In this document: positions 1-40,083 of the stretch, piece after piece
Numbering within the stretch: the first letter of the stretch is position 1
Layout of the letters: every line of letters begins with the position of its first letter
NCBI GenBank assembly: GCA_005777155.1
Contig: SXNM01000103.1
Coordinates: 1 to 40,083, forward strand
Length of the DNA stretch: 40,083 nucleotides
Direction of reading: 5' to 3'
Origin: Pseudomonadota bacterium
GTDB taxonomy: Bacteria; Myxococcota_A; UBA9042
Position numbers and translations under genes: made by a program
Notes under the pieces: model-generated
What the model was told of the DNA's origin: nothing
Database searches by the model: none
The model's input: the letters and a program-made list of their open reading frames with translations, nothing else

Positions 1-486
1 GCGCGGCTGAATCGCGTCAGCGCCGCCGCGCCGGAGTCGGCCAGCGATGCCCTGCAGCTGGCGCTCGACCACCTGCGCCTCCGCGCTGACACGGCCGTCG
101 CCGGCGGGCCGACGCCCGAGGCGCGGGCAGCGGTGGCCGGCGTCGCCCACGACGTCGCGGCCCTGCTGGCGATGGCTTCGGCGCCCATTCCGCCCGCACG
201 GCGCCTCGACGCTGCCCTGTTGCGGATCGAGTGTTTGGCCCGCAGCAGACCGCCCGCTGAAGGACTGGCGGAGGCCCTCACGGTAGAGGCGTTGGCGCGG
301 GCGCGCGGCGGACAGGCCCTTGGCGCTTGGCTCTTGCTGGTCGCCCAACTGGAGCCACGAGCGACGCCCGACGACGCCGAGGCTGGCGCCCGCGCAGGCG
401 CTCGGCTGGCCGAGGCGCTGGCGATCGCCGGCCGCAGCGGCGGGTCGGCGATCGACATGGTTCGCCGCGTAATCCACGGGTTCTGA
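1..486 (+). CDS. 3' end of an unrecognised Ala/Arg-rich protein (5' truncated by window edge)
   Basis: The frame is open from the first base to a TGA at 484-486, giving the last 161 residues of a longer protein. The visible part is rich in Ala, Arg and Leu and looks all-helical, with no cysteine cluster, membrane segment or recognisable catalytic motif. It contains one Cys and ends in the sequence DMVRRVIHGF. The frame has no stop upstream within the window, so the real start lies outside it. I do not recognise the family; a helical-repeat or regulatory C-terminal domain would fit the composition, but this is a guess. The next gene starts about 130 bp downstream and appears to have its own promoter, so the two need not be one operon. 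Confidence 0.6.
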   Translation, partial: ARLNRVSAAAPESASDALQLALDHLRLRADTAVAGGPTPEARAAVAGVAHDVAALLAMASAPIPPARRLDAALLRIECLARSRPPAEGLAEALTVEALARARGGQALGAWLLLVAQLEPRATPDDAEAGARAGARLAEALAIAGRSGGSAIDMVRRVIHGF

Positions 487-548
487 GCCTGACCGTGGTG
501 AGAGGCGACGTGCCTACGCCGCCGCCGAGAGCGAATTCAGCGAGGAAG

Positions 549-577
549 CTGGCGTCGACCTGCGAGATCGTTATGAT
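549..577 (+). promoter_or_regulatory. Candidate sigma-70-type promoter for the first cysteine-rich lipoprotein
   Basis: A -10-like hexamer TATGAT (572-577, 5 of 6 consensus positions) stands 17 bp downstream of a weak -35-like CTGGCG (549-554). Transcription would begin near 584, leaving about 35 nt of leader before the ATG at 619. In DNA this GC-rich an A/T-rich hexamer is uncommon, which supports the call; the weak -35 limits it. Confidence 0.45.
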
Positions 578-618
578 TGACTGTGGCTGTGTGTGCAAAC
601 ACGGCGGGGGGACGGCAG

Positions 619-3324
619 ATGATGAAAGCTCGCACTTTGAATTTCGTCGAAGGGACCCACACTCGCCCGCCCACAGTCGACCTGGTCCGCGGCGTGCGGG
701 CGCCGTCGCGGGCGAAGCCAGCCGCCATGGCCTTTGCGCTGGCGATCGCGTCGGCGTGCCTGAGCCTAGGATGTGGCAATGTCAAAGTGGTCGAAGACCC
801 CATCGACGACGCGACGGCGCAAGACAGCGGCGGCGGCGATGTGACCGGCGGTGGTGACGCGACCGGTGGTGACGCGACCGGTGGTGACGCGACCGGTGGT
901 GACGCGACCGGCGGCGACGCTGGGGGCAGCGACGGCGGTGGCAAGCTACAGTGCATCACCGACTACGACTGCAATGGCGTGCTCCTGGGCACGACGCCCT
1001 GCCGCCTGCCGATGTGCCAGGCTGGCACCTGCGCCTTGGTCGACACCGCAAAGGGCACCGCCTGCCAAAACCCTGGCGAATTGGTCGGCGAATGTGCGAC
1101 CTGCGGAGACGCCGGGCAGTGCGTCAAGGCGCCGGTTGATGACGGCAACCCATGCACCAAGGACTACTGCGACCAAGGCAAGGCCGTCGTGCACGAGCCA
1201 GTGACCGACCTGACGATCGCCTGCGAGGACGACGACGTCTGCTACGACAACGGCACCTGCGTCGAGGGCGAGTGCGCTGGCAAGCCCATCGACTGTAGCG
1301 ATGGCGTCGCCTGCACCTTCGACACCTGCGAGAAGGGGAGCGGCTGCAAGCACACGGCTGACGTCGGCGGCTGTGACGACGGCGATCCCTGCACCAAGGA
1401 CGCTTGTGACCTGAAGGCCGGATGCAAGGCCTCTGGCACCAACACAGGCGCCAACTGCGACGACGGGAACTCCTGCACCGAAAAGGACGCTTGCCTCGCC
1501 GACGGCAGCTGCGTCGGCACCTCGACCTGCGCCTGCAAGCTCGACACCGACTGCAAGAACGCCAACCTATGCCTCGGCACCATGGCGTGCGAGAAAGGGA
1601 TCTGCGTCACCAAGGGCACGGGCCCGGTCGCCTGTGACCAGAAGGGCAACACCGCCTGCGCCAAGCTGGAGTGCCAGCCCGCGACAGGCAAGTGCGAGCC
1701 GACGGCGGTCTCTGATGGCCTCGCCTGCGACGACGGCGACGCCTGTACGACCGAAAGCGGCTGCAAGTCGGGCGTCTGTGCCGGCAGCAAGCCGCCGCCA
1801 TGCAACGACAGCAACGACTGCACCAACGACAGCTGCGATCCGAAGAGCGGCTGCAAGCAGGTCGCCACCACGAAGCCCTGCCTCGATGACAACGCCTGCA
1901 CCGAAAAGGATAGCTGCGCCAATGGCGCCTGCGTCGGCGTGACCAAGGCCTGCGACGACGGGCTCGCCTGCACGGTCGACAGCTGCAACAAGACCACTGG
2001 CGCGTGCAGCAACACGCCGCAGGACGCGACCTGTGACGACAAGAACCTCTGCACCAAAGACAGCTGTGTGGCCGGCAAGGGCTGCAGCCTGACCGCCGAC
2101 GACAGCGCCAAGTGCACCGACGGCGACGAGTGCACCAACGACGCCTGCAAGGGCGGCGTCTGCGCCAGCGTCAACACCTGCCCGTGCAAGGCCGACACGG
2201 CGGCAAAGGACTGCGACGACAAGAACCCTTGCACCACCGACAGCTGCGATACCGCCGCCAAGAAGTGCGTCAACAGCCCCAACGGCGCCGATGGCAAGCC
2301 GTGCGACACCGGCGACAAGTGCCAGCAGCCCGGCAGCGGCGCCTGCGGCGGCGGGACGTGCAAGTCCAGCAACACGCACCTCGATTGCTCCAGCAAGTCG
2401 GGCCCCTGCGCCACCGGCACCTGCGTCGCGGCCACCGGCGCCTGTGTCGCCGCGCCCAAGGCCGACGGACTTGGCTGCAACGCCGATAGCTCAGCCTGCA
2501 CGGCCAACGACGCCTGCAAGTCGGGCACTTGCACGCCCGGCGTCGCGCTGTATTGCAACGACAGCAACCCATGCACCGCCGACAGCTGCAACAAGACGTC
2601 GGGCTGCGTCAGCATCGGGACCACCAGCAACCAACCCTGCGACGACGGCGACGCCTGCTCGGCTGGGGACACCTGTCAGACGGGCAAGTGCACCCCTGGC
2701 AAGCAGATTCCGTGCAGCGACGGCAGCAACTGCACCAACGATTACTGCAAGAACGGCGCATGCGTCGCCGAGCCCATCGCCAACTGCTGCGTAAAGACCT
2801 TTTTGCAGCACAAGTTCGACGTCAAGGCGCCGACCGACTGGGTCCTGACGCAGAGCAACGACCTCGTGCGCTGGCGCTTCCGCCTCGACACCGGCTTCGC
2901 CTACAGCGGGGCGGGCTCCCTGCACTACGGTTCGCTGGAGATGAAGGACATCATAGCCAAAGACGCAGCCGGCAGCCTGGTGCAAAACTCGGGGTCGGCC
3001 TACATGCCGCAGTTCCCGACAGGGACCGCCAGCAGCGTGACGCTGCGCTTCTGGCTGCTCTGGGACGCCGAGGTCAATGACGGCTACGACAAGCTGTCGG
3101 TCGTCACCAAGGTCGCCGGTAGCGACCTGCCGGCGATTCAGACCCACTGGACGTTGCCGAAGTTCCAGCTCGGCCCGAACTCGTGGCACCAGGTCACCGT
3201 CAAGATTCCGATTGGCAAAGGCACTCAAATCGGCTTCCTCTTTGACACCGTCGACGGCGCTGCCAACGAAAACTGGAAGGGCGTGTTCATCGACGACGTC
3301 GTGGTGGAAGGCCCTTGCGACTGA
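619..3324 (+). CDS. Cysteine-rich repeat lipoprotein with C-terminal MAM/jelly-roll-like domain
   Basis: Predicted 901-residue exported lipoprotein. The N-terminus has a basic stretch (RAPSRAKPAA), a hydrophobic core and a lipobox-like LSLGC with Cys52. A Gly/Asp/Thr linker follows, then about 610 residues (110-722) of cysteine repeats of the form C-x5-C-x4/5-C-x4/5-C with CDDG..CT cores, as in the Dictyostelium slime-mould repeat (Dicty_CTDC) type. The last 175 residues are cysteine-poor, with beta-strand-like segments and the end FIDDVVVEGPC, resembling MAM or immune-inhibitor-A jelly-roll domains. ATG 619 is chosen because GGGGGGA lies 6 nt upstream; a TTG at 577 would overlap the candidate -10 box. 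GTG 694 or ATG 727 are alternative starts that would still keep a signal peptide. The function is unknown; an adhesin-like or matrix role is inferred only from architecture. Confidence 0.8.
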   Translation: MMKARTLNFVEGTHTRPPTVDLVRGVRAPSRAKPAAMAFALAIASACLSLGCGNVKVVEDPIDDATAQDSGGGDVTGGGDATGGDATGGDATGGDATGGDAGGSDGGGKLQCITDYDCNGVLLGTTPCRLPMCQAGTCALVDTAKGTACQNPGELVGECATCGDAGQCVKAPVDDGNPCTKDYCDQGKAVVHEPVTDLTIACEDDDVCYDNGTCVEGECAGKPIDCSDGVACTFDTCEKGSGCKHTADVGGCDDGDPCTKDACDLKAGCKASGTNTGANCDDGNSCTEKDACLADGSCVGTSTCACKLDTDCKNANLCLGTMACEKGICVTKGTGPVACDQKGNTACAKLECQPATGKCEPTAVSDGLACDDGDACTTESGCKSGVCAGSKPPPCNDSNDCTNDSCDPKSGCKQVATTKPCLDDNACTEKDSCANGACVGVTKACDDGLACTVDSCNKTTGACSNTPQDATCDDKNLCTKDSCVAGKGCSLTADDSAKCTDGDECTNDACKGGVCASVNTCPCKADTAAKDCDDKNPCTTDSCDTAAKKCVNSPNGADGKPCDTGDKCQQPGSGACGGGTCKSSNTHLDCSSKSGPCATGTCVAATGACVAAPKADGLGCNADSSACTANDACKSGTCTPGVALYCNDSNPCTADSCNKTSGCVSIGTTSNQPCDDGDACSAGDTCQTGKCTPGKQIPCSDGSNCTNDYCKNGACVAEPIANCCVKTFLQHKFDVKAPTDWVLTQSNDLVRWRFRLDTGFAYSGAGSLHYGSLEMKDIIAKDAAGSLVQNSGSAYMPQFPTGTASSVTLRFWLLWDAEVNDGYDKLSVVTKVAGSDLPAIQTHWTLPKFQLGPNSWHQVTVKIPIGKGTQIGFLFDTVDGAANENWKGVFIDDVVVEGPCD
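838..915 (+). repeat. 15-bp in-frame minisatellite encoding GDATG
   Basis: Four tandem copies of gacgcgaccggtggt (856-870, 871-885, 886-900, 901-915) follow a diverged 18-bp copy at 838-855. The first three are identical and the fourth differs at two third-base positions. The unit is a multiple of 3, so copy-number change would lengthen or shorten the linker between the lipid anchor and the cysteine repeats without shifting the frame. Confidence 0.9.
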
Positions 3325-4844
3325 GGACGATCCCAGACCGCACCGGGCTGATGCGCGACGAGACCGGGACGCTCACCCGTCGCGGCCGCACAGAGCTGTT
3401 GCTCTGCTATCCCAACAGCTACCGCGTCGCCGGCGCCAGCCTCGGCCTGCAGGTGATGTACCGCCTGCTCAACGCCCGCGACGCCATCAGCTGCCAGCGC
3501 GCGGTGCTGCCGGAAGACGCGCTCAGCGACCCGAACGCCAAGATCCGCAGCCTCGAGCACGGGATGGCACCCGACCAGTTCGACGCCATCCTCTTCTCCA
3601 TCGCCTATGAGCTCGATATCCCCCACCTGCCGATGATGCTGGAGCGCGGCGGGGTGGCGCCTCTGCGCAGCGACCGCGCCGCCGACGCGCCGCCGGTGAT
3701 CGCCGGGGGGCCGCTGACGCAGAGCAACGTGCTGCCTTTGGCGCCCTTCGTCGACGCCGTGGTGTTGGGCGAGGCCGAGGCCGTGGTGCCTACGCTGCTC
3801 GACGCGCTGCAGGATCGCCCCGACCGCGCCACGCTGGTTGCCCGCCTTGACGGCGTTCCGGGCATCTGGCTGCCGGAGCGCCACGGCGACGCGGTGCCCG
3901 ACGTGCTGGTGGCGCGCGGCGACCACATCCCCGCCGTCGGCCAATGGCGCAGTCCGCACGCCGAGTTCGCCGACATGGCCTTGCTGGAGTCGAGCCGCGG
4001 CTGCCCGCGCTATTGCAAGTTCTGCGTCGTGCGGGCGCCGGCCTCGCCCATGCGTAGCCCAGAGCTGGAGCGCGTGCTGGCGGCGCTCGACCTGCCGCTC
4101 TACGCCAACGCGCCGCGCATCGGCCTGGTCGGCGCTGCGGTGAGCGACTGGCCGCCGCTCGTCGACGCGCTCCGCGCCATCGTCGAGCGCGGCAAGGGGG
4201 TCGGTGTGAGCAGTCTGCGCGCCGATCGCCTCGACGAGACCCTGGTCGGGCTGCTCGCCGCCGGTGGCTATCGCACGCTGACCGTGGCCTCCGACGCAGC
4301 CAGCCAGCGCCTGCGCGGCAAGATGATGAAGGGGCTCCGCGAGCGACACTTCCTCGCCGCCGCCGACCTGGCGCGCGGCCTTGGGCTCAAGGGCCTCAAG
4401 CTGTACGTGATCTTGGGCCTGCCAGACGAGACCGAGGCCGACATCGACGAGCTCATCGACTTCTGCCAGCGGCTGCGGGCAAAGGCGCCGCTGACGCTGA
4501 CGCTGTCGCCCTTCGTGCCGAAGCTCCACACGCCGCTGGCCGAGGCGCCTTTCGAGCCCATCGCCAGCCAGCAGGTCAAGCTCGAGCGGGTGCGGCGGGT
4601 GCTTGGCAAGGCGCAGGTCGAGGTCCGCTTCGACGCCCCGCGCTGGGCTTGGGTCGAGTATCGGCTAAGCCAAGGCGGCGCCGAGTCCGGGCTGGCGGCG
4701 TGGCGTGCGCTGCGCGACGGCGGCGGATGGAAGGACTGGCAGCGCGCTTTCGCCGAGATCGACGCCGGAGGCCAGGGCGGCGAGCGCGCGGCCGTCGTCG
4801 CGGCGCAGCGACATGGCCTCTGGGCGCTGGCGGGGGCCCGCTGA
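3315..4844 (+). CDS. B12-binding-type radical SAM protein
   Basis: The 509-residue protein carries the radical SAM iron-sulfur motif CxxxCxxC as CPRYCKFC (Cys230, Cys234, Cys237), preceded by SRG as is typical. The N-terminal 190 residues (ELLLCYPNSYRVAGASLGLQ, then a GGPLTQSN segment and a VLGEAEA segment) resemble the Rossmann-like cobalamin-binding half of B12-dependent radical SAM proteins. GLKLYVILGLPDETEAD is the usual beta5-beta6 region of the barrel. The substrate is unknown. The TTG at 3315 overlaps the upstream stop by 10 bp; ATG 3351 would remove 12 residues and cannot be excluded. Either way the gene is almost certainly co-transcribed with the cysteine-rich lipoprotein upstream. 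The family is widespread in bacteria and this neighbourhood need not reveal its role. Confidence 0.85.
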   Translation: MRLRTIPDRTGLMRDETGTLTRRGRTELLLCYPNSYRVAGASLGLQVMYRLLNARDAISCQRAVLPEDALSDPNAKIRSLEHGMAPDQFDAILFSIAYELDIPHLPMMLERGGVAPLRSDRAADAPPVIAGGPLTQSNVLPLAPFVDAVVLGEAEAVVPTLLDALQDRPDRATLVARLDGVPGIWLPERHGDAVPDVLVARGDHIPAVGQWRSPHAEFADMALLESSRGCPRYCKFCVVRAPASPMRSPELERVLAALDLPLYANAPRIGLVGAAVSDWPPLVDALRAIVERGKGVGVSSLRADRLDETLVGLLAAGGYRTLTVASDAASQRLRGKMMKGLRERHFLAAADLARGLGLKGLKLYVILGLPDETEADIDELIDFCQRLRAKAPLTLTLSPFVPKLHTPLAEAPFEPIASQQVKLERVRRVLGKAQVEVRFDAPRWAWVEYRLSQGGAESGLAAWRALRDGGGWKDWQRAFAEIDAGGQGGERAAVVAAQRHGLWALAGAR

Positions 4845-4865
4845 CCCTGGCCGGCCCTGGGCCCC
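4833..4865 (+). terminator. Possible hairpin terminator after the radical SAM gene
   Basis: A perfect 7-bp inverted repeat, GGGGCCC (4833-4839) and GGGCCCC (4859-4865), flanks a 19-nt loop that itself contains the palindrome GGCCGGCC. It overlaps the stop codon. No T-run follows, so it is only a weak candidate for intrinsic termination. Confidence 0.3.
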
Positions 4866-4910
4866 GTGCTGCGCGATCATAGATCAATCACGCTCTTCCC
4901 GAGGGGTTCC

Positions 4911-4940
4911 TTGACGCTGCCGGTGCCGCACCCCTACGCT
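4911..4940 (+). promoter_or_regulatory. Candidate promoter for the module-repeat envelope operon
   Basis: TTGACG (4911-4916) is followed after 18 bp by TACGCT (4935-4940). The -35 is a 5 of 6 match and the -10 only 3 of 6. Transcription would start near 4947, about 44 nt before the ATG at 4991. The rest of the 146-bp gap shows no other candidate. Confidence 0.4.
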
Positions 4941-4990
4941 AGTGAGGCTGCGGACGCGGGCCGCCGCGGCGAGCGGGACGGCGCGCCATC

Positions 4991-7900
4991 ATGACACATA
5001 GGCTACTTCAATTGCCGCGCTCCGTGGCGCGCACGTGCATGGTTCGATGGTCCAGGTGGGCCTCGATCTGGTCGGTGACGTGGTTGGCGACCTCCGCACC
5101 CCTGCTAGCGCTCGCCGCGCCGCCGCAGATCGCCAACGCCTCGCTCGAGGTGGCCGACGCCGCAGATCCGACCCTGCCCGCGGGCTGGTTCGCCGACGCC
5201 TGGGGCAACCTCTTGTATGGGCACGCGTGGTTGCTGAGCGGCGCCTTCGAGGGAAGTCGCGCGATGCGGGTGGCGGTGTCGACGGTGAGCGGCGAAGGCG
5301 ACGCGCGCTGGATGTCGGCGTCGTTCCCGGTCGCTGCGCAGGCAGGGCAGACCTACAGCCTGCACCACCACTACCGATCCGACGTCTCGACCGCGGTCTG
5401 GGCGCAGGCGCAGTCTGTCGGCGGCGCGCAGTCGCAGTGGATCTTGGTCGGCAACGTGGCGGCCAGCGCGACGTGGACGGCGCACGCGGCGAACGTCAAC
5501 CTGCCGAGTTGGGCCGACACGCTGCGCGTCTGCCACGTGCTCGGCCAGCCCGGCTTCCTGGAGACAGACGCCTGGTCCTGGCAAGAGAAGCTACCCGACC
5601 CGCCGCCGCCGATTCAGCCCACCGATCCGCCGCTGGCGCCGGCCTCGCCGAACGCTGGCAACGTGCTGCCGAACCCGTCGTTCGAGGACACCAGCAGCTA
5701 CAGTAGCTCGACGCCCAAGTATTGGTCCTTCGTCGTCTGGGGCGCCGCCAGCGCCACCACCAGCGTCTGGAGCCAGGGGCCCGCCCATCAGGGAGCGTTC
5801 GCGCTGCGCATGAGCCAGCCGACGTTGCCGAAAGATGGCGACGCCAAGTGGTGGAGTGATGCCATTCCACTGCTGAATTTTGGCGGAAAGCTGCGCCTGA
5901 CCTGCTACTACCAGGGCACCGCTGGCGTCTCGCTCTTGCTGCGAGCCGAAGATAAGGCCGGCCAGGGCGGTCAGACGCAGTGGTACAGCGTGGCGTCGGG
6001 GCCGGCGTGGGCGGAGTGGCGCGTGCTGTCGGGCCTCATCGAGCTGCCCAGCTTCACCCATCAGGTGCGCGTCGGGCTGCGGATCGACGGCACCGGCGAC
6101 GCGGCGGTCGACGACTGCAGCTTCGCCGCCGAGGTGGAGACACCGGCCGTGGCGGTGGCGCTTGGCAGCGACAACGTCCTCGTCAACCCCTCGTTTGAGG
6201 TGGCGCACCCCTGGGATCCGGGCCGCCCGGCGAGCTGGGACGGGGTGGTCTACGGCACGGCGCAGGGCAAGGCGACATGGCTAACCGGCGGCTTCGACGG
6301 CGATCGCGCCGTTCGTGTCGAGGTCTTCGTCAAGACCGAGGGCGAAGGAGACGGCCGCTGGCAAAGCGCGCCGATCGCGCTCTTGCCGAAGTCGGCAAAC
6401 CCCTGGCGGGTCTCCATCAGCGATCGCTACCGCACCAACGCCCCGACACGCCTGCGCGCCCGCGTCCGCTCGGCCGACGGCAAGCAGGCGCAGTGGCTCA
6501 CAGGCCCGGAGCTGCCGACCTCGCCCGCCGCTTGGTCGCAGGCGCAGTGGGTCGTCGATCTGCCGGACTGGGCGGCGACGCTGGAGGTGATGCACTCCCT
6601 GGAGGTCGCAGGTCAGCTCGACATCGACGCCGTCGTCGTCGTCGCCGGGCCGCCGGACCCACCGCCGGCGCCGCAAGATCCGCCCCTGTCGCCGGCCTCG
6701 TTGCTCGGCTTCAACGTGCTGCCCAACCCGTCCTTTGAGGTGGCCAGCGTCGGCGATGCCAAGCGGCCCGCCTACTGGCGCATGGAGGCCTGGGACGCCG
6801 CGCTCGGTTTCGCCACCGCCGTCTGGCTCGACGCCGGCGCCAAGCACGGCCAGCGCGCGCTGCGCCTCGCCCAGGCTGCCCTGCCGGCCAGCGGCGACGC
6901 TAAGTGGTGGAGCGATCCAGTGCCCGTGACCGATGTGGCGACCGACCTCCGCGTCACCTGCCACTACCAGGGCACGGCGGGCGCCACGCTGCTTTTGCTG
7001 GCCACCAACGGCAAGGCGCAGGCTGAGGCGCAGGCCAAGTGGTACACCGTCGCCGCCGGACCGGCCTGGCCGTCTTGGCGCCCGCTCTCGGGCACGCTGA
7101 CGGGCGCCGCCCAGCTGCCGGCGTGGACCAGCCACGTCCGCGTCGGCATGCGCATCGAGGGGACCGGCGTCATCGACATCGACAGCTGCAGCGTCGGCGT
7201 CGCGGCGCCGCCGACGCTGCCGCCGCCGCAGGAGCTCGGCGACATCAACCTCGTCGCCAACCCCTCGCTCGAGCTCGCCGATCCGTGGGATCCCAGCATG
7301 CCAGCCAGCTGGGTCGGCTTCACCACCGGCCAGGTCATCGGCAGCGCCAGCTGGCAGCAGGTGGGCGCTGACGGTGGGCGCAGCGGCCGAATCGTCATCC
7401 TGAGCATCGACCCGCAGCTCGGCCCCGAGGGTGACGGCCGCTGGCGCAGCGCCCCCATCGCCCTCAAGGCGCCGGGGCGGGTGGCGCTCCGCACGCAGTA
7501 CCGCTCCAACATCGCCTCGCGGTTGCGGATTCGCGCCAGGTCTGCCGACGGCAAGCTGGTCGAGTGGCGTAGCTCGAAGCCCCTTCCCCCTGCGACCGGC
7601 GCCTGGGCAGAGGCAGAGCTGGTCGTCGACCTGCCGGCCTTTACCGCCACAATCGAGGTAGAGCAGTCCATTGACGCGGTCGGCTACCTGGACATCGACG
7701 ACGTGCGCGTGGTGCGTGGCCCGCCCGGGCCGATCGAGCCCGAGCCAGAGACCGGCGCCCCCAGCGAACCCGAGCCCGCTCCCTCGATCTTGGGCGAGGC
7801 CAACGCCGTGCCGAACCCCTCGATGGAGCAGGCGAGCACGCTGCAGCCGAGCCTGCCCTGGTGGTGGGGCGGTGTCGCCAGCGGCGCGATGAGCGGCACC

Positions 7901-10810
7901 TGGACCTGGGTGCAGCCCGGCATCGACGGCGACCGCTGCCTCAAGTTGGTCGCCAGCCGCGAAGGCGAGCAGCCGGGGAGCGCCAGCATCGCGAGTCGTG
8001 GCTTCCGGCTCGCCAAGTCGGCGCCGTGGGCGAAGGCGCGCGCGATGGTGCGCTCGACGATGCCGGTCGAGCTCTGGCTGGTCGTGCACTCCGAGCAGCT
8101 CGGGGCCGACTGGCGCAAGGTCGCGGAGGGCGGCGGCCAGGGCACCTGGGGACCGCTGGAGGGAGTGGTCCCGGTTGGCGAATTCGCGCACGCCCTGCAG
8201 GTCGTGGTGCTGACGCGCGCAAAGGGAGCCCTCGAGGTGGACGCCGTGTCGCTGACCGCGGCGGCGACCCCGACTGGCATGGAGCCTGGCGCAACTGCCG
8301 GCGGCAACACGCCGCTCGCCGGTTTCGACAGCGGGCCGGTCGGGCCGACGACGACGGCTGATCCGCCGGTGCCAGAGACCGGCGGCTGCAGCGCCCTCCC
8401 CGGCGCTGGGGCGTCGCCGCTGCCCGGCCAAGCGCTGGCGATTCTGGCCCTCGCCGTGGTTGGGCTGGCGCTGCGTCGGCGCGGTGGGCAGGGCAGCGGC
8501 GCGGCGACGCGGCGGACGGTGGCGATGGCGGCGCTCGGGCTGTTCGCCGCGGGCGGCTGCACCGATGACCCCATTCGCGTCGATCCGTGGCATGCCCGCG
8601 CAACGGCGCAGGGTTTTGAGATCTCGCGCGACGGCAAAACCTTCCACAAGTTCTGGCCCATCGGCGTGAACTTTGGGCTCGCCATCCCCGGCACCGATCC
8701 CGGCGAGATGGAGGCGACCGGCACCCAGATTCGCCGTTGGCTCCAGGTGACGGCCTACTCTGGGGCCAACACCATCCGGACCTATACCGTGCAGTCGCCG
8801 GTGTTTTATCGCGAGCTGCGTGAGTACAACCTCGCCAACCCGAGCAATCCGCTCTTCTTGATGCAGGGCGTCTGGATCGATGAGCCGCCGCTGACCGACC
8901 CCGACTACTTCTCGGCAGCGGCGAACGCCTGGGTCGACGACGAGATCGCCAAGGTGGTCGCGGTGATCCACGGCGACATCACCATCCCGCCCGCCAGCAA
9001 GCTGGAGCCGCTCAACTTTGGCCGAGCCAACGGCACCTTCGAGGACGACGTGTCGCCGTGGCTCATCGGCTGGCTCTTCGGCCGCGAGATGGAGCCCTAC
9101 ACGCTAGAGTCGACGCTGGCCCTCCACCCGGAGGCGCCGACCAGCCACAAGGGCTCGCTGCTCTCGATAGACAACGGCAGCGCGATCACGGCCTGGATCG
9201 TCAGCAAGATGGACGACATCCTCCGCTTCGAGCGTGACAAGTACGGCCAGCAGCACCCGATCGGCTTCTCGAACTGGCCGACCCTCGACCCGCTGCTGCA
9301 CCCAACCGAGCCGAAGCTGCCGATCTCGGTCGAGGACACCTTCCAGGTCGATCTAGAGCCCATCGAGACCGCCGCCTCTTATACCGCCGGCGTCTTCATG
9401 AGCTACCACGCCTACCCGTACTACCCGGACTTCATCTTCCACGAGGCGGCGTACCAGAGCTTCGCCGACAGCCAGGGCAAATTCTCCTACATCGGCTACC
9501 TCGCGGCGCTGCGCAAACACCACGCCAGCCACGCGCTGATCATCGCCGAGGTCGGCCACCCCTCCAGCCTCGGCAACGGCCACCAGACGCCGACCGGCCA
9601 AGATCACGGCGACCTCGACGATCAAGAGCAAGGCCCGGCCGTGCTGCGCTCGCTCGCTGCCATCCACCAAGCCGGCCTCGATGGCGCCTATGTGTTTAGC
9701 ATCATTGATGAGTGGTTCAAGCGAGCCTGGGTCGTCGAGCGCGTGGAGTACCCGAGCGACAGGCGCCGCTTCTGGCACAACGTCATGAACCCGGAGCAGA
9801 ACTTCGGCCTCGTCGCGCTGCGGGCCGGCGCGCCGGGCAAGCGCATCGTGCTCGACGGCAAGGACGGCGACTGGGGGCCGCCTCAGGCCGTGGCAGGCCC
9901 CGCCCAGGTCGCGCCCGCCGGCGACGGCGCCGATGCCCAGCGGCGGCTGCGCGACGTGACGCTCAGCTCCGACGCGGCCTACCTGCACGTCCGCGTGCGC
10001 CTGCAGCCTCCACCGGGCGGCGTCTTCGACTGGCAGCGCCTGGACGTCGTCGTCGCCTTCGACACCATCGACCCGGAGCGCGGCGATGGCCGGCTCGATC
10101 CCGCTGGCAAGGTCGAGGTGGGCCGGCGAGTAGAGCACGTGCTGCGCATCGAGTCGCCCGAGGTTGTGCAGCTCTACGTCGATAAGCCCTACGATCTCTA
10201 CGGCATCTGGCACGGATTCCGTGAGCCCTGGCAGCTTTACCGCAGCGTCCGCAACGACGCCGGTGAATTCCGGCCGGTGCGCACCATCACCAACGCCTAC
10301 GACGCCATCGGGCCAGACGGCAACGTCACGACGCTCGGCGGGGTGCAGGTCCAGGAGACCGGCCGCTTCCGCGTCGGCATCGAAGCGCTGACGAGCCACG
10401 CCTTGGTCGCCATTGACCCGGCTGGCGGCGTCATCGAGATCCGCGTGCCCTGGAACTTGTTGCACTTCACCGATCCGTCGGCCGCCCAGATCGTCGACGA
10501 CGACGGCAGCTTGGGGCCGCGCCGAGCGAGCTCCGCCGCCACCCCGGCCGTCGCCGTCGCCGCCGTCGTCCTGGGCGGCAAAGACGAACAGGAGTCGGCG
10601 CTCGTCGACTCGGTGCCAGCCGCAACCGCGACCGCGACCGGCCACGCCGTGCCGGCCAAGGGCTGGGCGGTGCTGCCGATCGCGACGTGGAGCGCCACCC
10701 CGGCCTATCACGAGCAGACCAAGCCCATCGTCCAGGCCATGCAGGCGGGCCTCGGCGGAATCTTGCCGCCGACTATCGCTTGGCCGTCCACGGGCGGAGG
10801 TGCGCCATGA
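4991..10810 (+). CDS. Giant envelope protein: six carbohydrate-binding-like modules, internal MYXO-CTERM, glycoside-hydrolase-like barrel, CBM9-like domain
   Basis: One open frame of 1939 codons. A long signal peptide probably ends at ALA42. Six jelly-roll modules begin near residues 43, 224, 395, 575, 753 and 938, most opening with NPSFE-like motifs (the first with NASLE) and separated by Pro-rich linkers. A MYXO-CTERM-like tail follows: GGCS (1131-1134), helix 1148-1161, RRR 1162-1164. Then comes a second export signal ending in LFAAGGC (Cys1190). Residues about 1195-1610 resemble a GH5/GH2-type TIM barrel (WPIGVNFG); Glu1366 in LFGREMEP and Glu1520 in IAEVGHPSS are the likely acid/base and nucleophile. 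Residues about 1619-1880 (VLDGKDGDW) resemble a CBM9/DOMON-like sandwich. This looks like two proteins joined, either by loss of a stop codon or by a sequence error. The stop overlaps the next start by 4 bp. The glycan substrate is unknown. Confidence 0.75.
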   Translation: MTHRLLQLPRSVARTCMVRWSRWASIWSVTWLATSAPLLALAAPPQIANASLEVADAADPTLPAGWFADAWGNLLYGHAWLLSGAFEGSRAMRVAVSTVSGEGDARWMSASFPVAAQAGQTYSLHHHYRSDVSTAVWAQAQSVGGAQSQWILVGNVAASATWTAHAANVNLPSWADTLRVCHVLGQPGFLETDAWSWQEKLPDPPPPIQPTDPPLAPASPNAGNVLPNPSFEDTSSYSSSTPKYWSFVVWGAASATTSVWSQGPAHQGAFALRMSQPTLPKDGDAKWWSDAIPLLNFGGKLRLTCYYQGTAGVSLLLRAEDKAGQGGQTQWYSVASGPAWAEWRVLSGLIELPSFTHQVRVGLRIDGTGDAAVDDCSFAAEVETPAVAVALGSDNVLVNPSFEVAHPWDPGRPASWDGVVYGTAQGKATWLTGGFDGDRAVRVEVFVKTEGEGDGRWQSAPIALLPKSANPWRVSISDRYRTNAPTRLRARVRSADGKQAQWLTGPELPTSPAAWSQAQWVVDLPDWAATLEVMHSLEVAGQLDIDAVVVVAGPPDPPPAPQDPPLSPASLLGFNVLPNPSFEVASVGDAKRPAYWRMEAWDAALGFATAVWLDAGAKHGQRALRLAQAALPASGDAKWWSDPVPVTDVATDLRVTCHYQGTAGATLLLLATNGKAQAEAQAKWYTVAAGPAWPSWRPLSGTLTGAAQLPAWTSHVRVGMRIEGTGVIDIDSCSVGVAAPPTLPPPQELGDINLVANPSLELADPWDPSMPASWVGFTTGQVIGSASWQQVGADGGRSGRIVILSIDPQLGPEGDGRWRSAPIALKAPGRVALRTQYRSNIASRLRIRARSADGKLVEWRSSKPLPPATGAWAEAELVVDLPAFTATIEVEQSIDAVGYLDIDDVRVVRGPPGPIEPEPETGAPSEPEPAPSILGEANAVPNPSMEQASTLQPSLPWWWGGVASGAMSGTWTWVQPGIDGDRCLKLVASREGEQPGSASIASRGFRLAKSAPWAKARAMVRSTMPVELWLVVHSEQLGADWRKVAEGGGQGTWGPLEGVVPVGEFAHALQVVVLTRAKGALEVDAVSLTAAATPTGMEPGATAGGNTPLAGFDSGPVGPTTTADPPVPETGGCSALPGAGASPLPGQALAILALAVVGLALRRRGGQGSGAATRRTVAMAALGLFAAGGCTDDPIRVDPWHARATAQGFEISRDGKTFHKFWPIGVNFGLAIPGTDPGEMEATGTQIRRWLQVTAYSGANTIRTYTVQSPVFYRELREYNLANPSNPLFLMQGVWIDEPPLTDPDYFSAAANAWVDDEIAKVVAVIHGDITIPPASKLEPLNFGRANGTFEDDVSPWLIGWLFGREMEPYTLESTLALHPEAPTSHKGSLLSIDNGSAITAWIVSKMDDILRFERDKYGQQHPIGFSNWPTLDPLLHPTEPKLPISVEDTFQVDLEPIETAASYTAGVFMSYHAYPYYPDFIFHEAAYQSFADSQGKFSYIGYLAALRKHHASHALIIAEVGHPSSLGNGHQTPTGQDHGDLDDQEQGPAVLRSLAAIHQAGLDGAYVFSIIDEWFKRAWVVERVEYPSDRRRFWHNVMNPEQNFGLVALRAGAPGKRIVLDGKDGDWGPPQAVAGPAQVAPAGDGADAQRRLRDVTLSSDAAYLHVRVRLQPPPGGVFDWQRLDVVVAFDTIDPERGDGRLDPAGKVEVGRRVEHVLRIESPEVVQLYVDKPYDLYGIWHGFREPWQLYRSVRNDAGEFRPVRTITNAYDAIGPDGNVTTLGGVQVQETGRFRVGIEALTSHALVAIDPAGGVIEIRVPWNLLHFTDPSAAQIVDDDGSLGPRRASSAATPAVAVAAVVLGGKDEQESALVDSVPAATATATGHAVPAKGWAVLPIATWSATPAYHEQTKPIVQAMQAGLGGILPPTIAWPSTGGGAP
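10796..10801 (+). promoter_or_regulatory. Ribosome binding site fixing the start at 10807
   Basis: GGAGGT stands 5 nt before an ATG that overlaps the upstream TGA as ATGA (10807-10810). It settles the start of the second module protein and argues against the in-frame GTG at 10687, which would place 40 non-signal residues before the signal peptide. Confidence 0.75.
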
Positions 10811-12708
10811 ACCTCGGCTCAGGTGCGATCTCGCGACATGCCGGGCGCGGCCACGGCGTGTGGGCTCGGTCGAGCGCCAGCCGGCTAGCGCTGCTCTCCC
10901 TGCTGCTGCCAGGGCAAGCGCTGGCGCAGAACCTGCTCGGCAATGGCGCCGTCGAGACGCCGAACGCCGACGACCCGACGAAGCCGGCCCTGTGGAGCGC
11001 AGCCGTCTGGGGCACCGCCATTGAGGCGACGACGAGCTGGGCACCGGTGTCGCCGCCCAACGGCCGCTCGCTACGGATCGAGGTCACCTCCATCGTCGGC
11101 GACGGCGACGCGCTTTGGCGCAGCGAGCCGATCGCGGTCGCCGCCGACGGCGCCGTGCGGCTGACCGCCCGTTGCATCGGCGACGCTCCAGCTCGCCTGC
11201 TGCTTGAGGCGCGCAACGGCGGCGGCAAGGCGTCGTGGCTCGGCGCGGCGACGTTGCCCAAGACCTTGGTCTGGCAAGTGACCACCGGCACCGTGCAGCT
11301 GCCGGCTGGCACCAACAGCGTCCGCGTCGCTTTCGCGCTCCAGGCCACAGGCGTGGTGTCGTGCGACGATTTTGAGCTGACCAACCTGCCACCGCCGCCG
11401 CTGGCAGTCGACGGCAGCGCCGAGATCTTGGTCAACGGCGGCTTCGAGGCCGGCCAGCCGCTCGGACCCACGCCGGGCTGGAGCTTCGAAGCCACGCCCG
11501 GCGCGGTCGGCCAGGGGCAGGTCATGGCTGGGGGCGCGGCCGAAGGTGAGGCAGCAGAGGGCAAGCAATTCGCACGCATCCGGGTGGACAGCCTGAAGGG
11601 CAGCGTGGACGTCAAGTGGTGGAGCGACCCCATCCGCGTGGTGCCTGGCAAGCCGTCGTGGCTGCTCCACCTCAAGTGGCGCTCCCTGGCGCGAGCCCAT
11701 CTCTTCCTCTGGGAGTCCCGCATCGACGGCACCGGTGGTTTTCGCCTCCTGCGCCGGCTGCGCCCGGCCTTGCACCCGGACTTTCGGACGGCGCCGCCCT
11801 GGGAGACGGTGCAGGTCGGCTTCTCACTCGCCCCTGACGTGGTCGCTATACACGTCGCCGTCTTGCTCTGGCAGCCGGGCGTAGTCGACCTCGATGACCT
11901 CCGCTGCGCCCGCGCCGACGCCAGCGGCGATGCGAAGGGCGAACTCCGCGTCTCGTTCGCCATCGACTCTCTGACGGGCACTGTCGACGATGTGCTGGCG
12001 TTGTTCGACCTCGCAAAGGTGCGTGGCAGCATCTACCTGCCCTCGGCGCGCATCGAGGCCGAGGGCGCCACGGCGCTTGAGAAGCTGCGCAAGGCCGAGC
12101 TGCGCGGCGTCGAGCTCGGCATCTACGGAGAGGTGCCCTCAGCCTGGCTCAGCGCCGACAGCGCCGCCCGCCGGCAGACCGTCATTCGCGCCTTCGCCCG
12201 CTTGCGCGACGCTGGCCTGCATCCCAGCGGGTTCGCGCCGCCAGACGGCGTCTACGACGAGGCGGTGTCCGACGCGATCGACAGCCGCGAGGGCTATGTC
12301 CGCACGCTCGGCGATGGCGTCAACTATCCGCCGGTCGACTACTTGTCCTTGCAGGTCCGCAATGTCGACGCCTCGACGACTGACCTCGACGTCCTGCGCT
12401 GGGCGCAAGAGGCGCGGCGCCACAAGGGCTGGCTCATCTTGCGCTACAGCGGCATCGGCCCCGCCGGCGGCATCGACCTCGGGCGGATGTTGCGCGACAT
12501 CGAGGCGGTCCAGGCCGAAGGCGCGATCATCGCCCCAGTCGGCGAGGCGCTCGGTGCCTGGCAGACGCCCGTGTTGCCGGCGCCAGAGGCTGAGGGCGGC
12601 TGCAGCGCGCAGCGGACCAGCGGCGGTGGCGGCGGCTTGCCGCTCTTGGCACTGTTGGTCGCTGTCGCGCTGGGCTGGCAGCGCGCCCGCTCGCGCGGCT
12701 TCGCGTAG
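10807..12708 (+). CDS. MYXO-CTERM surface protein with two carbohydrate-binding-like modules and a degenerate polysaccharide-deacetylase-like domain
   Basis: Predicted 633-residue exported protein. The signal peptide ends at ALA40. Module A (about 42-195, GDALWRSEPIAV) and module B (about 205-365, VKWWSDPI) match the two module types of the upstream protein. Residues about 378-588 resemble a NodB/polysaccharide deacetylase barrel (VSFAIDSLTGTVDDVLALFD, later SGFAPPDGVYDEAV and GWLILRYSG). The TFDDG motif is replaced by FAIDS and the HxxxH metal pair is absent, so it is probably non-catalytic. The end is a canonical MYXO-CTERM: GGCS at 597-600, a Leu/Ala helix, then RARSR. This tail type is thought to be processed by a CAAX-like intramembrane protease (myxosortase) for surface anchoring. 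The start codon overlaps the upstream stop, implying translational coupling and a joint role on the same glycan. Confidence 0.85.
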   Translation: MNLGSGAISRHAGRGHGVWARSSASRLALLSLLLPGQALAQNLLGNGAVETPNADDPTKPALWSAAVWGTAIEATTSWAPVSPPNGRSLRIEVTSIVGDGDALWRSEPIAVAADGAVRLTARCIGDAPARLLLEARNGGGKASWLGAATLPKTLVWQVTTGTVQLPAGTNSVRVAFALQATGVVSCDDFELTNLPPPPLAVDGSAEILVNGGFEAGQPLGPTPGWSFEATPGAVGQGQVMAGGAAEGEAAEGKQFARIRVDSLKGSVDVKWWSDPIRVVPGKPSWLLHLKWRSLARAHLFLWESRIDGTGGFRLLRRLRPALHPDFRTAPPWETVQVGFSLAPDVVAIHVAVLLWQPGVVDLDDLRCARADASGDAKGELRVSFAIDSLTGTVDDVLALFDLAKVRGSIYLPSARIEAEGATALEKLRKAELRGVELGIYGEVPSAWLSADSAARRQTVIRAFARLRDAGLHPSGFAPPDGVYDEAVSDAIDSREGYVRTLGDGVNYPPVDYLSLQVRNVDASTTDLDVLRWAQEARRHKGWLILRYSGIGPAGGIDLGRMLRDIEAVQAEGAIIAPVGEALGAWQTPVLPAPEAEGGCSAQRTSGGGGGLPLLALLVAVALGWQRARSRGFA

Positions 12709-12788
12709 GTCGGAGCTCGGCAGCAGATGTGCGCGGCTAGAGAAGCTCGGTGTACTCGCCGCAGCACAGGTCGCGGAGGGGTCGAAAA

Positions 12789-12796
12789 GAGGGGGG
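12789..12796 (+). promoter_or_regulatory. Ribosome binding site for the 2348-residue lipoprotein
   Basis: GAGGGGGG ends 5 nt before the ATG at 12802. This supports that start over an in-frame ATG at 12727, which would put 25 charged residues ahead of an already complete lipoprotein signal. Confidence 0.6.
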
Positions 12797-12801
12797 TTCC
12801 G

Positions 12802-15800
12802 ATGCTCGGATGGTTGAGCTGGAATCTGCGCGGCGGCCTTGTCTTAGCGCGGTGGTGCGTCGTCGCATCTGCGGTCGCCGCTTGGTCCGGCTGCGGCGCC
12901 AAGTCCCCTGAGTCGGTCGACGGCGCGGAGGTACAGGCCGCCGTCGTCGCCGGCGACGACGGCGGGATCGGCTCTGAGGCTGGCCCCGACGGCGGAGTCC
13001 CACCCGACGGCGCCGAACCAGACGGCGCCGAGCTAGACGCTGGCGACGACGTCGCGGATCAAGGCGCCGCCACGGACGTCGAGGCCGCCGACGCCGCAGC
13101 GGACGCTGCCGACGCGCTGCCAGGCGCCTGCAGCACCAGCGCCGATTGTCCGCAGCCAGCCACCGGCTGCCTCGGCAACACCTGCATCGGCGGCGTCTGC
13201 CAGCCGCAGACCCTGCCGGACGCCACGCCGTGCGCCGACGGCGACCCTTGCACCGCCAAGGCAGCTTGCAGCGGTGGCGCCTGCAAGGCGATCGACGACG
13301 TCGACTGCGGCGACGACGACGCCTGCACCGTCGATGGCTGCGACGCCAAGACAGGCGCCTGTACCCACACCCCGGCCGCAGCGGGCGTCGCCTGCGAGGA
13401 CGGCAACCCGTGCACCACCGGCACGACCTGCGATGGCAAGCCCGATGGCTCCTGCCAAGGCGGCAGCAACAGCTGCGGCTGCAGCACGCTGGCCGACTGC
13501 GCCGCCTACGACGACGCCGACCTCTGCAACGGCACGCTCTACTGCAACCTCGGCTTGGCGACGCCGACTTGCCAGGTGCTGCCTTCCAGCGTCGTGGTGT
13601 GCCAGGGCAGCGGCGACGACGCCTGCCAGCAGACGCAGTGCTCCGCCTTCACCGGGCAGTGTGAGGCGCTGCCGGCGAGCGACGGCAAACCCTGCGACGA
13701 TGGCAACCCATGCTCGCTGGCCGAGACCTGCCAGTCCGGCGCCTGCAAGGCCCCAGTCAACACCTGCGCCTGCCAGGTGGCGGCTGACTGCATCGGCTCG
13801 GACGACGGCAACCCCTGCAACGGCACGCTGTACTGCGACACCTCGGCGCTGCCCTACAGCTGCAAGGTGAACCCGGCGAGCGTCGTCGTGTGCAACGCCA
13901 AGGTTGGGCCGTGCCAGACCACCGCCTGCGACTCCAAGTCGGGAGCCTGCGCGCCACTGCCGGCCAAGGACGGCCTCGCCTGCGAAGACGGCGTCGCGAC
14001 CACGGTCGGCGACACCTGCCAAGCCGGCAAGTGCCAACCCGGTGTCTCGACGGCGCAATGCAGCGGGGACGCCGACTGCGCCAAGCTCGAAGACGGCGAC
14101 ATCTGCAACGGCGTGCTGTTCTGCAACAAGCAGACCAGCAAGTGCGAGCTGAATCCGGCGACGGTCGTGAGCTGTCCGAGCGTCGATGACACCCAGTGCG
14201 CCAAGACGCTCTGCCAGCCGAAGACCGGCCTCTGCGCGCTGACGGCGCTGGCAGGCAGCCCCGCTTGTGACGACGGCAACCCATGCACCAAGGGCGACCA
14301 CTGCCAAGATGGCGGCTGCCAGAGCTCGGCCAACACCTGCCAGTGCCAGAAGGACGCCGACTGCGCCGGCAAGGAGGACGGCGACCAGTGCAACGGCACG
14401 CTGTTCTGCGACAAGCCGACCGGGCAGTGCCAGGTCAACCCCGCGACCGTCAAGACGTGCCCGAGCGTCGCCGACACCAGCTGCAGCAAGGCCGTCTGCC
14501 TGCCCAAGACCGGCCAGTGCGAGCAGAAGCCGCTCCCCGACCTCGTCGGCTGTGACGACGGCAGCCCCTGCACCGACGCCGACGCCTGCCAGGCGGGCGC
14601 CTGCGTTGGCACCAAGGTCTGCGCCTGCCAGGTGGACGCCGACTGCGAGGGCCAGGACGACGGCGACCTCTGCAACGGCACGCTCTATTGCAACAAGAAG
14701 TCGAACAGCTGCGAGGTCAATCCGGCGACCGTCAAGGTCTGCCCGAGCGTTGACGACTCCGCCTGCCAGCAGTCGAAGTGCCAGCCCAAGACCGGCCAGT
14801 GCGCGCTCACCGCGACGAGCAACGGCGTGTCGTGCGACGCCGATGGCAACCCCTGTACGCAGAACGACTTTTGCTCGGGCGGCGGCTGCAAGCCCGGAAA
14901 AGTCACCTGCGAGTGCAACGCTGACGCTGACTGCGACGGCAAGCAAGGCGACAACAAGTGCATCCCCGACATGTTCTGCGACAAGCAGAGCCACAGCTGC
15001 AAGCCGGCCCAGCAGGTGCAGTGCGACAGCAGCAAGGACGGCAAATGCGCCGAGACGGCCTGTGATCCCGTCGACGGCACTTGCAAGACCGCGCTGCTGC
15101 CGGTCGGCACCATCTGCGGTGAGAGCGCGATCTGTGCCGGCGCCCAAGTGTGCGACAGCAAGGGCGCCTGCGTGGCTGGCGCGGCCAGCGACTGCGACGA
15201 CGCCGACGCCTGCACCAAGGACACCTGCGACGCCAAGAAGGGTTGTACGTTCAACGCCTTGGATGCCGGTCCGTGCGACGATGGGGACATCTGCAGCGCC
15301 GGCGACCAGTGCGCCAAAGGCCAGTGCGTCGGCACCACCAAGGACTGCACCGACAGCAGCCCATGCACCAACGACGCCTGCGACCCGAAGACGGGTTGCG
15401 TCTACCTGCCGTCGGGCGCCACCAGCTGCGACGACGGCGACCTCTGCACGGTCGGCGACTTCTGCCTGCAGACGCTGTGCCTGCCCGGCTCGAAGGTGCT
15501 CTCCTGCGACGACGGCAACCCGTGCACCCAAGACGCCTGCGACGCCAAACAGGGCTGCGTGCAGAAGGCGCAAGACGGCGGCAAATGCGACGACGGCGAC
15601 GGTTGCACCAAGTTCGACGCCTGCAGCGCTGGCAGCTGCAAGGGGGTTCAGCTGAGCTGCGACGACGGCAGCGGCTGCACCGTCGACAGCTGCGACAAGG
15701 ACGAGGGCTGCCTCCACAAGGCGCAGGTCGGCAAGGCGTGCGACGACGGCAACGCCTGCACGGTCAGCGACGCCTGCATCAGCTCCGGGCTCTGCGCCAG

Positions 15801-18800
15801 CGGTCAGCCGAAGGTCTGCGACGACGCCAACCCGTGCACGGTCGACCTCTGCGACCCGCTGCAGGGCTGCGTCAAGAAGGAGGTCGTCGGCAGCAAGTGC
15901 GACGACGGCAACGCCTGCACTGTCAACGAGAAGTGCGACAAGGGCCTGTGCACCGGCTCGCCGCGCAACTGTGACGACGGGCTGGTGTGCAGCAAGGACA
16001 GCTGCGACAAAGACGCCGGCTGCTTGTACGCGGTGACCGCCGGCAGCAAATGCGATGACGGCAATTCCTGCACCGCTGGCGACCTCTGCGCCAAAGGCGG
16101 CGCCTGCGTGCCGGGGCCAGGGCTCTCCTGCGACGACAACAACGGCTGCACCACCGACGCCTGCGACCCGGCCAGCGGCTGCACCCACAAGGCCCTCGAC
16201 GGCATCGGCTGTAGCGACGGCGACAGCTGCACGCAGACCGACAAGTGCGTCGCAGGCGCTTGCAAGGGCGTCGGAAAGTCGTGCGACGACGGGTTGGTCT
16301 GTACCAGCGACGGCTGCGACCCGGCCGGCGGCTGCAGCCACAAGGTGCAGCAGGGCGCCACCTGCAGCGACAACGACGCCTGCACGCAGGGCGACACCTG
16401 CCTACAGAGCGGCTACTGCAAGCCGGGCGCGACGGTGAGCTGCGACGACAACAACGCCTGCACGGCCGACACCTGCGCCGCCCAGAAGGGTTGCCAGCAG
16501 GAGATCAAGGCTGGCGTCGGCTGCAGCGACGGCACCGCCTGCACGATCAATGACGCCTGCGACGCCAAGGGCGCCTGCATCGGCTCGCCGCTCAGCTGCG
16601 ACGACGGCAAGGCCTGCACCACCGACACATGCGACAAGCTCGGCGGGTGCAAGACGGTCGCCAACACCAACCAGCCATGCAGCGACAGCAACGCCTGCAC
16701 CACCGGCGACGTCTGTCTGTCGTCAGGCACTTGCGCCCCGACCGGCCAGCTGCCCTGCGTCGACGGCAACACCTGCACCACCGACGCCTGCGCCCCGGCG
16801 AGCGGCTGCGTCCATGCGGCGCAGGACAAGGCGAGCTGCAGCGATGGCAGCGCCTGCACTGCCAACGACAGCTGCAACGGCCATCAGTGTGTCGGTAGCC
16901 CTGTGAGCTGCGACGACAGCCAGACCTGCACGAAAGACAGCTGCGACAAGCAAAAAGGCTGTGTGTTCGCGCCGCAGCAGGGCGCGGCCTGCAACGATGG
17001 CAACGCCTGTACCGCCGGCGATCTCTGCAGCGCCGCGGGCACCTGTACGCCCGGCAGCGGCGTCAACTGCGACGACGCCAAGGTCTGCACCGCTGACAGT
17101 TGCGACGCCGCATCTGGATGCAAGAACACGGCTTTGGAGGCCATCTCCTGCAGCGACGGCGACGCTTGCACGGTGGCCGACGCCTGCGCCCAGGGTGCTT
17201 GCAAGGGCACGGTTCAGGTGTGCGACGACGGCAATGCCTGCACGACAGATGCCTGCGACAAGCTCAAGGGCTGCACCGCCACGGCAAAAACCGGCGTCTT
17301 GTGCAGCGACGGCAGCGCTTGCACCGGGCAAGACGCCTGTTCGAGCTTTGGCAAGTGCGTCGGGACCAAGGTCACCTGCAACGACAACAGCGTCTGCACG
17401 CTCGATCTCTGCGACGTCGACCTCGGCTGCGTGTTCACCAAGCTCTCGGGCGCGTCCTGCAGCGACGGCAAGCTCTGCACCGTCACCGACAGCTGCAGCG
17501 ACGGCGTCTGTGCGGGTGCCGCCAAGAACTGTGACGATGGCAACGAGTGCACTGCGGACAGCTGCGACGTGGTCAGCGGGTGCGTGTCGACGGCCACCGC
17601 CGTCAAGCCCTGCAATGATGGCGACGAGTGCACCACCGGCGACTCTTGTGCCGCGAGCAAGTGCGTCGGCGCAGACAAGAACTGCGGCGACGGCAACGGC
17701 TGCACCCTAGAGACCTGTCACAAGACCTTGGGCTGCCAAGTCTCGCTGGCCAAGGTGAATGAGCCCTGCAGCGACGGCGACGCCTGCACCGCCGACTGGT
17801 GCGACGGCCTCGGCGGCTGCGACAGCACGCCCCTGTTGGGCTCCCGCCAGCTCCCGATGGGCTACATCGTCGATGCGCTTGTGGTCGACTCTACCGGCAC
17901 GGCGTGGGCCGTCGGCAAGAGCGATAGCGTGGCCAACGGCGGCTTCATCGCGCGCCTCAAATGGAAGGGCAAGTCGCCTCCTTTGGCCTTGAACAGCAAG
18001 GTTAATCGCTGGACCCACGCGCTCGTCGTACCGCCGGAGGCGAAGCCACATGGCGGCTTTGCCGCAGGTGTCCTGGTCGCGGGTCGCTCCGTCCAGACTG
18101 ACACGCCACCGATGGTATTTGGCGGCTCATCGCCTTTCCTGACTCGTTTTACCGAAGCTGGAACGGTGGTGGTTGCCGGTTTCCTGAAACTTGGCGGCGA
18201 CCCGCAACCCGACGCGGTCGTGGCGCTCGCCGCCGACAGCCACGTGGTCGTTGGCGCCGCGGTTCGCTATGGCGCCGTCGCCAAAGGCGACTATGGATGG
18301 AAGGACAACGGGACGTTCGGAGCCAACCCCAATGGCATTTACCTAAGCACAGCCAAAGCGGACTTCGGGCCGCTTTCGCAGTACTTTTACGCAGTCGCAC
18401 CTGCTGGCATGGAGAGGCTGGCCGTTCACGACCTTGCGGTGCATCTGGACGCCAATGGAAACCGCTTCGTCGTGGGTCTAGCGACGATCGAGCAACAGCA
18501 CAACACCTCGACGTTTATGCTCCGCGCGCCCATCCTGGCGCTCGACAAAGTTGTCGCCACCCAGGTCTGGACGGCGGGTGCCAATGCCGACGACGGCTGG
18601 CGCCTTGCCGGTTACAACCGACTCCTGACGACCATCGAGGGCGGCTTCGACATCGTGCTCGGTAATCGCGAGGTCCGGCGGTACGGCCCACTCGGCACCT
18701 TCGTGTCGACGCATGCGGCGGGCGCCAATCTCCCCAAGCCGCTCCTGCACGTGGCGCAGCGGGGGAGGCAATTCGTTGGTGTCACCGACGAGACGCCGCC

Positions 18801-19848
18801 AAACTTCTACGTCATGCGCCGCAGCCTCAGCGCGCCGATGCACACCACCAAGCTGCTGACCGAGCCCAAGCTGATGGCTTTAGGGCCGGGCCGCGATGTG
18901 TTCTTCGTCGAGCGCTCGCAGGCGTACGGCATCCCGGTCGAGTCCGTCGAGCGCCGCGATCCCTGGGCACAGCAGAGCTGCTCGGAGTGCATGACGGTGC
19001 ACGCGGCAGGCTGCACCAATGGCAACGAGTGCCACCTGGACTCCTGCAACGCGGCCGACGGCAAGTGCGACGGCAGCCCGAAGGACGTCTACTGCGACGA
19101 CGGCAACGCCTGCACGACCGACGTCTGCACCGCGGGCAAGTGCGTCCATACGGCAGCCACGGCGAGTGCCCAGGTCGCTTGCCCGCTGGACCTCTCGAAG
19201 TGCAAGCAGGGCCTCGGCGTCTGCGGCGTGGGCGGCGTCTGCGCCGGTAGTCAGGGCAACGTCACTTGTGTCCCATCGTCTGGGGTCGGCAGCCCAGAGT
19301 GCGCCCTCACGCGCTGCTCGGACGACGTCGGCTGCATCTCGGGGAAGCAACCTGGCGGTTTCATCTGCAAGAAGTTGAAAGAGAGTCCAACGCACGCATG
19401 CACCGCCGACACTGCGACGTGCGTCGGCATGCTGGCGACGCAGGGCTTGCCGTTCAAGGTCGAGGGCGACCAAGAACATGAGACGAAGGCGACTCTGGCG
19501 ATTAGCCCCAAGACGACAGGCAAGTGGGCGCGCCTTACGGTCGACATCGAGATTCTCGCCTGCCAGGAATTCCTCGCATCTGACGCCTTCGGCGGTCTTG
19601 AGCTCGACGTCGGGCAGGGTCAGGTCATCGAGCTGCGAGCGCGCACTTCGCAGTGCGACAAAGACCTCGTGGGACGCAGCTGCTTCCCCGCTCTTTCGCG
19701 AAGGCTCAAGCTGACCTTTCCTGACGACGGCGTGCCCGTCGACTGGTCCTCGAAGCTGGCTGACGCCCAAGGCCCCTTCATCCTCAAAGCAAAGGTCCAA
19801 GCCGGCGTCGTCAAGATCCATAGCGCGGCGCTTACCCTTTCGAAGTGA
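12802..19848 (+). CDS. Giant cysteine-repeat lipoprotein (2348 aa) with propeller-like domain and cysteine-rich cap
   Basis: The signal MLGWLSWNLRGG...WSGC gives lipid-anchor Cys31, followed by an Asp/Ala/Gly-rich linker. Residues about 109-797 hold roughly 95-residue modules with a CNGTLYCD-type core: five clear copies and one degenerate (CIPDMFCD). Residues about 798-1678 are 17-18 dyads of about 50 residues, each pairing C-x5-C-x5-C-x4/5-C with C-x5-C-x4-C-x5-C half-repeats. Residues about 1680-2050 lack cysteines and have repeated Val/Ala beta segments with GG and WA/WT elements, suggesting a propeller. DPWAQQSC opens a second cysteine-rich section (about 2055-2200). The last 140 residues are an unrecognised beta-rich domain. 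Cysteine spacing suggests many disulfides, hence an extracellular rod. No enzymatic motif is seen. The stop overlaps the permease start by 4 bp (GTGA). Confidence 0.8.
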   Translation: MLGWLSWNLRGGLVLARWCVVASAVAAWSGCGAKSPESVDGAEVQAAVVAGDDGGIGSEAGPDGGVPPDGAEPDGAELDAGDDVADQGAATDVEAADAAADAADALPGACSTSADCPQPATGCLGNTCIGGVCQPQTLPDATPCADGDPCTAKAACSGGACKAIDDVDCGDDDACTVDGCDAKTGACTHTPAAAGVACEDGNPCTTGTTCDGKPDGSCQGGSNSCGCSTLADCAAYDDADLCNGTLYCNLGLATPTCQVLPSSVVVCQGSGDDACQQTQCSAFTGQCEALPASDGKPCDDGNPCSLAETCQSGACKAPVNTCACQVAADCIGSDDGNPCNGTLYCDTSALPYSCKVNPASVVVCNAKVGPCQTTACDSKSGACAPLPAKDGLACEDGVATTVGDTCQAGKCQPGVSTAQCSGDADCAKLEDGDICNGVLFCNKQTSKCELNPATVVSCPSVDDTQCAKTLCQPKTGLCALTALAGSPACDDGNPCTKGDHCQDGGCQSSANTCQCQKDADCAGKEDGDQCNGTLFCDKPTGQCQVNPATVKTCPSVADTSCSKAVCLPKTGQCEQKPLPDLVGCDDGSPCTDADACQAGACVGTKVCACQVDADCEGQDDGDLCNGTLYCNKKSNSCEVNPATVKVCPSVDDSACQQSKCQPKTGQCALTATSNGVSCDADGNPCTQNDFCSGGGCKPGKVTCECNADADCDGKQGDNKCIPDMFCDKQSHSCKPAQQVQCDSSKDGKCAETACDPVDGTCKTALLPVGTICGESAICAGAQVCDSKGACVAGAASDCDDADACTKDTCDAKKGCTFNALDAGPCDDGDICSAGDQCAKGQCVGTTKDCTDSSPCTNDACDPKTGCVYLPSGATSCDDGDLCTVGDFCLQTLCLPGSKVLSCDDGNPCTQDACDAKQGCVQKAQDGGKCDDGDGCTKFDACSAGSCKGVQLSCDDGSGCTVDSCDKDEGCLHKAQVGKACDDGNACTVSDACISSGLCASGQPKVCDDANPCTVDLCDPLQGCVKKEVVGSKCDDGNACTVNEKCDKGLCTGSPRNCDDGLVCSKDSCDKDAGCLYAVTAGSKCDDGNSCTAGDLCAKGGACVPGPGLSCDDNNGCTTDACDPASGCTHKALDGIGCSDGDSCTQTDKCVAGACKGVGKSCDDGLVCTSDGCDPAGGCSHKVQQGATCSDNDACTQGDTCLQSGYCKPGATVSCDDNNACTADTCAAQKGCQQEIKAGVGCSDGTACTINDACDAKGACIGSPLSCDDGKACTTDTCDKLGGCKTVANTNQPCSDSNACTTGDVCLSSGTCAPTGQLPCVDGNTCTTDACAPASGCVHAAQDKASCSDGSACTANDSCNGHQCVGSPVSCDDSQTCTKDSCDKQKGCVFAPQQGAACNDGNACTAGDLCSAAGTCTPGSGVNCDDAKVCTADSCDAASGCKNTALEAISCSDGDACTVADACAQGACKGTVQVCDDGNACTTDACDKLKGCTATAKTGVLCSDGSACTGQDACSSFGKCVGTKVTCNDNSVCTLDLCDVDLGCVFTKLSGASCSDGKLCTVTDSCSDGVCAGAAKNCDDGNECTADSCDVVSGCVSTATAVKPCNDGDECTTGDSCAASKCVGADKNCGDGNGCTLETCHKTLGCQVSLAKVNEPCSDGDACTADWCDGLGGCDSTPLLGSRQLPMGYIVDALVVDSTGTAWAVGKSDSVANGGFIARLKWKGKSPPLALNSKVNRWTHALVVPPEAKPHGGFAAGVLVAGRSVQTDTPPMVFGGSSPFLTRFTEAGTVVVAGFLKLGGDPQPDAVVALAADSHVVVGAAVRYGAVAKGDYGWKDNGTFGANPNGIYLSTAKADFGPLSQYFYAVAPAGMERLAVHDLAVHLDANGNRFVVGLATIEQQHNTSTFMLRAPILALDKVVATQVWTAGANADDGWRLAGYNRLLTTIEGGFDIVLGNREVRRYGPLGTFVSTHAAGANLPKPLLHVAQRGRQFVGVTDETPPNFYVMRRSLSAPMHTTKLLTEPKLMALGPGRDVFFVERSQAYGIPVESVERRDPWAQQSCSECMTVHAAGCTNGNECHLDSCNAADGKCDGSPKDVYCDDGNACTTDVCTAGKCVHTAATASAQVACPLDLSKCKQGLGVCGVGGVCAGSQGNVTCVPSSGVGSPECALTRCSDDVGCISGKQPGGFICKKLKESPTHACTADTATCVGMLATQGLPFKVEGDQEHETKATLAISPKTTGKWARLTVDIEILACQEFLASDAFGGLELDVGQGQVIELRARTSQCDKDLVGRSCFPALSRRLKLTFPDDGVPVDWSSKLADAQGPFILKAKVQAGVVKIHSAALTLSK
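15193..17830 (+). repeat. About 150-bp protein-coding tandem repeat (17-18 cysteine dyads)
   Basis: Successive CDDGxxCT units alternate between type A (example CDDGNACTVNEKCDKGLC) and type B (example CDDGLVCSKDSCDKDAGC). I counted 17 type-B copies plus one variant (CSDGDACTADWCDGLGGC) at the end. Copies differ at most non-cysteine positions, so this is an old array rather than a recent expansion. Confidence 0.8.
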
Positions 19849-21212
19849 GCACGAAGGCGATGGCGGTGCATCCCCCCGAGGCTGGAGCTGCCGCCAAGCC
19901 ACCCGGGGCTGGGCCTGAGCCAGGGCTCCATCGCACGCTCGGTCCGTGGACGATTTGGGGCCTCGGGGTCGGCTACGTCATCAGCGGCGAGTATTTTGGC
20001 TGGAACCTCGGGCTCCCGAGCGCCGGCAGCGTCGGCATGGTCGTGGCCACGCTCGTCGTGACGCTCTTCTACGCGCTCTTTGTCAGCAGCTACGCAGAGA
20101 TCGCCGCTGCGCTGCCGCGGGCTGGCGGCGCCTTTGTCTACGCCGAGCGGGCGCTAGGACGCGACCTCGGCGCCGTCGCCGGCCTCGCCCAGCTCGCCGA
20201 GTTCGTTTTCGCGCCGCCCGCCATCGCCGCCGCGATCGGCGCCTACTTCGCGCTCTTCTTGCCGGGCGTCGACCCGACCTTGATCGCCACCGGCGCCTTC
20301 GTCGTCTTCGTCGGGCTCAACATGTGGGGCGTGAAGCAGTCGGCCATCTTCGAGCTGGTGGTCACGGCGCTGGCTGTCGGCGAGCTGCTGCTCTTTTGCG
20401 GCGTCGCGCTGCCCCACTTCGACGGCGCGGCCTTTCTGCGCGAGCCGCTGCCGATGGGGTGGGCAGGCGTGCTGCCGGCGATTCCCTTTGCGATCTGGTT
20501 CTATCTCGGCATCGAGGGCGTGGCCAACATCGCCGAAGAGGCCCGCGATCCGCAGCGCGACCTCGCCCGCGGCTTTGGCTGGTCGATGCTGACGCTGGGC
20601 GTGCTGGCGCTGCTCGTGCTCTTCGCCGCCGTCGGCGTCGATGGCTGGCGCGCCGTGGTCTACGACGCCGACGGTGTGGCCGTCGATCGGCCCTTGCCGC
20701 TGGCGCTTGGGCGCATCGTCAGTCCCGACCATCCGCTCTTTCATCTGCTGGTGACGGTGGGCCTCTTTGGCCTCTTCGCGTCGTTCCACGGCATCTTGCT
20801 GGTCGCCGGCCGCGCGACCATGGCGCTGGGTCAGAGCGGTCTGTTGCCCCGCGTGCTGGGCCGCTCCCACGCGACGCGACAGACGCCGGTCTCGGCGCTG
20901 CTGGTCGTCCTTGCGATCGGCCTGGTCGCGCTCTGGAGCGGGAAGACCGGCGACATCATTACGTTGGCTGTCCTTGGCGCCTTGACGATGTACGGCCTGT
21001 CGCTGGTCTCGTTCTTGCAACTCCGGTGGCGCGAGCCGGACCTGCACCGTCCGTACCGAGCGCCTGGGCACCCTGTCTTGCCGAGCATCGGCCTGCTGCT
21101 CTGCGTGCTCTGCCTCGCCGCGGTGGTCTACTCGGCGCCTTGGGTGGCCGCGCTGTTCGCGCTTTGGCTGGGCGGTGGCTGGGCGACGCTGCGCGTATTG
21201 CGGCGGCTCTAG
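19845..21212 (+). CDS. eat: Ethanolamine-type permease (APC superfamily)
   Basis: A 455-residue inner-membrane transporter with about 12 hydrophobic helices. The first helix region, GPWTIWGLGVGYVISGEYFG followed by WNLGLPSAGSVG, is the signature of the ethanolamine permease branch of the amino acid-polyamine-organocation family. ELPRAGG-like ALPRAGGAFVYAERALG and FYLGIEGVANIAEEARDPQRD are standard for that branch. The start is GTG 19845, overlapping the upstream TGA as GTGA; an ATG at 19860 is possible. No ethanolamine ammonia-lyase or eut microcompartment gene lies in the window, so the substrate could be ethanolamine or a related amine. Coupling to a giant extracellular lipoprotein is unexpected for a small-molecule permease. 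Confidence 0.8.
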   Translation: MSTKAMAVHPPEAGAAAKPPGAGPEPGLHRTLGPWTIWGLGVGYVISGEYFGWNLGLPSAGSVGMVVATLVVTLFYALFVSSYAEIAAALPRAGGAFVYAERALGRDLGAVAGLAQLAEFVFAPPAIAAAIGAYFALFLPGVDPTLIATGAFVVFVGLNMWGVKQSAIFELVVTALAVGELLLFCGVALPHFDGAAFLREPLPMGWAGVLPAIPFAIWFYLGIEGVANIAEEARDPQRDLARGFGWSMLTLGVLALLVLFAAVGVDGWRAVVYDADGVAVDRPLPLALGRIVSPDHPLFHLLVTVGLFGLFASFHGILLVAGRATMALGQSGLLPRVLGRSHATRQTPVSALLVVLAIGLVALWSGKTGDIITLAVLGALTMYGLSLVSFLQLRWREPDLHRPYRAPGHPVLPSIGLLLCVLCLAAVVYSAPWVAALFALWLGGGWATLRVLRRL

Positions 21213-21261
21213 GCCCCGCGTGGCCGCTCGGCGCGCGGCGCAGCTGGGCGACGAGGCGCAG

Positions 21262-21283
21262 GGCTGAGACGACTCGGTCAGCC
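21262..21283 (+). terminator. Possible hairpin after the permease gene
   Basis: GGCTGA (21262-21267) and TCAGCC (21278-21283) form a 6-bp stem with a 10-nt loop, 50 nt past the stop. There is no T-run. It lies between the permease and a promoter, where termination would make sense, but structure alone is weak evidence. Confidence 0.3.
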
Positions 21284-21310
21284 GCCGGGCCCGCCGTGAC
21301 CCGCCTCGGT

Positions 21311-21339
21311 TTGACGGATGACCGCAGAAGCACTAGGAT
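21311..21339 (+). promoter_or_regulatory. Sigma-70-type promoter for the twin lipoprotein operon
   Basis: TTGACG (21311-21316, 5 of 6) and TAGGAT (21334-21339, 4 of 6) are separated by exactly 17 bp. Predicted transcription start is near 21346, giving a leader of about 36 nt before the TTG at 21382. By consensus and spacing this is one of the two best promoters in the window, together with the one upstream of pheS. Confidence 0.6.
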
Positions 21340-21381
21340 CTTCTGGGGACCGCGTCGCGACCCTCGGCTCCCGGAGGGCCC

Positions 21382-24300
21382 TTGTCGGCAGGAACCCAAG
21401 CGCTGAAGAGCGGCCCATTGGGGGCGGCGCGGCGGGCACGGCGCTTCCCTGCGCTCGCTTGCCTGCTGCTGGTGTCCACGCTCGCCGACTGCAGCGAAGA
21501 CAGCCCCAGCGCCGGACTCGACCCTGCCCTCGGCCCAGACACCAGCGTCGACGCGGCTTCCGGCAGTGACGGCGGCGGCGACCTCGACGGCCTCGACGCC
21601 GAGGACGGCGCCGCTCCCCGCGCCGACGCCGCCGCGCTCGACAGCGACGGCGAGCTGGCTGAGCTACAGGACGACGCCGCCGCTGACGCCGCCGAAGAAG
21701 ACGCCGCGGAGGCCGCGATGGCCGACAGCCAAAGCGCTGATGGCGCGAGCGACGACGACGCCAGCACAACGGACGGCGGCGTCACGCCCGACGCAACCTT
21801 GGACGACGGCGCCGCCACGGCAGATGGCGCCGCCGATGCCGCCTTGGATGCCTCGGAGACCGGCGACGCCACGGGATGCGTCGGCGATGGCTGTCCCTGC
21901 CAGAGCGTCGCCGACTGCGTCGATGACGGCGATCTCTGCAACGGCGTGCCCTACTGCAACCAGCCCGCCGGCACCTGCGCCACCAACCCGGCCTCGGTCG
22001 TCTCCTGCTCCTCGGTCGACGACTCCTCGTGCGGCAAGACCCAATGCCAGCCCGCGACCGGCGCCTGCAAGCTCGTCGCCGCCCCCAATGGACAGACCTG
22101 CAGCCACGCCAACCCATGCGTCGGCACCGCCGCCTGTCAGGCAGGCAATTGCCAAGCGCTCTCGAACACCTGCGCCTGCCAGAGCCACGCCGACTGCGCC
22201 GTCAAGGACGACGACAACCTCTGCAACGGCACGCTGGCCTGCGATCCGAAGAGCAAAGCGTGCGTCATCCAACCGGGTTCGGTCGTCACCTGCCCCGACA
22301 GCCAGGGCGGCTGCATCGCCTCGAGCTGCGCCGCCAAGACCGGAAAATGCGAGACGTTTCTTGTCGCAAGCGGCGCCAGCTGCGACGACGGCCAAGCGTG
22401 CACGGTCGGCGACAGCTGCCAGGGCGGCAAGTGCCAGTCCGGCAGCCTCGCCTGTCCGTGCCTGAAGGACAGCGATTGCGCGCCCTTCGAGGACAAAGAC
22501 CTCTGCAACGGCGGCTTGGTCTGCGACAAGTCGCAGTCGACCATCGAAGGTACGCCGGCTTGCGTCGTCAACCTCAAGAGCGTCGTCTCCTGCCAGGCGC
22601 CGCTCGGCAAACCGTGCCTGCAGGCAGGCTGCAACGCCCTGAACGGAAAGTGCTCGCTGACGCCCAAACCCACTGGCGCCTCCTGCGACGATGGCAGCCC
22701 ATGCACGGTCGCCGACACCTGCGCCGCCGGCGTCTGCGGTGGCGTGCCGTTGGCCTGCGATGACGGCGACGTCTGCACCCAAGACAGCTGCCTGCCAGAC
22801 GCCGGCGGTTGCCTACACGCCCCGCTGCTCTGTGACGACCAGAAGCCCTGCACGCTCGATGAGTGCAAGGGCGGCAAGTGCGTCCACGTCGCCCTCCTTG
22901 GCGGCTGTGACGACGGCGACGCCTGCACCGCGCCCGACCTCTGCGCCAAGGGGGCCTGTGTCAGCAAGCCCAAGGCCTGCATCGACGACGTCGCCTGCAC
23001 CAGCGATGGCTGCGCGCCCGGCAAGGGCTGCGTCTTTCTGCCGCTCGACGCCACGGCCTGCGACGACGGCGTCGGCTGCACCGCCGGCGACGCCTGCCAA
23101 GCCGGCGTCTGCAAAGGCACCGCCAGCGCCGCGCTCTGCGACGACGCCAAGGTCTGCACCCTCGACGCTTGCTTGCCGATCGTCGGCTGCGTGCACTACG
23201 CCCTGCTGGCCACACCCTGCGACGACGGCGACGCCTGCACCACCGGCGACCTCTGCCAAGGCAAGGGCTGCGCCGGTCAACCTCTGCAAGCCAGCGCCTG
23301 CGACGACGCCAAGGTCTGCACCAAAGACAGCTGCCAATCGAAGGGCCCCGGCGCCGGCTGCAAGCACGAGCCCGCCCCCGGGCCCTGCGACGACGGCGAT
23401 GCCTGCACCCTCGGCGACGCTTGCAGCGGCGGCGCCTGCGCGGCCAATACGGTGTTGCCGTGCGCCTGCAAGTCCGACGCCGACTGCGCGAGCAAGCTGG
23501 GCGCCGATGCCTGCCTCGGCGCGCCGGTCTGCGTCAAGGCCGCGCTGCCCTACGTCTGCGGCTTTGCGCCCGGCACCGCCGTCGTCTGCGACACCACCGG
23601 CGATGGCCCTTGCAAGAAGACCACGTGCGCCAAGGGCAAGTGCAGCGCGGCGGTCAGCGCGGACGGCAGCGCCTGCAGCGCCGGCGGCGACGCCTGCAGC
23701 GCCGGGGTCTGCGGCAAGGGGCTCTGCGTCGCCACCGGCGTCGCGCTGGACTGCGACGACGGCGAGCCTTGCACCGTCGACACCTGCGACAACGCCGCCG
23801 GCTGCAAGCACGACGCCACGGCGCTCAGCGGCAAGGCCTGCGACGATGGCGACGCTTGCACCGTCGGCGACGCCTGCAAGGGCGGCGAATGCGGCGCGGG
23901 CGGCGCTGCGCTCTGTGACGACGGCGCGCCTTGCACGGTCGATCTCTGCGACAAGGCCAAGGGCTGCAGCGTCGACGCCGCCGCCTTCGACGGCAAGGCT
24001 TGCGACGACGGCGACGCCTGCCAAGGGCCGGACCTCTGCGTCGGCGGCGTCTGCAAGGGCAAGGCCAAGCTTGTCTGCGATGACGCGTCGCCCTGCACCG
24101 TCGACGACTGCCTGGTGAAGAGCGGCTGCAAGCACGACGCCGCGCCCTTCGCCGGGCTGCCTTGCGACGACAGCGACCCCTGCACCGGCGGCGACGCCTG
24201 CGCCAACGGCCTCTGCAAGGGCGCGGCCCTCGACTGCGACGACGACAACGCATGCACGGTCGATAGCTGCGTTGGCGGCGCCTGCCTCCACCTTGGGGGC

Positions 24301-26640
24301 GCGCTGGAGGGCAAGCCGTGCGCCCACGTCGAGGCCTGCGTGAAGGGCGGCGCTTGCAAGGGCGCGGTCTGCGCCGGCGGTGACGCTACGGCGTGCGGCG
24401 ACACCGGAGACTGCGCCGTGCAGCCCGACGTGCTCGGCCTGCGCACCCTACAGGCGACGGGCCGGATCGACGCCGATCAGCACCCCAAGGGCCTCGGGCG
24501 CGTCGCCGTCCTGGACGACGCGGGAGACGTCCAGATCGGCAAGCTCGATTGGCCGATCGCCGCCGACTGGAAGCCGGCCTTTGTCGTCGATGGCCCGCCG
24601 AGCGTCGCCGTCGCCAGCGCGCTCGCCGTCGTCGCGCTCGACGATGGCGGCGTGGTCGTCGGCGCCAGCAGCGGCACCGGCGACGCCAGCGCGCCTGCCT
24701 GGAGCCCTTGGCTGAAGCGCACCGACGCCGTCGGCAAGGTGGCGTGGACGATCGCCGCCGTCCCTGGCGCGGCGCTGCTGCTGCGCGACATCGCTCTGCA
24801 CGACGACGGCAGCGTCGGCGTCGTTGGCAGCGTCGACGCCCAGGGCCGCGCCTGGCTGGCGCGGGTCAGCGCTGGCGGGGCGCAGGTCTTTGGCGCGCTG
24901 GTCAAGGGGCCGGGCGCGCAGGCGAGCGCCGATCGCTGGGTGCTGCGGCGCGCCATCGGCATGCCCAGCGCCGCGCTGATGGCCGTCGGCAGCGTCTATG
25001 CGCCCAGCACCGGCGCCACAGCCATCGCCCGCGGCCTCGTCGTGCGCTACGGTGGCTCTGGCGCCAAGCAGCTCGAGGCGAGCACCGCCCAGCCAGGCGA
25101 GACCATCCTCTTCGACGCTGCGCTGCTCGGCGACGGCACGATTCGCGCGGTCGGGGCGCTGCGGGCGAGCGCGTCGGCGCCCTGGCGGCCCTGGGCGGCG
25201 CACTTTGCCAGCGGTGGCGCGCTGCTGCAGGAGGGGGAACTCCTCGGGGCGGGCGCCTTTGAGGGAAGCGACGCCGCGGTCCGCGTCTTGGTGTCGGCGG
25301 CGATCGGCGCCGACGGTGGCTTGGTCATCGGCGCCTACAGCCAGGCCAAGGTCGGCAGCCCGGCAGTGACAGAGCTGTTTCGGCTCGGCGCGGCAGACGC
25401 CGTCGTCTATCGCCGGCCTTTCGATGAGGGCGGCCACCTGGTGCCATGCGCCGGTTGTCTACTGCCGGCGGCGCGCGATGGCTGGCAGCTGATCGCCAGC
25501 AGCTACGCCGTCGGCAAGGGCCTGGAGACCGCCAGCGCGCGCCGTCTACGCATCGGCGCCTTTGGCCACGCCGACTGCGGCTCGGCCGGCGCCTGCGGCA
25601 GCCTCGATCTGGGCGACTGTAGCGACGGCGTCGCCTGCACCCTGCACGGCTGCGATCCCGGCAAAGGCTGCATGCTGACGCCGCACCACGCCGCCTGCGA
25701 CGACGGCAACGTCTGCACCGCGCAGGCCTGCGAGCTCGTGCAGGGCTGCGCCTTCAGCCCCAAAACGGGGCCCTGCAGCCTGCTCGGCGCCTGCGAGGTC
25801 ACCGCCTGCGACGCCGGGCAGTGCAAGGTTACGGGGGCGCCCTTCGACTGCGGCGACGCCGATCCCTGCACCCTCGACAGCTGCTCGAGCGCCTCCGGCT
25901 GCCTCCACCTGCCGCTGACCGCCGGTTCACGCTGCCGCGATGACGCGGCGTGCCTGCAGGGCGTCTGCCCAGGCAACGGCAAGGGCTGCGGCAGCGCGAC
26001 GCCGCTTGACTGCAACGATTTTGAGGCCTGCACGCTCGACAGCTGCTTGAAGTCAAAGGGTTGTCTGCACAAGGAGGTGGATGGCGGCGCCTGCAGCGAT
26101 GGCGACAGCTGCACCAGCGGGGAGGTCTGCGTCGCCGGCGCCTGCACTGGCGGCAAGGTGAAGCCCTGCGCCAGCGGCCAGGTCTGCACCGGCGGAACGT
26201 GCCAGAGCGCCAGCTGTGGCAGCGGCAACAAGGGACTTACCTTCACCGTGGTCAGCCGCGACGACACACTGGACGTCATGAGAGTGGTCGCCTACGCCGC
26301 GGCGTACGGCTACCCGCCCGACGACAACGCCTACGTCGGCGCCATCGCCTGCCAAGAGAGCCGGCCCGTGCTCTGTCTGCGCATCCACGGCTACAGCGGG
26401 CCGCTGACGCAAACGGCATGGTCCAAGGGCGAGTTGCGCGCCAGCCAGCCGGTATCGGGCTGCGGCGTCCGCACCAACGCGGCGGGTGACAAGGTCTGCA
26501 GCGACCGCTTCGGCGCCAACTGGTCGATGCACCACTGGCATGTCACAGGCCAGGAGACCTTCGCCCACGGCGCGCTGCCGCTTGGCACCCGCAGCTGGGT
26601 CTGGATCAGCGATGAACCGCAGGGGACGTGCGCCCAATGA
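21382..26640 (+). CDS. Giant cysteine-repeat lipoprotein (1752 aa) with propeller-like domain and unique C-terminal domain
   Basis: The TTG start is 3 nt after GGAGGG (21373-21378). The signal has a twin basic stretch (AARRARRF), a Leu-rich core and anchor Cys37 in LADC, with an unusual Asp before the Cys. An acidic Ala/Asp/Gly linker of about 130 residues follows. Residues about 170-1010 are cysteine repeats, starting with CNGxxxC modules (CNGVPYCN, CNGTLACD, CNGGLVCD) and continuing as CDDG..CT dyads. Residues about 1013-1395 form a propeller-like region (repeated ALLGDGTIRAVG and GGLVIGAYS segments). GHADCGSAGAC opens a cysteine-rich cap to about 1610. The final 142 residues, with five Cys and an HHWHVTG segment, are unlike the ends of the sister proteins. 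The stop overlaps the next ATG by 4 bp. The family role is unknown; extracellular location is inferred. Confidence 0.8.
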   Translation: MSAGTQALKSGPLGAARRARRFPALACLLLVSTLADCSEDSPSAGLDPALGPDTSVDAASGSDGGGDLDGLDAEDGAAPRADAAALDSDGELAELQDDAAADAAEEDAAEAAMADSQSADGASDDDASTTDGGVTPDATLDDGAATADGAADAALDASETGDATGCVGDGCPCQSVADCVDDGDLCNGVPYCNQPAGTCATNPASVVSCSSVDDSSCGKTQCQPATGACKLVAAPNGQTCSHANPCVGTAACQAGNCQALSNTCACQSHADCAVKDDDNLCNGTLACDPKSKACVIQPGSVVTCPDSQGGCIASSCAAKTGKCETFLVASGASCDDGQACTVGDSCQGGKCQSGSLACPCLKDSDCAPFEDKDLCNGGLVCDKSQSTIEGTPACVVNLKSVVSCQAPLGKPCLQAGCNALNGKCSLTPKPTGASCDDGSPCTVADTCAAGVCGGVPLACDDGDVCTQDSCLPDAGGCLHAPLLCDDQKPCTLDECKGGKCVHVALLGGCDDGDACTAPDLCAKGACVSKPKACIDDVACTSDGCAPGKGCVFLPLDATACDDGVGCTAGDACQAGVCKGTASAALCDDAKVCTLDACLPIVGCVHYALLATPCDDGDACTTGDLCQGKGCAGQPLQASACDDAKVCTKDSCQSKGPGAGCKHEPAPGPCDDGDACTLGDACSGGACAANTVLPCACKSDADCASKLGADACLGAPVCVKAALPYVCGFAPGTAVVCDTTGDGPCKKTTCAKGKCSAAVSADGSACSAGGDACSAGVCGKGLCVATGVALDCDDGEPCTVDTCDNAAGCKHDATALSGKACDDGDACTVGDACKGGECGAGGAALCDDGAPCTVDLCDKAKGCSVDAAAFDGKACDDGDACQGPDLCVGGVCKGKAKLVCDDASPCTVDDCLVKSGCKHDAAPFAGLPCDDSDPCTGGDACANGLCKGAALDCDDDNACTVDSCVGGACLHLGGALEGKPCAHVEACVKGGACKGAVCAGGDATACGDTGDCAVQPDVLGLRTLQATGRIDADQHPKGLGRVAVLDDAGDVQIGKLDWPIAADWKPAFVVDGPPSVAVASALAVVALDDGGVVVGASSGTGDASAPAWSPWLKRTDAVGKVAWTIAAVPGAALLLRDIALHDDGSVGVVGSVDAQGRAWLARVSAGGAQVFGALVKGPGAQASADRWVLRRAIGMPSAALMAVGSVYAPSTGATAIARGLVVRYGGSGAKQLEASTAQPGETILFDAALLGDGTIRAVGALRASASAPWRPWAAHFASGGALLQEGELLGAGAFEGSDAAVRVLVSAAIGADGGLVIGAYSQAKVGSPAVTELFRLGAADAVVYRRPFDEGGHLVPCAGCLLPAARDGWQLIASSYAVGKGLETASARRLRIGAFGHADCGSAGACGSLDLGDCSDGVACTLHGCDPGKGCMLTPHHAACDDGNVCTAQACELVQGCAFSPKTGPCSLLGACEVTACDAGQCKVTGAPFDCGDADPCTLDSCSSASGCLHLPLTAGSRCRDDAACLQGVCPGNGKGCGSATPLDCNDFEACTLDSCLKSKGCLHKEVDGGACSDGDSCTSGEVCVAGACTGGKVKPCASGQVCTGGTCQSASCGSGNKGLTFTVVSRDDTLDVMRVVAYAAAYGYPPDDNAYVGAIACQESRPVLCLRIHGYSGPLTQTAWSKGELRASQPVSGCGVRTNAAGDKVCSDRFGANWSMHHWHVTGQETFAHGALPLGTRSWVWISDEPQGTCAQ

Positions 26641-29600
26641 CCGCATCTCGCCCGCACGCAGCGCCGCCATTGGGTCATCGCGCCGGCCGGCCCTGGCGCG
26701 CGCTGTCTCGTGGCGGCGCCACGGCGTGGCTCGCCGTCTGCGGCCTCTGTGCCTTTGGCGTCGTCAGCGCTTGCCGCGACGGTTCGACCGAGGGCCCAGC
26801 CAGCGACGCCAGCGCCGCCGGCGACGCCAACGCCGACGCCGCCGACGCCGCGTGCAGCGGCCCCGCCTGCCTTCCCTGCCACGGCCTCACCGACGGCAGC
26901 CCCTGCGACGACGGCGATGTCTGCACCGCCGCCGACGCCTGCTTGGCGGGCGCCTGCGTCGGCGCAGAGGCCTGCGTCTGCCGGAGCGACGGCGACTGCG
27001 CTGGCCGCGAGGACGGCGACCGCTGCAACGGCACGCTCTACTGCGACACCTCGGCGCCGCCGCGCGCCTGCAAGGTGCTGCCGTCCTCCGTCGTCGTCTG
27101 CGTCAACGCCGGCGCGCCCTGCCTCGCCGACGTCTGCGACCCTGCGACCGGTGGCTGCGGCACCAAGGGGCGGCCCGCTGGCGTCAGCTGCGACGACGGC
27201 GACCCCTGCACCCTGAAAGATCAGTGCGATGGCGCCGGCTCGTGCGTCGGCGCCGCCGGCGGTTGCGCTTGCCAATCGGACGCCGACTGCGCCCTGCGAA
27301 CGCCGCCGAGCAAGTGCAAGGGCGCGCACTACTGCGACATCGAAAGCCACACCTGCAAGCTCAACCCGGCCACCGTGTTGACCTGCCCGGCCAGCGGCCA
27401 GCCCTGCGTCGACCTCATCTGCCAGGAGGCGAGCGGCAGCTGCGAGGCGGTTCCGCGCGCTGACGGCGCCGCTTGCGACGACGGCGACCAATGCACCGCC
27501 GGCGACAGCTGCCAGGGCGCCGTGTGCAACGCCGGCACCTGGATCTGCCCCTGCGCCAAGGACGCCGACTGCAAGGGCAAGGAGGACGGCGACACCTGCA
27601 ACGGGCAGCTCTTCTGCGACGTCGCCACCGGCGCCTGCAAGGTCAACCCGGCGACGGTCATCAGCTGTGCCAGCGTCGACGACACGGCCTGCCTGCAGGC
27701 AAAATGCGTCGCCAAGACAGGCGCCTGCGTCACGGTGGCGGTCAATGCCAGCGGCGGCTGCGACGACGGCGATCCCTGCACCTTCGGAGAGAGCTGCGTC
27801 GACGGCGCCTGCGTAGATGGTGCGTTGACCTGCAGCTGCAAGACCGACATCGACTGCGCGGCAAAGGACGACGCAGATCTCTGCAATGGCACGCTGTACT
27901 GCGACCCGAAGCTCGGCGCCTGCAAGACCAATCCAGGCACCGTCGTCAGCTGCCCGACGCCCTCCGCGCCGTGCACCACGTCCATTTGCCAGCCCGCGAC
28001 CGGCGTCTGCCTCAGCGCCCTCGCCAAGGACGGCGCGTCATGCAGCGACGGCTCGGCCTGCACGGTCGGTGACGCCTGCAGCGACGGCGTCTGCGTCGGC
28101 GGCGACGCCCTCGCCTGCCCCTGCCTCGTCGACGCCCACTGCGGCAAGTTCGAGGACGGCAACCCCTGCAACGGTACGCTGTATTGCGACAAATCCGGGC
28201 CGAGCCCCAAGTGCCTCATCAACCCAGCCAGCGTCGTCGCCTGTCCCGCCGTCGACGCCGGCGCCTGCATCGCCATCGCCTGCGTGCCCAGCAGCGGGGC
28301 CTGCGCCCAGGTGCCGCTGCAGCCTGGCAGCGCCTGCGACGACGGCGACCCCTGCACCGGCCCCGACGTCTGCGGCTCTAAGGGCTGCGTCTCCAGCAAG
28401 CTCGCCTGCAAGGACGCTGACCCCTGCACCATCGACTCCTGCGGCCCGCTGACCGGCGGCTGCAGCCACGTCAAGAAGCCCTGCAGCGACGGCAACCCCT
28501 GCACCCAAGACAGCTGCGTGGCGACGACCGGCGCCTGCCAGCACGTCGCCGCCAGCTTGCCCTGCGACGACGGCGACGCCTGCACCGAAGGCGACACCTG
28601 CAAGGCCGGGGTGTGCCAGGGCGGCGGGCTCGGCGCCCTCGGCCTGCTCTGCGTCGACGGCAACGCCTGCACCAAGGACCAGTGCGACGCCAAGACGGGC
28701 GACTGCAGCTTTCCGACCAAGGCCGCTGGCGCCTGCGACGACGGCGACGCCTGCACCGCCGGCGATGGATGCGTCGGCGGCGTCTGCAAGGGCATCGCGT
28801 TCTCCGACGGCGCCTGCGCCGACGGCGACGGCTGCACCCTCGACGCCTGCCACCCCCTGGCCGGGTGCCTGAACCTGCCGATGGTCGGCGCCGACTGCGA
28901 CGACGGCGATGCCTGCACCCACCCCGACACCTGCGGCAGCGTCGGCTGCAAGGGCGCCGCGCTCGGCCCCGGCGAGGTGACGGGCACCACCTGCGACGAC
29001 AGCAACCCCTGCACCCTCGATGGCTGCAAGACAGGGCAGGGCTGTCAGCACCAGAAGCTGACCCACGGCGCCCCGGGCGTGGCGCTCTGCGACGACGGCG
29101 ATCCTTGCTCTAGCGGCGACGCTTGCAAGGACGGCGCCTGTCTAGGCGAGCCCGTCGGCTGCGCCTGCAAGAAGGACGCCGACTGCGCGCCGCTCAACGA
29201 CGACGACCTCTGCAACGGCAGCCTGCGCTGCGACACCGCCAAGGCGCCCTTCCAATGCGTCATCGACAGCGAGACGGTAGTGACCTGCCAAGCCGCTGAC
29301 GGCGCCTGCAGCAGCGCGACGTGCCAGCCGGCCACTGGCGCCTGTAAGCAGAGCACCTTGGCCGACGGCAGCGGCTGCGCTCCGGGCGGCGACGCCTGCC
29401 AGACGGGGACCTGCGCCGGCGGCGCTTGCAAGGCCCTCGGCGCCAAGATCTGCGCCGACGGCAACCCGTGCACCTGCGACACCTGCGCCAAGGCGAGCGG
29501 CTGCCTGCACGCGCCGACGCCGCTCGATGGCAAGCCGTGCGACGATGGCGACCCCTGCACGGTAGAGCACGCCTGCGCCGCGGGCGTCTGCGCCGGCGCC

Positions 29601-31334
29601 AAGCCCAAGAGCTGCGCCGACGGCAACGCCTGCACCTACGACCTCTGCCTCGCCAGCAAGGGCTGCGTGTCGAGCGCTGGCGTCCTCGACGGCAAGCCCT
29701 GCGAGGACGGCGACGCCTGCACAGTCGGCGAGCTTTGCGCCGGCGACGCCTGCAAGGGCGGCCAGCCGAAGGGCTGCGACGACGGCAACGCCTGCACGGG
29801 CGACTCCTGCACCTCGAAGCTCGTCGGCGGCCAGCCGAGCGGCGGCTGCACACACGCGCCGGCGGCCGGCGCCTGCGACGACGGCGACCTCTGCACCGAG
29901 AAGGACGCTTGCGGCGGCGGCGTCTGCGCCGGAAAGGTCGTCGGCTGCGGCGATGGCAACGCCTGCACCGTCGATGCCTGCAAGGCGGCCATCGGCTGCA
30001 TCCACGACGACAAGCCGCTGGAGGGCAAGCTCTGCAATCACGCGCAGGGCTGCGTCATCGGCGCCATCTGTCAGCAGGGCCTCTGCGGCGGCGGCGACGC
30101 CTCGGCTTGCGGCAACATCGGCGACTGCTCGGTGCAGAAGACGGCGCTCTATGTCGCACACGGCCCCGCGGTCGGCAGCCCGCTCATCCACCACGCCAGC
30201 AGCGGCAACATCTGGATCAGCAGCGCCCAGGCGCAGCCGCCGGTGTGGATGGTGGCGCGGCTGGACGCCTTCGCCGAGCAGCAGGCCTACTTCACACTTT
30301 CGATGCCCGACGCCGTGGCCAGCGTACCGGCGGTGGTCGAGTTGCCCGACGGCACCGCGATCCTCGCCGGCGGCACCAACCCGAAGTCGGGCCTCGATTG
30401 GCAGGACTGGAAGACGCAGATTCGTCGCGTCAGCGCCAGCGGCGCTGTGCTGTGGAGCAACGCGCCTGGGACTTTTGGTGGCGGCGAGTCGCGCCTGCTC
30501 CGGCGCAAGGACGGCTCGATTCTGTGGGCCTCGGCGGTGACCTCGCAGACCGAGACGACGTTCATCGCCTTCGCGCCCACCAACGGCAGCAAGCTGTGGA
30601 GCGTCACCCGCAAGGGACCGCAGGCGACGTACGACCTCGACGGTTGGGTGACGCCGGGCCTCATCGAGGCCAGCAACTTGGACATCGTCGCCGCCGGCTC
30701 GCTGCGCAACCCATCGAGCGAGACGACGACCAAAGGCCAGCTGATGTTGACCCGCATGACGTCCGGCGGTGCGTTGGCGTGGGTGCGGTACCAGCCGGTT
30801 GGGTTCGATGGTTCGCTCTTGTCGGTGCGTGAGCGCCCGAGCGGTGAGCTTGTCGCCGTCGGCTATGCGCGGGCCACCGCCGAGGCGCCTAACCAACCGT
30901 GGCTGCTACGCACCGACGCCAAGGGCAACGTCCTGCAGGCGGCGCTGCTCGGCCAGAGCGCGACGGCCCAGGTCGCCACCAGCGTCGTCGTCGCCGGCCT
31001 GGACCTCGTCATCGCGGGCTACAGGCAGCGCGACGCGCCGGCCACCGGCTACGAGGGCACGCTATGGCTGCGTCGCGGCGACGGCTCGACGGCCTGGAGC
31101 CGTGTTTTTGCGCTCAAAGAGACGTCGGTTCTGACCACGCTCGCCCCGACGGTGCACGGCTACCTGGCCGCTGGCAGCGCCGCCAGCACGACGCCGACCG
31201 GCCCGGCGACGACCACGCTGCTGCTGCGGACAGACCCCTGGGGCCACACGCCGTGCGCCGCCGTCGGCAAGTGCGCCGGCAAGACCGAGGCCGACTGCGC
31301 GGTGTGCGACGCCTCCAAGGGCTGCCTGCCCTGA
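26637..31334 (+). CDS. Giant cysteine-repeat lipoprotein (1565 aa) with terminal propeller-like domain
   Basis: ATG 26637 overlaps the upstream TGA as ATGA, with AGGGGA (26621-26626) upstream; a GTG at 26628 is less likely. The signal ends in a perfect lipobox VSAC (Cys46). A very short Ala/Asp linker leads into cysteine modules with CNGTLYCD-type cores (CNGTLYCD three times, CKGAHYCD, CNGQLFCD, CNGSLRCD), then CDDG..CT dyads to about residue 1160. GDASACGNIGDCSVQ marks the switch into a propeller-like domain (about 1163-1530) with repeated IRRVSASGAVLWS and LLRTDAKGNVLQA blades. It closes with LLRTDPWGHTPC and a 26-residue cysteine tail. It is a paralogue of the gene immediately upstream, sharing the GDC-S/A-VQ junction, and the two are co-translated. 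No catalytic motif is visible. Confidence 0.8.
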   Translation: MTASRPHAAPPLGHRAGRPWRALSRGGATAWLAVCGLCAFGVVSACRDGSTEGPASDASAAGDANADAADAACSGPACLPCHGLTDGSPCDDGDVCTAADACLAGACVGAEACVCRSDGDCAGREDGDRCNGTLYCDTSAPPRACKVLPSSVVVCVNAGAPCLADVCDPATGGCGTKGRPAGVSCDDGDPCTLKDQCDGAGSCVGAAGGCACQSDADCALRTPPSKCKGAHYCDIESHTCKLNPATVLTCPASGQPCVDLICQEASGSCEAVPRADGAACDDGDQCTAGDSCQGAVCNAGTWICPCAKDADCKGKEDGDTCNGQLFCDVATGACKVNPATVISCASVDDTACLQAKCVAKTGACVTVAVNASGGCDDGDPCTFGESCVDGACVDGALTCSCKTDIDCAAKDDADLCNGTLYCDPKLGACKTNPGTVVSCPTPSAPCTTSICQPATGVCLSALAKDGASCSDGSACTVGDACSDGVCVGGDALACPCLVDAHCGKFEDGNPCNGTLYCDKSGPSPKCLINPASVVACPAVDAGACIAIACVPSSGACAQVPLQPGSACDDGDPCTGPDVCGSKGCVSSKLACKDADPCTIDSCGPLTGGCSHVKKPCSDGNPCTQDSCVATTGACQHVAASLPCDDGDACTEGDTCKAGVCQGGGLGALGLLCVDGNACTKDQCDAKTGDCSFPTKAAGACDDGDACTAGDGCVGGVCKGIAFSDGACADGDGCTLDACHPLAGCLNLPMVGADCDDGDACTHPDTCGSVGCKGAALGPGEVTGTTCDDSNPCTLDGCKTGQGCQHQKLTHGAPGVALCDDGDPCSSGDACKDGACLGEPVGCACKKDADCAPLNDDDLCNGSLRCDTAKAPFQCVIDSETVVTCQAADGACSSATCQPATGACKQSTLADGSGCAPGGDACQTGTCAGGACKALGAKICADGNPCTCDTCAKASGCLHAPTPLDGKPCDDGDPCTVEHACAAGVCAGAKPKSCADGNACTYDLCLASKGCVSSAGVLDGKPCEDGDACTVGELCAGDACKGGQPKGCDDGNACTGDSCTSKLVGGQPSGGCTHAPAAGACDDGDLCTEKDACGGGVCAGKVVGCGDGNACTVDACKAAIGCIHDDKPLEGKLCNHAQGCVIGAICQQGLCGGGDASACGNIGDCSVQKTALYVAHGPAVGSPLIHHASSGNIWISSAQAQPPVWMVARLDAFAEQQAYFTLSMPDAVASVPAVVELPDGTAILAGGTNPKSGLDWQDWKTQIRRVSASGAVLWSNAPGTFGGGESRLLRRKDGSILWASAVTSQTETTFIAFAPTNGSKLWSVTRKGPQATYDLDGWVTPGLIEASNLDIVAAGSLRNPSSETTTKGQLMLTRMTSGGALAWVRYQPVGFDGSLLSVRERPSGELVAVGYARATAEAPNQPWLLRTDAKGNVLQAALLGQSATAQVATSVVVAGLDLVIAGYRQRDAPATGYEGTLWLRRGDGSTAWSRVFALKETSVLTTLAPTVHGYLAAGSAASTTPTGPATTTLLLRTDPWGHTPCAAVGKCAGKTEADCAVCDASKGCLP

Positions 31335-31425
31335 GCGTGAGACGGCGCCGCCGGCGACCCCGCCGCGCTTGCCACCTGCCGCCGAACATCCGACTCTCCG
31401 GCCCAATCGGCCAGGGGCGGGCCGT

Positions 31426-31433
31426 GGAGGGGG
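31426..31433 (+). promoter_or_regulatory. Ribosome binding site fixing the transporter start
   Basis: GGAGGGGG lies just before the ATG at 31436 (5 nt after GGAGG). The frame is open far upstream (to 30899), inside the preceding lipoprotein, but this site and the hydrophobic first helix place the true start here. The 101-bp gap contains no convincing promoter or terminator. Confidence 0.7.
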
Positions 31434-31435
31434 AG

Positions 31436-33262
31436 ATGGAGTGGCAGGCGTGGTTCACTGGCGCCGTCGTCGTCTCGATGCTGGTGGCGATGGCGACCGA
31501 GCGGGTGCGGCCTGAGAGCGGCCTGGGGCTCGCCCTCAGCGCGCTGATGCTGTCTGGCGTCGTCAGCAGCGAGCGGGCGCTTGGCGGCTTCGCCAACGAA
31601 GGCGTCCTGACCGTCGGCCTGCTCTTTGTCGTCGCGGCGGCGGTCCGGCGATCCGGCGCGCTGGCGCCTGTCGTCGGCATGGCGCTCGGCCGCGCCAGCA
31701 ACCCTCAGGTCGCGTTGCTGCGCATGATGGTGCCGGTCGCTGCCATCTCCGGCATCGTCAACAACACTCCGTTGGTGGCGATGCTGATGCCAGAGCTGCG
31801 CAGCTGGGCCCGCCGCCACGGTGTCGCGCCCAGCCGTTTGCTGCTGCCGCTTTCGTACGCGGCGATGCTCGGCGGCCTGCTGACCGTGCTAGGCACCTCC
31901 ACCAACCTCGTGGTCAACGGCCTGCTCGTCGAATGGCAGCTGCCACCGATCGCCTTCGCCGAGATCGGCCGCATCGGGCTGCCGATCGCCGTCGCCGGCA
32001 TCGCGCTGCTGACGCTCGGCTGGCGCTGGCTGCTGGTCGATCGGCCCGATAGCGAGGCCGCGTTCGCCGATCCGCGCGCTTTTACCACCGAGCTGGAGGT
32101 GCTGCGCGGCGGCGGCTTTGACGGCAAGGCCATCTCCGAGTGCCGACTCGCCGACGGTTCGCCGCTGTTGCCCGTGGAGATCTGTCGCGATCTTCACATC
32201 TTGAGCGCGCCGCGGCTCGACGAAGTGCTCGTCGCCGGCGACCGCCTCGTCATCGCCGGCGGCGTCGCCAGCGTGGCGGCGGCGCTGCGGACCGCGGGCC
32301 TGCGCAAGGCCGTCGACTCGTCTTTCGACACCCGGGCCCTCGGCCAGCAGCGGAGCTTCTTTGAGATCGTCGTCGCCGAACGCTGCCCGCTGATCGGCCA
32401 CCGCGTCGGCAACGGCAGCTTCCGCAAGGCCTACGGTGCGGCGGTGCTGGCGTTGTCGCGGCAGGGCCAGCGGGTGCAGCGGGCGGCGGTGACGACGGAG
32501 TCCAACGCCACCGACGAGCTGCCACGCGCTGAAGGCTGGATCCTGCAGGGCGGCGACACCCTGCTGGTCGAGGCCACGCCGGAGTTCATCGTCAACCACC
32601 GCTTTCATCCGCACTTTCACGTCGTCAGCAGCGCCGAGCTCGACACCGCGCCCCACCCGCGCCACGCGGTCCTCGCCATCGGTGCCTTGCTCGGGTTGGT
32701 CGGCCTCGCTGCCCTTGATGTGCTGCCGGTGCTTCACGGCGCCGTTGCCACCGTGGGCCTGCTCATGCTCTTTGGCTCCATCGACCGCAAGGCCCTGCGC
32801 GAGAGCGTCGATCTGGGCGTGCTCTTCGCCATCGCATGCTCTTTTGGCGTCGGCGCCGCCATCGCCGACAGCGGCCTCGCCGACGCCATGGCGCACATGC
32901 TGGTCGGCGCGGCCAGCGCAGATCCGCACGCGGCGTTGGTGGCCGTCCTGCTGGCGACCATGATCGCGACCGAGCTGCTGAGCAACAACGCCGCGGCGGT
33001 CTTGATGCTGCCGATCGCGTTGGCGACCGCCCGCGGCTTGCACGTCGAGCTCCAGCCCTTCGCCATCGCCGTCATGGTCGGCGCCTCGGCCAGCTTCATC
33101 ACGCCGATGGGCTACCAGACCAACCTCATGGTCTTTGGCCCTGGCGGCTACCGCTTCGCCGACTTCGTCCGCGCCGGCGTGCCGATGAGCGCCATGGTCC
33201 TTTGTCTCAGCAGCTGGCTCATCCCCGTGCTCTGGCCGTTGCGGGCGGTGACGGCGCCGTGA
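31436..33262 (+). CDS. DASS/SLC13-like ion transporter with two RCK_C domains
   Basis: A 608-residue inner-membrane protein of the divalent anion:sodium symporter / CitMHS type. The two halves of the transporter carry the expected substrate- and ion-binding signatures: GIVNNTPLVAMLMP (about 105) with GTSTNLVVNG (about 151), and ELLSNNAAAVLMLPIA (about 511) with ITPMGYQTNLMVFGPG (about 554). Between them, residues about 210-285 and 305-385 are two soluble RCK_C (TrkA-C) domains, the layout of SAC1-like sulfate and related permeases. Likely substrates are sulfate or a dicarboxylate, driven by Na+; the sequence does not decide. The start follows a strong ribosome site. The stop overlaps the next gene (GTGA), so the small lipoprotein is translationally coupled. 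Confidence 0.85.
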   Translation: MEWQAWFTGAVVVSMLVAMATERVRPESGLGLALSALMLSGVVSSERALGGFANEGVLTVGLLFVVAAAVRRSGALAPVVGMALGRASNPQVALLRMMVPVAAISGIVNNTPLVAMLMPELRSWARRHGVAPSRLLLPLSYAAMLGGLLTVLGTSTNLVVNGLLVEWQLPPIAFAEIGRIGLPIAVAGIALLTLGWRWLLVDRPDSEAAFADPRAFTTELEVLRGGGFDGKAISECRLADGSPLLPVEICRDLHILSAPRLDEVLVAGDRLVIAGGVASVAAALRTAGLRKAVDSSFDTRALGQQRSFFEIVVAERCPLIGHRVGNGSFRKAYGAAVLALSRQGQRVQRAAVTTESNATDELPRAEGWILQGGDTLLVEATPEFIVNHRFHPHFHVVSSAELDTAPHPRHAVLAIGALLGLVGLAALDVLPVLHGAVATVGLLMLFGSIDRKALRESVDLGVLFAIACSFGVGAAIADSGLADAMAHMLVGAASADPHAALVAVLLATMIATELLSNNAAAVLMLPIALATARGLHVELQPFAIAVMVGASASFITPMGYQTNLMVFGPGGYRFADFVRAGVPMSAMVLCLSSWLIPVLWPLRAVTAP

Positions 33263-34341
33263 AAGCGCCTGGCCGGTCGTGCCCCGCGGTCTCCGTCGTC
33301 CTCGCCGGCGCCGCGCTCTCGGCCCTGTGCGGCTGCCGAGGACCGTCCGCCGCTCCGCCGCCGCCGGAGCTCTTCGCCCCCGCCCCTGCCGCGCCCGACG
33401 CTGCCGTCGCAGCCCGCCCGGACGCTGCCGCTGCCGTCTCGCCGTCGCGGTCCGGCGCCGACGCCGGAGGCCAGGGCGCAGCCGTCCCCACGGGCGCCAA
33501 GATCGCTGACGCCCTGCGGCCAGGCGAAGACCCCGCTCGCATCGCTACGCCGAGCGCTGTGCCAGACTCCGATGCGGTGTTCGCCTCAATTCTTGTCGCC
33601 TGGCAGGGATCGCTGCCCGACCCGCGGCTCCGGCGTACACCCGAGCAGGCCGCCGACGAGGCCGAGCGAATCTTGCACTTGGCGCGCCAGCGGGGCGCCG
33701 ACTTCTTCGCCCTCATGGCGGCTCACACCGACGATCCGGGCGACGGCGTCTACCGGGTCGATGCCGTCAGCGCCGGCCGCCTGCCGCCCAGCCTCGCCCA
33801 GCTCGCCCTGCGTCTGCGGCCCGGCCAGATCGACCGCGCCCGCAGCCGCTTCGGTTGGCACGTAATGCGCCGCCTCGCCGCCGACGAACGCCCGCCGCCG
33901 CGGCCGCCCATCGACCTCTGCCCCGGCCCTTGCCCGCGCGCCGACGAGGACGCCAACGCCTGCTCCGACTTCGAGGCGGCGTCCGCCGAGTCTGCCGAAG
34001 TCGACGCCATCCTCATCGCCTGGCGCGGCGCAAAGGGCGGCGCTGGCCCGGACCGCAGCATCGCCGAGGCACGCGCCCTCGCCGCCGAGCTCTGCCACAC
34101 CGCCCGCGGTCGCGGCTCCGATTTCGCGGCCTTGCGCGCTGAGCACTCGGACGATCCCAGTCCAGGCCGGCACCGTGTGCAGACCGACTCGCCGCTGGCG
34201 CCGGCGTTCGTCCGCATGGCCCTGCGGCTGCGTGCCGGCGGCGTTGGCCTCGTCGAGACAGGCGTCGGGCTGTGGCTGATGCGGCGGGTCGGCGCCCCCG
34301 CCCCGGCCGCTGGCGCCGCCAAGGCCCCGGCCGGTCGCTGA
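33259..34341 (+). CDS. Lipoprotein with two degenerate parvulin-like (PpiC) domains
   Basis: A 360-residue protein starting at GTG 33259, overlapping the transporter stop. The signal ends in LCGC (anchor Cys26), followed by a Pro/Ala/Asp-rich linker to about 100. Residues about 107-206 and 248-345 are two copies of a parvulin-like fold: ASILVAWQG..EQAADEAERIL..GADFFALMAAHTDDPGD..LALRLRPGQI..FGWHVMRR, and the second with ILIAWRG..GSDFAALRAEHSDDPS..MALRLRAGG. The conserved His of the ASHILV motif is missing in both copies and the C-terminal FGxH His is lost in the second (GLWLMRR), so prolyl isomerase activity is doubtful. A cysteine-containing spacer (CPGPCPR, then NACSDF) separates them. It may act as a periplasmic chaperone like the inactive domain of SurA. 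Convergent with the next gene. Confidence 0.7.
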   Translation: MKAPGRSCPAVSVVLAGAALSALCGCRGPSAAPPPPELFAPAPAAPDAAVAARPDAAAAVSPSRSGADAGGQGAAVPTGAKIADALRPGEDPARIATPSAVPDSDAVFASILVAWQGSLPDPRLRRTPEQAADEAERILHLARQRGADFFALMAAHTDDPGDGVYRVDAVSAGRLPPSLAQLALRLRPGQIDRARSRFGWHVMRRLAADERPPPRPPIDLCPGPCPRADEDANACSDFEAASAESAEVDAILIAWRGAKGGAGPDRSIAEARALAAELCHTARGRGSDFAALRAEHSDDPSPGRHRVQTDSPLAPAFVRMALRLRAGGVGLVETGVGLWLMRRVGAPAPAAGAAKAPAGR

Positions 34342-34490
34342 CGGTCGAGACTGGTGGCTGTTGGGTAGGCTCGTCGCGCGCCGGGTCGGCAACGCTGCGG
34401 CTGCGTCGCTCGGGGTCCACCTCGCGCAGCGAACGCTTCACCTTCGCGCCTTGCCTTGCGCGCTGCCCCCTTGGGGAGAGGTTGAGCCGA

Positions 34491-34506
34491 GCCAGCAAGA
34501 GCTGGC
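34491..34506. terminator. Small hairpin in the convergent gap (possible bidirectional terminator)
   Basis: GCCAGC-AAGA-GCTGGC forms a perfect 6-bp stem with a 4-nt loop in the 180-bp gap between two converging genes, 15 nt beyond the minus-strand stop. No T-run is present on either strand, so confidence is low. The rest of this gap shows nothing recognisable. Confidence 0.35.
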
Positions 34507-34521
34507 AAGCGACCGGAAGAT

Positions 34522-36399
34522 TCAGCGCGCCGCCAGCCGTGTCGGCGCCGGTGCCACGCCGCCGAGCGCCACGCGCAGCCCGACCAGGTTGAAGGCGTTG
34601 GCGAGGTCGCGACGGCTCTGGCGGTGCCGCAGCCGCTCGGTCATGGCGGAGACCGCAGGGGCGTCGACCCAGTCGTAGAAGCCGTCGTCGCGGCGGCTGT
34701 CGAGCTCGTCGAGGATCGCCGCGCCGCCGCGCTGCCACGCCCGCAGCGGTGGCTCCAGCTCGGTGGTTGAGCCGCGTACGACGCCGCCCGGCCGCCACTG
34801 GGTGAGCGTCAGGTGGGGCGCCCAGCGCTGCCGGGCGAAGGGCTGGCGCCACAGCCAGTCATCGCAGCGCCGCGTCAGCTCGAAGTGGACGCGGTCGGTC
34901 TGGCGGTCAAGCCAAGGCAGCGCGAGGTAGCGCGCCAGCCCGGTGCGCAAGGCGAGCGGGTGCAGCCACAGGTGCGCCACACCGTCGGCCTGCATCGCCT
35001 GTCCGACCCAGCGCTGCATGCGGCACTCGCGGTGCCAGCGGTCGTGCAGCGCGAGTCCCGGCACTCCGGCGGTCAGCAGCGGCTCGAGCCAAGCCAGCAT
35101 CTCGTCGGCGAGCACCCGGTGGGCGCGCGGACTCAGCAGGCCCCAGCGGTTGAGCCAGCCAGGGCTCGCGTAGAAGCGGCGGGCGGCATCGGCGCTGAGG
35201 CCCAGCCGCAGCTGCGCATGGCCCCGAAAGATCTCGCCATAGTTGCCGCCGATCGTCGAGCCGCGCGCCAGCGTATGCCAGCCCTTGCGGTCGAAGGCGC
35301 CAAAGACCAGCTCGACCTGGGCGTTGTGCAGCGCCAGCGACTCCTGCCAGTCGAGGCTCTCTATCACCGTCTCGCGGTAGCGGACGCCGAGGCCAAAGTG
35401 GCTCGCCAGCTGGACGCAGACGCGGGCGTCAGGGTGCTCGGGGACGCCCTCGAAATAGCAGCCGCGCACGCTCGGCAGCGCGCCCGCAGCGACTAGGCCG
35501 GCCAGCACGAGTCGACTGTCCTTGCCGCCGGTCAGCGTCATCTCGAAGCGCACGTCGGGCAGCCGGGCGATCTGACGGCAGCGCCGCTGCAGCTCCTCGG
35601 CCAGCACCTGCCAGTCGTCGGCGGCGCCTGGCGCTGGCGCGGGCTCGGGCCGGGCGAGCAGACGCAGCGGCGGCTCTGGGTGGGGGGTGGTGGGCGCGTC
35701 GCGCCGAAGCGTGTGGTGCGGCCCGAGCAGCTCCACGTCGGCGAAGGCGCTCTTGGTGCCGATCGGGGCCCGCGGGCCGCTGGCTAGCCACGCCAGCACT
35801 TCAGGGCGCGCCGCGGGCAACGTGCCGCCGTGCAGCGCCGCCGCCGCCATCATCGCCCGGTTGGAGATGGCGGTCCAAGGGCCGCGCCGGCCATAGTAGA
35901 GGTGCGAGGTGCCGAGCAGGTCGTTGCCAGCGGCGAAGGCGCCGTCGCGGCCGTAGTGCAGCACGATGCCGTCGCCCTCGAGTCCGGCGAGCGTCGCCTC
36001 TAGTCCCCGCCGCTGAACCTCGTCGTGCAGCACAGCCGCGACCGAGCGATCGAGGCCTGCGCCCGCAGGCTCGACCCACCAGCCGTGGTAGGCGAGCGCG
36101 TCGCCACTGCTGGCGTCGGGGTTGGGGCCTGGTTCGTCGCCCTCGACGTGCCAGTAGGAGCCGCGGGCCGCCTCGTCGTAGACGCTCCATAGGGCGAGGC
36201 TGCCGCCGTTGCGCTCGATGACGCGGTCGCGCTCTGGCACGAACGGCAGCCACCGCGCGGCCTTGGCCATGAGCGCTGCCCGCTCTGGCTCCGGCCCGAA
36301 CAGCATTAGGAAGCAGGCGCCCAGCGAGACCTCATGGCGGATGCGGTGGGTTGGGTCGCGGCGCTCCTTGGCTGCCTGCGTCGGCTGCGTCGCCGCCAA
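34522..36399 (-). CDS. Asparagine-synthetase-like PP-loop protein
   Basis: A protein of up to 625 residues with an ATP-pyrophosphatase PP-loop, TLTGGKDSR (about 289-296), the signature of asparagine synthetase-like enzymes that adenylate a carboxylate. The N-terminal third contains strand motifs resembling class II glutamine amidotransferases (GIVLHYGRDG, then LYYGRRGPWTAISNR), but no N-terminal catalytic Cys is present, so glutamine-dependent ammonia release is unlikely. The C-terminal half is Trp/Arg-rich and helical, as in asparagine synthetase relatives of natural-product or surface-polymer pathways. The only frame-limiting start is TTG at 36399 (an in-frame stop lies 2 codons upstream); ATG at 36306 would remove 31 residues and cannot be excluded. 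Its reaction is unknown. It stands alone on the minus strand, convergent with the parvulin-like gene and divergent from pheS. Confidence 0.7.
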   Translation of the reverse strand: MAATQPTQAAKERRDPTHRIRHEVSLGACFLMLFGPEPERAALMAKAARWLPFVPERDRVIERNGGSLALWSVYDEAARGSYWHVEGDEPGPNPDASSGDALAYHGWWVEPAGAGLDRSVAAVLHDEVQRRGLEATLAGLEGDGIVLHYGRDGAFAAGNDLLGTSHLYYGRRGPWTAISNRAMMAAAALHGGTLPAARPEVLAWLASGPRAPIGTKSAFADVELLGPHHTLRRDAPTTPHPEPPLRLLARPEPAPAPGAADDWQVLAEELQRRCRQIARLPDVRFEMTLTGGKDSRLVLAGLVAAGALPSVRGCYFEGVPEHPDARVCVQLASHFGLGVRYRETVIESLDWQESLALHNAQVELVFGAFDRKGWHTLARGSTIGGNYGEIFRGHAQLRLGLSADAARRFYASPGWLNRWGLLSPRAHRVLADEMLAWLEPLLTAGVPGLALHDRWHRECRMQRWVGQAMQADGVAHLWLHPLALRTGLARYLALPWLDRQTDRVHFELTRRCDDWLWRQPFARQRWAPHLTLTQWRPGGVVRGSTTELEPPLRAWQRGGAAILDELDSRRDDGFYDWVDAPAVSAMTERLRHRQSRRDLANAFNLVGLRVALGGVAPAPTRLAAR

Positions 36400-36447
36400 G
36401 CGTCAGTGTGGGCCATGCGCTGGCCGGTGACTACCCTCCGTTGGGTC

Positions 36448-36716
36448 GGGCCGTCGAATCGTCCGGCACCTACGGAGGCGCACCTACGGAGGCGCACCTA
36501 CGGAGGCGTGCTGGGCCGTCCGTCGAATCGTCCGGCACCTACGGAGGCACCTACGGAGGCGGCACCTACGGAGGCGCGCTGGGCCGTCCGTCGAATCGTC
36601 CGGCACCTACGGAGGCAGCACCTACGGAGGCGCCACCTACGGAGGCGCGCTGGGCCGTCCGTCGAATCGTCCGGCACCTACGGAGGCAGCACCTACGAAC
36701 GCGCACCTACGAACGC
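36448..36716. repeat. Hierarchical tandem repeat: four blocks of one separator plus three short units
   Basis: Twelve copies of a 13-bp unit, CACCTACGGAGGC, begin at 36467, 36481, 36495, 36536, 36548 (sharing one base), 36563, 36604, 36619, 36634, 36675, 36690 and 36704. The first ten are exact; the last two read CACCTACGAACGC. A separator of up to 26 bp (GCTGGGCCGTCCGTCG, then AATCGTCCGG) precedes each group of three, at 36448, 36510, 36578 and 36649; the first copy lacks one CGTC. Block spacing (68 and 71 bp) is not a multiple of 3, so the array is non-coding. It fills most of the 396-bp gap between two divergent genes. Confidence 0.95.
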
Positions 36717-36725
36717 CCAAGCCAA

Positions 36726-36754
36726 TCGACGCGCGGTCGCAGCGCTGCTACACT
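36726..36754 (+). promoter_or_regulatory. Candidate promoter for pheST
   Basis: TCGACG (36726-36731, 4 of 6) and TACACT (36749-36754, 4 of 6) are separated by 17 bp. Transcription would start near 36761, giving about 35 nt of leader, too short for a T-box or a phe attenuator. It begins 10 bp after the last, degenerate unit of the tandem repeat. Confidence 0.5.
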
Positions 36755-36795
36755 CGCGCGCCCGCGGGCCTTTCGCCGCGGTCTGGAGCGCAGAC

Positions 36796-37899
36796 ATGAC
36801 GCCGCCGCCCTGGAAGGCCGAGATCGACGCCCTCGTCGTTGAGCTGTTGGCCGCGGCCGCCGCCGCGCCAGACGCCGCGGCCCTGCGCGCGATCGAGGTC
36901 GACGCCCTCGGCAAGAAGGGCTCCGTCACCGCGTTGTCCAAGGGCATCGCGGCCTTGCCAGCCGAAGCCCGCCGCGACTATGGGGCCGCCGTCACGGCCG
37001 CACGGGCCAGCGTCGAGGCCGCGCTCGCCGCCCGTGGCGAAGGCATGCGCGCTGACCGCCTCGCCGCAGAGCTGGCTGATCGCAGCTTCGACGAGACCCT
37101 GCCCGGCGCGCCAGCGCCGTCAGGCGCTGTCCATCCGTTGGCGCTGGTCCAGGCACAGCTCGAAGACGTCTTTCGTTCCATGGGCTTCTCCGTGCTCGAC
37201 TACCCAGAAGTGGACAGCGAGTACAGCAATTTCGAGGCCCTCAACATCCCGTCCTGGCACCCGGCCCGCGACATGCAGGACACCTTCTGGCTCGAGCCCT
37301 TCGCCGACGCCGATGGCGCGCCCGGCCGCGCCCACCTGCTGCGCACCCACACCTCAGCCGGTCAGGTGCGGACGATGCACCGCTTCCCCAATCAGCCGAT
37401 TCGCGCCGTCTTTCCGGGCCGCGTCTTTCGCTACGAGGCGGTCGACGCCAGCCACGAGCACACCTTCCATCAGGTCGAGGGCCTGATGATCGACCGCGCA
37501 CCGCCCGAAGGACCCGGCGTCTCGGTCGGCCATCTGCTCTTCGCCATGCGGACTCTGCTCGAGGCGGTCTTCGGCGAGGCGGTTGAGGTGCGGCTGCGGC
37601 CGGGCTATTTCCCCTTCGTCGAGCCGGGGTTCGAGCTCGATATCCGCTGCCGTGTCTGCCGCGGCGCCGGCTGCCAGGTGTGCAAGTACAGCGGCTGGCT
37701 TGAGCTGCTGCCGTGCGGGCTTATCCACCCCAACGTGCTGCGGATGGGAGGGTTCGACCCGGCGCGCTGGCAAGGCTGGGCCTTCGGGCTTGGCTTGTCG
37801 CGCTTGGTCATGATGCGCCATCAAATCCGCGACATCCGACTGTTGCTCGGCGGCGATGCCCGCTTCGTCGCCCCTGTCGCCGCCGGCAGCGCCGGCTGA
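36796..37899 (+). CDS. pheS: Phenylalanine-tRNA ligase alpha subunit
   Basis: A 367-residue class II aminoacyl-tRNA synthetase subunit that, with PheT, charges tRNA-Phe in the cytoplasm (alpha2beta2). An N-terminal coiled-coil-like region (1-90) is followed by the catalytic core: HPLALVQAQLEDVFRSMGF with HPARDMQDTFWL (motif 1 region), FRYEAVDASHEHTFHQVEG (motif 2) and GWAFGLGLSRLVMMRHQIRD (motif 3). An insertion with four closely spaced cysteines, CRVCRGAGCQVCK, precedes GWLELLPCG and may bind zinc or be a relic, as in some other bacterial PheS. ATG 36796 has GGAG 7 nt upstream. Length is normal for the family. pheT follows after 100 bp. Confidence 0.97.
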   Translation: MTPPPWKAEIDALVVELLAAAAAAPDAAALRAIEVDALGKKGSVTALSKGIAALPAEARRDYGAAVTAARASVEAALAARGEGMRADRLAAELADRSFDETLPGAPAPSGAVHPLALVQAQLEDVFRSMGFSVLDYPEVDSEYSNFEALNIPSWHPARDMQDTFWLEPFADADGAPGRAHLLRTHTSAGQVRTMHRFPNQPIRAVFPGRVFRYEAVDASHEHTFHQVEGLMIDRAPPEGPGVSVGHLLFAMRTLLEAVFGEAVEVRLRPGYFPFVEPGFELDIRCRVCRGAGCQVCKYSGWLELLPCGLIHPNVLRMGGFDPARWQGWAFGLGLSRLVMMRHQIRDIRLLLGGDARFVAPVAAGSAG

Positions 37900-37999
37900 G
37901 CTCCGACCCGACCCACACCACCTGACGGCGCGCCGCGATGTCGACGCCGACCTGGCCCGGCGCGGCGCCTCCCCGCTGGACTGCCCCTGGAGCCCTCGC

Positions 38000-40083
38000 A
38001 TGTACGTGTCCTGGCGCTGGATCGGCGAGATGGTCGACCTCCGCGGCACCCCCGCCGAGGACCCGCGCGCCTTCGTCGATCGCTTCGTGCTGGCGGTCGC
38101 CGAGATCGATGGCGTCCATGTGCGCGGCGCTGGCCTCGAGGGAGTGCGACTGGGCCGCGTCGTCACCCTTCGGCCGCACCCCAACGCCGACAAGCTGCGC
38201 ATCGTCGGAGTCGATCTCGGCGGCGCCGAGCCGGTCGAGGTGGTCTGCGGCGCCGCCAACGTCGAGGTCGGCGCTGGCGTCGCGTTCGTGCCGCCAGGCG
38301 TCGCGCTGCCGAACGGGCTCACGGTGCGCGACGGCGAGGTGCGAGGCGTCGCCTCGCCGGGGATGCTGGCCTCGGAGCGCGAGCTTGGCCTGTCCGACGA
38401 CCACGAGGGCCTGCTGCGCCTGGACGACTGCGACGCCGCGCCGGGCACGCCGCTGCTGCAGGCGGCGCCGATCGCCGACGTGCTCTACGAGATCGACAAC
38501 AAGAGCGTCACCCATCGCCCCGACCTCTGGGGCCATATCGGCTTCGCCCGCGAGGTGGCGGCTCTCCTCGATCGCCCGCTGCGCCTGCCCGACGACACGG
38601 TGCAGCCGACCGCGACCCCGCCGCTCGCCCATGGCGTGGTCGTGACGTCGAGGGCGTGTCACCGCTACCTCGCCGCCCGCGTCGCCGGCGTCACTGTCGC
38701 GCCGTCGCCCCTCGCGGCGCGCTTGCGGCTGCGCAGCCTCGGCGTGCGGCCGATCAACAACGTCGTCGACGCCACCAACCTCGTGATGCTCGAGACCGGC
38801 AACCCGCTGCACGCCTTTGACGCCGCAGTGCTGCGCGGCGAGCGCGTCGTGGTGCGCCCGGCGACGACGGGCGAGGCGCTGACGACGCTCGACGGCCAGG
38901 TGCGGCGCTTGCAGCCGAGAGACGTCGTGATCGCGGACGGCGAGGGCCCGATCGCGCTCGCCGGCGTCATGGGCGGCGCCGACTCCGAGATTCGCCCGCA
39001 GACGCAGCAGGTCCGGCTGGAGGCGGCCAGCTTTGATGGCGCGACGATTCGCAAGACCAGCGCCCGGCTGGGCCTGCGCAGCGAGAGCAGCGCGCGCTTC
39101 GAGAAGGGCCTGGCGACTGAGATGGCTGCCTACGCAGCCCTCCGCTTCATCCGCACCCTCGGCGCGCTCTGCCCGACCGCCCACCTCGCGTCCGCGATCG
39201 CCGACGAGGGCGCCGCCGCCGGTATGGTCCCGAGTCCGCCGCAGATCGCCACGAGCTACGGCGCGCTACGTCAGCGCCTCGGCCTCGACGCCATCGCGCT
39301 GCCTGACGGGCGCATCGCCGCGATCTTCCAGGCGCTCGGCTGCGTGGTCGCCGCAGACTCAAGGGCCGGCGCCGCAACCGCCGCCATCTCGGTCGGTGTG
39401 CCGTGGTGGCGCGCCGGGCGCGACCTGACGCAGGCAGAAGACCTCGTCGAGGAGATCGGCCGCCAGTACGGCTATGACCGCATCCCTTCGCAGCCGGTCG
39501 CGATCTTGGCGGCGCCGACGCCGCTGCCGGCGATGCGCGGCCTCGAACGCCAGCTGCGCGCCGTGCTGTCCCTGGCGCGCGGCCTCTCCGAGGTCCACCA
39601 GTACTCCTTTGACCATGAGCCGACGCGGGCGCGGCTGCAGCTGCAGAGCAGGGATGGCACCGGCGCTGAGCTGCCTCGCCTGCGCCTGCGGAACACGCTG
39701 TCGAGCGAAAACGTGGCGTTGCGGCGCGACCTCGCCTCCGGGCTGCTGGCGGCGCTCGAGCGCAACCTGAGCCATGGCCTCGTCGGCCAGGCGGCGCAGC
39801 GCGGACTGCGCGTCGGCCTCTTCGAGCTGGGCCGCGCCTACCTGCCCGAGCAGCCGGCGCGCCTCATCGACGACGACACCAGCGTCGACTTCGGACTGCC
39901 ACCGGCGCTGACCGGCGCCAAAGTCGCCTCGGCGCGCGACAGCTACCTCGACCTGCTCGCCGGGGGCGTCGGCGGCGACATCCTGCAGCACGACGCCGTC
40001 ACGGCCGCCGCTGGCCGCTCGCCGCTGCCGCGAGAGCCGCGACGCCTCGCCATCGCGCTCGGTGAGCGCCTCGGCGGCGACGA
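38000..40083 (+). CDS. pheT: Phenylalanine-tRNA ligase beta subunit (3' truncated by window edge)
   Basis: The first 694 codons of a protein usually near 800 residues; the frame is open to the last base. ATG 38000 has GGAG 7 nt upstream. Visible domains are the N-terminal EMAP/OB-fold tRNA-binding region (GRVVTLRPHPNADKLRIV, VVCGAANV, RGVASPGMLASERELGLSDD), the B1 region (EIDNKSVTHRPDLWGH), the B3/B4 editing domain (NNVVDATNLVMLETGNPLHA, ALAGVMGGADSEI), the B5 region and the start of the catalytic-like domain (AEDLVEEIGRQYGYDRI, SSENVALRRDLASGLL). The C-terminal ferredoxin-fold anticodon-binding domain lies outside the window. It forms the synthetase with PheS, encoded 100 bp upstream, and is probably co-transcribed with it. 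Confidence 0.97.
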   Translation, partial: MYVSWRWIGEMVDLRGTPAEDPRAFVDRFVLAVAEIDGVHVRGAGLEGVRLGRVVTLRPHPNADKLRIVGVDLGGAEPVEVVCGAANVEVGAGVAFVPPGVALPNGLTVRDGEVRGVASPGMLASERELGLSDDHEGLLRLDDCDAAPGTPLLQAAPIADVLYEIDNKSVTHRPDLWGHIGFAREVAALLDRPLRLPDDTVQPTATPPLAHGVVVTSRACHRYLAARVAGVTVAPSPLAARLRLRSLGVRPINNVVDATNLVMLETGNPLHAFDAAVLRGERVVVRPATTGEALTTLDGQVRRLQPRDVVIADGEGPIALAGVMGGADSEIRPQTQQVRLEAASFDGATIRKTSARLGLRSESSARFEKGLATEMAAYAALRFIRTLGALCPTAHLASAIADEGAAAGMVPSPPQIATSYGALRQRLGLDAIALPDGRIAAIFQALGCVVAADSRAGAATAAISVGVPWWRAGRDLTQAEDLVEEIGRQYGYDRIPSQPVAILAAPTPLPAMRGLERQLRAVLSLARGLSEVHQYSFDHEPTRARLQLQSRDGTGAELPRLRLRNTLSSENVALRRDLASGLLAALERNLSHGLVGQAAQRGLRVGLFELGRAYLPEQPARLIDDDTSVDFGLPPALTGAKVASARDSYLDLLAGGVGGDILQHDAVTAAAGRSPLPREPRRLAIALGERLGGD

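Follow-up and report, generated by a model that had tools for sequence, protein, structure and literature searches.

A probable surface polyprotein gene with an internal MYXO-CTERM-like tail and a second lipoprotein signal in a Myxococcota genome

Background

In MYXO-CTERM proteins the conserved Cys marks the site behind which MrtX cleaves, probably once this residue is lipidated, and the Arg-rich end is located in the cytoplasm (PMC11980579). Internal tails of this type have been reported as rare cases. In MXAN_5598 of Myxococcus xanthus an internal MYXO-CTERM within one ORF has been attributed to the fusion of two genes, and processing and surface anchoring were proposed by the authors for the N-terminal part of the protein (PMC11980579). 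In TraA/TraB of M. xanthus an exported envelope protein comes immediately after a MYXO-CTERM protein (PMC11980579), an order also found at the locus described here; TraA and TraB are, however, encoded by two overlapping ORFs and not by a single one. In the archaeon Haloferax volcanii, two formerly independent genes were fused to give HVO_0405, and the central tripartite site of the product is cut in vivo in mid-protein by the archaeosortase ArtA (PMC7157517). HVO_0405 differs from the protein studied here in that it is archaeal and the enzyme is unrelated, and no second lipoprotein signal is described for it in the text consulted (PMC7157517). A search of the literature on bacterial polyproteins with internal export signals returned nothing relevant, an earlier in silico paper on myxosortases lying outside its scope.

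Here we analyse a fused ORF in a stretch of 40,083 nucleotides, the whole of which is referred to as the window, and compare its junction with those encoded in other Myxococcota genomes.

Results and discussion

The fused ORF combines an exported protein with repeated modules and a predicted lipoprotein (Table 1). As the original prediction had claimed, an internal tail and a second lipoprotein signal follow each other in one frame, and all predicted coordinates proved right. The tail shows the known signature of a Cys (in GGCS), a transmembrane helix PLPGQALAILALAVVGLAL and an Arg-rich end (RRR). With 10.7 bits against NCBIfam TIGR03901 it stays under the curated cut-off of 20, and by this rule it is no formal MYXO-CTERM member despite its tripartite features; the same cut-off is also missed by about 10 of 15 genuine-looking tails in the window's genome. 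A local HMM of the tail alone was discarded, as it was unspecific in the Arg-rich, high-GC window. The tail is not located at the extreme C-terminus, about 775 residues coming after it. In the second signal, RRTVAMAALGLFAAGGC, a positive n-region and a hydrophobic core precede a lipobox, the standard Lgt site, which ends in Cys; it is internal (residues 1174-1190 of 1939 aa) and not at the N-terminus of the precursor. At four other places in the window (577-3324, 12727-19848, 21382-26640 and 26628-31334) very long, Cys-rich exported proteins with many Dicty_CTDC (slime-mould) repeats are encoded, each of which begins with a lipoprotein-like signal.

Table 1. Coordinates of the fused ORF, its parts and its downstream neighbour in the window, and of another fusion encoded in the window's genome
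Feature	Position	Strand	Remarks
Fused ORF, 1939 aa	4991..10810	+	ATG to TGA, open throughout
N-terminal export signal, residues about 1-42, ..WLATSAPLLALA/APPQ	4991..5116	+	read from sequence
Six beta-sandwich modules, about 165 aa each	5072..8305	+	repeats; one module modelled
MYXO-CTERM-like internal tail: GGCS, helix, RRR (residues 1131-1164)	8381..8482	+	read from sequence
Tail, Cys1133	8387..8389	+	
Tail, helix	8417..8473	+	
Tail, RRR (residues 1162-1164)	8474..8482	+	
Inter-helix turn GGQGSGAAT, nine residues	8483..8509	+	predicted cytoplasmic by positive-inside rule
Second export signal, lipoprotein type, RRTVAMAALGLFAAGGC	8510..8560	+	read from sequence; junction comparison
Second signal, RR (residues 1174-1175)			
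Second signal, LFAAGGC (residues 1184-1190)	8540..8560		
Second signal, lipobox Cys1190	8558..8560		
Predicted mature lipoprotein: (beta/alpha)8 GH-A-like domain and C-terminal beta domain	8558..10807	+	AlphaFold2, Foldseek
Downstream gene: signal peptide, same-family modules, C-terminal tail	10807..12708	+	
Downstream gene, C-terminal GGCS..helix..R tail	12595..12690		
Second fusion in the window's genome: adhesin-like half, GCSA-helix-RRRR, type I signal (..APAAA), beta-barrel-like half	L073:1542-3338 (G000:C348)		

No Pfam matches were obtained for either half of the fused ORF. The modelled binding module (5636-6196; pLDDT 85.5) is a beta-sandwich for which Foldseek returned CBM22, CBM4, CBM16 and hyaluronan-binding modules, and by this predicted fold the six modules are CBM4/16/22-like, putative sugar binders. 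For the hydrolase half, i.e. the remaining 750 residues, AlphaFold2 predicted a (beta/alpha)8 domain and a beta domain (pLDDT 81). Its closest structural match is the GH157 laminarinase LaGH157 (PDB 9g5g; Foldseek E 5.5e-13), with an identity of about 12% and a low overall TM-score (0.34/0.47); GH2 and GH164 enzymes were also matched. We regard this half as GH-A-like and as a predicted glycoside hydrolase to which, among the modelled matches, GH157 and GH2-type enzymes are closest.

Each of the 16 comparable homologues is a hydrolase gene standing alone, with a lipoprotein-like signal of its own, and the lipobox is located at the same place as in the second signal of the window's protein (in L025 it is imperfect, with Arg before Cys); one further homologue, L034, is truncated by a contig end and was left out of the comparison. 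Because the hydrolase is a gene of its own in these homologues, the window's protein is a fusion, which supports the earlier proposal that a tail-bearing binding protein was joined to a lipoprotein hydrolase. Among its relatives no fused form of this hydrolase was found, and the window's junction is thus a singleton from one incomplete MAG; an initial scan of genome contigs with the hydrolase half had yielded no relatives. No orthologue of the N-terminal half was found beside a hydrolase gene in the window's order, related module genes in other genomes being located downstream of the hydrolase. The window's genome contains a second hydrolase-plus-module pair (L035, G000:C315), with the hydrolase first and two overlapping ORFs. 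In the hydrolase homologue L005 (G014:C4) one in-frame TGA lies over the match, and the region also shows an open frame of 807 aa (L024).

A separate hydrolase gene in all relatives is also what would be seen if the organism had two adjacent genes that were fused in the contig only, by an assembly or base-calling error at the stop codon. The assembly is a fragmented MAG of 467 contigs, and one substitution at codon 1167 would be enough for such an error; this codon is indeed CAG at 8489-8491, the position given in the original prediction. Its similarity to TAG, which had been taken as a clue to the loss of a stop, carries little weight, since 21% of the codons of the ORF are one substitution away from a stop, and one such codon is therefore expected in a short linker. 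The sequence around the junction argues against two genes. There is no start codon between residues 1157 and 1176, leaving a separate second half without a good start, a start at residue 1177 would yield a signal without positive charge, and the next gene is joined by a clean overlap of its ATG with the TGA of the fused ORF (ATGA). A frameshift or indel artefact was rejected as well: from 8362 to 8565 none of the three forward frames contains a stop, so that two genes separated at the junction could not result from a single-base indel in this region.

The same architecture was found in many other genomes. When 60 of the top-scoring MYXO-CTERM matches in genomes of the class were read individually (matches from the window's genome, G000, were excluded), 52 tails terminated 0-25 aa past the match and eight were internal, and all eight of the latter run directly into a second export signal, five with a lipobox and three of type I. 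A junction profile (A2) seeded with the window's junction together with the five lipobox cases was searched against 331 Myxococcota genomes; among the matches listed, about 41 full-span matches were free of stops versus 6 with stops (hand count). As E-values of short hydrophobic profiles are soft, sequences were read individually, and 26 out of 26 non-seed matches read, among them matches in the single-contig genomes G058 (5,045,683 bp) and G196 (10,327,335 bp), are genuine: the C-helix-RRR-helix leads to a lipobox Cys in 22 of them and to an AxA-type site in 4. Profile A2 favours both Cys residues, and their presence in its matches is thus partly due to selection; the sample of 60 tails is free of that bias as regards the second signal. 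The Cys-to-Cys distance at the junctions varies little, being 40-57 residues with a median of 47, and the window's junction lies at the margin of the set, with the longest spacing (57), the longest turn and the least hydrophobic second signal. A profile made without the window ranks the window's junction first (E 1.3e-4). Given that junctions of this kind recur in many further genomes, tail and signal do not, judged from these sequences, coincide by chance, and the recurrence of the architecture makes it very unlikely that the window's fusion is a mere assembly error.

In some cases the fusion itself appears to be conserved. Orthologues extending over both halves occur in different families for an amidase_3 protein joined to a PD40-type lipoprotein (L230/L238/L241), for a DUF4114 protein joined to a BNR-type lipoprotein (L226/L236) and for the pair L197/L237. 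The fused state therefore seems to be long-lasting and would have persisted while orthologues diverged to roughly 31-56% identity, unless the same neighbours fused independently. L187 (G003) and L224 (G019), which have the same kind of hairpin, are homologous in their N-terminal halves, whereas their C-terminal halves are unrelated lipoproteins, which suggests that such fusions formed repeatedly. By eye only, L189 and L190, in which a tail and a type I signal are combined with an OmpA-like C-terminus, look nearer to MXAN_5598; in the latter an outer-membrane barrel bearing an OmpA domain forms the second half, in contrast to the window's lipoprotein hydrolase with its own lipobox.

The best match of the curated MYXO-CTERM model in the window's genome is itself internal (L073/L049; Table 1; the labels adhesin and barrel were read from the sequence by eye). 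In the family of L073 the fusion is in frame in all 22 members searched, one of which is seen only from residue 271 due to a contig end, and the 22 aligned rows show no variation at the tail Cys; a fusion of this type is also present in G026. Phylum-wide, spanning stop-free matches of the L073 type were found in other families and in the single-contig genomes G058 and G121, and in several other families the two halves are adjacent genes. A fused protein of a Myxococcota family is also contained in a record titled Klebsiella pneumoniae MAG (L108, CAMDBH010000030.1); this title is probably wrong.

Fused and split states thus coexist for such pairs, and separate hydrolase genes in the relatives, although they correspond to one half of the finding (two separate genes) that the original prediction had named as refuting it, do not imply an artefact here. 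Likewise, a one-off stop loss or artefact is unsupported, as the junction type recurs across Myxococcota, single-contig assemblies and conserved orthologues from different families included. We therefore give an error at the stop codon very little probability.

We consider it probable, based on the sequence comparisons, that the window encodes a real in-frame surface polyprotein, from which a myxosortase would free the binding half and Lgt/LspA would free the hydrolase as a lipoprotein. After two neighbouring genes had fused to a polyprotein gene, the N-terminal signal of the product would export the binding half, and the helix of the GGCS tail would stop transfer in an outside-to-inside orientation, the Arg-rich turn remaining in the cytoplasm. 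Because this turn would be inside, the second helix would be oriented like a normal lipoprotein signal and re-enter the membrane from inside to outside. Myxosortase would cleave the chain directly behind Cys1133, so that a lipidated Cys at its C-terminus would anchor the binding half. At Cys1190 the chain would be lipidated by Lgt and cleaved by signal peptidase II, and the hydrolase would keep an N-terminal lipid as its anchor; the hairpin of about 56 residues would be discarded, and two surface proteins would arise 1:1 from one chain. The window's genome contains a myxosortase-family gene (L243; 110.3 bits against NF040914, core cut-off 100) and an lgt gene; an LspA gene was not found in this assembly, which is only 59% complete. 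Another Lgt-like match (G000:C281:999-1700) contains an in-frame TAA and may be a decayed copy.

If a real junction were left uncut, the product would be a single protein that crosses the membrane with two helices and exposes both halves on the outer side, the enzyme being tethered to the binding modules. Such a physical link could be of benefit to a hydrolase with substrate-binding modules, and some uncleaved protein stays on the surface upon loss of mrtX (PMC11980579). However, none of the lipobox junctions read lacks either Cys (in part through selection by the profile), and all 22 aligned rows of the adhesin/barrel family have the tail Cys, although an uncut hairpin would not need these residues; taking into account also the myxosortase-family gene and lgt in the window's genome, we consider an uncut product improbable. 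Of the two fates originally envisaged, spanning the membrane twice or being split by the sorting protease, we thus infer the split to be the likeliest outcome.

A further conceivable explanation is that the second half is mainly made from an internal start in the tail, with the Arg cluster doubling as n-region and the fused product being minor. Ahead of RRR, residue 1156 of the fused ORF is encoded by an in-frame GTG, and at several other junctions ATG, GTG or TTG is located just ahead of the Arg cluster. At 14 out of 28 lipobox junctions, however, none of these codons occurs in the zone that begins 6 codons ahead of the Arg cluster and extends through it, which disfavours separate initiation, and no purine-rich ribosome site was seen in the stretch 8435-8455 upstream of the window's GTG. 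An internal start as the main source of the second half is thus distinctly improbable, and a polyprotein cut at both Cys residues is the reading that we prefer.

Conclusions

With respect to the phylum as a whole, we lean towards the view that the Cys-helix-Arg-helix-Cys hairpin may represent a recurrent, selected cassette of the Myxococcota, by which a C-terminally and an N-terminally lipid-anchored protein would be produced in a fixed ratio through two lipidation/cleavage systems. In contrast to the published rarity of internal tails, about one in eight of the sampled high-scoring tails is internal, and each of these leads into a second signal. Fused substrates would offer a size-shift assay for myxosortase, and, since the chain also carries a lipobox at a distance of about 50 residues, they bear on the question of which enzyme lipidates the MYXO-CTERM Cys. 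If true, the arrangement would represent a bacterial surface polyprotein strategy, in which two lipoproteins lipidated at opposite ends are obtained 1:1 from one chain.
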